A stretch of DNA of 64,000 nucleotides from Macrocystis pyrifera (taxonomy: Eukaryota; Sar; Phaeophyceae; Laminariales; Laminariaceae), in the NCBI GenBank assembly GCA_031763025.1, contig JASSKH010000028.1:1-64000 (forward strand), in the 5' to 3' direction. The position numbers and the translations under genes are program-made. Under the pieces are notes generated by a model. That model had not been told where the DNA came from and made no database searches. It saw nothing but the letters and a program-made list of their open reading frames with translations. Shown here in pieces: positions 1 through 64,000 of this stretch; positions within the stretch are counted from its first letter, which is position 1; every line of letters starts with the position of its first letter.

Positions 1-756
1 ACGCCATCCCCGAAACCCCAAGGACATTTTTGTCCATAAATCGTCCCGCTACCCTCGGTATGCAACCATCTTTGCAAGTACTGTAGGCATGATGCATATG
101 AATACGCCCTTTCGTGTCGCGCCACGGTTTCCCGGGTCTGGTTGCAGAGAGGCTGGTGCGTTTCTTTTGCTGCTTCGGAGATAGCTATTTCCGACGGCGA
201 ACGAGATCCGGAAGACTACATTCTACTGAATGTGAGGAATCGAGCATAGAAAAAAAAAAAACTCGTAGCTCTCACCGAAAGAGCTGGTTTGTAATAACCT
301 AAACCACGACTGATTGTCTAAACCCATGAGCGAGCGAGGCAGTAATCACTTTTGCGGCGATCCCGGCATTGAGTACATTTCAGGCAGATGGCCACCGCCG
401 TTCTAAGAAGAGGATTCGTTCTATCTAGCGGGCATGGTATGTGAATTGGATGCGAGCCGACCAGGCCAAAACGGGCTGAGGTACTCCAGCGACAAAGACC
501 TAAGGCATTAACACCGGTAGTGGAGAGGGGGGGGGGAAAGCCTGCTGTGCGCCCCCGGATCTGAGCTACGACCACGACTAGGAGGAAAAGATAAAAGACG
601 GGCGAAGATAAAACATATGAGATGGAAAAACAAGAACAAAAAGACAACCAAACGTGCGGCGCGGGGCGTCTTTTCGGCAAACCAAAACGTTTTGCACCGT
701 ACTGCTACGAGCCAAACCGTTCCTCCCTCCATTGCGGCTCTACACCTTCCCTAAAG
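1..756. other. No gene supported; probable upstream intron
   Basis: I see no convincing coding sequence here. The last 40 bases are pyrimidine-rich (ending ccttccctaaag) and look like a splice acceptor for the exon at 757, so this is probably an intron of the gene whose earlier exons would lie before the window. Confidence 0.4.
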
Positions 757-833
757 ATGTACTGGTACCCGGGCGGGAGCGCCAACGCTTCGGATACGTG
801 CATCGACGAGGACGGCGAGTGGGAATCTCACAG
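757..833 (+). CDS. Unrecognised membrane protein, exon A
   Basis: Putative internal exon. It follows a pyrimidine-rich acceptor (tacaccttccctaaag) and ends at a CAG/GTGAGG donor. It encodes MYWYPGGSANA followed by DTCIDEDGEW and ends with two bases (ag) of a split codon, which the first base of the next exon at 1212 completes as Ser. This phase match is the main evidence that it is real. The peptide looks extracellular, but I do not recognise the family. The four exons at 757, 1212, 10842 and 16536 are proposed as one gene because phases agree at every junction. An exon between 1326 and 10842 could have been missed. Confidence 0.45.
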
Positions 834-1211
834 GTGAGGTATAGTAGCACATTATTATACTAGCATCAGCTACAAGTGCGCGTGGTTCTTGGTTGGGGAT
901 GCAGAAGACAGGAACATGGCACATACTACGTATACTTGTAGCGTTTGAGTGTCTTACTTCGAAAATTACTTCATCGTATGCGTATGATATTTTTCTCACT
1001 TTGCTGTGGATGAGACAACTCACAACTGCGACTAGCTGTTACTATCTGTAATAGGTATTGATGGATGCCTGACGGGTTGGCCTATGCCTGTCGCCATCGG
1101 TCTGTAGAATCTTCTTCGAAAAGTTAATTCTGCCGTAATATTTTTGCGAGCATCGTCCATTAGCTGACCCATCTCGTCTCCGCCGTCGTACCTCCGCCGC
1201 CACTATCGCAG

Positions 1212-1326
1212 CGAGAGCGTATTTATCCACTTGCGCGACGTGGATAGCAACATCCCGTCAGCTGGTATCCAAGTGGGCTACTCCTGCGTGACGAGTGCGT
1301 CCAACAGCCACATCTTCAACTACGTC
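1212..1326 (+). CDS. Unrecognised membrane protein, exon B
   Basis: Putative exon between a CAG acceptor (1209-1211) and a GTC/GTGAGT donor at 1327. Read in the phase set by exon A it is open and encodes a peptide containing VFIHLRDVDSNIPSAG and VGYSCVTSASNSHIFNYV. It ends on a whole codon, and the next supported exon (10842) begins on a whole codon. The composition (Ser/Asn-rich, one Cys) suits an extracellular domain. The following intron would be 9.5 kb long and contains a hAT transposon and a non-LTR fragment. No function is assigned. Confidence 0.5.
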
Positions 1327-2756
1327 GTGAGTACACAACATATTATATGTGTCCCCTGGCAAGTTCTTGGTGTCTGCGGATTTTCAGGCTTGTGGTAATG
1401 TGTTGTCGTCATGAACCTTTTGGTCCATACGGGCCCTAGGCATTCAACGGATCGAGAGAGCCGTAGCTCGGCTCCATAAAAAACGCGGTTGGTTTTTAAC
1501 CTCAGTATTCATTCACCATACAGCAGAGCACGCAAGAGACCACACTCACCGGGATAAATTTTCGATCCAGATTCTCCTAAACAAGGGGGACACTACGGAC
1601 GGAAATGTTGGCCTTGGGGATATCTCGTCGAGACTATTCCGTAGAGGTATTTACACTTTCGCTGTTTCTGTCGATAAATCAGCTCGGAAATTTGCACGAC
1701 CGAGCGTATATCTTGCGTGTGATGTGGTAGTGCTGAATGCAAACTGCTGTACGGTACACGCAGTATATTTTTCTGTTTTCCCCCCGAAGATAGCAACTGC
1801 ATGGTTGAAGCTGGACTTTCAATCGTCACCCTCTTTACGAGCTGCCATGGGCTATCCCAAACCTTTTAGACAAAATCTCCGGAAGCGGTTGCCTCCAAGA
1901 AATCCAGCGAGACTGGACCCGAAACAGTGATAGTTTGACATCGCGATCTTAAAACGAATTTGCGATCAATGGGGAGGGAGAGATTGTCAGGCTATACAAA
2001 ACAATAGAGGTGTTTTCTATGCTATTCGTCAGTGGTCACGGTGATGTTCTGAGAAATCGGGACACAGGCGACCGGCCTAAAACCCGGTACGTACAAACGC
2101 GAACACTGTTTTACTTGATACCGTGCAGCCGTTCTTCTGCATTTGTTTGAGTTGCGAAGCCTGCATCGTCGGTTGGGGTTCATACACACTCTCATAATAA
2201 TTTATTGGTTGACAATCGACGTAGTGCCCCCGTGAGTACGTTGTTACTGTATTATACGACGTACTGCAGTACAACCGTTGTTGTCTCGAATGCAATAAGC
2301 GGGTCTAGGCGACCAACACTTTCTGTAGAACGAGAAGCTATTGCGTACCAAACCACAAAACTGCGGGTTGCTCACCAATCTGCCTCGGAACTTCCCTGCA
2401 CAAATCAGCACGTACGTGTAGCAGAATGAAAACGAAATGGTATGTAGTGTAGTGTGGAAGTGCAAGCATTAAGTTCGAACAAAATGAGCAAAACACTGCT
2501 TGCTGTGCCCATGCTCCCAGAATTGTACCGGACGGCAGAAACTCGAGGCCGCTAAGTTTTCCGTTGCTATATGCGGGTACTGTTGTTGGTGGTGGTGGTG
2601 TTCTCACATGAACTCTCAAACGAAGGAGTCCGTGGTCACACAAGCTGGAACGCTAGGAAGATTCTAGAAGTATTTATAAGTCGAAATTCGGCGACCTAAG
2701 AATACACAAGACGAAGAATGCGCATACAAGATGAAGTCAATATTTAAACTGAACGA
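1327..2756. other. Intronic sequence, nothing recognised
   Basis: Short open frames on both strands look like chance. A possible acceptor near 1388 is followed by a stop after eight codons, so I did not use it. Confidence 0.4.
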
Positions 2757-3795
2757 ACATGGCCGCGGGTATATCCTCTCAACTACAAGATGGAGCTCCC
2801 CCCGTTTTCATCACTAACCAAATCGTGGCTGCCGACTACAGCGGTTGTTGTCTGGACTGTTGCCTGCACCGCACCAAACGCACGGTAGTCGTGAACACAG
2901 AGAGAAACACGCCTGCTGTCTGGGGAGCTGTCAGAGTGAAGACTCGCGGACATGCAGTGAAGAAGGAGCAATCGAACCTAAAACCACCACACGAATATCA
3001 ACGATCGCCATCTCTTCCCGGACTGTCGCACAGCTATGCTACCACGTCTCTGATAATTGCGGGGGCATTCCCCTTAAAGGGCATGCAACTCGCCACTCTG
3101 CAAAGACCAGTGACGTTAATAACAAATATATTTTACTGCCTCGTGAGAAAGAGAACAAGAAAGAAAACGGTGACTGCTTCTCTCGTGATGGTGTGCGCGC
3201 CGGTCATGGGTCTCGTGTGCCGTCCTGCTGCCGTTCTTCACGGCCGCCTCATTGCCTTAGCCCAATCCGCCCGCTCCTTTACACGTGCTCTCGTTGCCGC
3301 TCCCTTCCAGTCGGTTCCCCTTCTCCCCCGTCCCGAAAAACAAAGTGCTCCTCGCACTTGCGGTTCTGATCTGAAAAACAAAATTCTCGCGCAGGGTGAG
3401 TTCAACCCGTCTCTTCCCCGCTCGTCGACGATCTGTCCCCTCCTCCTTCGTCGTCGAATACAGCCTCCCATCGGCGCAATAGATTGTGACGTAGTTTGGC
3501 CTGTGGTGGCGCCTGCCTTCGCGCACGGACATTCCGATTGAGCATTGCTGCTCTGTCGCTGCTGCCTAAACAAAGAGGCGCGAATCGTAGGTCACGAGCC
3601 TGACGCACCACGTACGACCCAACTCTACCGCCGCCTGAGCCTCGCGGCCACACGCAGCTCCAAGAAGGTATCGCTCCTTGAGGGTGGGTCCGGCCTTACA
3701 CCCGCCAGCTACCCCACTCGCTATAAGCCTGGGGCATGCCTCACAGCATGCCTTGCCGAGGCAGCGAGGGGAACGGAGGTATTCTGAGGACACGC
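2757..3795 (+). repeat. Dispersed 1-kb repeat, copy 1
   Basis: This stretch matches the reverse strand of 21385-22445 over about 1 kb with many substitutions and small indels. Shared blocks include the GCC(C/T)GGATTGTTGCCTGC-type region near 2850, the ctcgcacttgcggtt block near 3350, and the terminal gaggcagcgaggggaacgga block near 3755. A 260-codon frame (2759-3541) crosses it, but the homologous blocks fall in different frames in the two copies. I therefore read it as a non-coding dispersed repeat rather than a gene. It lies in the large intron of the gene at 757-16789. I see no terminal repeats that would define its class. Confidence 0.6.
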
Positions 3796-5087
3796 CTTTC
3801 TTTCAATTTCCCTGCTTCCATTTTTCAGCGAGGCTGGGGAATGGGCTGGGGAATAAGTGGGAGGTTTTGAGTTGACCCACCCCTAAACAATCCATGGCAT
3901 GCCTGCGCCATCCATTCCGACCAGACGATGTTAAACGCTTGTTGTGGTGCATTCAGGGTATCGGGCTAACGAAGGAAAATCACATCAGCAGCGCGAAATA
4001 AGGCAACGTACCAAGCTGTAGCAACCTCTTCCGCAACGTACAAAGACAAGGTGAGCCCCTCTTTGACATGGCTTGGTCGCTAGTCATGAATACTACCGGG
4101 TACTGCTGTAGCTACCTGTGTCCGGTGCGCGTGGTGAAACCACGGTGAAACCGGACATGATCATTGAGTCGTTGTGGGTTGAACCTATTTTTTTCTGAAG
4201 GTCCTCACTTGAGGGCCGTTATTATCGGAGGGCTTTTCTTCCAGAATTTCCAAACTTTGAAAAGATATAAATTTGTATCAAGATATTATGGAGGCGTGCT
4301 ATCCCGATTTGTGAAATTCAACAGACCCCAAAAAATATCAGGAAAGCCGGATTGCACAAATAAATTAGGAAAAAACGAATCCAGAAAATCTGGACGATGA
4401 AAAAAAGCGTGAAACAAAGTCCTGGAAATTATTTTAGCAAAAAAACTGAAAAAAACTGTTTTCGGATACAAAAGCCCCGACACACTAATGACATTATTGC
4501 CCTGGAGTAGAAATATCAACCACTTATTATGATGAGTTGTATCATAGATTTTTTTTTGACGTGTCAAACGGGGGCCCTGGGTTATGGCAAGGAGGATATA
4601 CATGCATACGTACCTAACCCAAAAAACACAAAAAATGAGAAAAAAATGAAACTTGACACGACGAATAAATCCCTCCCGTGGCCTAGGAAACCACGAATAA
4701 GCATGCTAAAACACTGCTGCTAAGGATAAGGCACGTGCTTTGCAGTCCAAGGATAAGGCACGTGCCTTGTTGGGTACCTGTACTTCCTCGGGCGAGGAAT
4801 TCCGTCATTCGGTTCTTTTATTTATTTGGTCAAAATGTGCAACCTGTACCTTGGCACGGCTTTTTTTTCTATTGCAATCTCTGTGAATTCGCTCATTATT
4901 TTTTTGTATATGCGGTCCATGCAGGACAATTTATCCATTCATTTTTCAGTGCATATCTATTGAAAAAAAAATATTTGTGGCGTGAAACAACAATGGCCGT
5001 GACCGCCGTCGCGAGCTACGTAATGCAATATTTTCGACCGAAACTACCTCGAAATTACCCCGAAATACCCGGAAGTGGGCGCTATTG
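3796..5087. other. AT-rich intronic sequence
   Basis: No gene is supported. A small direct duplication of aaggataaggcacgtgc lies at about 4722-4765. Confidence 0.4.
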
Positions 5088-5095
5088 CACCCGCA

Positions 5096-7653
5096 TAGGG
5101 ATGTAGATCAACCCGTTTTCGGAGTTGATTTGATTGTTGATTAATTTGGCCCAATCGGGTTGATTTAATCAGGATTATTAGTTGGTTGTAATCTACGGAA
5201 TCAACCGGGGATGATGCGCTTTTAATCATGATGATTGTTGGTTGATTACATTGATCATGCTCAACGTTTTTCATAGATTCTGGCTGCAGCTTCCCGAGTG
5301 GGACCCTGCTGTGCTCATGCACGGATTCCCTTCCTCCACACGCTCTCTCTAGTGTAGCCTCCTGTACAATGCAGTACAACTGCTGCTCTGTTCTACTGCA
5401 CGCAAAGCGTCGGAAACACCAAAGCCCCAATAAAGCCCTCATATCACGTATGTATCCCCCCTTGGTATGTTGCCACTATTCGCGTGCTTACGATACAACG
5501 AAAGGCGCCATACTACTATCTCCTAAAGTATGCATGCTAGATTGCCGCCATCCTTCGCTGCGCTGCAAGCAGTAGCCAGACGGGACCCTACGATTGATTA
5601 GGTGGTGGGTAGCAGTCCGTTCAGAATACAGCAGCATAACCTTGTACCAGAGTTTGTGTTTCATGCTTTCACGAAGGAAAGCTATATCCTCGACCTGACG
5701 ATTGCGCTTATTGGTAACAAGTCCACCTACGGAAAAGACGCGTTCGGAAGCGGCAGATGACGCTTGAACTGCAAGGTACTTGCAGGCTAGCATGTCAGTA
5801 CGGGGATAGATGCACGAGGCCTTTTGCCACCGCCCAAGAGGCCCGCCTGCGGCTTCGATCGCACCCTCTGCAACCTCTTCCGACTTATTATAGAGCGCCC
5901 ATTCGTTCATGATTTCGTTCCTTTTGGACAGAGATAGCGTTTGCGGCTTCTTTGCGAGGGAAGCGGTAGCTCCACCGTGGGTGTCATCTCTGGTGTTCCT
6001 TCTGAAGAAGGCTCTTTCTCCCAGCCGCCTCCGGCATGAGACCGCCGAGAGACGTTCCGCCAACATCAGCGTCGACTTTCCTGACCTCTTCTACGGTACT
6101 TGTCTTGTGGCCCCTTCTTCTGCCCGCCTAATAGATTCCTTTAGGTTGCGCCGCATACACGTTTTTTTACAGTTACAACAAGAAACACCTCTTTTCTATC
6201 GAAAATAATCATGTAATAATAGAGTGTTAGCGCAGAACGAAAATTTAATAGGGTGTTTTCGTCGGTAAACTTATCCAAAAATGATGTCTCTCCGGCATGC
6301 GCTTTATCAATTTTTAAATATTGGGATGAATTTAAGATCTTCTCGGAAAACGAGAACGGATGGGTGTCGATGTGCAATAATTTGCAAGTGCGTGGTATGC
6401 TGTACCAATCTCGTATACGATGGATGACCGCTGTGCGCTGTGTGCCCGAATCAAACGTTTGCTGCTGTTGTCGTGGTGTTCCTGAGTGTGCGGCTTGAGA
6501 CACAGCGCTCCGGCGAGCCCTCCAAAAAAAGGCACCGCGCCGAACCCGACATCAGCACAGCAAAGCAGCAGACAGAGTGCATACAGTAAATAAACCTTCT
6601 GGCGGCCTGCGTTTCATATCTTCTCCGTGCCCTGCCGCTCTCTCCCAGCACGTAGCAGCAAGGAACAAAAACAAGCAGTCAGAAACGACACAGCAAGATG
6701 CTGCACCTGCTGTATGTACGTGTGTACTCGTACTTTAACCCTAATAAAGTAGGTTTCGTGGTACCAAGGTTCCAGGTACCGGTATATGATCACGATAGAA
6801 GAGCGCGGCTTCGGACACACTACGCACGAAAACACGAGACAGAGAGGGAAGCAGGAGAACCACCAGAGAGAAAGACAAACGTACTTGATCCTCAAAGGAG
6901 CTGCACCCGGCGACCACAGCTAGACGTGCGTCGCCTGTCTCGTCGGAGCTGGCCGAAGAAGAGTTTTCGGCAGCCACATCTCTGCACACAGCGACAGCTA
7001 GCTGCTGCTGCTGCTGTTGCTACGGGTCTTGTAAACAGCAAGGTCAACGAGCAATAAAGGCGCAAAAGCGCAGGGAATCCGCCGTTTCCACATCACCAGC
7101 CCTGTCCCCCACCGTGACATATGGCTCAGACCGCGCGCCTATCGCACGGGGGCCTTCTCGACACGTGGAGGTCAAACGATGTCGCGAGGCAACGACGCAA
7201 GGGCGTGTGGTCACATGCCTCAGGTGCCAGCCAGTTCCATTTGGTCGCACCTACACAGTATTGTTTCGGGTGTGCTTGGCCAACCACGGAGGCTCAGGGA
7301 GATGTAGACCAACCGTCTAAACGTGGTCGTTGTCGTTTTCGGCTCTATGTATATTATTCTGGCTCTATGTATATTTGCCTTTCAAATATACATAACGCGG
7401 CCATATTTGAGTAAATTTCAGTAAATTTGGAAATAGTTATTTGCTATCCGTCGGTAACGGGGGAATACAAGTGGTCGTTATAGTCAAATTTGCACAAAGC
7501 GCTAACACTCTAATGACTTGACTATGATGATTAATCAACTAATCATCATTAGCTGATTAATAATCATTAATCAACAAAACTCTATCACGTCAATGATTAA
7601 AATCAACCACCAAAAATTAATCATAATCAACAGCATTGAGTTGCACATCCCTA
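5096..7653 (-). mobile_element. hAT-family DNA transposon with TIRs and TSD
   Basis: The element begins TAGGGATGT (5096) and ends with its inverse ACATCCCTA (7653). The flanking octamers CACCCGCA (5088-5095) and CACCCGCG (7654-7661) match at 7 of 8 positions, as expected for the 8-bp target duplication of hAT elements. Both subterminal regions are rich in ATCAACC/TTGATTAAT motifs, which resemble subterminal transposase-binding repeats. Inside, on the reverse strand, lies a hAT C-terminal dimerisation domain (5488-6066). The element is 2.56 kb, long enough for a full transposase, but no N-terminal catalytic part survives, so it is probably dead. It sits in the 9.5-kb intron between the exons at 1212 and 10842. 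Confidence 0.85.
5488..6066 (-). pseudogene. hAT transposase, C-terminal dimerisation fragment
   Basis: A 192-codon frame. It contains the hallmark of the hAT C-terminal dimerisation domain: YPRTDMLACKYLAVQASSA, then SERVFSVGGLVTNKRNR, then a FLRESMKHKLW helix. In intact hAT transposases this domain follows the DDE catalytic core and mediates multimerisation on DNA. Here the protein is about one third of the usual length. The region upstream of the start (6067-7500 on this strand) has no open frame with the catalytic core or a BED zinc finger. The C-terminal 45 codons after the domain are not family-like. I call it a transposase relic inside the TIR-bounded element. Confidence 0.8.
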
Positions 7654-7827
7654 CACCCGCGCGCACGTCATGCTCACAGATCAAGCCTTTTCTTACTGTG
7701 CTGTACAGCGCAATAGCAACCAACAGACAATTATACGTACGTACACACGACAAACTGTACATATCGTACGTACGATACGATACAAGCGTATATATTGTTA
7801 CATGTGGCTGATATATCAGTCATGGTG

Positions 7828-9450
7828 TGTGTGTTCTTCACATTAAACCGTTCTTCTACTCGTCGACATCCAGCACGCCCAGTGTCCGTGCTGATTCTTC
7901 ACCCTAGAAAGTAACGAGCTCTGTGGTCACAGACTACGACACAGAGATAACACACCGTAATGCATTAATAGCCTACGCAATACCATGCCTTCGCATTAGG
8001 TGCGGCCGACACAACATACATACATACGCCAGCAATCTAAATACACCATAAAGAAAGAGAAGCAATGAAGAAACCAAACCGAAAAAGAAAAAGAAAAAGA
8101 AAAGGAGAAGAATCCCAAATAAATAAATAAAATGGGAAGCCAAAGCTCAGACACATACTTACCCCGAGCATGAGCCAAAAGGAACGTGCAAGGGGGAAGA
8201 TACGAGAAGGAAAAGGGGGACTATGCATCCCGGTGAACACTTAACTAAGTAAAAAGAGCAATAATGAGTGGGCCAAAATACGCTCGTCACCCACCCACTA
8301 TGTAGTACTTCTTTCATAAGGATAAGAAGGAAAAAATATGGGAAAAAGTTAAGTCATGGAAAAAAATCAAAATACATACCGAACGGCCGCAGCAGTTGGC
8401 GGTACGAGTAGTAAAGAAAAGTCCAACCTACATTAGTCGGCCTGGTACCTTGCTACCCTATCTGCGGTCTCTCTGCTACTCTCTTCTACCGCGGTTTCCC
8501 TTCTACTCCTCCTGTTCCCCCCCTGCCCCCATACACTTGTACGGTGTTCCTTCTACCCCTCCTGCTGTTACCCCTCCCCCCATTCCCTCTAACACTACCT
8601 GCAGCGCATGCACGGCGCTGTCTACTCAGCTTTGCCTCAGCCTCGTGCCACCTGCCCATGAGCTGTTCAGCTGCTTCGAGGATTCCCCGGTACCACTTTC
8701 CCGTCTGTTTTGCTGCAGTGGGCCACAGTGCGGTCCCAACTCCTAAGACTAAGGGGTAGTCTTCCGTTGATCCCTCGGTGGCTTTGAACACTCTAAGGTC
8801 CTCAGCAATGGCCCTACGCCAAGTCTTGGGCTGCCCGCCTGGTTTCGGGCTCCCCCCACCAGCGATCGTCCCGAACATCAACCGACTGGGCAATCGCCCC
8901 TCGTGTTGCCGCACCAGAGCCCCCGCAAAGAAGAGTCACCGTTTACGGATGGTCGTTTCGATACTTTCGCATCGTGTTATCCTGAGCGCCTTCGCATACG
9001 AGAGGGTGGTGTGGTCGGTGCGTAGTCGGTGCTGGAAGCCAATGACTCGCAGAAGGACTTCGTGGTGGGCTGATCGAAGCTTGACGAAGTGGTCCGCATT
9101 GGGTCCACGTCACGCAACCGTTCAGCAAGGTCTCAATGACCTCGGCCTTCAGCATCCGGACTTTCAGACTAAGCGGTGCGTTCGTCCCGTCGTACAGTTC
9201 CGGACCACACCGTTTGAGGCATGCCCGCATCAGACGAATTCGTCGCTCGATTTCGAAGGAGAGGTCAGCGTTCTCGTGGATAATGCCTCCTAGGTATAAA
9301 AACTGGGTCGTCTGTTTTATACTTTTGGCCTGCAGCTTCGATCGCGAGCGGTGAGGTGGTAAACGTCTGACCCGGTGTTCGTAGGAGCATCGTCTCTGTC
9401 TTCTTCTCGGATACCGTGAGACCTACTGCTTCGAAGTATACCAAGGGCAA
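7828..9450 (-). mobile_element. RTE-like non-LTR retrotransposon, 5'-truncated copy E
   Basis: Read on the reverse strand, 9420-8486 encodes the post-reverse-transcriptase C-terminal region shared with the copies at 34.4, 41.2 and 51.0 kb ([56 protein letters not shown]). It continues into the family's long 3' UTR and ends at 7828 with the family terminus TTTAATGTGAAGAAC. Frames are broken. A block at 8236-8285 is shared with 51013-51062, upstream of copy A, but in the opposite orientation to this copy. Confidence 0.75.
8486..9420 (-). pseudogene. Non-LTR ORF2 C-terminal remnant (copy E)
   Basis: Two overlapping broken frames (9230-8943 and 8914-8486) cover the region that follows the reverse transcriptase in this family. 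The catalytic palm is absent. Identity to the other copies is obvious in [17 protein letters not shown] and in the GNGG-containing tail. It is non-functional, and it lies antisense within an intron of the surrounding gene. Confidence 0.75.
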
Positions 9451-10841
9451 GCAAGCCTCATTCAAACAACACACTGACAGCATTCGTACGTTTTGTTTTG
9501 CACTCACGCCGAAGCCATACCCAGCCACAGGAAGACCTCATGGCTTCTCTACATGCCAAAACCACACCCAGTCACAGGAACTAAGTTAAATTGCCTCTCG
9601 ACACGCTAAGACGTTTTTTCATGGAGTGATTCACCCAGTCACCGCACATGTATCTAACCCCCCCCCCCCCCCCCCCCCCCCGCATTATCACAGCGGTATC
9701 CTCCCCTGCTTCCTCCTTTACCGCCTTTTTCTTCTCCTCCTCCTTCCTTACCGCCTTTTTCTTCTCCTCCTCCTTCCTCTTGTTGAGCACCTATTGCGTG
9801 CTTTGAAGGACGGAAAAAGCCAGGCGTTCCTGCGCAGCTGCTGCAGTCGCTTCCGCTGCCTTCTTGCCGTCAGCAGTGTTCTCGCCCCCCCTAACCTAGA
9901 TCTGCTGTGTGCGTGTGTGGCCCCAACAGAGCTCCGCTGTGTGCGCGTGTGTGATGTATCAGACATACTATTTTCAGCATAGTATATATCGTATATACCT
10001 GGTACTATTTTTAGCATGTAGGTTAATCTGGGTCCGTATCAGGTGGCGGCTAAACAATTTTACGAATATGTCGGGACGTATCGCTTTTCTCAGAAAAAAA
10101 AATCTCTCCGCGTGTGGGAATCGATGCCGCACTCACTCTTAAAATATCGTATTGCTAGCTACCCTGACTAAAACGAATTGAACGAAGTCGACCTTCAAGA
10201 TCCAGTTTTTTGGAATATTTCAATCAAGTTTCACTTTCTTTTCAAAAAAGAAAAACTTGCGTCGCGAGATGATGTCGAGAGCAGTCCTAATGCGTTGAGA
10301 CCATGAAAGTTCCCCGGTCCCAAGAAACGATTGAAGTGTTGCCTGGTTTATTCAGGATACAAAGGCTCAGAGAAACAAAACAACTCTCCTTGGAGAACTG
10401 CGCCTAGAGACAGGGCGTTTGCCGGTGTCTTTGGATTTTGGAACAACATCTACCTTTACCCCGAGAAAACTGTACCTTGGGGATGGGGAAAGTGTGGACA
10501 ATTTGTCCTGCATGGACCATATATATATGGCTTTCTTTGCCCTGTAAACCCCAGCGCTATATTTCGGCCAACACACGCTAAGGATATTGAGAGAGTTTGT
10601 TTGTGGTCGTGGTCTCAATCGGTCGACTGCTGATGATGATGATCTTCTCTCGTGTTATCGAGGGCCTCGAAGCACGTGCTTTTTCCCGTTCAAATTGCTC
10701 CTGCTATTACGCATGCGTACAGCGGTATATCAACAGCTGTAGTGTACCACAGCATTGGCCCAATAGCTGGCAAGGATGAAACGCGCCGTGCTCTGCCCGC
10801 GTAAACCAATGGCCACGCTCGTGACCCTCTGCTCTCCTCAG
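9451..10841. other. Intronic sequence with 24-nt poly(C)
   Basis: No gene is supported. A poly(C) run covers 9658-9681. Pyrimidine-rich tandem blocks (ttcttctcctcctccttcc) follow at 9727-9780. A long pyrimidine tract ending gctctcctcag precedes the exon at 10842. Confidence 0.5.
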
Positions 10842-10986
10842 AAAAATGGCAATACCGCAGACATCGTGAGCCCCTACGCGTGGCTGTCTATGGAGATAGC
10901 CCAGGAAACAAACTCGCATGAGGAGATCACGGAGATCAACCCCCTTGAGATCGCCGAGATGTTCGGAAACGTTGGCGGCTTTTGGG
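10842..10986 (+). CDS. Unrecognised membrane protein, exon C
   Basis: An exon with strong signals: acceptor gaccctctgctctcctcag just before it and donor GTGAGT at 10987. It encodes KNGNTADIVSPYAWLSMEIA, then an acidic stretch EEITEINPLEIAEMFG, then NVGGFW. It ends with one base (g) of a split codon, and the exon at 16536 supplies 'at', giving Asp. The joined peptide GGFWDLLLLLWPIFFVTA is a plausible membrane segment preceded by an amphipathic, acidic juxtamembrane region. The function is unknown. The continuity of sense across the 5.5-kb intron is my best evidence for this gene. Confidence 0.65.
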
Positions 10987-12295
10987 GTGAGTCGAGCGAG
11001 AAAATAAACCGAAGACTGCTGTGGTGGTAGCAGCTGTTTAGGCCGTCGCTTTCAATGTCGTTTTGCCTTGCTTTCCAGTCTTGCCCAGCCTTGCTCGCGT
11101 CTACCGCTACGAGTATGTATGATAGGAATACCCCTATCGTTCGTAGGATCCTCAGAAGGGAAACTGGGCATTAAAAGGGACGATTGCAGCCACGACCACA
11201 AAGAGCGATTGGGGGGGCAACACAAGTTGGTGTCGAGTTACAATGTTGTTGGATGCAACGAGTCGTGCAGCACGGGCGCCACTTGAGTATGAGACGTTCT
11301 GCGATAGAGGCTCACCCTAATTTTCCGAGGCTACTTACTTAAGGAGCTGCGTACCTCACCCGAAAACTGACTTAGGCGAAAATCCCGACGAATAATCCCA
11401 TGGTCCAAGTATAAAAACCGTTTATTTATGAGAAATATTTTTGGTGGCCAAGAAGTTCCCATTGCCTTTGTAGGTACAAAATGAGAAAAAAAATGAATCA
11501 CAACAAGTGTGATTCCAACGGTATTGCGTCGATTTTCAGTTCAGGAGCCCTTTGGGGAGTCAGAAACACTGCGGCCAACAGAAAGTGCCGCTCTTGTCGT
11601 GGTAACCGTCTCACCAGTAGTAGTAGTAGTAGCAGTAGTAGTATAGTGGCGTACTGTCGCACTCAAGAGATGCGAAAAGTATGTACATCCGCAGGTGTGG
11701 CCTTGCGAAGACCGTGCGTGCTGGTCGAAAGCAACTTATAGATGCTGTTGGGCTTTTCGCGTCAAGCACAGACACATGACTATAAGAACACTGTTATTGT
11801 TGTACCTCGTATCGTTGACTTTTGTACTCTAATAGTAGGCAATAATACTTGATAAATATGATCGCTGTGTGTGCTGCTGTAACTTATATCCCAGTTGCGG
11901 CACTAAAGCGAAACCAGGGGAAAGCATACCGTGGCCGAGGTGGGCGCAACCGTCCTCTCTAAAATCTGCAAGATGCATAATAAGCCGCGGCTAGATGTAG
12001 GGTACAATATGTATAGCACCGTAAGGGCCATTGCACGTACCGACTCTAATCGAGTTAGTTGCCTTGGTACTTGGTCGTGGCAAGCTGACTACCTATTCTG
12101 ATGCATTTTATCAACCTCCCGACGAACCCTCGCATCATCTCTCCGATGAGCGTACTATGCATTTGTATTATATTTTATTACTTTGTACCAAATAGCCGAT
12201 TTTTTTTTTTTTCCGGAATAGTTCACTTTTATCGTTTGGCCGCGGGTCTTTTCTCGAGCTTCCTGCTGCGGGGCCCGCAGGGGGGCGGCGTGGAC
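10987..12295. other. Start of 5.5-kb intron; short (TAG)n
   Basis: No coding sequence is recognised. A short TAG/AGT trinucleotide run lies at about 11612-11642. Confidence 0.5.
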
Positions 12296-12990
12296 AGTCC
12301 CGCAGATCATACAGATCCTGCAGATGATACAGATATCCTTCAGATCATACAGACCCACCGAAGAAAAATGTTCATATCATGCAGATCGTACAGACCCTAT
12401 CTCGCTAAAGATGTACAGATCGGCAGATCGGACAAATCCCATCCCGGTCAAAATGTACTGATTGTACAGATCACACAGATTATATTCAGGTACACATCTA
12501 TGCAAATTGCAACCAGACAGATCCCCTTCCGGTTAAACATTTGCGTGTCATTGAGATCAACCGGATCCCACCTGACACACAAGTGGAATGATACGGAATA
12601 TACATGTCTCCCCAGGTAAACTAGTTCGAGTGTGTAGATAATAGATCGAACGGATCATTCATGCAGATCCTCCACATCATGAACACATGGCGTTCAGATC
12701 ATCCCACCCAGCACGCAAGTGCAATCGTAAAGACCAAGCAGATCTCACCGCCAAAAAAAGGGTGATACGTCTACATTATACAGACCCTGCAGATCGTACA
12801 GATCCTTCAGATCATTCGGACCCACCCACGCAAAGGCATTCATCAGTTAATCACGGTACATGTTTGTATGATTAACATGTGTACTTCATGCAGGTAGTGC
12901 AGACCCCACCCGGTACACCCGGTAGAGGTGTTCAGATCATTAAGGATCACATATATCGGAGATACAGATCCCACCCAGGCGACAAATACC
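12296..12990 (+). repeat. Degenerate CAGATC-rich tandem array
   Basis: The motif CAGATC followed by A/N-TACAGA or CTGCAGAT recurs dozens of times in irregular 10-13 bp steps (for example cagatcatacagatcctgc near 12303, and again near 12376, 12415, 12467, 12665, 12790 and 12964). It reads as a diverged short-period satellite. One frame crosses part of it (12101-12619), but the peptide is simply the repeat translated, so I do not call it coding. It lies inside the 5.5-kb intron between the exons at 10842 and 16536. Confidence 0.7.
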
Positions 12991-13376
12991 TGCATGATAC
13001 AAACCCCGTCAATTTCCTCCTGAGTGCTACGCTTTCCTTTGAGCAATTCAGTAGTTCATGTCTCCTATACGCCAAGACATGCGAGAGCATCGAAGACTAA
13101 ACTACTTTGGACAGAGGTTTCCTCTAGCTCTCCGGGGCGCTAAAAAAAAAAAAAACTAAACTAATACTCTTCGCTCTTTTGGTAATACATCAGTAGCCCA
13201 TGACTCAGTTTACTCCGAGATCACTTTTAATCAAAACAGAGGTGCAAGGGTTTTACCTGCGTCTCCCTTTTCAACTTGCGACACCCCCCGGATTTCGTGC
13301 CACCCACATTCCAAAGGGGAACCTTGTACGTATATACCGAATGCGTGCCGGGTACGAATCGAGAATGCTATTAATA

Positions 13377-13482
13377 TTACGGGGGACCATAGTTAATAGG
13401 ACCTACGGTACAGATAAAAAACCCACATAATTACCTATTTTTACTGACTATATTTGGTCCTATTTACTATGGTCCTCCGTAA
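13377..13482. mobile_element. TA-flanked MITE, copy 1
   Basis: A 106-bp palindromic-ended element: TTACGGGGGACCATAGTTAA at the left, the inverse (ending ggtcctccgtaa) at the right, and a TA duplicated on both sides (13375-13376 and 13483-13484). The centre holds aaaaacccacataattacctatttttac. The TA duplication and short TIRs suggest a Tc1/mariner-type non-autonomous element. Related copies lie at 27464, 38038, 38472, 44056, 45016, 50490 and 50603. Confidence 0.8.
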
Positions 13483-13933
13483 TAATCACGTCATTCCGCC
13501 CTCTATGTATAACTTCTGGGCGTACTTTTTTTTGCAGCAGCAGATCAGGGGCGTCCGTGTGAAAAAGAGCAAACGACACACCACCCACACCCTCAGAGGT
13601 CGGAATGGAAAAAAAAAAAAAACCGCTGCAATCGTTGTGATCAACGTGACGAAATAAGACACTATTTTTTTTCCTTCATTTTTTCATTTTTTCATTTTTT
13701 TTCACTTGATTCTAGTACCCCCCCTCGTGTCTAGCGAAAACAAATTATGTGACGGTTCACAATTTTGTTTTTTTCCGGGCACCCTTGGGCGGATGGACAG
13801 TTTTTTGCTGGCTCTGAACAAACAGTTTACAAACAGACTGCTGTACGCAGTAGTGCTTGCCCCCCATATCTTCTCTATATCAGTACGCCCGGGGTACTAA
13901 GCATTTACTACATCAGTTAGGCTGCGCACTGCC

Positions 13934-13934
<1 letters not shown>

Positions 13935-14008
<74 letters not shown>
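13935..14008 (+). repeat. 74-nt poly(C) homopolymer
   Basis: An uninterrupted run of C from 13935 to 14008. It is inside an intron on the coding strand. The length may be affected by sequencing or assembly, since such runs are hard to call. Confidence 0.9.
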
Positions 14009-14010
<2 letters not shown>

Positions 14011-14540
14011 AGGCAATTGGCTGCACGAAACACTCTAGCTACCCGGTGTATGACCTACAACTTCATTACACTGACACCATACGACACTGCTGTGGATAGT
14101 CAAAACACAAGATACGTCAAGTATATTTTCTCTGGCCGGCCTCGTTTAAAACCTAAAGCTATTGCAGCAGTACCTACGACGATTCCAAGATACACGTGTG
14201 TGTTCCACGTTGCAACGCCTATTGGCACGTCAGGAATACGTTCGAACTACCGCCGACGCTGGCGCAGGTGTTCGCACCTTTCCCGTCATGGGCAAGGCTG
14301 TGCTTGATGATTAAAAGTGACTGCAAGATTCGATTGCACTCAGCGCATGAAAATAGGGACCTCTTTCGAGGTGGCCGAAGCCGAATAGACCGAAGTTATA
14401 ATCTACTGGACAACCACTGACCCAAACAGGCCGAAACGAAAGAAGCCAGGACCGGCGACATTTGGTTCGACGACGAACACACCATCACAGCAACTACTGT
14501 CCACCATCTACCAACACACGCAAGTTGACGACACCTACTT

Positions 14541-15104
14541 TCATATTAATATTGTTGCCGCTGTGTTTTCTATGTCCTTGATCTCGTGGATGATGTGTTG
14601 GTGGCCCTGCTTGTTCAGGTGTATCGTGACGATGTCTGGGAGTTCGCTCTCCCTCGACAAGTGCATTAGCGGAGCTTGATCTTGACCTCTTTCGTGAGCT
14701 CGCGGATGGATATAGAAGAACCGATTTGCCATGGGTTTCATGGAAGCGCAGACTTTTAGGTTGCTGATATCGTTGGGCCTAGCCTTGTTGTCGACGTACA
14801 ACGGCACGCTGCCAACCAAAGACATGAATCTTCTCGCTATCGGCATTTTTGAGCAGACTATGGTCTCCTTCATCATGAGTACCGCACGCGTAATATCTGC
14901 CTTCGTCGAAGAAATGGCCGTGAGCCTCAGTAGCCCCGACTTGAAAGCATAACCGAACTTTGACAGCATCATCTTGTACGGAGACATAGACTCCTCGTTG
15001 CCCGGTTTACTGCCAAGGTTGGCTTCATTTAAACGCCGTAAGACACAATACCCCCCCTTTTTGTGTACCACGTTGAGTATTGCCGGAGTCGCGGCGCACC
15101 ACAA
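14541..15104 (-). pseudogene. Unrecognised 187-codon frame, antisense in intron
   Basis: The longest open frame of the 5.5-kb intron, reading against the surrounding gene. The peptide has normal amino-acid composition and protein-like segments (for example SMSPYKMMLSKFGYAFKSG and SLVGSVPLYVDNKARPNDI). A second frame lies upstream on the same strand (15754-15212). A frameshifted continuation can be read between them around 15105-15212, so the two may be one decayed gene of about 400 codons. I recognise no domain. A relic of another mobile element is as likely as a host gene. Confidence 0.35.
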
Positions 15105-15211
15105 CGATGCCTCGCGGTAACGATATTGAACGTTGGAGCACTCGACGTAGCACTAACGAGTTGGATGGGGTCCATCACCTTGTCCGACGCCGAGTTCAAT
15201 TCGGTCACCGC

Positions 15212-15754
15212 TTAGAAAAGCACATCGACCCGTCCAATATGTTCGGAGATGAAGCGTGAGCACCCCCTCCCTTCCCTCCCAACGAATGTTGAAGCCGGGT
15301 ATGCCAAGTGATTTAACTCACGCAAGGAAGCATCGCTAACCCCGAGTCCTGGTGCGTCAATTTCATACACATTGTGGCTGGTGGATCGGGTTGACATACG
15401 GCCCGATTCACTGCGTCTCCTCGGCTGAAGAGCCATCCGATCATGTTGTTTTTTCACCATCCTCTGGGCTTCCAGTAGTACTTGCACCAAGCTGTCGCAT
15501 GCTGACATCCGGCTACCAACCTGAAGAATACGCTGCCGATCAGCGTGCGGTCGACACCAGCTGCCGGCTTGGCAACCGGTATGCTGGAGCTCGTTTTCCG
15601 CCCCAGATCCGAATCGTTTCGATTGTAAGAATAACAATGTCCTCCAATCGCTTGTTCGATTTTTTTTCTGTGTCGTGCCTGCCGATGGGCGCAAACGTTC
15701 ATAGCAACGGAAAATCCTTGCGGGTGTTGACCGTTGTTCTGTTTTACCGTACAC
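15212..15754 (-). pseudogene. Unrecognised frame upstream of the 14541-15104 frame
   Basis: A 180-codon reverse-strand frame that ends just before the unknown frame at 15104 and may be its broken N-terminal part. The C-terminal third (RFISEHIGRVDVLF) is followed, in another frame, by TELNSASDKVMDPIQLV, which also reads like protein. No domain is recognised. A chance open frame cannot be excluded. Confidence 0.25.
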
Positions 15755-16535
15755 CGCTCCTCTGGTGCCTTTTTAGTGTAGCAGTTGTAGTTGGACGCGA
15801 GATCGGCGTTGAACGGGGGCATGGTCGCATTCTATCCCGTTGCTGCTGTGGCAGCTGCCTAACCAGTTGTACGCGCGAAGACTACAAACACCGACAGGGA
15901 GCTGTACAGACTGGCGCTGACATCGTTTAGACAACCGACCTTGCTGTGAAACAGCGATGCAAGGAGATTGTTTTGTATGTACCTGTGCCTCCAGAGGCTT
16001 ACCCAACGATGGACACAGCTGCATCCCAGATAGCGCAGGACTGCAAGAAAGGAAGGATTATGAAACTGGTAGACAGCTACCGAAGTGGGCGCAAGCAATC
16101 GCTCTTCACTGGTCAGGATTCGCGTTCTACGCTCGATGTGTCGTACGGGCAATCGAGCTGGTGGACTTATATGACTGCTCCTTGGCACTTGCTCGTGGGA
16201 AATTCCCTACTCCGTAATTTTAACAACGTACCAACGAGCCGGCTATGCTAACGCTAGATAAAAGGACTCCATATGCTGCGAATTTGCCAACTAGGCCACA
16301 TTGTGCCCGTTCCTCTACCAGAACACGCCAGTTGTGGGGGCGACGAAAGAAAGTGGCATCTAGGTTTTTCAACGGCGATGGTTGAGGATGAGGTCATGAG
16401 GTCACATGTCGGCTGTATACTGCATGAGCTATCAACACTACCATCCATCGTGTTGCTTACAACAACATAACTGACTGTTTGTTCATGAATCTTTTACGGA
16501 ACATACACCTGCACCGCTTTCGTCCCGTGTTGCAG

Positions 16536-16789
16536 ATTTACTTCTGCTGTTGTGGCCAATATTCTTCGTGACAGCGGCACGCCCGGACCCCCATCTTAGG
16601 GTCCGCAACTTCAAAAAATCGGCGACGAGAGGATCGGAGCGTGTCGCGAGCGTATCGGAAACATTCTGCATGCCTTTGTCATTGAGGCGGCGTAAGGAAA
16701 AGCGAACCACAGGAGAAACGGGGCGAAGCACGTCCTTCGTGGGAATGTGCCGATGCCTCATTTCATGGGCAGGTGATGAGTGCATTTGA
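16536..16789 (+). CDS. Unrecognised membrane protein, exon D (C-terminal?)
   Basis: The acceptor cccgtgttgcag ends at 16535. The first two bases complete the Asp codon begun at 10986. The frame gives a hydrophobic LLLLLWPIFFVTAA segment, then PDPHLRVRNFKKSATRG, and then a basic, Ser/Thr-rich tail (LRRRKEKRTTGETG), the usual look of a membrane segment followed by a cytosolic tail. The frame closes at TGA 16787-16789. A CAG/GTGATG at about 16772 could be a further donor, so the true C-terminus is uncertain. A related large-intron architecture fits brown-algal genes. Confidence 0.6.
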
Positions 16790-18194
16790 TGCCGTACAGT
16801 AGTAAACTACCAGGTATACTGTAGTCGACAGCCAGTATTCGACTCGCTTGAGCATTGACGCGCTCTTCCTGTCTATGGCAATAGGCCAGAAATGCTCGGA
16901 ATAAATTGTCGCGTAGGCCAACTTACTAAAACGAATAGTACGGCACTTCCATCCATAGTTTTGCCCTCCGGGGACCTGCTGCTCACGGATCCGCACCTAC
17001 GGCGCAACCTACAGTATATATAGGCTCGCCCTTCCCCACCGACTCTTTGTCCCTTCTCCCCGCCCACTTCGGCAGAAATCTTCGCACGAGCACGGCCCTC
17101 GGCATTTCGGCGTCCCTAATAACTCCCCACCCAGGCGGGACCCCGCCCTCCCACCCATCTCAAGGGCACCAGCATTACGCTTTCTTCTGACGCCCCAAGT
17201 TTCAAGGCCAAGGTCCTCAAAAGCATCGGCGCAAGGGCTCGAAGCCGGCAGTGGGCAGCAGCGTGCAAGGGCTCCTCCGAACCAGGGTATTCAGATAATC
17301 CCAACCCCGTCACGAGACACACCGACGGCGAGCCTCAGCAGCAGACAAGCGTGCACAGTGTAGCTCTTAATATAGCAGGCTGAGCTTTCCTCAGGAAAAT
17401 TCGGACTATGGTAAGTTACCGGTATGCAATCATGGTGAGACAATAGGCCGCCGCGCAATATGTGGATTTTTGTCAGGCTGGCTGTTGCCTTGCCAAACAG
17501 ATGTTGTTTGCGCAAATTTACAGCGTACCTCCTAATTTAAACAGGTGGATGTAGTATGCGCTGTGGCGTGAGAGTATGTAGACGTTTCAGAGCATGGAGA
17601 GAGGGCAAAGAGGATGACGTGGCATGGGTGCAAGGACGACAAGGTTGGCCGTGAAGGCGGGACAGAAGGGTTAACCCTTCGGGTTCTCTTTGGCGGAATA
17701 TCTGTATGTGTTTTAATACATAAAAAAGTGGGTCAAACGTAAGTCCGTTTGGTTGAAACGATATACAAAAAAACAGCTATCGAAGTCCACTACAGTAGTG
17801 AGAGTGGTAACACAGCAGGGAGATGTTCGTGGTGGAGGTTTGGTTGAGACCTCTGAAACTCTCGCATTCGAAAAAAAAAAAACACGATGTAATCATGACA
17901 CTAGACGAGGCAAGAGTTACTCTGGTACTCCATAGTATATTCTGCCCGGGATCTGCAGCAGAGCACATGTGAGGGGAAGGAAGGGGTCAACAGACACCAC
18001 CGCACTCGCCAGCCAGGGTACATCCGAGGAGCGGTGCAGAGCGCTGCGGCATGTAGGTGCCTTTCTGAACGGAATCGTGGAGGGTGCAAAACCATTTTTG
18101 GGATTGCAGAGGGAAACATACTACAGTATCACGACGAAAAACGACGGCGACAAGAGCATCGACCACTGTCTTGGTTGGGGCCGTGTCCAACCTA
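16790..18194. other. No gene supported
   Basis: A pyrimidine-rich acceptor (gactctttgtcccttctccc followed by cgcccacttcggcag) precedes an open frame at 17076-17361 that reads as a Pro/Ser/Arg-rich peptide. Neither of the splice phases I tried from the exon at 16536 joins it cleanly, so it is not called. The rest holds nothing I recognise. Confidence 0.4.
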
Positions 18195-20130
18195 CAATGC
18201 ACGAAATCGCTTAAACTCGGTCCCACGATCATCGACCTCTTGCCCCCGAGGCCGATTCAACTTTCGCTCGGAGGTGAACCATCCACTGATGAGACGACAG
18301 AAGCAATTAAGGGCATGGCAGAATGGAAAGTCGTTGGGCCAGATAGCCTGCCGGCCGAATTCCTGAAATTCGACCACCTTGTATTCGTCCAGTGCTTTTA
18401 CAACATCCTTGTCAACGTTTGGATATCGGAAGAAGTCCCCCAGCATTAGGCAGATGCGACCATCAAGGTCGTTCACGAAAAAAAGACCGAACTGACTACT
18501 GAGGGATTTCGCTCGTTGCTCACGCAGGCAAAGTGTTGTTGAAAATCGTCGCGTCCCGTCTGAGTAACTACTGCGAGGCCGAGGGTATACTGCTGGAAGA
18601 ACAGTGCGGCTTCAGTCCCGCACGATCAACGGTCGACATGCTATTCGTGCGCCAGTTGCCACAGCTCGGATGACCCATGAAAGCCCCTATACATATGCTT
18701 CATCAACCGAGACCTACTGTGGGAGGTACTCACACGCTTTGGCGTACCAACCAAGATGCTTCCAAGTATCCGCGATTTCACGAAGACAGACGGGCTTGGG
18801 TGCGTCCGGATGACGGCGAGCACTCGGAATGGTTTACTGTCACGCAGGGGCTATGGCAAGGTTGCGTGCTTTCACCGTTACTGCGCAACGTGTTCTTCGC
18901 TGCGGTACACGTTGTACTGGTACGCTTCAGCAAAAACGAAGTCATTGCAGAGACTTGCTTCACTTCAAAGGAGTTGGAGTGGTCGAAAAAGATGAGTCAT
19001 TGGCATGCGTGCGAAGGGCTGTGTGGGGACCGTTGAACGCCGATGACGCGAAAATTATCTCGAAGTCGGCTGAAGGACTATTAAATAGGTAAAATTATGA
19101 CAGATATCGTGGCTGCCTTTGAAGCAGCACGCCTCATGACATCGGAAAATAATACAAAGATGATACTGATAAGAACACAGGATCAGACACTCCTCGCCCC
19201 ACCGCTCGTCACCCAAGCAGCAACCCAGAGGATTAAACAGACGGCCCAGTTATCAAACCTGTGCGGCATCATCCACGAAAGCGCTGACCTCTCGCTCAAA
19301 AGCAACCGACGGATCCGTCTTATGCGGGCATGTCTCAAACACTACGCCCCGGAGTTATACGATAGGACGACCGTCCCGCTTAGTCTGAAAGTCCGCATGC
19401 TGAAGGCCGATGTGATTGAGACCCTGCGGTACGGATGTATGACGTGGACGCTGAGAACTTAACACTTCGCCAGGCTGCGAACGGCTCATCACTACAGTAA
19501 GTCCTCTTGTGAGGCATTGATTTCCAGCGCCGATTTCGTACCGACCACACCGCCCTCTCGCGTGCGAAGGCCCTAACGATGCCACGTTGCGAGACCATCG
19601 AAGCCACCATCCGTAAACGGCGGGGGGCGTGTCGCGGCAAACCAGGGGGCGATTCCTAGTCGAGTAATGTTAGAGACGATGACTAGTGGGGAGATTTTGA
19701 GACTTGGCAGACATTTTGAGGTTTGGCAAAGACGCACGGTTGAAGACCTTTGGGACATTCGAGCCACCGAGGGATCAACGGAACACGCCCCCTTGGTGTT
19801 TGAAGTTGGCACAGCGCTGTGGTCTACATACAGCAGCAGAGGCGGGTGAGTGGTACGGGGGGGCCTCGAAGTAAATGAACGGCTCAAGGTCAAGTGGCGC
19901 GAGAATGAGGAAAAGCTGAGTAGGCAGCGTCGCGCATCCGTCATGGGTGGTATCCAAGGGAATGGGTGGGGGAGGTGGCAACATGAGCAGTAAACGGAAA
20001 CCCGACGAAGAGAATGGGGACAGGGGGGGGCAACAGGAGGAATATAAGGGGAACCGCGGTGGACAAGAGTAGGAAGGGGATGGAAGACAGGGTAGCAAGG
20101 CACCAGGTCGACTAGGAAGTTGACCATTTT
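18195..20130 (+). pseudogene. Decayed non-LTR reverse transcriptase (copy D)
   Basis: Fragments in all three frames align with the intact family sequence: PTIIDLLPPRPIQLSLGGEP (18.2 kb), the RT finger/palm part around 18.6-19.1 kb, and the C-terminal region ([19 protein letters not shown], 19.38 kb). The YADD active-site box is altered to NADDAK-like sequence near 19038. No contiguous protein could be made. Confidence 0.75.
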
Positions 20131-21330
20131 CATGCTACTCGAACCACCAACTGCTGCAGCTGCTTCAAACGTGATCTTTCTTTCTTTTCGTGTCTTTTCT
20201 TGCGATGTGAAAGAGTGATGCATGTGTCGAGGCTCTGTCTCTGTGAAGAGAAATGGCAGAGGTGGCACCGAAGTGTCTGTGAAGATCACCAGTAACGAAG
20301 AAGAAAAGCGATGGTTCGAAATTCGGCGCTACGATAGGTATGTATGGATCGCAAAGTCCATACGCTAACACTTTGATCTTCCGTGAATTCTGTTTTCTTG
20401 AAATATTTCTTCCTTGGTGTCCTCATGAAAAGTAGTCTTGTTCTGTAGGTGGATGACGAACTTGTTTTTGTGTTTGGCATTGACTGCTGTGACGCATCCT
20501 TTCCGGGGGTAGGCCACGACAGCATCAATACTACCACCGCTGTCGACGAAGGACGGAGGGGCGGCGTCCCCCTCTCGTATTTTGTCTGGAAATTTCTCCC
20601 GCGACGTTCCTGTTGTCCCCCGTCTCGTGTGCTTCCAAGGAAAGGGGGTGCAGACCGCGTGGCCATGGCTCTAGCTGCAGTCGAAACCCATGCCGGCTGC
20701 CGCTCGGGCCCTGTCTGTGGGTTGCATTGTTTTCCTTGCCTTCGTTCTTGGTCTTACTCCGTTTATATGTGGTGGTATTATTTTTTCTGCTTTTAGCTGT
20801 TTCTTTAATTTTTTGGGGGATTTTGTTTCTTCGTTATATCTCTTTTCGTGTTTCTATCATTTTCTCTCGCTCATAAAATTTGTAGGTCACGCCTGTCGTA
20901 TCTAATAAAAGATTACATAGCATTGCAACGTTTTTTATTCATCAGTTTGACTGTTATTTCCCTTCGTCATTAGAACTATGTTAATATCTACAAATAGTGG
21001 TTTTGTTCATTTAGGTCTGCTACATCCTTTGCGGGGGAGCACGTCACTGTTTCCTTTCTATAATTTATTTTTCCCTATTTCTGTTTTTTCTTTCTCTTTC
21101 GATTTTTGTTCTCGATTTCATAGAATGTGGATGTCGTGCTAGTCGTATCCGGTATCAGGTATGATGACATGGCATTGCATCGTCTACTCTGTTTATTGCC
21201 TGACAGTGTGGTATCGCTGTGGCGAACTTTTGTGACCCATAACTTGTATCTATGTAGAATCGAAGATTCGGCACGAACACCGGTTGTACTGGATGCTGAT
21301 GGGTAGAAACATTGGTTTAATGTGAAGAAC
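18195..21330 (+). mobile_element. RTE-like non-LTR retrotransposon, degenerate copy D
   Basis: Begins abruptly at a position equivalent to 52984 of copy A (LPPRPIQLSLGGEP, WKVVGPDSLPAEFLK) and continues through a heavily mutated reverse transcriptase and C-terminal region to about 20130. A long 3' UTR follows, ending with ggtttaatgtgaagaac near 21330. Numerous stops and frameshifts make it the oldest of the plus-strand copies. The 5' truncation is the usual outcome of incomplete target-primed reverse transcription. Confidence 0.8.
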
Positions 21331-21384
21331 GCACAGACACTGTTTGCTTACTTTATGTGTTCTTCACGTTAAACCGTCCTTTCT

Positions 21385-22445
21385 ATCTCCGTTCCCCTCG
21401 CTGCCTCGGCAAGGCATACTGCGAGGCATGCCCTATCAGGCTTGCAGCGAGAGGGGTAGGTATTTCTGGTGCGTGTAAGGCCGGACTTACCCTCAAGGAG
21501 TGATGTCTTCTCGCTGCTGCGTGCGGCCGCGAGGCTGAGGCATGGCAGTAGAGTTGGGCCGTACGTGGTGTGTCTGGCACGGATACCTACGCTTCGCGCG
21601 TCTTTTTATAGGCAGCAGCGACAGAGCAGCAATGTTCACTCACGATGTCCGTGCGCAGAGGCAGGCGCCACAACAGGATAAACTACAGCACAGTCTAACC
21701 GCGCCGACAGGAGGCTGAATTCGACGACGAAGGAGGGGGGAGACAGAGCGTCGACGAGCGGGGAAGAGACGGATTGAACTCACCCTGACGGAGATTTTTT
21801 TGTTTTCCAGAGCAAAACCGCAAGTGCGAGGAGCATTTGTTTTTGCGACAGGGCAGAAGGAGAGCCGACTGGAAGCGAGCGACAACGAGAGAACGTGCGA
21901 AGGAGCGGTTCGATCGGGCTAAGGCGATGAGGAGGCTACGGAGAACGGCAACAGGAAGGCACACGGAGACCCACGACCGGTGCGCAACTATCACGAGAGC
22001 AACATTCATGTTTTCTTTTCTGTTTTTGTTTTACGAGGCAGTAGTATGTACATGGTACCTGTTATTTACGTCACTGGTCTTTGTACTGTAGGCGACTTGT
22101 ACACCCTTCGCAGGAAATGACCCCCGTAATTATCAGGGACGTGGTATCATAGCTGTGCTGCACCTTTGTCAGAGAAGCCTGGGAGACATGGTGATCGTTG
22201 ATATTTGTACGGGGGGCTTTGGCTTGACCGCTATTTTCTCACTGCATGTCCGCAAGTCGTCGCTCTGACAGCACCCCAGACAAGAGGCGTGTTCTTCTCT
22301 GTGTTCACGACTGACTACCGTACGTTTCGTACGGCGCAAGCAGCACTCTAGACAGCAACCGCTGTGGTCAGCAAGCACGAGTTGGTTAGTTGTGGGAACG
22401 GGGAGAACTCTATGCTGTAGTTGAGTGGATATCCGCGGCCATGTT
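21385..22445 (-). repeat. Dispersed 1-kb repeat, copy 2 (inverted)
   Basis: The reverse strand of this segment matches 2757-3795 along its whole length. Examples are ctcgcacttgcggttttgctc near 21825 and the ggctgcctcggcaaggc-type terminal block near 21400. A 96-codon frame at 22459-22169 resembles parts of two different frames of copy 1, which argues against conserved coding. It lies between the tail of non-LTR copy D and the copia element. Confidence 0.6.
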
Positions 22446-22732
22446 AGTTCAGTTTGCACATTGATTTCATTTCATATGTGCTCCTTCTTCGTCCCGTGTA
22501 TTGTTTTTGGTGGAAGGTGTTGTGCTTCCAGCCGAATTGTTTTTTTTCAATGGGTTTTCGGATCTTCCTATGGCTTCAGTAAGGAGACCACTCTTGCGGC
22601 AATCGCTACGACTGTTCCCGGTACCCCCGTCCAACCGGGAATCAGCTGCCGGTGCTTGGGACTGACCCCAGGAGCCGGCAGTAGTCGTGGCCGCACTCGT
22701 ACGGTCAACCGCAGCAATACCAACAACCACCT

Positions 22733-23420
22733 TTGCAGCAGCACCAGCCACCGCCTTCGCAGCAATACCAGTCACCGCCTCTGCAGTATAGCCAACCACC
22801 GCCTACCACCGCCTCCGCAGCAGTAGCAGCCACCTCCACCGCCGCCACAGTACCTTCAGAATCCCCTCAGCTATGTCTCGCCCTCTTCCTCTGCTCCTCC
22901 TCCGGAGCATCCACATCTCCCCCGAGCACCCTACATCTCCTGATGACACGTTCCGTGTCACAAGGCGAGTCGGATTCGAGTGTTGGTAGCGAAGGATTAA
23001 CCGGTCTGGCGCTTGCAGGGCAGACTGATGGTAAGACTGTTGGGGGGCGTGACGAAAGACCACCCCAGTAGTGAGTTATGGTTTTCCGACAACGGGCCAC
23101 CAACCACATTGCCAGTGATCCTCGGTTTGTGTTTACGACTGGGTAGAGATTCGCCCTGGGAAGGAGAGAGTTCTGATTGGTGATGGGAAGGAGATGATGG
23201 TGACAGGAGTAGGTATCATCAACCTGAAACTGCACTCCAAGACAGACTTTCACGTATGGTTGACGGTGATAGAGGGGTATCGGGTTAGACCTTTTTTCCC
23301 TACACCAGGCCCAAGCGTGGCAAACAATCACTATTCAAAAGGATGGCGTGCTCTTGTTCGGCAACCGTCGCACCTTTCCTCGTGATTCGATCGGATCATG
23401 TTTGCATGTGACTAGCGTGG
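22733..23420 (+). pseudogene. Copia gag C-terminus and protease/pre-integrase relic
   Basis: A Gln/Pro-rich segment (HQPPPSQQYQSPPLQYSQPPP) ends the gag-like part at 23071. Shifted frames then give RATNHIASDPRF, where the aspartic protease motif DSGATNHI would be expected but the catalytic Asp-Ser-Gly is lost. LIGDGKEMMVTGVG and LKLHSKTDFHVWLT follow, and then LFGNRRTFPRDSIGSCL, all typical of the copia protease-to-GAG-pre-integrase stretch. It is non-functional. Confidence 0.7.
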
Positions 23421-24125
23421 ACCCGACGGACCCGACCCCCACTGCAGGGCTTAATGCTGTGGCTGCCTTGTCTTGTGTGGAAAGTCCGGCCATACTTCAG
23501 TGCGTGGTGTTTCACGTGCGCCCCCCCTTCCCTCTTTAACGTGGATAGGGCGGGGCCCTCGGTGTTTGACTCCTTCCCCCTTTGCCACCATAATGTAGAA
23601 GGGGTAGTGACTGTGGATGATGGTTTCCCGCCCGCCTTTAAAGGCGTAGTACCTCAGGATTCACGTTTCCAGCCCACCGACAGCGGTGTAGTACCTGTGA
23701 TTTCTTGTTTGCCCCTCCCGGCTCCAGGTGACGCAGATGCAGGAACTGCAGTGCAACCAGGAGTAGAGCAAGGAGTGGTAAGGATTAGACCTCTGGTGGC
23801 CGCCCCCGGCATGCAGGAGACAGACATGAGCGTATTTACTGGTGCTCGGCTAATGGATGGTCAGGATGACACTGTGTCTACCGATTTATGTTCCCACCCC
23901 CTTCATGCTGCGGCAGCCTGAGCACTTACAGAGTCGCATTGGAAGGAACTTGAGGATAGGAACGTTGGCATGACTGCTGCACCTGTACTTGCTCCGGGTA
24001 GGCCCCATTTATGTTGGGAAACGTGATAGGTTTATTGTTATTTAACACTGTCACGTATCCTCCGGCCATGTAAACGGACTTCTGTCGAGGGAAACGGCTG
24101 AACAGCACGGTATCACCCTGACGGG

Positions 24126-24780
24126 AGTGTTGCAGCCGTGTGGTGGATGTTTGGAGGCGAAGGGCGTGCGAGCGTGGTGCCGCGGAGGACGACGACATCG
24201 TGCGCGGGGAGGACTATGGATACGGTGTACATCGACCTGGCCGGCCCCTACGAGGCGCCCATGGGCGGTTCCCATTACCTGATCATATTTGTCGACAGAA
24301 CTTTGCGGTGGATGGCCGTCCGGCATGCGGGACAAGTCGGAGACCACCACGTACGTCCTGAAGTTCCTCGCCGACACCAACGCCATCGGGCGACCACTAT
24401 GCCTTTGCGCGGACAACGGTGGGAACCACCGGCCGCAGCTTTGTCGAGCGCTGCAACGCTGCTAGGATCCGACGTGAGTGTGCGGCTCAGGGCAAGCCGC
24501 AACAGAACGCGGTTGTCAAGAGCGTGACCTGGCGAGCAATGAAGGGTGGCCATGCGGCTCGCCGCGAGATTCGACGCCTTTTCCCGAGCGTCGACCTCGT
24601 CCGGATCCCCCATGTCGGGACCGATGGCAGCCGCCTGTGGCTGGAAGCTGTTCTTTTGGCCGTCGACAGTTTCAACCGCTTTGCGACCAAGGCCAACACC
24701 GGATGGCGGTCACCATACGAGGTGTTCCACTCGCGACTGCCGAATCTGCAGGTGGTGCCATTCTTCTGGAAGGCATGATG
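24126..24780 (+). pseudogene. Copia integrase relic
   Basis: VWWMFGGEGRASVVPRRTT is the end of the pre-integrase domain. MDTVYIDLAGPYEAPMGGS then gives the first catalytic Asp region of the integrase core. After a frameshift near 24330, CADNGG (second Asp) and, in a further frame, KPQQNAVVKSVTWRAMKGG follow. In this last segment the catalytic Glu of the usual NGVVE motif is replaced by Lys. LEAVLLAVDSFNRFATKAN continues the core. The protein is broken by at least two frameshifts and by loss of the catalytic Glu. Confidence 0.75.
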
Positions 24781-25019
24781 CTGGTGGACAGCAGCACTAA
24801 ATCCGACGTCCAGTCGGTACCGTGCTACTTTCTCAACAACACGTACAACCACCCGTCATCCGCTGTGAAGGTGATTAAGGCCTCGACGGGCGGGACCTGC
24901 TTCACCAGCGACGTGGTCTGGACGGTCCCCCATGCGCTCGCTATGCCCTTGCCGGCGCCACCGGACGCGAGGGGTTCAAAGTACGCGGATGTGCCGGCAA
25001 TACCGGTTTTCTTCATCAT

Positions 25020-25215
25020 CTACGAGCCGCCGCCATCGCTTCAGTCGACGCTACCACCGCCGCCACAGCCGCTTCAGTCAGCGCCACCGCCGCTTCAGCC
25101 GACACCACCGCCGCTTCGGTCGCCGCCACCGCCATTTCAATCACCGTCACCGTCGATCCAGTCATCGCCACCGCCGCCGCCGCTTCAGTCGCTTCCACCG
25201 CCGCTCTAGCCATCG
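25020..25215 (+). repeat. Pro/Gln/Ser-rich coding minisatellite in copia hinge
   Basis: An irregular repeat of about 18-24 bp (ccgccaccgccgcttcagtc type) encodes Pro-rich units such as SAPPPLQP, SPPPPFQ and SLPPPL between integrase and reverse transcriptase. It forms a flexible hinge in the frame that ends at 25209. Confidence 0.7.
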
Positions 25216-25583
25216 CCTCCGCCACCGCCGCTCCAGCCATCGCCGCCGCTACCAATGCTCCAGCCGTTGCCGGAGCCGCAACGGATATCTGGCCGTACCG
25301 TTCGATGACATCTCAGTCCTCCGCCACACCGGACGTTTAGCGCTCAGCAACGCCAGAGGAGCCGCCTCCGCCGTCGTCAGTGAACCGCGATCAGGGCCTT
25401 CACCGTAGCGGACTCCTGTCGATGGTGGACAAAGCAGTGATGTTGTCGATGTTCCGCAAGCGTGAGGCAGTCGACGCATATCGCCGCAAGGAGCCGGCGA
25501 GTGTTGGGGGGCGCGGGCAGCTGCCATCTTCTGTTCTGTTAGGAACCCCGAAGCACTATCACCAACAGGGGTGACCGGGGGGG

Positions 25584-26412
25584 GTGCCGTGTGCGTTCGC
25601 GACGCGGCTTTCCACTCGGGAGGATATCGACAGCACGGTGAGGGACCAGCGGCCGCCCTACAAGCTTCCGGATTTGCCGCAATGCTACGCCTCTGACCTT
25701 AAGGTCCCGTGGAGTAATGCCGTCAAAGTACGCTCATCTTTGGGAGGGCTCGACGGAGCGGGAGTTGTACGTATTGCTGGATGCGGGGACCTTTACCCAG
25801 TACAGTAACCGGGGGACAACTACATCAACGCAATGTGGGTGTTTGACTGGAAGGTTGGTGAGTACTGCTGGCTAAAAAAAGCTAAGGCGAGACTTGTAGC
25901 GCGGGGGGATGAGCAGAGACCTAACATTGATTTCGGGGAGTACTTTGCACCTACTATTGCTGTTTCGAGTGTTCGGTTGTTGACAGCGATAGTGTGCAAG
26001 CTGGACCTTGACTTGTGTCATGTCAACATTGAGCAGGCTTTCGTTCCATCTGACCTAAAGGAACGCGTATTCATGTGTTTGCCTCAGGATTGCGATAGAC
26101 AGTCGGGGACGATAGTAAAACTGAACAAGCGTTTGTACGGTTTGAAGCAGGCCTCACGGCAGTGGCATGTGCACGTTACTAACTGTTAAGGTGACTTTAG
26201 GGTTAACACAGTGCCTGGCAGATGCCTGCATGTTTCGTTGGATGGATGAGGGGATAATAGTGATGACTATAGTAGTGCATGTGGATGATATTTTTGCAGT
26301 AGGGGAGAAGGCAAGGTGTGACCAGCTTGGCAGGGACGTGGACCTAATGATTCCGGCTGAGAAACTGGGAGAGTTGCGTTGCTATCTGGGGTGGTTTTAC
26401 GAGAAGGGTTAG
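25584..26412 (+). pseudogene. Copia reverse transcriptase relic (RVT_2)
   Basis: Three adjoining frames (25584-25808, 25833-26189, 26167-26412) give the Ty1/copia reverse transcriptase: WVFDWKVGEYCWLKKAKARL, VARGDEQRPNIDFGEYFAPT, HVNIEQAFVPSDLKERVFM and RLYGLKQASRQWH, then the active-site strand VHVDDIFAVG. The usual box is YVDD, and here the Tyr is His. Frameshifts lie near 25815 and 26185, and there is a stop at 26410-26412. The Pro-rich hinge lies upstream and an RNase H relic downstream. Confidence 0.85.
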
Positions 26413-27060
26413 GAGAAGGGGGTGCTGAACATTTCACAGCAGACATTCGCTGAACAACTGGCGGATGAATACGGGATGGAGTTTGGTAAGAGTGTTCCGC
26501 TCCCTGTCGGCACGAAACTTGCGGATTCGACTAGAACGAAGAACCAGGAGACTCACCGTTTCACGAGTTGGTAGGCTCACTTACGTGGCTATCAACCCAG
26601 ACTCAGCCAGAATATCTCCAATGCCGTAAGATCAGTGGCAAGGTACTGCGCCGCACCAACGTTAGTGCACTGAGGGGCACTTGCTATTTTAGGATATACG
26701 AAACGGACTAGTTCCTTCGGGATTATTTTCAGAGAGGTACAACAGGGGGACTGAGCTTACAAGCGTTTGCTGGCGTCGTTAAGAAAGGGTTGTTTTCGAG
26801 GCAGGGTTGGCGTTTCATGTTGCCTGAGGTAGGAATGCCCTGCATACCGGTGTTCGAGGATAATCAGGGTGCGGTGCAGCTTGCGCAGAACCCCATTATT
26901 AACTCAAGCTCCTAGCACATCGACGTGTGACATCACTTCCTAAGGAAACTGGTTGGCAGAAGAGAGATATCGATTATCCAAGTACCGTCCCTTTTCAGCA
27001 TGCGGGTTCCAAATCAAAGCGATATCGCGGGACTCTTTCAAGTAACACTGTAGCCTCGAT
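26413..27060 (+). pseudogene. Copia RNase H relic
   Basis: Past a stop codon at 26410 the sequence still reads LNISQQTFAEQLADEYGMEF (the connection region). Later it reads GMPCIPVFEDNQGAVQLAQNP with an HIDV-like motif (26835-26930), the DNQGA part of copia RNase H. Several stops interrupt it. No 3' LTR is recognised. Confidence 0.65.
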
Positions 27061-27463
27061 CAATCTGTGGTTATGTTACTGCTAGAAATGCTGAATGTGT
27101 GCCATGGGAGCTGTTTTGTTTTTTTGGATTTAGGATCAGTCGGGTTTTGACTTTTCGGGACTGATTTTTGGCTTCGATTGATTTTAGGCTTTTCGGTTTT
27201 TGACTCATCGGCACTGATTTTTCGCTTTTCGGATTTCTGGTTCGACTTATTTGTGGAATTCTATTGAGGTGTTAAGACTAAGCATGCGGGATACTTGGTA
27301 TCCCTGGACAAGTTTGTCTATTAAATCGGTACTCTTTGGTACTGACGTGTGATGCTTGCTTAGAGATAGAAGAAGAGCAGTTTTATTCCTTTCGTGCACG
27401 CGGAGACTGAGACCAAGCTCGTGTGTCTTCCGCCTAAGGTACGCCTTCCAAGTTTCCACGAAC

Positions 27464-27569
27464 TATTGCGGGGGACCATAGTAAGTAGGATCAAGTATTG
27501 TTAGTAAAAATAGGTAAATATATAGGTTTTTAGTATACCATAGGTCCTATTAACTATGGACCCCCGTAA
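27464..27569. mobile_element. TA-flanked MITE, copy 2
   Basis: Starts TTGCGGGGGACCATAGTAAG and ends with ttaactatggacccccgtaa, with TA on both sides. It shares the core taaaaataggtaaatatataggtttt with the other copies. It lies between the copia and gypsy elements. Confidence 0.85.
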
Positions 27570-27571
27570 TA

Positions 27572-28096
27572 GAACATGAGTCGAAGATGCGGCTCCTCAA
27601 AACCCACTCCCGCACCTCTGAACGGCAAGGCAACGAAGCTGGCAAAGTACGTAAACAAAAATGAAGGGAAGACAAAGCCTTAAGGGGTAGCAAGAAGTCG
27701 TCAATGAAAGCCATCGCTATGCCACCCGCACGGGGGGGGGGGGTTGAGGAAGATGCACAGAAAAAAGCGAAAGTGAATACGGAAACGAAAAGAAAAATAC
27801 CACGGAAGACCGCAAGAACCACCTAAACCCAGCTCACAACTCCGAAACCGCGTCCTGGGTCACAAATGAGTGGCCATATACCCAGACCAGCCCCGGCACT
27901 GAGCGGGGGGGGTAGGCAGGACAAAATAGGTAAACACATGCCCAACCCAGCCCCAAAAAACGAAAACAACCAGAAACACACCGAGCAGAAACAAAACACC
28001 TCGCAAAGTCCAGGAAAACGACGAAAAGATGAATACCGAGTGCAGCCAAGAAGCGAAAATCAGCTATTCACGGGGGCGCCTCGAGATTCATCTACG
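27572..28096. other. Between copia and gypsy elements; no gene
   Basis: A poly(G) run lies near 27729. The right part may belong to the 3' end of the gypsy element, but I could not find an LTR or polypurine tract that settles it. Confidence 0.4.
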
Positions 28097-30202
28097 TTAC
28101 GCTGGACCCCCCTGTGCAAACGCGATAGCCAAGTGAATTTGCAGACACCAAGAACCTCGTACAGCTCTCGTCGAAGTCATGTAGCGCGCCGGAGAAAGAA
28201 GAAGCTTGATCGGTCCCGGGTCGTCCAAAACTCGAACTAAATATGCTCCATCCGTTGGTGTAGTTGCGCTGATTTTCCCGAGCCACCACAGACCGTCGTC
28301 GCCCTTGTACCAAACGTGGACCCCGTTGGGAAGTACAGTGTTGCTGTATCGGCGGCGACAATCGGCGTGCGATACGCAGCCATAGCCGGGTTCCAGAAAC
28401 CGCTGGCCGTTGCTCCGAGAAAGCTCCCGTTGTGCCGCGCCAATTCTCACTTGGCGGTACAGACGGTTGGTTTGGCGGTGTTGGTTCGGGGTGCCGGCCC
28501 AGTAGCGCAAAATTGCGTGGCGAGAAAGATGAAGGTCCATTTCCCGTTCCCAGGATGGACGGGATAGTCCTGTCCAGTGCGTCTCGTGCATCACCGCGAT
28601 GACGCCACCTAGACCTCTACTGATTGATGTCCAGTAATCTTTTCCACTTCGCGTCGTTGAAGAGGGGTCGAAACGTCGTCCTCGGTGACGTGGTACAGGG
28701 GGGATTTCTTGGAGAAGTTGTTGAGCACGTATTGCGTCAACCCCGCCCGGCAAATATTTCGGCATGTCGCCACGGTTGTGGGGGTTGGCACAGGACTTGT
28801 AGCGTTGAAATGATACGCGCCGGCGAGCCTTAGCGCCGGACATATCAAAAGGAAGATCCAAATTCAGGAGCTTTGTTCCGAGACGGGATCCGTCCGGGGT
28901 GTCCGCTGAGCAGCAGGGACCAACTGCAAGAACTTTGTAGGGGCCCGTCCAGTTGAGTGAGAGTTTGACCTTGAGGACCTTGGCATCCGTGTCGGGTTTG
29001 GTGCCCTGGCGGATGGTGGCCGCCGTATTGTACACCCAGACCCAACCGCCAACGTCAAATTTGGGGACCGGACGCAGAGCGTCGGAGAGGGCGGAGTTGC
29101 GGCGGTTCACGCGAGAAACAGTGAGGGCGTGGTGTTCTCGAACGATATCGTACGCGGACTGCTGGCGGTCCGTCGCCAAGTCGCAGTAGGTGAGGTTGTC
29201 GCGGGCCAAGCTCTGGTGGCCGGCGACTCCAGCACGCTCGAAAATCGTGAAAGAGAGGCGTGGTAGCCGACCCGTATCTACCTCGTTGAGAGCCAAACCC
29301 GTGGCGGCGCTGACGGAATTGTTGTATGCAAAGTGAACGTGAGGGAGCTGTTCATCCCAGTTGTTTTGAAGCTCGTTGACGGCCATTGCCAGCATCTTGA
29401 CCATCGTGTGGTTTACACGTTCCGCCCCACCGTTGCAGTTTGGGTGGTAGGAGCTGGTGGCAATTTTTCGAACCCCGAGAAGCTGATATATGGCGTGCGA
29501 AAGCTTGGAGCAGGGCTGAAGGCCGTTGTTCGAGAGGACGCTGCGCGGGCACCCCCAAAGAGGGATATACAGGTTCATGAGAATGTTAGCCGTGCCCTTA
29601 GCAGTGAACTCTGCCGCTGTGACGGCGTACATGTCGGCGCGGCGGCTGAAGCGATCAGTGACAAGCAAGATGTAGGTACCTCGAAGCGTCACCGGGAGAG
29701 GGCCGAAAAAGTCGATGTTGATGGCGATGCGGGGCCCGTCTGGAAAGGGCAACGGGATGGAGGGCCACCAGAACGTCTGCGGCGACCTTTCCCGTGCTTG
29801 ACACTTTAAGCAGTTGCGTAGCCACCACCGGGTGCAGATGCTCATACCGATCCACCAGTAGAAACGTTCGAGCATATGTAGGGTGCGCGTGGTTCCTAGG
29901 TGGCAGGAAGCCGTGGAAAGGCAAGCCTGCATGACCCAGGGGCGCATGAGCAACGGAACATAAATGCGAATAGGCTCGTCGTTCAATAAACAAGCCGTAC
30001 GACCCACCGGGCGTTGAATATCTGGAGCAGGGGCGGGGGACGGCTGTCGGACAAGTAGAACAATGCCCACGTCGGTGGTGTGCACGTGGCCTTTTTTAGC
30101 CAGCTCCTGAACCTTCGAAAAGCGAGGGCGCTGGTGGGAAGGGAAACACGACAAAAAGTCGGCTGGCAAAACTTTCGGCCGGCCAAGGGCTATGTAGCGC
30201 AT
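28097..30202 (-). CDS. Gypsy integrase with C-terminal reader-like domain
   Basis: A 701-codon frame. Residues about 75-150 form the zinc-binding region (ASCHLGTTRTLHMLERFYW, then CLKCQ). The catalytic core has the first Asp in INIDFFGPLPVTLRG, the second position in SNNGLQ, where the usual Asp is Asn, and the Glu in NGGAERVNHTM. The loss of the middle acidic residue should abolish strand transfer. After the core come GWVWVYNTAATIRQG and NWTGPYKVLAVGP. Near the end is GVHVWYKGDDGLWWLGKI, then YLVRVLDDPGPIKLLL, a small barrel-like module at about 28220-28375 in the place where other gypsy elements carry a chromodomain. Transcription would run leftward with the rest of the element. Confidence 0.85.
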   Translation of the reverse strand: MRYIALGRPKVLPADFLSCFPSHQRPRFSKVQELAKKGHVHTTDVGIVLLVRQPSPAPAPDIQRPVGRTACLLNDEPIRIYVPLLMRPWVMQACLSTASCHLGTTRTLHMLERFYWWIGMSICTRWWLRNCLKCQARERSPQTFWWPSIPLPFPDGPRIAINIDFFGPLPVTLRGTYILLVTDRFSRRADMYAVTAAEFTAKGTANILMNLYIPLWGCPRSVLSNNGLQPCSKLSHAIYQLLGVRKIATSSYHPNCNGGAERVNHTMVKMLAMAVNELQNNWDEQLPHVHFAYNNSVSAATGLALNEVDTGRLPRLSFTIFERAGVAGHQSLARDNLTYCDLATDRQQSAYDIVREHHALTVSRVNRRNSALSDALRPVPKFDVGGWVWVYNTAATIRQGTKPDTDAKVLKVKLSLNWTGPYKVLAVGPCCSADTPDGSRLGTKLLNLDLPFDMSGAKARRRVSFQRYKSCANPHNRGDMPKYLPGGVDAIRAQQLLQEIPPVPRHRGRRFDPSSTTRSGKDYWTSISRGLGGVIAVMHETHWTGLSRPSWEREMDLHLSRHAILRYWAGTPNQHRQTNRLYRQVRIGAAQRELSRSNGQRFLEPGYGCVSHADCRRRYSNTVLPNGVHVWYKGDDGLWWLGKISATTPTDGAYLVRVLDDPGPIKLLLSPARYMTSTRAVRGSWCLQIHLAIAFAQGGPA

Positions 30203-30678
30203 GGTGGCGTTGCACGCGGGCTCTGCCTGTTGTTCCCGAGCCCAGTCGGCGTGCGAATAGCGCGCTGCGGAATCACCAAACTGAAATTCGGCAGCTTCCC
30301 AAGGGCGTCCAAGTCGGTCGCAGTGACGGGAGGTGCGTCAGTTGGCAGCGGAAGCCGGAAAAGAGGAGTTCCCACGAGCTGGGCGCGGTCGCGGTCGGAC
30401 GGGATGGGTACCGTCGGGACGGACGAGGCGGCAGGAATCGAGGCCAACACGACGGGTGCGGGCGGTCGCGGTCGTGGGGCGCGGTGGGGTGATAGCACGC
30501 CGGGCTGATGGTCTAGGGGCCCCGCCGGTCCCGAAGCCCAAATCAACAGCAGGCGGCACGGTGCCAGCGGCGGCGGCACGGTGCCAGCGGCGGCGGCTGT
30601 TCTTCGGCGCGTCCGAGTTGAGATGTGCCCTGAAGACGGCAAAACGTTCAGAGGCGCCGAGTTGCCAGGCGGCGATAG

Positions 30679-31053
30679 GGCAGACGAGGCCGGATCAGTG
30701 ATCACAGCGAAATCTTCTCCCTGTAAAGTGCTCGTCGGGGGAGGAGCCCGCTGGGCGACATTCGTCGCTGCAGCGGGTGCTTCTGCAGAGCCCTGGCCTG
30801 AAAGGGAAGACGAGGCCGGAGCAGAGCTCACGGCGGAATCTTTGCCCTGTAAAGTGCTCGTCGGGGGGGAGGAGCGCGCTGGGCGACAATCATCGCTGCA
30901 GCGGGGGTTTCTGCAGAGCCCTAGCCTGAAAGGGAAGACGCGGCCGGAGCAGTGCTCACGGCGGAATCTTTGCCCTGTAAAGTGCTCGTCGGGGGGGGAG
31001 CGCGCTGAGCGACAATCATCGCTGCAGCGGGGGCTTCTGCAGAGCCCTGGTCG
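30679..31053 (-). repeat. Three-copy 126-bp minisatellite in gypsy spacer
   Basis: Units begin near 30679, 30805 and 30931 and share ccctgtaaagtgctcgtcgg and catcgctgcagcgggg blocks. On the reverse strand they encode a Ser/Pro/Ala-rich repeat between RNase H and integrase. The first unit is the most diverged. Confidence 0.75.
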
Positions 31054-31419
31054 CTCCCGGAGAGAACGACAAAAACCGAAGCGAAAGCGGCGTTGGCGGG
31101 GGGTGAAAAAGCCCTCAAGCCAGAACGGCGGTCGACGATGGCGACGGAAGCAGATACACGAGCGACGAATCTCCCCGAAGGAGCAGCGAGGTCGTCAATC
31201 CTCATACGTGGGCGTGTGTGCGAAAATCGCGAAAATCCGAAGATGTGAAAGGTAACCCACCCAAGACGGCATTTTCACTGCGGGACACCAGCCCACCCGA
31301 ACCGACACCAGGGGTCGGTGAAGAGCGAGGGCGAAGCCCGCAGGCTCGGATGAGGAAGATACCACCGTCCTCGACGGGGTTGAGGCAGCTAGACCCGCTG
31401 CGGTCGTATTCTGTGGCGG

Positions 31420-32040
31420 GCTACGGCAAGCGGGAAAGAAAGTCAGCATTTCCGTTGGCGCTGCCCTTGCGATACTCGAGGGTGTAGTCGAACGCGGTGA
31501 GGAACTCGAGCCACCGCCGGACTCACGCGCTGTGGTCCCCTACTTTGCCGATGCTCTCAAATGCTTTGTGGTCCGAAAATATTCGACACTTCGTGCCCCA
31601 CAGGTAACGTCGGAGTCGTTTGATGGCCCAGACAACGCTGCTAGCTTCCAGGTCCAACGGTGTCCATAACCTCTCGGAATCGAGGGTAGCGCGACTGATA
31701 TAAGAAATGGATCGTACCGAGCCGTCCGGTTGTTCTTGTTTTGGCGCGGCACCAAACCGTCGATGCAGGCGTCGCAGTAAACGTGGAAGGGGCGGAAGCC
31801 GTCGGCTACGGCGTCCAAGTCAGGGAAGACCAAAATCGGTGGGGCAGCGAGCTCGGCGAGGATCTGGCGGATGATAACTTCCATAGCCGACGTGAAGACG
31901 TATTTGACCCCCTTCCGGAGAAAGGTGATGAGAGGACGTAACCGTTTAGACAGGTCGGGCAGGAATTTGCGATAATATCCGACGCCGCCCATCAGGGCGC
32001 GGGCCTGCTTGAAGTTTTTGGGCATGGGCATTTTCATCAA
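31420..32040 (-). pseudogene. Gypsy RT connection and RNase H relic
   Basis: The frame from 32040 reads FKQARALMGGVGYYRKFLPD, the connection/thumb segment typical of Ty3/gypsy. RNase H follows (FHVYCDACIDGLVP, with the first catalytic Asp). The start of RNase H is shifted near 31740. The domain ends at about 31500-31425 in LEFLTAFDYTLEYRKG, then SANGNADFLSRLP, the canonical gypsy RNase H terminus with its Asp. A stop follows immediately. Confidence 0.85.
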
Positions 32041-32059
32041 AGCCGAATTTTTTTCCTCA

Positions 32060-33111
32060 TTAGGGCTTATACCAGCGGGCGAAATAGAGTGGCCCAGAAA
32101 ATTGGTGTCCGTGGCGCCGAGGCGAGCCTTCGAGGGGGGGGGAGAGCTCGAGGTTGTGTGTGCGCAGGCGTTCGAAGAGGGCTCGTATCGTCTTGACGTG
32201 GGTCGTCGGATCCGAGTCGAAAACGATCACATCATCAAGGTAGGCCGCCACCTGTGCCAGACCTATAATGACTTCGTTAATCACTTTGACGAACCAGCCG
32301 GGCGAAGCACTGCTGCCTTGGGGTATGACGAGCCACTCGTAGAGGCCCGTGGAGTGCAAAACGCCGTGAGATGGACGGTGTCCTTGTGCGCGGTAATCTG
32401 GTGGATTGAGGAGACCAAATCGAAGAGGGAAAACACCCGTCCCTTCCCCATGGAGTCGCGGACTTGGTCCACGCGTGGAATAGGCAGCTGGCTGAGGTTG
32501 CTGATCTGGTTGAATTTGTTGTAGTTCACGGTGATACGAACGCCTCCAGACTTCTTCGGGATGACCACCAGCGGGCTCGAGTACGGAGAGGTCGAGTGCT
32601 GGATCAGGCCTGCCGCTAGGTACTGATCCAAGGTGGCCCCCACTTTCTTGGCCAGGATGGGGTTGATGCGGTGCGGCCTGGACGTAACAGGAGTGCTTCC
32701 TTCCGGGACCGAGATCACGAAAGGCATCAACGAACAGGAACCCAAATCAGACTTGGACTTCGAGAAAACGTCAGGACATTTGCAGATAACGTCCCCCAGC
32801 TGTCCGATGGCCTCAGGGGTCCAGCCCGTGCCGTGAAGGTCAAAAGCCACCTCCCGCAGATGTAACGTCAAGCGTGCCCAGACGCGCAGGATCGAAGCGC
32901 GCTGTGCTGCGCTCAAACGCTCAAGCAGTGCAGGCGAGGGCGAGGCTAGAGCTGCGAGGGGGGAAGCAGTAACTGCTGAGACCAGACACACCTCAGAAAG
33001 TCCGGAGGGAGGGCTGGGTGCTCGGTTGTCCTGCTGCAAAACGTCCAGCGGGACGCTCAGCAGTGGGGCGTGGGCGACGCCAAGGGTATCCCCAGGCTCG
33101 AGAACCGACAC
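32060..33111 (-). pseudogene. Gypsy reverse transcriptase, frameshifted
   Basis: The 276-codon frame from 33111 gives the N-terminal spacer and then RT fingers/palm: YLAAGLIQHSTSPYSSPLVV, IPKKSGGVRITVNYNKFN, VFSLFDLVSSIHQI (first Asp). A frameshift near 32340 moves to the frame ending at 32060, which carries YEWLVIPQGSSASPGWF and the intact active site AAYLDDVIVFDSDPTTH. One shift separates the two halves of an otherwise well-preserved enzyme. The priming (PBS) region is not visible. Confidence 0.85.
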
Positions 33112-33113
33112 TC

Positions 33114-33350
33114 CTACGAGGGGAAAACCTGTCGTCCGGAGGAGACGAAGTGCTCCTCGACCGAGGGTAGGTCGGGCTGGGGCATCATGTCGACCAAGTA
33201 GTGTCCAGTGAGAGCCGGGGAGCCATCGCTTCGGACCAAGTTAACAGCAAGCAGTTGAGGATCGTCGGACAGGGTGACGCCTGCCACGCCCTCGTAGCGT
33301 AGATGGAAGTCTCCACCCGAAGCGGCGGGGTCGATGGCGTACACGGACAT
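33114..33350 (-). pseudogene. Gypsy protease-RT linker fragment
   Basis: A 78-codon frame just upstream of the reverse transcriptase. It reads YEGVAGVTLSDDPQLLAVNL, then LTGHYLVDMMPQPDLPSVEE. It is in line with the element polyprotein but has no recognised domain, and shifts separate it from the protease. Confidence 0.5.
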
Positions 33351-33575
33351 GCCTGTCGGGCGTGATGAACCAACTCCAGCTCTCCAAACCCGCGTTGATC
33401 AGACGGCCGAGGTGGCAGAGAGCGTTAGGAGCGGCTATTAAAACGCATCCAGCTGTCACGTCCCAATAGTACTGCATGCTTCATCACTGAGGGGGAACCA
33501 CGCAGGCCCAAACTGCGAGGGAGCAAGTGAGGTCAGTTTCTCGAACACATTGGACACACACACTCGTCGAAGTCT

Positions 33576-34046
33576 TCAGAGGCGCCGATTCGCCAACCCC
33601 CCCCAAAGAACGAGGAGCGCATTTCTGTTCGAACGCGAGGGATGCCGCACCAACCGAGTGCATGCGATCCAAAACATCTCGTCGGATGAAGTCTGTGGGG
33701 AATCAGTGTCAAGAAGCGCCACGCATCCAAAAGGTGCAAGAACGCCAGCTCTGCTGTGAATCGCGATTTTGATGGTAAAAGATGCGTCATCGAGGGTAAT
33801 GGTGCCCCTGACGAGGCAGGGGTCGTGTTCTGGCCGCACGATGGAGGGGTCGACACTGGGTGCGACAGCCGAAACCTTGGGGCTGTGATCCGCCGGCGCG
33901 TCAGAAAAACAGGTCGAAACCTCCACAGGAGGACCCGGGCAAGCGCGAGCCACGTCCAAAGGGCGGGGCGGCGCTGGTGCAATCTCATGAATTATGTCAG
34001 TCCTGGTTGGAGTGCAAGATTGATGAGAGGAGGCAGGGTGTGCCAA
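33576..34046 (-). pseudogene. Gypsy aspartic protease (retropepsin-like)
   Basis: A 156-codon frame. After a Pro-rich N-terminal stretch comes the strand FTIKIAIHSRAGVLAPFGCV and the active-site-like ALLDTDSPQTSSDEMFW. In retropepsins the site is D-T/S-G. Here Gly is replaced by Asp (DTDS), so the enzyme is probably impaired. A frameshift near 33590 leads to EDFDECVCPMC. It lies directly after the NADAR domain in the reading direction, which places NADAR in the N-terminal part of the polyprotein. Confidence 0.7.
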
Positions 34047-34079
34047 CCGGGTCTCACTTGAGCTGAGGGTGTCGTGAAC

Positions 34080-34395
34080 GGCGGAAAGAGCTTTACCGAG
34101 CTAATTTTTCCCACGCCACCGAGAAGGGTCTTGAGATCGGGGTCGTCTGCCCGGAGACCTATACCCCACACGGCGTCAAAAGGGCTGGCTTCAGCCAAAT
34201 GTTTGGTGCCAGTGCTCAATAGGAGCTGCTTCATGACCGGGTTCTGCGAGAATTTGGCAAAAGTATCAGTAAGGACGACGTCTTCCCGAACGCGGTCCCA
34301 GATAGCGCAGTCGAAGTTATGCACGCCTCGACCGAGGCGGTTGTGCTCGCGTGGGTCTGGCGAGGCCATAATCCGCTCTGTTGTGTCGTGGTCTT
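34080..34395 (-). pseudogene. NADAR (YbiA/DUF1768-like) domain in gypsy polyprotein
   Basis: NADAR-fold proteins such as bacterial YbiA act on ADP-ribose or damaged riboflavin-pathway intermediates. The frame from 34395 downward reads ERIMASPDPREHNRLGRG, then FDCAIWDRVREDVVLT, then AKFSQNPVMKQLLLSTGT, and LAEASPFDAVWGIGL. This is the family order of helix, W-D-x-V-R, A-K-F, L-L-x-T-G, and E-A-S-x-x-D-x-x-W-G-x-G. A frameshift near 34140 then gives the C-terminal W-R-G-K-N and L-G-K-A-L motifs with a stop codon at 34101-34103. The N-terminal part is removed by the junction with the non-LTR element. It precedes the protease in the same direction. Confidence 0.8.
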
Positions 34396-34412
34396 GGAAA
34401 GGCGTATGACTC

Positions 34413-36535
34413 TGTAGAAAGCGTACGACTCCGTCGACCGAGAGCTGTTATGGGGGGTACTCACACGTTTTGGCGTACCAACCAAGATGCTGCGAATTAT
34501 CCGTATTTTCCACGATGGGATGCGGGCTCGCGTGCGTACGGATGACGGCGAGCACTCGGAATGGTTTGATGTCACGCAGGGGCTGCGGCAAGGCTGTGTA
34601 CTATCACTGTTACTGTTCAACGTATTCTTCGCTGCTGCGTTACACGTCGTACTAATACGCTTTAGCCAAGACGAAGCCATCGTAAGGGATTTAGTCCAAC
34701 TCAGTGATGCTGGAGTAGTCGGAACGGAGGAGCAGGAGCCGTTGGCGTGCGTACGAAGGACTGTATGGGGCATGTTGTACGCCGATGACGAAGGAATTGT
34801 CTCGAAGTCGGCTGAAGGGCTCGCGAAAAAGATGACAGTCATCGTGACTCTCGCACCACCGCTCGTCTTCGAAGCAGCAGGCCAGAGGTATAAGCAGACG
34901 GCCCAGTTCTTATACTTAGGCGGCATTTTCCACGAAAACGCTGACCTCTCGCTCGAAATCGACCGACGGATCCGTCTCATGCGAGCATGCTTCAAACGGT
35001 TCGGCCCGGAGCTGTATGAGAGGACGACCGCCCCCCTTAGCCCGAAAGTCCGAATACTGAAGACCGAGGTGATTGAGATCCTACTGTACGGGTGTGTGAC
35101 GTGGACCCTCAGAGCGGAACACTTTGTCAAGCTTCGAACGGCTCACCACTCAGTCCTGTTGCGAGCCATTGGGTTCCAGCGCCGACATCGTACTGACCAT
35201 ACCACCCTCTCGTACGCGAAGGCCCTCAAGATGACACGTTGTGAGAGCATCGAAACGAGCATCCACGAACGGCGGCTCTTTTTCGCGGGGGCTCTTTTTC
35301 GCGGGGGGGGTGGCACGGCAAAGCAAGGATCGATTACCCAGTCGGGTAATGTTCGGGACGATGGCTGGTAGGGAGAACCCGAGCCCTGGCGGACAGTTTA
35401 AGACTTAGCATAGATATCTGATGCATAGTCGACAACCTTAGGGAGTTCCGAACCACCGAAGGGTCAACGGAACTTGTTCCCTTGGCATTTGGAGTTGAGA
35501 CCGCGCTGTGGCCCACTGCTGAAAAAAAGGCGTGGAAGTGGTACCGGGGGGTCCTCGAAGCAGCCGAACGGTTCATGGTGAGGTAGCACGAGGCTGAGGC
35601 TGAGCTGCGTAGGCAGCGCCGCCCATCCGCCGTGGGTGGTGTCCAAGGGAATGGGGGTAGGGGGGGGGCAACAAGAGGAGTGGCAGAAACCCGACAAAGG
35701 GAATGCGGAGAGGGGGCGGAAAGGAAACTACAGTGGACGAAAGTAGCAAGGAGATGGCAGACAGGGTACCAAGGTACCGGGCAGACTAGGAAGTAGAACA
35801 TGCCTATACTACCCGTGCCACCAGTTGGTGCAGCTGGTTCGAACGTGGTTTTCCTTTGTCTTCCTTTTGTTTTTTTCGATTATTTTTATTTCATTTTATT
35901 TTCTTCTTTTTGCGCTGACCCTATGTGATTTTTATTTTATTTCTTTCTCTTCTTTTCTCCGATTGATAAGCCTTATTGAAGGAGTCGTGTGGCGTGGGTG
36001 GATGACGAGCCTGCTTTGCTTGTTTCGTATTGTCTGACGCCGAGGGGCCGGGCATAGTTGACGAACGCTGGACAGAGGTTGCAGGCAGGGTAGCAAGGTG
36101 CCAGGCGGACCAAGGAAGACCCTGGCTGTGCTACTCGTACCATAAACTGCTGCCGCTACCTTGAGGATGCTTTGTGCGTTGGTTTGCCTGTTATAGTCCC
36201 TTGCATTTTAGTCATACTCTGTTGACGACGACTAGTGGTGTTTTTCTTTTTTTTTTTCCTTTTTTTTTCCAGCTCGTTCTTTTCAAGTGTCTGCCAGATC
36301 CCCTGCGGGGGGGGCACGATGGTTTGCTTCTTATTTTTTTCTTGTATTTTTTTCTCTTTCGAATGGTCTTCTCTGTTTTTGTTTTATTTTCTCTTTGTTT
36401 CGTTTCGTTTCTCTAGGTCATGGAATGTGTATGTCGTGCATGTCGTATGCAGTGTGATGATATGCCATTGCGTTGCATACGTGGCAACGTACTGTAGTTA
36501 TGTGGCGTCGCTTTGTGAACCACACCCTGGACAAT
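34413..36535 (+). mobile_element. RTE-like non-LTR retrotransposon, 5'-truncated copy C
   Basis: Begins inside the reverse transcriptase (gaaagcgtacgactccgtcg, equivalent to 53510 of copy A), directly abutting the truncated gypsy element. It runs through the C-terminal region and the family 3' UTR to about 36530. There a 1.4-kb tandem array interrupts it, and the family terminus (gggtagaaagaacggtttaatgtgaag) reappears at 37958-37985. Confidence 0.8.
34487..35371 (+). pseudogene. Non-LTR reverse transcriptase fragment (copy C)
   Basis: A 294-codon open frame, lacking the endonuclease and the RT fingers. It shows [20 protein letters not shown] (motif with G-L-R-Q-G), then [20 protein letters not shown], with the YADD active site intact. 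An internal deletion of about 40 codons follows the palm compared with the copy at 41198 (the [15 protein letters not shown] segment is absent). The C-terminal region [19 protein letters not shown] continues. A frame disturbance occurs at a duplicated ggctctttttcgcgggg near 35274-35310. Confidence 0.8.
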
Positions 36536-36539
36536 AGAC

Positions 36540-37960
36540 AATGGCCCCTGCAATAGCAATATAATTTGGTGCAATGAACGGGTCTATTGTCGTCGGCAAA
36601 GGCTATCGATTGGCATGTTCCTCGATCTATTGTCGTCGGCAATGCCTATGGATAGGTTATGTCCCCAACATATTGTTCAGGCAGGAGTGTGCTGAAGTAC
36701 CTGGGTTGGAAGCTATTGTCACCGACAATGACTGTCGACGGATAGCTTGCAGAATCTACTACGGTCCACAGTGGCTATCGATGAACACATTTCTTGATCT
36801 ATTGTGGCCGGCAATGGCTATCGATAGATGCATTGCTTGATCTATTGTGACCGGTAATGGCTATCGATAGATATGTTTCTGAATCTATTGTGACCAGCAA
36901 TGGCTATCGATATATACGTTTCTAATCTATTGTGGCCGGCAATTGCTATCGATGGACACCGTTGAGAATCGATTGTGGTGGACAATGTCCATCGATGGAC
37001 ACCATCACCAGCCTATTTCCACACCTACAATGCACTCTGATTTACTAAGCAACGCAATATTTTGTTCCGCAGCAATGTCATGTTTTCATCTTGTGATCAC
37101 CACCAGTATGGAATGAGTGTATGGTGTATCGTGATGAGCAGCAATGTCGGTGCATGGCATAGCGTGAAGGAGGACTGCAACGTTGTGTGTCTCAACAAGG
37201 CAGTGGGCATCATGGAAGTTAAGTGGTTGCGTTGTCGGCTGTGTTGTTGTGGTTAGTACTCTGTGTTATTAATAGTGATTCCAAATCGGTTACACTCTGT
37301 ACGGATAAGATAGATGAGGTAAGATGTGCATATACCCTGGACAATAGAAAGGAAATAGAACATTGTCGCTACAGTAGCCCCGAAAAAGCGTGTGTCAATG
37401 GATACTGTTAACGACAATAGACTGGCAACGCTGGCTAACGATAGACATTGTGATCCACAATAGACTGGCAACACTCTCTATCGATAGACTCTGCTAACCA
37501 CAATGGACTGGCAACGCTGTCTATCGATATATGTTGTTAACGACATTAGACTGGCAACGCTGTCTATCGATAGATATTGTCAGGGAACAATACTTTTTCG
37601 GCAATGGAGACAACATGCCTTTGCCCTAACAATGGAGTCACAAGGTTGTCCATAGATGGCCATTGTCCTGAACAATAGATGTTGGGGAAGCAACCGTGAT
37701 AGATATTGTTCGAACCATAGACCAAAACGTTTGCCTATCGATGGCTATTGCCGCCAACAATATACACGCAATTGTATCCATCAATAGCATTGTCACCCAC
37801 AATAGACTGTCGGGCGTGTTTTCGTATAGATTGTTACCTTAACTATTGTGTATCGTGGAATGATGTATGTCGATGGCCGTTCTTGACGACCGCCGAAGCT
37901 TATATTGCCGCCAACAATAGGTACGCGATTGTGTCCAACAACAGCCATCGCCACCGGGTA
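36540..37960. repeat. ATCGAT-rich tandem array in a retrotransposon 3' UTR
   Basis: The left block (36560-37000) repeats ctattgtg-ccggcaatggctatcgatag with a period near 42 bp. The right block (37370-37600 and weaker to 37950) repeats acaatagactggcaacgctgtctatcgatag with a slightly longer period. Palindromic ATCGAT is conserved in most units. The array is flanked by pieces of the 3' UTR of non-LTR copy C. The middle (37010-37340) is not obviously repetitive. Confidence 0.8.
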
Positions 37961-38037
37961 GAAAGAACGGTTTAATGTGAAGAAACAACAACATGCTAGA
38001 AAAATCTAATTCGTGTTGTTAGTGTTGATATTTAATA

Positions 38038-38141
38038 TTACGGGGGTCCATAGTAAATAGGACCAAATATTTCAGTAAAAATGGCTAAATATATAGGTTT
38101 TTATTTCTACCATAGCTCCTATTAACTATGCCCCCCCGTAA
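38038..38141. mobile_element. TA-flanked MITE, copy 3
   Basis: TTACGGGGGTCCATAGTAAA at the left, the inverse at the right, TA at 38036-38037 and 38142-38143. Intact-looking and about 104 bp. Confidence 0.85.
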
Positions 38142-38471
38142 TAGTGGTGCACGAGACCTTTTCACACATTTTCACAGCCTACCATTAATATTAATAATAC
38201 TAGAAGCTCGACGCACTATCATCCAAATTGGCATCATAACGTTTGGTCTAACCACATTTCGGCTCACGAACTGACCCCGACCCATCCTCGCGGCTCATCC
38301 TCTCTGTGCACGGGGCGGCTTCAAGATACTACAGCGGTCTCGCTTTCGGGACTATTAATAACAAGTTTTTCAGGACTACATCAGTTCCGCTCTCCGGACA
38401 AGCAGCTTTAATTATATGTGATGATATTGTAGTTTGTCCCCAAAACGGGAATACAACAGCACTAAGTAGTA

Positions 38472-38575
38472 TCACGGTGGACCATAGTAAATGGGACCAA
38501 ATTTTGTTCGTGAAAATAGCGAAATATATAGGTTTTGTGTGTACCGTGGGTGCTATTAACTATGGTCCCCCGTAA
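38472..38575. mobile_element. TA-flanked MITE, copy 4
   Basis: Left end TCACGGTGGACCATAGTAAA is diverged. The right end actatggtcccccgtaa is canonical, with TA on both sides. The core gcgaaatatataggttttg is shared with the family. Confidence 0.8.
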
Positions 38576-38659
38576 TAGTTTTGTCCATTCGTGCCTGGCA
38601 CGTAATATCGGTATATAGTGACACCAATACGTTCAATTATTTTCGTTTATAGTGACGCA

Positions 38660-39386
38660 CATCGACTAGTGGTGTTTTCTTCTTTTTCCTTTTTTTTCTA
38701 GCTCCTTCTTTTCAAGTTTCTGCCAGATCCCCTGCGGGGGGCGTACGATGGATTGTTGGTATATATACATTTTTTTTTTTTTTTTTTTTTTTTTTTTGTT
38801 CATCACTTTCACTTTCCAGCCCACTCGTAGGAGGTTTTACCCTCGACGATCTTCTGGACAAGCCGTGGTCACAGGTGTCGTCCCTTCTCCCCCCCGGTAC
38901 GTGCCTTTAGTTTTTATCGCGCATAGGGTTCAGCATTCCCACTGCTCGTCGACTTTCATCGAATGTACAGCTAACTCACGCTCTCGCGCTTTCCGCTAAT
39001 CATTTTATGCAAGAAAAAATCCCTACGAGCATGCACTCGGTGAGACTCGAACTCACGAAATTGATCTTGATAGGCTCGCGGATCACCTACCAAGCCACCG
39101 GGGACGCCGGTTCATATACCAGGTATATATTTGTTTCTTTTTTCTTGCTTCTTTCTCTTTCGAATTGTCTTTGTTTTTTTATTTTTTTTCTCTTTGTTTC
39201 GTTTAGTTTTTCTCTAGGTCATGGAATGTGTATGTCGTGCCTGTCGTACGCAGTATGATGACATGGGATTGCCCTGCATACGTGGCAACGTAGTATCTGT
39301 GTGGCGTAGCTTTGTGACCACAGAACTTGTATCTACTAGGATTGAAGAATCGGCACGGACACTGACTGTGCTGGATGTCGACGGGT
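38660..39386 (+). mobile_element. Non-LTR 3'-UTR fragment interrupted by a SINE
   Basis: Matches the 3' UTR of copy B (43120-43525): the actagtggtgttttcttctt region, the cagatcccctgcgggg block, and, after the SINE, ataccaggtatat through gctggatgtcgacgggtagaaagaac. It ends at 39386, where another family fragment (copy F) begins immediately. Confidence 0.75.
38771..39113 (-). mobile_element. tRNA-derived SINE, copy 1
   Basis: Inserted in a retrotransposon 3' UTR. On the reverse strand it starts with a tRNA-like head: A-box-like TGGCTTGGTAGG, then a B-box arm GTGAG-TTCGAGT-CTCAC whose stem pairs perfectly. A unique body follows, ending in a 27-nt A run (T run at 38771-38797). Head, body and A tail in this order define a SINE transcribed by RNA polymerase III. 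The acceptor stem pairs poorly, so it is not a working tRNA gene. A related copy lies at 49060-49395. The flanks tatatacat and catatacc may be remnants of a short target duplication. Confidence 0.7.
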
Positions 39387-40960
39387 AGAAAGAACGCACC
39401 GAAGGGTCAACGGAACTTGCCCCCTTCCTTGGTGTTTGGCGTTGAGACCGGCGCACTATGGTCCACTGTAGCGAAAAAGGCGGGGAAGTTGTACGGGGGG
39501 GTCCTCGAAGCAACCCAACAGTTCATCATGGTGAAGTGGCACGAGGATGAAGCACAGCTGAGCAGGCGGCGCCTCGCATCCTCCGTGGGAGGTGTCCGAG
39601 GGAATGGGGGGCGGGGGGGGGTGACAGGAGGAGTGGCAGGAAACCCGACAAGGGAATGCGGGGAGGGGGGGCAACAGGAGAACGAGGGAAACCGCGGTGG
39701 ACGAAAGTAGGAAGGCGATCGCAGACTGGGTATCAAGGCATCAGGCCGACTAGGAAGGAGAAGATGTCTACGCTACTCGTGCCGCCAACTGGTGCAGCTG
39801 GTTCAGGGTTCTACACTATTTGACCTTGTCGTGGGCATGCCGTGGCATTGCCATGGTACCGCCCATGGCATATCATGGCATCACCACTGCATCCCATGGT
39901 GTGGCATAAGATTACATGGCACGCCGTGGGGGTTGCCATGACATGCCATGGGTAGTACCATGGCAACCCCCGCGACTACCGCCACGGCACTCCATGGCAA
40001 CCCCACGGCATGTCGTGGCAACCCCCACGGCACCCCAATGTCCACGGCACCTAGGTTAGGGTTGGGGTTGGGGTTAGGGTTGTGGTTAGGGTCCCATGGT
40101 ATGCCGTGGAGGTCCGTGGAAGGTTCCGTGGTATGCCGTGGAAGATGCCGTGGAAGGTGTTGCCGCAGGTGGTGCCACGGCATGCCCCGGCATGTTGCGA
40201 AAAAAGACAACAATGTACATACTTGGTTCGAACGTAGTCTTCCTTTGTCTTCTTTTTCTTTCTGCGCTTGATCCTCTGTGAGAGTTTTTTTTTTCTCTAC
40301 TTTTCTTCTATTGATAAGCCTTAGGAAAAGAGTCGTGTGACGTGGGTGTGGATGACGAGCCTGCTTTGCCTGTTTCGTATTGTCTAACGCCGAGGGGCGG
40401 GGCATAGTTGACGAACGCAGGACGGAGACGGCAGACAGGGTAGCCAAGTCCCAGGCGGACTAGTAGGGAGAACCTGGTTATGCTACTCGTACCACAAACT
40501 GCTGCGGCTACTTGGAGGGGCTTTGTGCTTCGGTTTGCCTAGTAATTTCCCTTGGTTCTTAGTCTCACTAAGTATTAATGGTGTTTTGTTTTGTTTTTCT
40601 ATTAATATATACCCTGGTAGCTCGTTTTTTTCAATTTGCAGGGAGGCACAACAATTTTTTTTTTCCCCTTCTTCTCTTCCGATTTGTTTTTTTTGTTTTC
40701 TTTCGCTTTCTGTCTTCCACTACTAGTTGTTCCATAAAATATGTATGTCGTGCCTGTCATATCCGGTATGTGATGACATGGCATTGCACGTGTCTCCTGC
40801 TGTTAATGCATCCGTAACAATGCCTTATCTCTGCAGCATCTCTGCTGTGGCGTAGTTTTGTGACGTCATTACTTGTAATATTTCTCTATGATTGAACAAT
40901 CGGCACGGACACTGGTTGACAACGTGCTGGATGTGGTCTTGTAGTCGACGGGTACAGATA
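39387..40960 (+). mobile_element. RTE-like non-LTR 3' fragment, copy F
   Basis: Starts at caccgaagggtcaacgg (equivalent to 42350 in copy B). It encodes the end of the C-terminal region in a broken frame (LEATQQFIMVKWHEDEAQLS, 39375-39710). It continues into the 3' UTR, which is split at 39808-40230 by the CCATGG-rich element, and runs to about 40960. Confidence 0.75.
39808..40230 (+). mobile_element. CCATGG-rich element with telomere-like core, copy 1
   Basis: Begins gggttctacactattt and ends acaatgtacata. It is rich in ccatggcat and gccgtgg palindromic blocks. In the middle (40051-40100) are TTAGGG/TTGGGG-type repeats. It splits the 3' UTR of copy F, and the target sequence tggttc is present on both sides (39809-39814 and 40221-40227), which looks like a short target duplication. 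It has no coding capacity. Two further copies lie at 44044 and 49920. Confidence 0.7.
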
Positions 40961-41195
40961 GGACGAAGAAAACACACAGCACGAACTACTCTGTAACACG
41001 AACTGCAGCGATACAGGAAGACAGTGGGGGTTAGATGGTGCTGCTGACAGCACATGATGGTGGCTGACGGTACTGCTGATTGTGATCGTACGAACGACGA
41101 ACCCCGTTTGGGTGTGGCACGAGGGGCCGTTTGAGGCTCAATCCCAATCAAACAACCGTCTCAGCTTCCCCAATACAACGTACACACAACGTGAC

Positions 41196-43536
41196 TGTTG
41201 CAAGAGCTTGGAAGACAGAGGAAAATCCCCCTGTACTTGTGCTTCATCGATCTGCAGAAAGCGTACGACTCTGTCGACCGAGAGCTGTTATGGGAAGTAC
41301 TCACACGTTTTGGCGTACCAACCAAGATGCTGAGAATTATCCGTAATTTCCACGATGGCATGCGGGCTCGCGTGCGTACGGATGACGGCGAGCACTCGGA
41401 ATGGTTTGATGTCACGCAGGGGCTGCGGCAAGGCTGTGTGCTGTCACCGTTACTGTTCAACGTATTTTTCGCTGCTGCGTTGCACGTCGTACTAGTACGC
41501 TTTAGCCATGACGAAGCAATCGTAAGGGATTTGGTCCAACTTAGTGATGCTGGAGTAGTCGGGACGAAGGAGCAGGAGCCGTTGACGTACGTGCGAAGGG
41601 CTGTATGGGGCATGTTGTACGCCGATGACGCAGGGATTGTCTCGAAGTCGGCCGAAGGGCTCGCGAAAATGATGACAGTCATCGTGACTGTCTTCGAAGC
41701 AGCAGGCCTTACGGTGTCGGAAAAGAAGACAGAGACTATGGTTCTACATACGCCAGACCAGAAAACCCTCGCACCACCGCTCGTTATTGAAGCAGCAGAC
41801 CAGAGGTATAAGCAGACGGCCCAGTTCTTGTACCTAGGCGGCGTTATCCACGAAAATGCTGACCTCTCGCTCGAAATCGACCGACGGATCCGTCTCATGC
41901 GAGCATGCCTCAAACGGTTCGGCCCGGAGCTGTATGATAGGACGACCGCCCCCCTTAGCCTGAAAGTCCGAATGCTGAAGGCCGAGGTGATTGAGACCCT
42001 GCTCTACGGGTGTGTGACGTGGACCCTCAGAGCGGAACACTTTGCCAAGCTTCGAACGGCTCACCACCAAGTCCTGTTGCGAGCCATTGGCTTCCAACGA
42101 CGACTTCGTACTGACCATGCCACCCTCTCGTACGCGAAGGCCCTCAAGATGACACGTTGCGAGAGCATCGAAACGACCATCCGCAAACGGCGCGTCTCTT
42201 CTTCGGGGGGGGGGTGGCACGGCAAAGCAAGGATCGATTACCCAGCCGGGTGATGTTCGGGACGATTGCTGGTGGGGAGAACCCGAGACCTGGCGGACAG
42301 GTTAAGACTTGGCATAGATGCGTAGTCGAAGACCTTAGGGAGTTCCGCGCCACCGAAGGGTCAACGGAACTTGCTCCCTTGGTGTTTGGAGTTGAGACCG
42401 CACTGTGGCCCACTGCTGCAAAAAAGGCGGGGAAGTGGTACCGGGGGATCCTGGAAGCAGCCGAACGGTTCATGGTGAGGTGGCACGAGGCTGAGGCTGA
42501 GCTGAGCAGGCAGCGCCGCGCATCCGCCGTGGGTGGTGTCCAAGGGAATGGGGGGAGGAGGGGCAACAAGAGGAGTAGCAGAAAACCCGACCAAGGGAAT
42601 GCGGAGAGGGGGGGGAAGAGGAGTAGCAGGGAAACTGCAGTGGACGAAAGTAGGAAGGAGATGGCAGATAGGGTAGCCAGGTACCGGGCAGACTAAGAAG
42701 TAGAACATGCCTATACTACTCGTACCACCAACTGGTGCAGCTGGTTCGAACGTGGTCTTCCTTTGTCTTCCTGTTGTTTTTGTTTTTGTTTATTTCATTT
42801 TATTGTCTTCTTTGCGGTGACCCTATGTGATTTTCATTTCTCTTCCTTTCTTCGATTGATAAGCCTTATTGAAGGAGTCGTGTGGCGTGGGTGGATGACG
42901 AACCTGCTCTGCTTGTTTCGTACTGTCTGACGCCGAGGGGCCGGGCATAGTTGACGAACGCTGGACGATGGTGGCCGACAGGGTAGCAAGGTACCAGGCG
43001 GGCCAGCAGGGAGACCCTGGCTGTGCTACTCGTACCATAAACTGCTGCCGCTACCTGGAGCATGCCTTGTGCTTTGTTTGGTTTGACTGTTATTTTTACC
43101 TTGGTTCTTAGTCTTACTCTGTTGACGACTAGGTGGTGTTTTCTTCTTTTTCTTTTTTTTCCCAGCTCGTTCTTTTCAAGTGTCTGCCACGTCCCCTACG
43201 TGGGGGTACGATGGTTTGCTGCTATACTGAAGTATATACATATACCAGGTATATTTTAGTTTCTTTTTTGTTTATTTTCTCTTTCGAATTGTCTTTGTTT
43301 TTGTTTTTGTTTTTTCTCTTTGTTTCGTTTTTGTTTCTCTAGGTCATGGAATGTGTATGTCGTGCCAGTCGTACGCAGTATGATGACATGGCATTGCATT
43401 ACATACGTGGCAACGTAGTATCTCTGTGGCGTAGCTTTGTGACCACAGAACTTGTATCTCTCTAGGTTTGAAGAATCGGCACGGACACTGGTTGTGCTGG
43501 ATGTCGACGCGTAGAAAGAACGGTTTAATGTGAAGA

Positions 43537-43540
<4 letters not shown>
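41196..43540 (+). mobile_element. RTE-like non-LTR retrotransposon, young 5'-truncated copy B
   Basis: Begins ttgcaagagcttggaagac, exactly as copy A at 53448, and is nearly identical to it as far as A can be read (54514). It continues with the full 3' UTR and ends ...cggtttaatgtgaag at about 43540, followed by a (CAA)n tract. This makes it the best definition of the family's 3' end. The near-identity of the two copies implies recent transposition. Confidence 0.85.
41198..42696 (+). pseudogene. Non-LTR reverse transcriptase and C-terminal domain (copy B)
   Basis: A 351-codon frame (41198-42253) followed, after a shift in a G run near 42208, by the C-terminal frame to 42696. RT motifs are [20 protein letters not shown] (first catalytic Asp), [20 protein letters not shown] and [18 protein letters not shown] (catalytic YADD). 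The thumb and C-terminal region follow ([40 protein letters not shown]). The RT itself is uninterrupted here, but endonuclease and fingers are missing through 5' truncation. RT-motif style is closest, in my judgement, to the RTE clade. Confidence 0.85.

Positions 43541-43541
<1 letters not shown>

Positions 43542-43568
<27 letters not shown>
43542..43568 (+). repeat. (CAA)n tail of non-LTR copy B
   Basis: Nine CAA units directly follow the retrotransposon 3' terminus, as in RTE-type elements that end in short tandem repeats. A shorter caacaac also follows the terminus at 37985. Confidence 0.8.
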
Positions 43569-43570
43569 CT

Positions 43571-43693
43571 ATGACCGCCTTCGAGGGCTGTCGACCTCTG
43601 GAGTATTCGATGTGTGCCTGGATCCTTTGCTAGGTCACCCTTTCCATCCAGGCACACATCGAATACTCCAGAGGTCGACAGCCTCGCGGTCAT
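43571..43693. repeat. Long near-perfect hairpin
   Basis: The left arm 43571-43623 and right arm 43646-43693 are inverse copies, differing mainly by a 5-nt indel (cttcg in the left arm), with a 22-nt loop. The stem is about 48 bp. It starts immediately after the (CAA)n tract of copy B. It could be a foldback element or a hairpin RNA precursor. No coding is involved. Confidence 0.85.
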
Positions 43694-44043
43694 GGTCACG
43701 TTGTGTGTACGTTGTAGGTTACCTGTCCGATATATAAAGTTGTATGACTCGATCTACGATGTGCAATATAATAGTTTCCTGCACAAAACTTTGTGAAGGA
43801 TTATTGGTCAAGGCGGGTCTTACAGCCGCCCGGCTTTTTTTCGAAAAACTCCACCAAAACATGCGGCCGAGCCGCGTGACTGCCCCTGCCGACCCCAAGC
43901 CCCCCAAAGGGTTGGGGTTCGGGTTCGGGTCAGGCCTGGGGTTGGGTTGGTCTGAGTCGACGTGCAAGGTTGAAGTTGACGACACTCGTCCTGCACAAAG
44001 CTACACGAAACGGGAGCCATGCTGTACGGCTCCCGCTATGCAA

Positions 44044-44516
44044 GGTTCTACACTATTACGGGGGTCCATAGTTAACGGGACCAAATTTTGTTGGTAAAAA
44101 TAGGTAAATATATAGGTTTTTATTTACGCCATAGATCCTACTAACTATGTACCCCCGTAATATTAGATTTTTTCGTGGCATGGTCATGGTACCACCCTTG
44201 GCATACCATGACCTCCCCACGGCATCCCATGGCGTGGCATAGGATTCCATGGCGCCGTGGGGAGTGCCGTGGCATGCCATGGGTGGTACCATGGCAACCC
44301 CCGCGGCAACCGCCACGGCACTCCGTGGCAACCCCCACGGCACCCTGATGTCTACGGCCCCTACAGTAGGGTTAGGGTTAGGGTTAGGGTTAGGGTAAGG
44401 GTTCCATGGTATGCCGTGGAGGTCCGTGGAAGGTTCCGTGGTATGCCGTGGAAGATGCCGTAGTAGGTTTTGCGGCAGATGGTGCCGCGGCATGTCGCGA
44501 AAAAGGACAATAATGC
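44044..44516 (+). mobile_element. CCATGG-rich element with telomere-like core, copy 2
   Basis: Starts ggttctacactat, is interrupted by a MITE (44056-44160), and continues with the ccatgg/gccgtgg blocks. Five TTAGGG-type units sit at 44366-44401. It ends near gaaaaaggacaataatg. The core order is the same as in copies 1 and 3. Confidence 0.75.
44056..44160. mobile_element. TA-flanked MITE, copy 5, nested
   Basis: A canonical 105-bp copy, TTACGGGGGTCCATAGTTAA to tatgtacccccgtaa, with TA on both sides. It is inserted 12 bp inside the left end of the CCATGG-rich element. Confidence 0.85.
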
Positions 44517-45015
44517 TCCGCCGCATGTTTTGGTGGCGTTTTTTTTTTTTTTTTTTTCCGATTTAACGTCGGGAGGCCGGAGGACCCGACTTGACAATTA
44601 AGATCCGCACCCGGAACAAAGTTTTGTGCAGACGCTCCTGCACATAGGTCGAGTCGCTGCCGTACGGGTTCAGATTACAAAACCTGAGGGCGTTGCGTGC
44701 CTATAACACACATAGCAAGTAACATAGCAAGTTTGTTGCACCAGCGATGTACCAGTATTAATAGTCGTTTGTTTTCTTTGTACATTTAAAAGGGACCAAC
44801 ATTTCCTGACGGTATGGGAGATATGGAGCTTGACCAATTCCGAGTGAGCAACCGCGTATTATAGTGTAAGCTCAGAACTTTCAGACAGCCATGTCCACGA
44901 ACCTCAGTCTCTAACAAAGAACGAAGAACATGCAAACCTCGAGGACAACATCATTTGTCGTCCCTGTCTTACCCAGTACGATGAACATGGCTTTGCATTA
45001 CAATGTACAATACTA

Positions 45016-45119
45016 TTACGGGGGTCCATAGTTAACGGGACCAAATTTTGTTCGTAAAATAGGTAAATATATAGGTTTTTATGTATACCGTAGGTCCTAT
45101 TAACTATGGGCCCCCGTAA
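45016..45119. mobile_element. TA-flanked MITE, copy 6
   Basis: 104 bp, TTACGGGGGTCCATAGTTAA to ctatgggcccccgtaa, TA at 45014-45015 and 45120-45121. Very similar to copy 5. Confidence 0.85.
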
Positions 45120-45121
45120 TA

Positions 45122-46256
45122 GTAAGTACCTACTTGTGTCGTAGTTTTGTTACCACATACTCTACCACATACTCTACACCATTGTACCGGGCATCTCTTT
45201 ACCTAATAGAAGGAACGCATACGTGAAAAAAAAGAACAGACAGCTGCTTCACGGATAAGGCAACACAGGAAGGACGGCGTAAGCGGTTCAGGAGGCAAAT
45301 ACTACAACTAAACTATTAATAACTCTATTGAACTATTAATACTTGTCGATGTTTTCGGCATACCTGGTATGGTGTAACCTTCTACCTTGTATCAGGTAAA
45401 GATAGGTTGTGGAGATGCGAACGAAAGCTTTTATTGGCTACGTCAGGTCAGAGAACAGCACAACCGACAAAGAAACAACGTGGTTGATCGAGCATTTTTC
45501 CCGGAATCATAATATTAATAGTCCGGATCCACACATTGCAGTACCTGGTAGGAGGTTTGTGTGTTCTTCACATTAAACCTTGTACGCAACAGACACACGT
45601 CATCGTTAGAGGATGTGGTCAGTCAAGAAGCCACTCTCTTTCATTTCTTTCTCGGTGTATCTGTGTATCTGGGTTGCTGGCGTGTGCATGCTGTGCCTAA
45701 GGTATCACATACGCACATAGCATCATGGATGGCCAGCCATTGTTTTGTTCTTGGTCCGGATGCCGAGCGTTAGAAAATACTTGTCTATTGTGAAGAAAAC
45801 ACACCTACACGTAGACAGACCTCAATCACAAGTAATTGCTTCTTTCTGTTGCAACAGCGGCAGACCACGCTATCGTGAACGTCATTCGTTTGTGCCTCGG
45901 CTGTATACAGCAGTAGTTACTCCGTGATCACAAACACCCTCCACCCCACCAACCCCCGTAAAGCGAGAGTTGCTTGCCACGAATCTCGAAAAGTGGAAAT
46001 CTTTGCTGAGTATAGCTGATATTCGAATCACGGCGGGTGTGCAAAGCCAGCAGCGGCCAGCGGGCGTCAATCGAACCGGGTCTTCTGCGCCGGAACATGT
46101 GGTGAGACGACCCGGCGTGAGGCGGCGCGTCTGGACGAGCATGCAAACATGCAAAGTACCGCCAGTGACGCATGCCTCTGAAATGACGTACAACTTGGCC
46201 CCGCCTCCAAGCGCGAATTGCGGCGGCAGCAGTAAGTATTCATCGAGAAGTGACAT
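45122..46256. other. No gene supported
   Basis: Short open frames only. A reverse-oriented copy of the non-LTR terminus (gtgtgttcttcacattaaacc) lies at about 45558-45578, without the rest of the element. Confidence 0.4.
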
Positions 46257-46293
46257 TTCACTACTGCTACTACTGCTGCTACTACTACTACTA

Positions 46294-46346
<53 letters not shown>

Positions 46347-46402
46347 TTGATACTACTACTAACACTACTATTAATACTACTATTAATACTACTATTAATA
46401 CT
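46257..46402 (+). repeat. (CTA)n microsatellite
   Basis: Almost pure CTA/TAC trinucleotides with a few interruptions. Long open frames on both strands here are produced by the repeat. Confidence 0.9.
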
Positions 46403-47084
46403 GATATTGTACAAAGCAGATCCGCAGGAAGCGCCACCGCTGGGTGTGCTTGTTGGGTGGAGCAAAATTTGCTCGTGTTGCATCTTCTTCCACTATTTCA
46501 GTACATGCACTATTAGCACTACTCCTGGTGCTGTCGCATGTCCGTAACGACACAACTGATTTTCGTATTGTTGTACGAGGCTGCAAAGCCAGTGTGAAAA
46601 AATACCAGGTACTGCTGGGTACTGATACGTATCATTCATTGCAGTTTTTCCGCTGTCGTTGTGCTCGGCCGCTGTGCACGTTCGACCGCAGGAAGCCAAC
46701 AGAGGTGGTGCCGCAGCACAAGCGCAGGGCAACTGTGTTCTTCGTTGGTCTGGTTATCGCCATTTTCATATGTGAGGCGGGAATCGATAGTTTTCACCTT
46801 GCTACGATGTTACAGCAGTGTACCTGGTGTGCCACGAGGAGGCACAGGTGCTATTATGATACTAGCCCTTGAGTCTGTTTTTTTTATTATTTTGTATAGA
46901 CATACAAGTTTCCCCTTCGGAATGTGGGTAACGTGAAATCCCGGGGGGCGTCGCAAGGCGAAAAGGGAGTCACAGGCAACACCCGTGTAGATGTTCTTGG
47001 CGGAAACGGGAGCCACGGGTTAGCGTATTGCTCGAAGGAAAGAGTCATTATTAACAGTAGTTGGCAGGAACTGAGTACTACTCA

Positions 47085-48010
47085 TTTTTGTGGTGGACAC
47101 TACATACACTACTACATGCACGCGGTACCATCGGTTGAGTACTATTATACCGTCACTATACACCGCTACCACTACTACGCAGATGTTGTACAGGTAGAAG
47201 CAACATGCACTCTACAAAATACTACCTGGTACACTACTGCGACTACTTACTATACTACTACAAAGTACTACTGCTGACCAAACCCTCATACAACAATCTT
47301 TTACAGACAACCTCAAACAGAGAGGTCATACGAATGACCATGCGGTACCATGGATGGGGCATGACTGCTATCATACTGTTACTACACACCACAGTAATAC
47401 GTGGATAGATAGATGCAGTATAGGTAGAAGCAGCATGAATAAACACCGCACTACAACACCTACTACTACATTACTGTTTGTTCCTTTAATTATACTAAAC
47501 ATTCTCTATACAACGGCGACGTAGCATGCAAGCGGTACCATGAGTTGGGGGCATGACTACTAAATATACTGCTACTCTTACTATACACCAATACAACTAC
47601 TACGCAGATAGATGTACTGCTGTAGTAAAAAAGGTAGAAGCAACATGCACGCTACAAACTACCTGGTACTATAATACTACCACGACTGCTCTTAATGATG
47701 ATTTTGTAAATAAATAGTATTACTGCTGTACAGGCGGCTACCGATTCTATACGGTTGAGGGGATCTACTGCTATTATTATACAATTTTTGGCCACAGGAG
47801 CACCATTGTTTTTACTACACTGTTACTCGTACTCTTGATGTAAACCACAACTAATACGCAGATGGATGTAATGTAGTAAAGGTGGAAGCAGCATGCACGC
47901 TACAAACTACCTGGTACTAAGCTAGTACGACTACTCTGTGATATTGATGATTTTGTACATGTACAGGCTACCCACCACCTGTTCTATACAGTTGAGGGCA
48001 TCTACTGCAA
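47085..48010 (+). repeat. Five-unit degenerate satellite, period about 215 bp
   Basis: The block gcggtaccat...tgggg/gttgag with a following catgactactat recurs near 47125, 47341, 47531, 47750 and 47980. A second block, cgcagatagatgta...ggtagaagcaacatgcac followed by gctacaaactacctggtact, recurs near 47174, 47403, 47605 and 47855. The constant offset shows tandem units of roughly 190-230 bp, rich in TAC trinucleotides. No coding is supported. Confidence 0.7.
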
Positions 48011-49059
48011 TCAGAGAGAGGTAGACGGGCCGAGGTAGCCAGTTTTGTGTTCGCGTATGTCCTCGATGTGAGGTGTGTGGTGTACGTCAAAGGGATAGGT
48101 GAAACAAATACGACGCTCGACAGACGTGTATTGCTGGTGCTGCTTGCTGTATCTGCTGCTGCTTGCTTTTGAGGTTGATAAAAAGCGGGCGACTCCAAAA
48201 ATATTGAGATTTTCAACGCATAGAAAATTATATAGGTAGGAAAATTCTCGTGCTCGCGCGGGGTTGACTATATTGTTGACTGCTGCGAGCTCACGGGTAG
48301 GTTTCCAAGCCTATTGCACGGGAAAAAATGAGCACGGGACCACGATCACTCGATTGCCCGACCTGGTGAACACTTCACACACATACTATGCGAACACTGC
48401 TGTTGTACTGCTGCTGCTGTTGTAGTGCGCACCGCGGTTGCACGTTGCCTTTGAAACACGGAGGAAGTGTGAGTTCGTACGAATCGTCGTCCTGCCCCTG
48501 CGCAGCACACCTTTCTCGAGATTATGTATCTACGTGTTCGTTACTACTTCCTAGGTTGACAGGAATCACGGCCCACACACGCACACTCAAAATATGCGCT
48601 ATCCGTGGCTGTCACCATAGGGAGGGCTTGATGAACGACTACTGTTGCAGTGCCGTGGTGGCCTCTGTAGAGACCTCGAGGGACGGTGTGACCAGACATG
48701 ATATAGCAGCAGACAGTAGTAGCAGACTGATATCTTTGAAGTTGTGGGGTCTCCAATGTCCTGCTTGGCTCTTAACAGATTGGAATGATTCCCAGTAGTT
48801 ATTTGCTAGAATTCGCAACTTCGGAGGCCCAGAGCACGCGCCACGGACCTCGGCCGGGGCTCGCATTAGTGCCGTGGTGTACACGCGGTCTCCCTGTGTG
48901 CCAAACAGCCTAGAGTGCGAGAGAAGACCCGCGGCCGGACGAGAAAAGTAAAGTATTCCGGAAAAAAAAGTCTATTTGGTGCTAAGTAATATTTCATCCC
49001 ATCTAATAATATCTTCGCCTTCTTTTCTCTCTCCTTCCTATTAATATTAATAGTCATAA
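48011..49059. other. No gene supported
   Basis: Short frames only. I see no splice-flanked coding block and no repeat I recognise. Confidence 0.4.
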
Positions 49060-49395
49060 GTCAAAGCCGGGGTCACAAAGCAGGCTCCTCTCCGCCTCCC
49101 CCACCACGGTTCTTGCCTTGCATTTTTATCGCGAGAAGACTCCAGCCTTTTTCCCCCTTGTCGACTCGCATCGAATTGCGCCTTGCTACGCTAATATTAT
49201 GTAGTAGGCGCTCTCAGCAGTGATTCCGTTCTTCAATATTGTTTTTTTTGCGAATAAACTCAAAAGTTCGACCCACGTGGGACTCGAACTCCGGCATCAA
49301 CTCTTCTTGGCAGCATTCGAGGGTACCACTATTACCCCCCGTAATAGCCCACCACCGGGGCGACCGAAAAGTTGATTCCTTCGGGGTTTGACAAA
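49060..49395 (-). mobile_element. tRNA-derived SINE, copy 2, A box interrupted
   Basis: On the reverse strand: a head with B-box-like GGAGTTCGAGTCCCAC, then a body sharing tttttatcgcg, gtcgact...catcgaat and gctaat blocks (plus-strand orientation) with the SINE at 38771-39113. The A-box is split by a 13-bp palindrome with TIR-like ends (49332-49344). Removing it with one TA joins TGGGCTA to GTGG, a good A-box. The body diverges considerably from copy 1, and the 3' end is not sharp. Confidence 0.55.
49332..49344. mobile_element. MITE remnant, 13-bp palindrome
   Basis: ttaccccccgtaa flanked by TA on both sides. It has the outermost bases of the TTACGGGGG family at each end but no interior. It is either a deletion derivative or an excision footprint. 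Confidence 0.55.
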
Positions 49396-49919
49396 ATTCA
49401 AACGACATACAGTAGTATATGGGCCCGCCAACAAGAAACACCTAATCTGGGCAAGCCTGAGATTCTTATTGGGGTGCCACCTTCATACAACCTTGAGCAT
49501 AGGCTTTTATATAGGTTTTAGTGTAGACTTCACCACCGAGCCGTTTTTTTTCAACCCGGTTTCCTTGGCGTTCTCCAAGAAGTGAGAATTATGTTCTTAT
49601 TGGGCACTTTTTCTTATTGGCGGGCTTATACTGCTGTACTGACTGTGCTGTACCAGACTTTCTTTTTTCATAGGCTGACATACCTAGAGAAAAGGTGTTA
49701 ATACTACTGTAATACGTAGTGTTGAGGCACAGCAGCAGTGAGGCGGTACTCCTTTATTTCGTCGTCTCTGTTCTTTCGCGCGTAGGTCTATTTGCGGCTC
49801 TGTGCGTTTCCATGTGGAAAGTTGAGTGATATTTAAATTTCGGCGTTGCCTGATACTATCTGGAAGAGATGTCGTGCCAGCATCGGTCACTCGGTCAGCG
49901 CTGCTTGCTGAATATGCAG

Positions 49920-50337
49920 CGTTCTACACTATTTGGCCTTGTCGTGGGCATGCCGTGGCATCGCCATGGTACCGCCCATGGCATATCATGGCATCACCCC
50001 GGCATCCCATGGCGTGGCATAGGATTCCATGGTACGCCGTGGGGGTTGCAATGACATGTCATGGGTAGTACCATGGCAACCCCCGCGGCTGCCGCCACGG
50101 CACTCCATGGCAACCCCACGGCATGTCATGGCAACCCCCACGGCACCCCGATGTCTACGGCACCTAGGTTAGGGTTGGGGTTAGGGTTAGTTAGGGTTGG
50201 GGTTAGGGTCCCATAGTATGCCGTGGAGGTCCGTGAAAGGTTCCGTGGTATGCCGTGGAAGATGCCGCGGAAGGTTTTGCCGCAGGTGGTGCCACGGCAT
50301 GCCACGGCATGTCGCGATAAAAGACAATATTGTACAT
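49920..50337 (+). mobile_element. CCATGG-rich element with telomere-like core, copy 3
   Basis: Starts gttctacactatttggcc and ends acaatattgtacatacc. It has the same block order as copies 1 and 2, and TTAGGG/TTGGGG units at 50165-50212. It sits directly before a non-LTR 3' UTR fragment (ttttttcttgtttgttttc onward). Confidence 0.75.
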
Positions 50338-50489
50338 ACCTTTTTTCTTGTTTGTTTTCTCTTTTGATCTGTCTTCCTTGTTTTGTTTGTTTTTGCCTTT
50401 GTTTTGTTTTGTTTCGTTTCTCTATTTCATAGAATGTGATTACATGGTATTGCATTGCCCACTGTGCTCACTGCATACGTGGCAACGTA

Positions 50490-50561
50490 TTACGGGAGAC
50501 CCTGTAGATATACCTGTTTCGAGTAACAATATTTGGTCCTATATACTATGGCTCCCCGTAA
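50490..50561. mobile_element. MITE copy 7, internally deleted
   Basis: TTACGGGAGACC at the left and ctatggctccccgtaa at the right, TA on both sides, 72 bp. Confidence 0.7.
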
Positions 50562-50602
50562 TAGTATATCTATGGCGTAGCTTTGTGACCACAGAGATAC
50601 TA

Positions 50603-50661
50603 TTACGGGGAGCCATATATAAAGGACCAAATAACAGGTAAATATACAGGGTGCCCCGCAA
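50603..50661. mobile_element. MITE copy 8, internally deleted
   Basis: TTACGGGGAGCCATATATAA at the left, ending gtgccccgcaa, TA on both sides, 59 bp. It lies on the axis side of the large inverted repeat. Confidence 0.65.
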
Positions 50662-51212
50662 TACGTTGCCACGTATGCAGTGAGCATTGTGGGCAATGCA
50701 ATGCCATGTAATCGCATTCCATGAAATAGAGAAACGAAAGAAAACAAAGACAAAACAAACAAAACAAGGAAGACAGACCAAAAGAGAAACCAAACAAGAA
50801 AAAAGGTATGTACATTATTGTCTTTTATCGCGACATGCCGGCATGCCGTGGCACCACCTGCGGCAAAACCTTCCACGGCATCATATTTGTATCTGTTCTG
50901 TGATTGAAGAATTGGCGCGGACACTGGTCGTGCTGGATGTCGACGGGTAGAAATGACGGTTTAGTGTGAAGAACAGACACACTATTAAAATTTAGATTTA
51001 TGTGCAAGGGAACTACTTAACTAAGTAAAAAGAGCAATAGTGAGTGGGCCAAAATACGCTCGGCCTGCCCCGTCCTTGGGGTGGGCCGAGGAAGTCCGCG
51101 AGGATCTGCAACGGTCTAGCGACAGTCACACGAACATCGAGCTTCTGGCTGAGTAGAGAGGGTACCTTGCGCGGTCCGGCTGGTGGCCTGGTCGCTTTAA
51201 GGACCGCGTGGG

Positions 51213-52016
51213 GTGGTGATGTTTTTTCTTCTTAACCCCGACGACAAGGAGTTCATCCCTCTGGCGGGACGGGTACATCACCACAGCAGAGAGCACTACA
51301 CGGGCTGTCGGGGGAGTGGAGAGGCTGGCCACAGCGTGGGTATGCATGCACGACAGGAAGGATGGGAATGTCGGCGTTGGCTGGGACGGCTGCATCCAGC
51401 CAACGGAAACCAAGGCGCGTACCGGGCTACGAAACGGAGAGCCACTTTCGCCATAGAGAAGAAAAAGAAACAAAAGAAGAAAAAAAGGAGGCGGGGACGA
51501 GCCTCACGTCGGCTGGCAAAGAAAGCAGCACGCGAGGCTCGTAAGAGACAGAAGGAGACACTGGTCGCGGTAGCGACCTACAATGTGCGCACCCTGGCTG
51601 TACAGGGGAAGAACGGGTACGGACATGACGAGAGTGTACTGGCGAAGGGACGGCAACTCGGCGGTGACTTCATTGGCCTGCAGGAAACCCGGAGGACCGG
51701 TAGCACGACGTTTCGTGCGGCAGGGTATCGCGTTTTCTGTTCAGGTCAGGAAACAACAGCTGCTAGGCAAGGGCTGTACGGAGTAGGTCTAGCTGTAAAG
51801 GAATCGTTGTGCAGTAAGGCTGTGTACACTCATCAGTTCATTGACGAGCGGCTTATGTCTATGCGCTTTGAGCTGGCTAGCAAATACAAGGCAGTTAATT
51901 TCGTCGTCGCGTATGCTCCAACTGATTGTACCAAAGACGTTGGACTGAAACGTAGCTTCTGGCAGAAGCTGGAGGACTTGGTGGAAATATCCCGACGAAA
52001 GAGTGTCTGTTTGTAC
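51213..52016 (+). pseudogene. Non-LTR endonuclease, N-terminal part (copy A)
   Basis: A 268-codon frame. The first 110 codons are basic and low complexity (KKKQKKKKRRRGRASRR), possibly nucleic-acid binding. The endonuclease-exonuclease-phosphatase fold then starts at VAVATYNVRTLAVQG (the Asn motif). It has GLQETRRTG (the metal-binding Glu), GVGLAVKESL and FVVAYAPTD. In RTE and related elements this enzyme nicks target DNA for primed reverse transcription. The frame ends at TGA 52016 while the domain continues in another frame from 52019, so one small indel separates them. Confidence 0.8.
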
Positions 52017-52018
52017 TG

Positions 52019-53822
52019 ATGGATGCCAACGCGCGAACTGGACAGAGGATGGAAGGGTGTGGTGATGATGAAAATAGAGTGCTTGGAGCATATGGGCGTG
52101 ATGTTCGTAATGATAATGGCAGACGACTCCTGTCGTTCGCCACCAATTGCAAGTTAGCTCTCACCAACACGTTTTTCAGCACGCGCAAGGGTGGGATTTC
52201 GCATACACACAACGGCACCAGCCCGAGTGACCGTAAGCGGATCGACTACATCCTAACCCGTCAAGCCCATCGACCTAGAGTACAAGATGTTAAAGTCGTC
52301 CCACAGCCTCCTGCCCCAGCTAAGGCTGACTCAGACCACAACATCTCGTATGTCAAAGTCCGACTCAGTGGTCACTTTGCGTCCAACAGACAAATACGTG
52401 GACCGACAAAACGCCGAGAGTTCGACAGGCAGCTTTTTATGTCCGATGGAAAGTGTCGTGAACAAGTAGTCGCGAGGGTCACCTCCACTCTCAACCAGCT
52501 TAACCAGCCCCGTAATACGTCTGGCATGGTTGAGTTTTTCACTGCGGCTATTATTGATGCGGTCGAAAAAGAGGTACCACCCCCTCCACGTCGCCACCGC
52601 AGACATGGATGGTGTGAGTCTTCCGAAACCTTGGCCGCATTCATATTAGCATGGACAGCGAGGGAGGATATACGGCAATTCCTGCGTGCCCACCCCCAGG
52701 ATAGAACCGCGTGGAAGACACTGAGGTCTGCGTGTGCGAACCTGCAGAAGGGGATTGCCGCAGGACTGCATGCGTACTTCGAAGCGTACCTCGCTGAAAC
52801 CGAACGACTACTAGCGAACAACGACCAGAGAGGCTTTTACAAGCACCTTAAGAGTACGGTAGGATTGGAAGGGACTAAAGCGAGAAGCGAACAGTTCATT
52901 AGGGACGAGGATGGCACGCTGTTGCGGGATAAGGTGCGAATTCGTGAACGGTGGGGGAGGTTTTACCACAAACTTTTGAACACGAAATCGCTTAAACTCG
53001 ATTCCACGATCATCGACCTCTTGCCACCACGACCGCTTAAACTGTCGCTCGGAGATGAACCATCCATGGACGAGATGACGGAAGCACTTAAGGGGATGTC
53101 AAACTGGAAAGCTGTCGGGCCAGATGGTCTCCCGGCCGAACTCCTGAAAATCGACCACCCCGCATTCGCCCAGTGCTTTCACAACATACTTGTCAATGTT
53201 TGGGTAACAGGAGAAGTCCCCCAGCAATGGAAAGACGCGATCATCAAGGTCCTTCACAAAAAGAAGGACCGAACTGATTGCAACAACTACAGAGGGATTT
53301 CGCTGGTTGCCCACGCAGGCAAAGTCTTGTTGAAAATCGTCGCGTCGCGCCTCAGCAACTACTGCGAGACCGAGGAATTACTCGCGGAGGAACAGTGCGG
53401 CTTCCGCCCCGCACGATCAACCATTGATATGTTGTTCGTCGTGCGCCGGTTGCAAGAGCTTGGAAGACAGAGGAAAATCCCCCTGTACTTGTGCTTCATC
53501 GATCTGCAGAAAGCGTACGACTCTGTCGACCGAGAGCTGTTATGGGAAGTACTCACACGTTTTGGCGTACCAACCAAGATGCTGAGAATTATCCGTAATT
53601 TCCACGATGGCATGCGGGCTCGCGTGCGTACGGATGACGGCGAGCACTCGGAATGGTTTGATGTCACGCAGGGGCTGCGGCAAGGCTGTGTGCTGTCACC
53701 GTTACTGTTCAACGTATTTTTCGCTGCTGCGTTGCACGTCGTACTAGTACGCTTTAGCCATGACGAAGCAATCGTAAGGGATTTGGTCCAACTTAGTGAT
53801 GCTGGAGTAGTCGGGGACGGAG
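52019..53822 (+). pseudogene. Non-LTR endonuclease C-terminus and reverse transcriptase (copy A)
   Basis: Continues the endonuclease with DANARTG (catalytic Asp and Asn), SDRKRIDYILTR and the terminal SDHN (Asp-His pair). A linker of about 200 residues follows, then the reverse transcriptase: [75 protein letters not shown] and [19 protein letters not shown]. Just before the YADD box an extra base near 53813-53820 shifts the frame, and the annotated frame then closes at 53881 without the active site. Confidence 0.85.
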
Positions 53823-54514
53823 GAGCAGGAGCCGTTGGCGTGCGTGCGAAGGGCTGTATGGGGCATGTTGTACGCCGATGACGCAGGAATTGTCTCGAAG
53901 TCGGCTGAAGGGCTCGCGAAAATGATGACAGTCATCGTGACTGTCTTCGAAGCAGCAGGCCTTACGGTGTCGGAAACGAAGACAGAGACTATGCTTCTAC
54001 ATACGCCAGACCAGAAAACCCTCGCACCACCGCTCGTTATCGAAGCAGCAGGCCAGAGGTATAAGCAGACGGCCCAGTTCTTGTACCTAGGCGGCGTTAT
54101 CCACGAAAATGCTGACCTCTCGCTCGAAATCGACCGACGGATCCGTCTCATGCGAGCATGCCTCAAACGGTTCGGCCCGGAGCTGTATGATAGGACGACC
54201 GCCCCCCTTAGCCTGAAAGTCCGAATGCTGAAGGCCGAGGTGATTGAGACCCTGCTCTACGGGTGTGTGACGTGGACCCTCAGAGCGGAACACTTTGCCA
54301 AGCTTCGAACGGCTCACCACCAAGTCCTGTTGCGAGTCATTGGCTTCCAACGCCGACTTCGTACTGACCATGCCACCCTCTCGTACGCGAAGGCCCTCAA
54401 GATGACACGTTGCGAGAGCATCGAAACGACCATCCGCAAACGACGTCTCTTCTTCGCGGGGGGGGTGGCACGGCAAAGCAAGGATCGATTACCCAGCCGG
54501 GTGATGTTCGGGAC
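53823..54514 (+). pseudogene. Non-LTR RT active site and C-terminal domain (copy A)
   Basis: After the shift the frame from 53835 gives [20 protein letters not shown] (YADD intact) and the C-terminal region ([40 protein letters not shown]) up to LPSRVMFG at the gap. It is almost identical to 41620-42255 of copy B. Confidence 0.85.
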
Positions 54515-54614
54515 NNNNNNNNNNNNNNNNNNNNNNNNNNNNNNNNNNNNNNNNNNNNNNNNNNNNNNNNNNNNNNNNNNNNNNNNNNNNNNNNNNNNNN
54601 NNNNNNNNNNNNNN
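54515..54614. other. Assembly gap (100 N)
   Basis: Exactly 100 undetermined bases. The left flank is the non-LTR element, and the right flank is unrelated sequence. The gap size is probably nominal. Confidence 0.98.
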
Positions 54615-54947
54615 GCAGACTTCATGGCATGTAAGTCCACGGCTGCCCTCCACCGCAGATTTTCCCGATGTAACGCTGTCGAGCTAGATATGTCAAACTC
54701 GTGAGAAAAAAACATGGCCTTGGAACACGATAGAACGCACGTTCTCTCGCTCGCTCCAAACCTGAAAGTTGGCACTCAATGAGGTGCTGTGTTTGCCCAT
54801 TTTCTCATGGAATAGTACCTATACAAGGCGTAAGGTAACGCCTTACATAGGTGACATTTGGCTATTAGACGAATACGGCTATAGGACGACTTCAAGCCGT
54901 TTGTCACTAGGTCGCCATATATCGGGATCACCACTGCTGTAATGCTA

Positions 54948-55560
54948 TATGACGACACCGGTGTCGTAAATAAGTTCTTATCTACGACACCGCGCCACGT
55001 TTGCGGTACACGCGTCGGATCTGCCCGGGATTGCCACGGTTGTTCTCGGCATGGCACAGGGCCATATTTGATGATACGAACGTACCCCAAACGGTCCAGT
55101 ACTCGACGATGTAGGTGGTGCAGCCGCGTGTACCCGAAAAACATTCAGACTGGTGCCGCAAATACGCCTCATTTACGACACCGGTGTCGCAAATAGTTTA
55201 TTTACGATACCGCGGAATGTTCCCGGCACACACCCCGGATCGGCCGGACATTGCGACGGCTTGTGTTGACAATGGCGTAGGGCTATTATTGAAGCTATCG
55301 TGTGCCCAAAACGGCCCAGTACTCGACGAGATACGTCGTATCCACGTGCACCCGCAGAATATTCAGACCGACGTCATAAATAAGGTTTATTCACGACACC
55401 TCTTCACGTTCGCGGTTCGCCCACCGGATCGGCCAGGTGTTACCACGGCTGTGTTGGCAGGGTGTAGGGTTATCAACGGAGCTATCGTTTAGCCGAAACG
55501 GTCCAGCAGTAGAGGAGATATCTGGTATGCGCGTGCACCCGCAGAATTTCGATGTACTAA
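54948..55560 (+). repeat. Three-unit satellite, 190-220 bp period
   Basis: Units share tacgacacc...cacgtttgcggt, cggatcggcc, ttaccacggct, aaacggtccagtactcgacga and gtgcacccgcagaatattcag. The aaacgg(t/c)ccag block occurs at 55090, 55310 and 55497, so periods are 220 and 187 bp. A 125-codon frame (55115-55492) crosses it but shows no domain. Confidence 0.8.
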
Positions 55561-57213
55561 ATCTTGGGGGCACGGCGCCGCAGCACTTCCCCCCTCTTCA
55601 ACGCATATCTGTCGTCAGTGTAAAATAGGCACCCCAGTCACGTCTCGGAAACATAACGCACCTTCCACAAAGCAGATCGCGCCGATCTTTCGGGCTTTGT
55701 CGGCGTCCCGTCAATGTATTACGTTCCATGACCGACGCACACGAAGCGGGCAACCCGGCAAGCAGGTGCGCCTCGCTCCTTAACATGACCGCTTTTTCCG
55801 CTCTTCTCCCGTTGCTGACGAGCAAATCAATCCCTCCCTTTGGGCGCTCCGGTCTTTTCAACCCGCTAGTCACTTCGCGACGGCTAAGCTGTTCCCAGTC
55901 TCCGTCCCGGTATCATACTGCCCCCACCAGTACCATCGAGCATCAGTCCCGCCACCACTCGGTTCACCCCCTCGGCTCCCTTGCCCGTTTCCCAAAGCGT
56001 GGAACCTGGTGTCTGCCCTCGCATCTACTGTAGCGAGTTTTTACCATCTCGAGCCGCTCGGAACTTGCAGATCTCCTTAAACGCTTCCTGAATCCAGCCC
56101 TCCCCCCCGCCCCCCCCCATCCGTTCAACCGCCCCTTGGCTGCGAGGGGCGATCGGTGAGGCCGTGGCAAGTCACAATACTACTCTCTGACACAGATGTC
56201 GGACTTCATCGACACTGACCTCTCTCCCTGCACCACTACGGATCAATAGCGGCGCGACAGACGTTGGCGACAGCTCCAGCAACTTCCTGATGAAGCCCCT
56301 CACCCGTTTGTTCAGTATACTTCTTCCCAAACACATACTCCTTATTCGGTATGACCGGCAGTGAGACGGTTTGAGACGCGCCCGTTGGACGGTCTAAAGC
56401 TAGGAGGATCTGCCCCGGACTGGCGCCCCCGGCGTAACTTCTGGAAACCGAAACGGCCGTTTCACCAAGCCTGTCACAAGACCAGGGTTGTTTCAAGACC
56501 ATGCAATCCTAAAAAAAGTCAAAACCTCGCCGACGCATTCAATATCTCCCTATATCCGTGGTCGATGTTCCGCCTACTTGGCCATAGCTTTCCCACTGCA
56601 ACGATAACACCTTCCCCTTAGCAGCAGAGCAATACGACCCGAGGATTGTTCTACGACAGAGTTTCACGGGCGGCGGCAGAGGAAACGATCGCTTCGAGGG
56701 TACAGTCTCGCTCGCGGCTAACCAAACACGCGCCAACAGTATCGGTCGTAGCCTCCTGCTTACCGAGAGCCGAGACAGCATGTAGTGTCTTCAAGGCGGT
56801 AAATAACAATTAACGTTTACGTGATGTGCCTCCCGATCAACGTTCTTGAAATAAATCATTTTTGTGGCGGCGGCTTTGGATAAATTTCGAAAGAGGAACG
56901 TGTGAATAAAAAACGAAGGTAGCACGTAAACAGGTGAAGAGCCGTCGGTAGGTAGCAGAGCGTTCGTTGGGGATCCCTAGTCTCGCACAGCGAGGGTGCT
57001 TCAGCTTTGTTTTCATCTGTTTTTTACAAAAACATTGTAGCAAAGTCAAACGTTGTAGCAAAGTCAAATTCATCATATTCTCAAACTCATTACTCTAATT
57101 CCCATGTTTTTCAAAAGATTTAAACATTTTTACGTAGGTAGTTCTCTATTGTCTTTTGTCCGTACTCTTCGATCCAGGACCACCCGCCCACATATGGCAT
57201 TATTAGAAAGATT
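55561..57213. other. Mostly unassigned; possible minus-strand fragments
   Basis: Open frames on the reverse strand (55873-55598, 56170-55964, 56502-56236, and an ATG-less frame about 56812-56650) have protein-like stretches, but I could not assemble a gene. Confidence 0.3.
56236..56502 (-). CDS. Possible minus-strand exon, unrecognised
   Basis: After a cttgtgacag acceptor (about 56488-56479 in reverse reading) the frame gives GETAVSVSRSYAGGASPGQI, then LLALDRPTGASQTVSLPVIP, then NKEYVFGKKYTEQTGEGLHQ and a closing AVANVCRAAIDP before a stop. The composition is protein-like and Cys-poor. A second frame upstream on the same strand (about 56812-56650, LKTLHAVSALGKQEATTDTV) could be another exon, but I could not find a donor and acceptor pair that joins them in phase. 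I recognise no family. Chance is possible. Confidence 0.3.
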   Translation of the reverse strand: MVLKQPWSCDRLGETAVSVSRSYAGGASPGQILLALDRPTGASQTVSLPVIPNKEYVFGKKYTEQTGEGLHQEVAGAVANVCRAAIDP

Positions 57214-57315
57214 ACCCTGGGCTGGGTAATCGATCGATCTTTTACCCCTATAGCTCAGTAGGTAACAGCTTGTCACATTTGACGTCGTCGAGGACACGGG
57301 TTCGCATCTCACTTC
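57214..57315 (+). repeat. tRNA-like repeat, copy 1
   Basis: After accctgggctgggtaatcgatcg comes TAGCTCAGTAGGTAACAGC (A-box-like) and, 45 bases on, CGGGTTCGCATC (B-box-like). The arms pair too poorly for a working tRNA. A second copy of the first half lies at 57480-57545. Confidence 0.5.
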
Positions 57316-57479
57316 GAACGATCGTTTTTTAGTAGAAACGCTAGCGCGTGCGGTCCCTGAAGACACACTTCCCTGGTTCGCCGGGTATTGAAACGAAGCG
57401 CGTAGGTCGGCGTGCGGTCGTATATGGTACGGACGCCCCAAAGATCTCGCCGTTCAGAGGGGGGGAGAGCGTTATAAGG

Positions 57480-57545
57480 ATTGCCCTGGGCTGGGTAATC
57501 GATCGGTAGTTTACCCCTATAGCTCAGTTGGTAACACCTTACAGC
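57480..57545 (+). repeat. tRNA-like repeat, copy 2 (half)
   Basis: Repeats ccctgggctgggtaatcgat, then cccctatagctcagttggtaa of 57214-57270, then diverges. It lies about 270 bp upstream of the start codon at 57819. Confidence 0.5.
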
Positions 57546-57818
57546 TGCGATACACGAATGGCACCATACAGCAGCGGTGCTACCATACACCACTAGCACG
57601 GGTGTACCGTGTGAGCCGTCTCCGGAACCACTACATTTCTTTCTTTTCTGTAGGAACGACTTCCTCTACCCAGCACGCCTCCCTTTCTAACGTGGGCACG
57701 TATGCCGTACCGTATTTCCCCTCATCATACACATCCCGATGCACATCGCCTCTCTCAGGATACCACGTGACCGAGACGAGGGGTTGGCGACCACCAAACA
57801 AAAGGCACGAGCACAAGC

Positions 57819-60800
57819 ATGGCTCGACGCGGCATCTCCAGAATTGCTGCAGCCGCCATGTTGTCCTACCTCCGTGGCGGCGTCGCTCAGTACGACAGCT
57901 GCACGAACGGCACGGTCACCGACATAGGGAACGGGCTGTGCGATGCGGCCAACAACAACCCTTCATGCGGCTACGACGGGGGCGACTGCTGCCCATGCAC
58001 TTGCGCCGACAGCCCTGCTCACGCGTGTGCCGACAACGATTTCAACTGCATCTTCCCCACGTACAACGATTCAACAGTCTCCTCCCCCTTCGCCGCCGCC
58101 TCCTCCTCCTCCTCCGCCGCCTCCTCCTCCTCCTCCGCCGCCTCCTCCTCCTCGCCTCCTCCTCCCCCTCCTCCCCCCGAATCGTCGTTGTCGTCGACCT
58201 GCGTTGAGGATCAACGAGGTGACGGGTTTTGCAACATCGACAACAACAACCCTTCCTGCGATTACGACGGGGGAGATTGCTGTGGGTGCACTTGCGACCA
58301 CGACGTCTCTGCCACTGTTTGTGGCTCCTTCGGCTTCGACTGTCGGGACCCAGCCTGCTTTGACCCCATTGTTGTTGCCCAGTACCCCGGCTGCAGCACC
58401 GGGGGTTGGATGACGATTGGCGACGGCAGGTGCCAGCCGGAAAACAATAACCCTTCGTGCGGATACGACGGCGGCGATTGTTGTTTGTGCAGCTGTAGCG
58501 GTAGCGCCTGTGTGATCAACAGTTTTAGCTGTTTGGACCCCGACGCTGATGACGAGGTGTACGAGTGTAAGAAGCCGCCTCTCGCCGCCCTGCCTTGCTC
58601 AGCGGAGGTTCAGCGGGTGTGGGTGTGGACGATTCGGCGCAGGCGCAAGCTCTAGCCGCGGCGGTCAACTGTTTCGAGGGGTCGTTCGAGGCGGAGTGGA
58701 GAGGAAGCGTGGTCGTGGACAGGCCGATTTATATCGCCGATGGGACCGTTCTCACCGTAACGGGCGTCGGGCCGGACGCTCTAATAGACGGAAACGCATC
58801 GACGCGGCTGTTTACCGTTGTCAACGCCACCCTGCACGTGACCGGCGTCAAAATCGGCTACGGTTCTAGCCCCGTTGGCGGGGCGATAGCTGCGGCAGGG
58901 TCCAGCTTGACGTTCAATCAGACGGAATTTGTCGGAAACAGAGCAGATAGCAACGGGGGCGCTATCCATGTGTCCGACGGCTCTAGCTTGTCCTGTGCTG
59001 GGGGGACATTCGCATACAATAGCGCGGGGTCCAGAGGTGGCGCCATGTACGTGACCGGCAGCTCCGTTGTTTCGTGCGGTGGCTTGTGGTTCAACAATGT
59101 CGCCGTCGATAGCGCGGGCGCGCTTATGGTAGCCGATGGTTCCAGCGTGTCTTGGAGCGATGACACAGTTTTCGCCTACAACGTTGCCGATAGGTTCGGT
59201 GGTGCGGTGTACGCCTTGTTCGGCTCGAGCGTGTCGTGGAACGCCTCCGATACTCAGTTTTTGTCCAACAGCGTCGGGTTTTTCGGCGGAGCTGTGTTCA
59301 TCAACCAGGGCTCAAGCGTGTCGTGGACCGGCGCGACAACGTTCGACTCCAACAGCGCTATATCAGAGATCGGCGCAGGCGGAGCTCTGGCGGTATTCTC
59401 GGCCTCGAACGCCTCATGGAGCGGTGTGGCGACCTACATGAACAATGTCGCGGGAGCTGACGCGGGAGGCGTGTATATTGACGGCGACTCGAACGCCTCG
59501 TGGGACGACGGCGTCACAACGTTTACGGACAATGTCGCTCGAGGTAACGGAGGCGCTGTAGGTGTATCTGGGAACTCTCATGTATTCTGCACAGAAGAAA
59601 CGACCAGCACGTTCTCCGGAAATTCGGCCGCAAACGGGGGTGCGATGACGGTTGAAATGTTCTCCAGTATTTCCTTTCGCGGTAACTCTTCCTTCGACAG
59701 AAACAGCGCCAATGAAACAGTATTTAATGGCACTGGATTCGGTGGCGCTGTTTCCGTTTTAGAAAACTCCACCGCCACGTGGCATGGGCTTTTGACGTTC
59801 ACCGGGAACACTGCCGTCGAAGGAGGCGCCTTGTATGTGGAAGACGCCGCCGCTTCGTGGAGCGGTGCGACGATGCTGGCATTTAATTTCGCTTCCCAAC
59901 AAGGTGGCGCTCTCTACGTGAGGCGTTCAATTGTTTCGTGGCTTGCACAAACGATTTATTTCGATAATTCGGCCGGCGAAAACGGTGGCGCCCTCTTCGC
60001 GGGTTTATCAATTATTTCGTGGAGCGGGGAGACAGATGTTTTTAACAACGCCGCCGGCGACATCGGTGGCGCCCTCTACGCGCTTGGTTCAAGTGTTTCG
60101 TGGATTGGGGAGACAAGATTTTTGAACAACTCGGGCGGCGCTGCGTTTCTTGCAACATCGACACTTTCTTGGAAGGGAGACACGACGTTCGCACACAACC
60201 ATCTTGAGGACGGAGTCGGTGGTGCTGCGTTGATGGCGTTTGTGGATTCCCGTGTGTTTTGGAGTGAAGGATATACTAAGTTTGTGGAAAATCGTGTTCT
60301 CTTTAGAGGAGGTGCCGCGTTTGTCGGAGATGGTTCGAACGTCTCTTGGACCGGAGATACAGAGTTCGTCGGTAATGAAGCAAAAATAAGCGAAGGAGGG
60401 GCAGTCTACCTTGATAACGGGGGTAACATGAGCTGGACCGGAGACACCCGTTTCACGTCGAACGAAGCACTGATCGCGGACGGAGGTGCGATAGCAACAA
60501 CGGCGTTAACCTCCGGTAGTACCACCACAGACTCGACCCTCGTCATAAACGGACCCACCACCTTTTCCAAGAACATAGCCGGAGCGAACGGGGGCGGCTT
60601 GGCTCTGCTGGGAGCGTGTACTCTGAGAATCAACCCAGCAGTGGATGTCAGCTTTGTTGGCAATACCGCAGCATTCGCGGGAGGGGCCATCGTTCTGTCA
60701 GGTACCAGCGTTGGCCCGGCGTTCACCGACGTGAGTTTAGTCTCCAACTCGGCTGAAATTGGGGGTGCTGTCTCTGTATTTGGCTCTGGGACTGAGGAGC

Positions 60801-61120
60801 CCGGCGATTTTCCCACAACATTCGACCGGTGCCGGTTCATCGACAACCGGGCAACAGCAACAGGCGGAGCCATAAACAGCGCGGCTGGAAAAGATGCCAT
60901 TTTCAGCAGCGTCTTCGAGGGCAACTCGGCGGGAACGGGGGGGGCTCTGAGATTGGCAGGCACGGTATCTATCTACAATTGCTCGTTTGTAGAAAACACT
61001 TCGGACGGGGGAGAAGGGGCAGCTGTCTCTAACATCGGCTCAATGGAGAGAGTCGATGACATCTATTTCGACGGCAACCGGTTCGACTGCCCATCGAGCA
61101 TGTTCCAGGACTCCAGCACG
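57819..61120 (+). CDS. LNR/Pmp-like repeat membrane protein, exon 1 (frameshifted)
   Basis: The start at 57819 gives a signal peptide (residues 1-24, ending LRGGVAQ). Three LNR (Notch-type) modules follow, each with the motif CDAANNNPSCGYDGGDCC or close variants (about residues 25-60, 125-160 and 195-225). They bind Ca and are extracellular. A Ser/Pro linker (about 90-120) separates the first two. Near 58605-58625, in a gtgtgggtgtgg run, the frame shifts. From about 58622 the protein continues VDDSAQAQALAAAVNC and then some 25 repeats of FxxN...GGA(V/I/L) (58910-61060), the signature of chlamydial Pmp-type beta-helices. The donor GTATGG follows codon ACG at 61120. The shift may be a sequencing error or a real defect. 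Confidence 0.85.
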
Positions 61121-61661
61121 GTATGGAATTAGTCTTGTGTGCGATATTTTTAACGACCTAACAACGCCATAGAGCTTCTTGTGCGCGATATATTTTACGA
61201 CTTATATATCCTCTACAACTTACCGAGAAAGCATGCCCACGTGTGGCCGCTATATGAGTTCCTCTCAAGCGAGACAGCGTGCGGCTGCAATACTAGGGTA
61301 CGACGGGTTTCGGGAAGCGGGATTCGGTGTTAAAAACGCAGGGAGCGTAGTTCATGCGTGTGCATCGCTAACATATGCTGCTCTTGTTGTGCTGTCGTCC
61401 GACTCCACAGACCTAACGTATGTACTCCTTCCGCAGAACCTTCGTCGGTAAAACACAAAGTATTTACCTCGACGCAAGACAACAGCTCCGCCGCACCTCG
61501 AAAACAGCTCCGTCGCACTCCCCCCCCAAGGCAGATCTTCTGAGAAATAGTCAAGCTCATTTATATCGCAAAGCCCTCAGAACTGCACCAATATTGTATT
61601 TTTCAAATCTAATCTCCATGCTTCGGAACGTAATTGTACTTGCTGTCTTGTGTGCTGCAAG
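61121..61661 (+). other. Intron 1 of the LNR/Pmp-like gene
   Basis: 541 bp, GT (61121) to AG (61660-61661), phase 0 on both sides. It contains no recognised element. Reading through the donor would stop after three codons. Confidence 0.75.
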
Positions 61662-61938
61662 TCGGTCGATCCATTCGAGGCCGCCTGCCACGGGTGCGAG
61701 ACCGCGTGCGCACGGTGCAACTTCGCCGAAGGGCTCCTGGCTCCGATATGCACGGACGTGATGGACCACTCCACAAGCGACGGCGGCAACGTCACCCTGC
61801 AAACACTTTCGATTCAGAGGGGTTTCTGGCGAGCCACCGCGTCCAGTAGAGAGATCCTCGCGTGCTACAATGCCGACGCTTGCCTGGGAGGGATCACGGG
61901 GACATCTGGCTACTGCCTCGACGGCTACCAAGGACCAT
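61662..61938 (+). CDS. LNR/Pmp-like membrane protein, exon 2 (Cys-rich stalk)
   Basis: Begins SVDPFEAACHGCETACARCN and continues through GNVTLQTLSIQRGFWRATAS, AGCYNADAC-like LACYNADACLGG and GYCLDGYQGP. It is a Cys-rich, EGF-like stalk between the beta-helix and the membrane region. The donor GTGCGT at 61939 leaves one base of a codon, and the next exon's 'at' completes it as Tyr. Phase 0 at the start matches exon 1. Confidence 0.85.
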
Positions 61939-62485
61939 GTGCGTGCTTGATATTATACGTCGGTTTCATTCGGGCGCTTCGGGTAGGATACTCATTATAG
62001 GCCATGTGTGGGCATTGATCATAGAACGATTGACGTCTTGGGAGAGCTTTGTTTGCATGATGTTCTGCAATGCGCGCGTTGTACAGTGGGTTGAGTTCAA
62101 TGCGTGGCCGCCGGTGCACGCCCCTTTGTAGACGTGGCACACGCTTTGTTTGATGGGCGGTTGTTGACAGAACTACGTAGCCTTTCGCTGACTACCAGTA
62201 GTTAGTTGGAAACACTGCAGCAAGTATCGTTGTTTGGTAGCTTGACTCGTTCCAACATTCCGGCCACTCAGTGCACGGGTACCAGTAGGTAACGAATCAG
62301 GGCATTCACGGCCGCGGGATGCAGCAGACGGGGGCTGTTGATTCGCCGGATCCTTCTATATCGGCTGTTTAAACCGTCGTTACGACCAACACAAATGTGG
62401 ACGAAAACGTCGATACCCCCAAAACAAATCGTCATTCTACTCCCCCCCGGGTTGGTTGTTGGCTCTTTTTTTCTGTTTTGCTCAG

Positions 62486-62745
62486 ATTGCAGCATTTGCA
62501 CCGACGGGTACTCGGCACAGCTGAGCTTCACGTGCAGCAAGTGCTCGGACACCAGCGCCGTCGGCATCGTGGTCGTGGTCGTCCTCGGGATCGGGGCCCT
62601 CCTCGTTGCCTTTGCCGTGGTTTCGTACGTGATGTCGGGGGAGACCGGTTCGGGCGAGGGACGAGGGCTCGTACAGCGCGTGACGAGGTACATACCGCTC
62701 CAATCCGCGAAGATCGTGATCGTGGTTTGGCAGATACTGACGCAG
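62486..62745 (+). CDS. LNR/Pmp-like membrane protein, exon 3 (first membrane segment)
   Basis: The acceptor ttctgttttgctcag ends at 62485. The exon starts CSICTDGYSAQLSFTCSKCS, continuing the Cys-rich stalk. It then has a strongly hydrophobic segment at about 62563-62635 (VGIVVVVVLGIGALLVAFAV). A short cytosolic loop follows (GETGSGEGRGLVQRVTRY) and ends QSAKIVIVVWQILTQ at a CAG/GTGAGT donor. The intron before it is 547 bp and the one after it 758 bp. Confidence 0.9.
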
Positions 62746-63503
62746 GTGAGTGGGGTTATAACGTTTGTTCGGTTGGATTTCGTATGCGTGACGTAGGTGT
62801 TTGCGCGTGCATCTTGTTTTAGAATTTTGTGGAGAGCTTATTTCCATGGTATGTATCGCAAGACAGGAAAAAAAAAAAAGCGATCTGTGTCGGCCATCCC
62901 GCCGTTTGCGGCTGCAGATGCTGTAAATGTAGTAGTTTGGGTGTGCCACCAGACCACTCGTCGCTGTTATTACACGTTAACTGTTGAAACATATAACCAT
63001 CACTTTACGTGACTAGCAGACATCCCGGTGGCTTTGGTGCTCGCTGGGTGTTCGCTGGTTCGACTCTCCCTAGATGATACCCCAACATATTTCCGCTCAA
63101 ACACATTAGTTTGCTGGATTTATAGTACGAAGGTCAGGCTTTCTTGTTTAGTTTTCGCCAATTTCTATCCGTATGTTGTTCGCCGGAGAGTACCACCCAC
63201 GCCAGCCCACAACCACATTATGCGGGGCACAAACCGGAGAACACTGCCAAACGCCTGCACCGACTACTCTTACGTACAGCGCGCCTGAACAGCCCGTGCT
63301 TATACTGCGGAAATATTTTCCAAGCCAAGTTTCCGTCAGACAACGTTTGACGTTTTTATGCGCGGAAAACCTGAAACTCATGAGCCGCTTCGTACAAATG
63401 AGTATTTTATTTTGTCTCATAAGCAAAACTTTGTTCCAACAGCAACCTTTGTGTGCCTGCATACGCATGCATGTGACCCCCCTATCATCGTTTATCGCAC
63501 CAG

Positions 63504-64000
63504 TTCGCTTCTGTGGCGAACGTCGTTTACCCCGACGTCTACCAGGACTTCTTGGACGGTCTGGACTTCTTCAACTTCGACCTCAGCCGGGTTCTGTCGG
63601 CGGGCTGCGTCGTTGACATCGACTTCCACGACCGACTGCTGGTCTCCACGACCACCCCCATCGCGGCCTTGCTGTTCCTGGCGTGTACCTACGCCACGGC
63701 AGTCCGCATCAACCGCGGAAAGCCTGCGAGCCTCAAAATCATCCAGAACAAGCACATGTCCATGGTGCTCCTGCTGACGTTTTTGGTGTACTCGAGCGTC
63801 AGTTCCACCCTGTTCAAGGCGTTCGCGTGCGAGGAGCTGGACGACGACAAGCTCTACCTCCGCTCGGACTACCGCATCGAGTGCGATTCCTCGAAACACA
63901 GAGGTTTCCAGGCGTACGCGGGCGTGATGATCGCCCTGTACACGGTGGGCATTCCTTTTCTCTACTTCTGTCTTCTGTTCAGGGATCGCGACGTTTTGAA
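63504..64000 (+). CDS. LNR/Pmp-like membrane protein, exon 4 (partial)
   Basis: The acceptor gtttatcgcaccag ends at 63503, phase 0. The exon reads FASVANVVYPDVYQDFLDGL, then DFFNFDLSRVLSAGCVVDID, and then at least three further hydrophobic segments: about 63659-63710 (IAALLFLACTYATAV), 63756-63830 (MSMVLLLTFLVYSSVSSTLF) and 63915-63985 (YAGVMIALYTVGIPFLYFCL). It is open to the window's edge at 64000, so the C-terminus is not seen. The layout of ectodomain repeats, a Cys-rich stalk and a polytopic C-terminus suggests a cell-surface receptor or adhesion protein; that role is inference. Confidence 0.9.

Follow-up and report, generated by a model that had tools for sequence, protein, structure and literature searches.

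The association of a NADAR domain with the Pol polyprotein of Ty3/gypsy retrotransposons has a direct precedent in Ectocarpus, where, according to the available text of the report (PMC12477816, Genome Biology 2025), a NADAR occupies the N-terminus of Pol in all families of one Gypsy lineage. A literature search pairing DUF1768 with gypsy returned nothing. The initial annotation of the DNA analysed here had regarded a NADAR in a gypsy element as an unestablished arrangement, a view superseded by the Ectocarpus publication. The elements described below agree with the Ectocarpus lineage (e.g. Gypsy-12_Ec32) in the position of the NADAR in Pol, upstream of the protease and the reverse transcriptase (RT), and the NADAR of an Ectocarpus public Pol is 57% identical to that of copy L011 in our genome. 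They differ in their setting (a genome of 537 Mb versus 200.2 Mb in Ectocarpus), in forming at least three families, and in that several copies of one of these (family B) retain the NADAR without a detected RT. What appears to be added to the Ectocarpus report is a second genome, a linkage analysis based on RT-selected sequences, the conservation of the active site, the selection between families, the RT-less copies that retain NADAR and a separate clade of stand-alone NADARs, some of which the full text of PMC12477816 may already hold.

The biochemistry of other NADARs provides the frame of reference. As far as the available parts of the papers go, NADARs take ADP-ribose off guanine, both in DNA (PMC11543638, PMC11125620) and in RNA (PMC11833690), the eukaryotic enzyme of Phytophthora hydrolyses guanine-linked ADP-ribose on DNA, and YbiA acts on riboflavin intermediates (PMC11543638). 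Nine residues of the Phytophthora enzyme (E43, K50, K75, R79, W89, R93, E125, D130 and W133; numbering of PMC11543638, mapped by hand via the 8bau alignment) contact ADP-ribose or its pyrophosphate, catalyse, or, in the case of K75, adjoin the site. Glu at the E125 position marks the YbiA subfamily, whereas Asp marks the BC4488/DarT1 type and His the phage type.

Three described systems come closest besides the Ectocarpus lineage. The YbiA-subfamily NADAR of Phytophthora nicotianae (PDB 8bau) has the fold and the nine ADP-ribose-site residues in common with the element domain, but in the available text of its paper it is not part of a retroelement polyprotein, whereas the domain studied here lies in Pol. 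The NADARs of Tx1 LINEs in Crassostrea gigas are also retrotransposon-borne, but they reside in ORF1 of a LINE and not in Pol of an LTR element (PMC12477816, available text). The DarT1-NADAR toxin-antitoxin systems share the NADAR fold and the E43/K50-type residues; however, the available text of PMC11543638 gives Asp at the E125 position of the DarT1-linked NADARs, where the copies in our genome have Glu (30/30).

The decayed copy in the window

The window, i.e. the whole analysed stretch of 64,000 nucleotides of a Macrocystis pyrifera contig, contains a truncated and frame-broken NADAR remnant at about 34050-34404 on the reverse strand (low end estimated), as delineated by a PF08719 match and tblastn. 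In a Pfam profile search the ORF at 33992-34447 (-) matched NADAR with E=1.3e-26, the score of 94.2 bits exceeding the cut-off of 35.1, and covered positions 51-138 of the 163 in the profile. The NADAR call of the initial annotation, which had been derived from a series of motifs, is thereby borne out; the position it had given (34080-34395) holds, and the true extent is slightly wider. The motifs themselves are present as well. The first frame (about 34136-34404) contains WDRVRED, AKF, LLLSTGTK and EASPFDAVWGIG, and the C-terminal part continues in another frame to about 34050 (estimated), where WRGKN and LGKAL, separated by a TAG, were recognized by eye; the ORF at 33576-34100 starts with LGKALSAV. 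The remnant has N at the K75-equivalent and E at the E125 position. The first 50 profile positions, including two of the nine site residues, are missing because the homology to sibling elements, at a DNA identity of about 89-91%, ends at about 34404, as was seen in all eight loci compared (8/8).

The remnant belongs to a Ty3/gypsy copy at 27892-34404 (-) that matches its family A siblings with a DNA identity of about 88-91%. An aspartic protease remnant at 33490-33699 (-), some 0.4 kb downstream of the NADAR, was found by tblastn with the protease region of L011 (78% identity with gaps) and reads LLDTDSPQT where L011 has LLDTGSPQT, so that DTG has become DTD. It is followed by an RT remnant at 32035-32562 (-), a tblastn match with 3 stops and gaps, and by a spacer between RNase H and integrase at 30674-31050 (-) in which a direct repeat unit of about 126 bp (42 residues) recurs, its copy number varying among siblings (it also occurs in L021, 6973-7595). 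The integrase region at 28097-30337 (-) holds an H2C2 zinc-binding domain (E=8e-9) and an rve core with E=6e-4, below the curated cut-off. The window copy is a dead element. Its broken 5' end is adjoined by a truncated LINE RT ORF at 34418-35371 (+) (RVT_1, E=3e-9).

The window also holds three LINE RT ORFs that are closely alike by eye (51956-53881, 41195-42253 and 34418-35371 (+)), a Copia-type RT fragment at 25809-26189 (+) (RVT_2, E=7.9e-27) and a C-terminal dimerisation region of a hAT transposase at 5488-6090 (-) (E=5.8e-9). At 57771-61132 (+) LNR/Notch repeats precede a long ORF in which Chlamydia-type polymorphic membrane protein repeats were recognized (E=2.1e-26); together these may constitute one host gene.

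A YbiA-type NADAR as a regular part of Pol

The whole assembly (537 Mb, 223 contigs) was searched with the NADAR profile, which yielded 1264 candidates; 150 of these were scored and all 150 exceeded the cut-off, most of them covering nearly the full profile. The sampled copies fall into at least three diverged families, family A to which the window copy belongs, and families B and C, whose NADARs are 49-58% identical to that of family A. In each family an unbroken frame joins the NADAR to downstream Pol domains: 1696 aa with NADAR, RT and RNase H in L011 (family A), 1231 aa with the same three domains in L012 (family B), and 2349 aa with NADAR, RT and integrase in L037 (family C), in which the domain search of the frame gave no RNase H match. 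The DTG protease motif is present in L011 and L037. A gag-type zinc knuckle (CLNCxxxxHxxxxC) was found upstream of the NADAR in 6 of the 22 loci scanned; in five loci of family B an unrelated stretch still further upstream fits the pattern too, which is probably fortuitous. The order of the element is gag zinc knuckle, NADAR, protease, RT, RNase H, integrase. An LTR pair was detected neither within twenty 10-kb stretches nor between the flanks of L011.

Linkage was assessed with a query that does not contain the domain itself, the protease-RT part of L011. The search gave 4421 candidates, of which 75 were scored, resulting in 80 matches; the count rests on the 47 that extend into the first 13 query residues, the other 33 stopping short of the query start. 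At least part of a NADAR lies just upstream in 46 of these 47. For 27 the genome-wide NADAR match lists place the end of the domain 256-336 bp upstream, and for the remaining 20 the 800 upstream bases were inspected: 16 contain most of the NADAR, often frame-broken, three contain only a partial match (54, 56 and 15 residues in L043, L045 and L048, respectively), and one (L057) has unrelated sequence and no NADAR. The initial annotation had placed the domain in the element, upstream of the protease, and these 46 of 47 siblings, together with the single Pol frame in three families, confirm it as a component there. Neither of the two outcomes which that annotation had listed as speaking against its proposal, lack of a profile match and siblings devoid of NADAR, was seen in the survey.

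A similar picture emerged from public proteins. With the RT-RNase H region of an Ectocarpus Pol as query, 184 proteins were retrieved, and the best 120 of these were taken. Their identity in the RT part splits them into 81 at 54% or more and 39 at 48% or less, and the lineage was delimited at 52%, a cut chosen after the gap had become visible. Among these best 120 of 184, NADAR sequence, at least partial, occurs in 31 of the 81 lineage proteins (short fragments such as P0160 included) versus none of the 39 outside the lineage. When only those lineage proteins are considered that have at least 550 residues before the RT part, 19 out of 23 contain a NADAR, the four without being P0139, P0148, P0170 and P0201. 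A direct comparison of Pol-sized public proteins with the NADAR part of the L011 Pol recovered a single one among the 1080 candidates found; the word-based first pass of this search misses diverged NADARs, and the RT-based search reveals more of them. A YbiA-type NADAR is a regular part of Pol in this lineage, with the gag zinc knuckle on its upstream side and the protease downstream of it. As a separate observation, the public protein P0197 (2106 aa) is a gypsy-type Pol, with an RT 44% identical to the query, that carries a C5 DNA methylase (PF00145) and a chromodomain according to its precomputed Pfam annotation.

The domain is also retained where the RT is not found. An RT match at E<=1e-8 in tblastn is absent from 8 of 11 family B loci (L014, L015, L016, L017, L019, L020, L026 and L027), a proportion that holds for loci picked for open frames and is no estimate of frequency. 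All eight retain a nearly full NADAR without stops, NADAR and protease region share one frame in L014, and an integrase zinc-binding domain is present in the three RT-less loci examined (L014, L016 and L026). The RT-less family B copies may represent a non-autonomous group that spread while retaining the NADAR.

Active site, fold and selection

All nine site residues are present in 27 of 30 genome copies, with a single change each in L015, L022 and L024; these copies had been chosen for their NADAR score or an open frame, a choice that biases them toward intact domains. The RT-selected public Pols are free of that bias and have E43 in 20/21, K50, K75, R79 and W89 in 26/26 each, R93 in 16/25, E125 in 27/28, and D130 and W133 in 27/27 each. 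The full set of nine is present in 13 of the 18 public Pols in which all nine positions are aligned. R93, a pyrophosphate contact in the enzyme of Phytophthora (PMC11543638, available text), is replaced by C or S in 9 of 25. A Cys is found at this position in the public NADAR-gypsy Pols P0137, P0141, P0146, P0150, P0154, P0163, P0181 and P0199, and judged from this replacement such Pols may differ in substrate preference.

The fold was approached via a public relative, P0002, which shares 66% identity with the NADAR query of family A and for which the structure model has block-mean pLDDT values of 92-98 across the domain. Compared with the PDB, the model matched 8bau, the Phytophthora NADAR with ADP-ribose, with E=1.3e-12 and a TM score of 0.78 (by target), and YbiA itself (2b3w) with E=7.9e-8, which was the only other hit at E<=0.001. 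On the strength of this relative, the element NADAR is predicted to have the YbiA fold.

Selection was measured as pairwise Nei-Gojobori dN/dS, for which the between-family dS is near saturation, making the ratios rough. The loci L001, L004 and L031-L034, which duplicate the places of others, were excluded from the residue and dN/dS analyses, while L005 and L028, with one stop each in the NADAR, were kept and their stop codons skipped. Between families the NADAR ratio is 0.198 for A-B (169/187 pairs with finite dS), 0.185 for A-C (34/34) and 0.225 for B-C (22/22). The corresponding values are 0.221 (169/187), 0.124 (13/34) and 0.112 (1/22) for the protease region, and 0.144 (26/27), 0.069 (16/18) and 0.133 (6/6) for RT. 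Purifying selection on the NADAR, which the initial annotation had proposed to look for among siblings, is therefore apparent at a rough dN/dS of about 0.19-0.23. Within families the ratios are higher, as would be expected for decaying copies, and the NADAR nonetheless stays below protease and RT, both in family A (0.42 versus 0.57 and 0.60) and in family B (0.60 versus 0.74 and 0.77). The domain evolves faster than RT, with a between-family dN of 0.35-0.51 versus 0.17-0.23 and a pN/pS of 0.41-0.52 versus 0.21-0.30. Between L011 and L037 the identity amounts to 56% in the NADAR, 21% and 29% in its flanking linkers, 63% in the protease region and about 77-78% in RT. Within the limits of these samples and ratios, the comparisons indicate that the domain is kept by selection together with its ligand and catalytic residues.

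Origin and function of the element NADAR

Four stand-alone NADAR proteins of brown algae (P0017, P0034, P0038 and P0059) are 53-57% identical to the family A domain and carry at their N-terminus a Cys/His-rich segment, possibly a zinc finger; no retroelement domains were found in the three of the four that were examined. Grouping with the eukaryotic protein P0018, they are set off from the gypsy NADARs as a clade of their own with a support of 100/99. A stand-alone gene was sought in the genome with P0059 as query (150 scored of 1351 candidates), and no match aligned before residue 46. The closest named relatives in the protein database come from Ectocarpus, Pylaiella and Scytosiphon. A large number of further public NADARs show 50-59% identity to the domain of family A, and the single listed relative named as bacterial is the planctomycete P0110 (50%).

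In the unconstrained trees the members of families A, B and C are scattered and the backbone is weakly supported, so that the gypsy NADARs may stem from one acquisition or from several. A single clade of gypsy NADARs was not rejected, with a p-AU of 0.748 in the first tree set, for which 14 short rows of 131 were dropped and the tested group included 46 public rows that group with family A in the first tree, and a p-AU of 0.165 in the second, in which P0065, P0100 and P0114 were counted as gypsy by assumption. The second tree was built from 30 chosen non-gypsy and 16 chosen Pol rows, P0194 and P0111 being dropped before its AU tests. The gypsy groups of both sets had been defined after viewing a tree. 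A clade uniting the gypsy and the host stand-alone NADARs fared weaker in the second set (p-AU 0.10) and was not rejected either; a descent of the gypsy NADARs from the brown-algal stand-alone gene finds no clear backing in these trees. The protease motif was seen in 2 of 121 public proteins. A capture of the gypsy NADAR from bacteria is proposed in the available text of PMC12477816, and such an origin is possible for the element NADAR described here.

Because selection keeps the domain with its ligand and catalytic residues, the NADAR most likely works as an enzyme. The explanation we prefer, to which we would assign roughly even credence on the basis of sequence comparison, is that the domain is an active hydrolase and strips guanine, in the RNA or cDNA of the element, of ADP-ribose or a related adduct. 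The domain would travel with Pol inside the virus-like particle, and the adjoining protease might perhaps cut it free. It would then act on guanines of element RNA or single-stranded cDNA, hydrolysing the N-glycosidic bond by which ADP-ribose or a related ribosyl adduct is attached, and removal of the adduct would keep the template readable by the reverse transcriptase. The adduct itself could be the product of a host defence enzyme, or it could result from damage. Since the known YbiA acts on riboflavin intermediates (PMC11543638, available text), the substrate need not be ADP-ribosyl-guanine.

A more specific role, conceivable and yet rather doubtful, would be that the NADAR undoes a defensive ADP-ribosylation of element nucleic acids by the host, in analogy to the DarT1-NADAR antitoxins of bacteria. 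NADARs are indeed antitoxins to the guanine-modifying DarT1 and to YarT (available texts of PMC11543638 and PMC11125620), and the active site is retained in the element copies and the public Pols. However, the copies have the YbiA-type glutamate and not the aspartate of the DarT1-linked NADARs, and NADARs of other contexts protected inefficiently against DarT1 in the available text of PMC11125620.

It seems improbable that the domain is instead a reader, which would bind ADP-ribose marks and, with no need for catalysis, steer the Pol complex toward integration in chromatin that is ADP-ribosylated or in DNA that is damaged. Such steering would be in line with the chromatin reader domains in Ectocarpus families of all four Gypsy lineages, three of which are putative chromodomains, Gypsy-12_Ec32 included (PMC12477816, available text), and with the Chromo matches in the genome copies here, which are weak and below the cut-off (E=0.01 to 0.09). 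Nevertheless, E43 and E125, which are perhaps not needed for pure binding, are retained, and the N-terminal position in Pol is far from the integrase.

An N-glycosidase for metabolism or damage control, which would work in or close to the particle on small molecules (riboflavin intermediates or ribosides derived from NAD), is very improbable. It would accord with the known activity of YbiA, but it is hard to see what use a retrotransposon polyprotein would have for it, and the fusion to Pol would rather point to a nucleic acid substrate. The processing of NAD-derived metabolites, which the initial annotation had offered as an option, is thus possible and less likely within such a polyprotein. 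Finally, that the NADAR is a captured fragment of a host gene adjoining the element by chance has next to nothing left to recommend it besides the truncated and frame-broken state of the window copy, being ruled out by its recurrence at the same place in the RT-selected siblings (46/47, with a gap of 256-336 bp in the 27 measured) and by the single-frame families, and opposed in addition by the separate clade of the named brown-algal stand-alone NADARs.

The fusion itself is already in print; what the selection and active-site evidence contributes is that an enzymatic role becomes likelier than that of a passenger domain. ADP-ribosylation of nucleic acids, DNA as well as RNA, is known chiefly from bacterial toxins and phage defence. 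We put forward, as a tentative suggestion, that ADP-ribose tags are attached by the host (or its microbes) to guanines in the RNA or cDNA of retroelements, and that the Pol-borne hydrolase removes them. If true, the hydrolase would be to an LTR retrotransposon what the tag-reversing NADARs are to phages and bacteria. An apparently numerous retrotransposon lineage with a selected, working-looking eraser suggests that modifications of this type meet retroelements in algae, and the lineage poses a clear and testable question as to the substrate.
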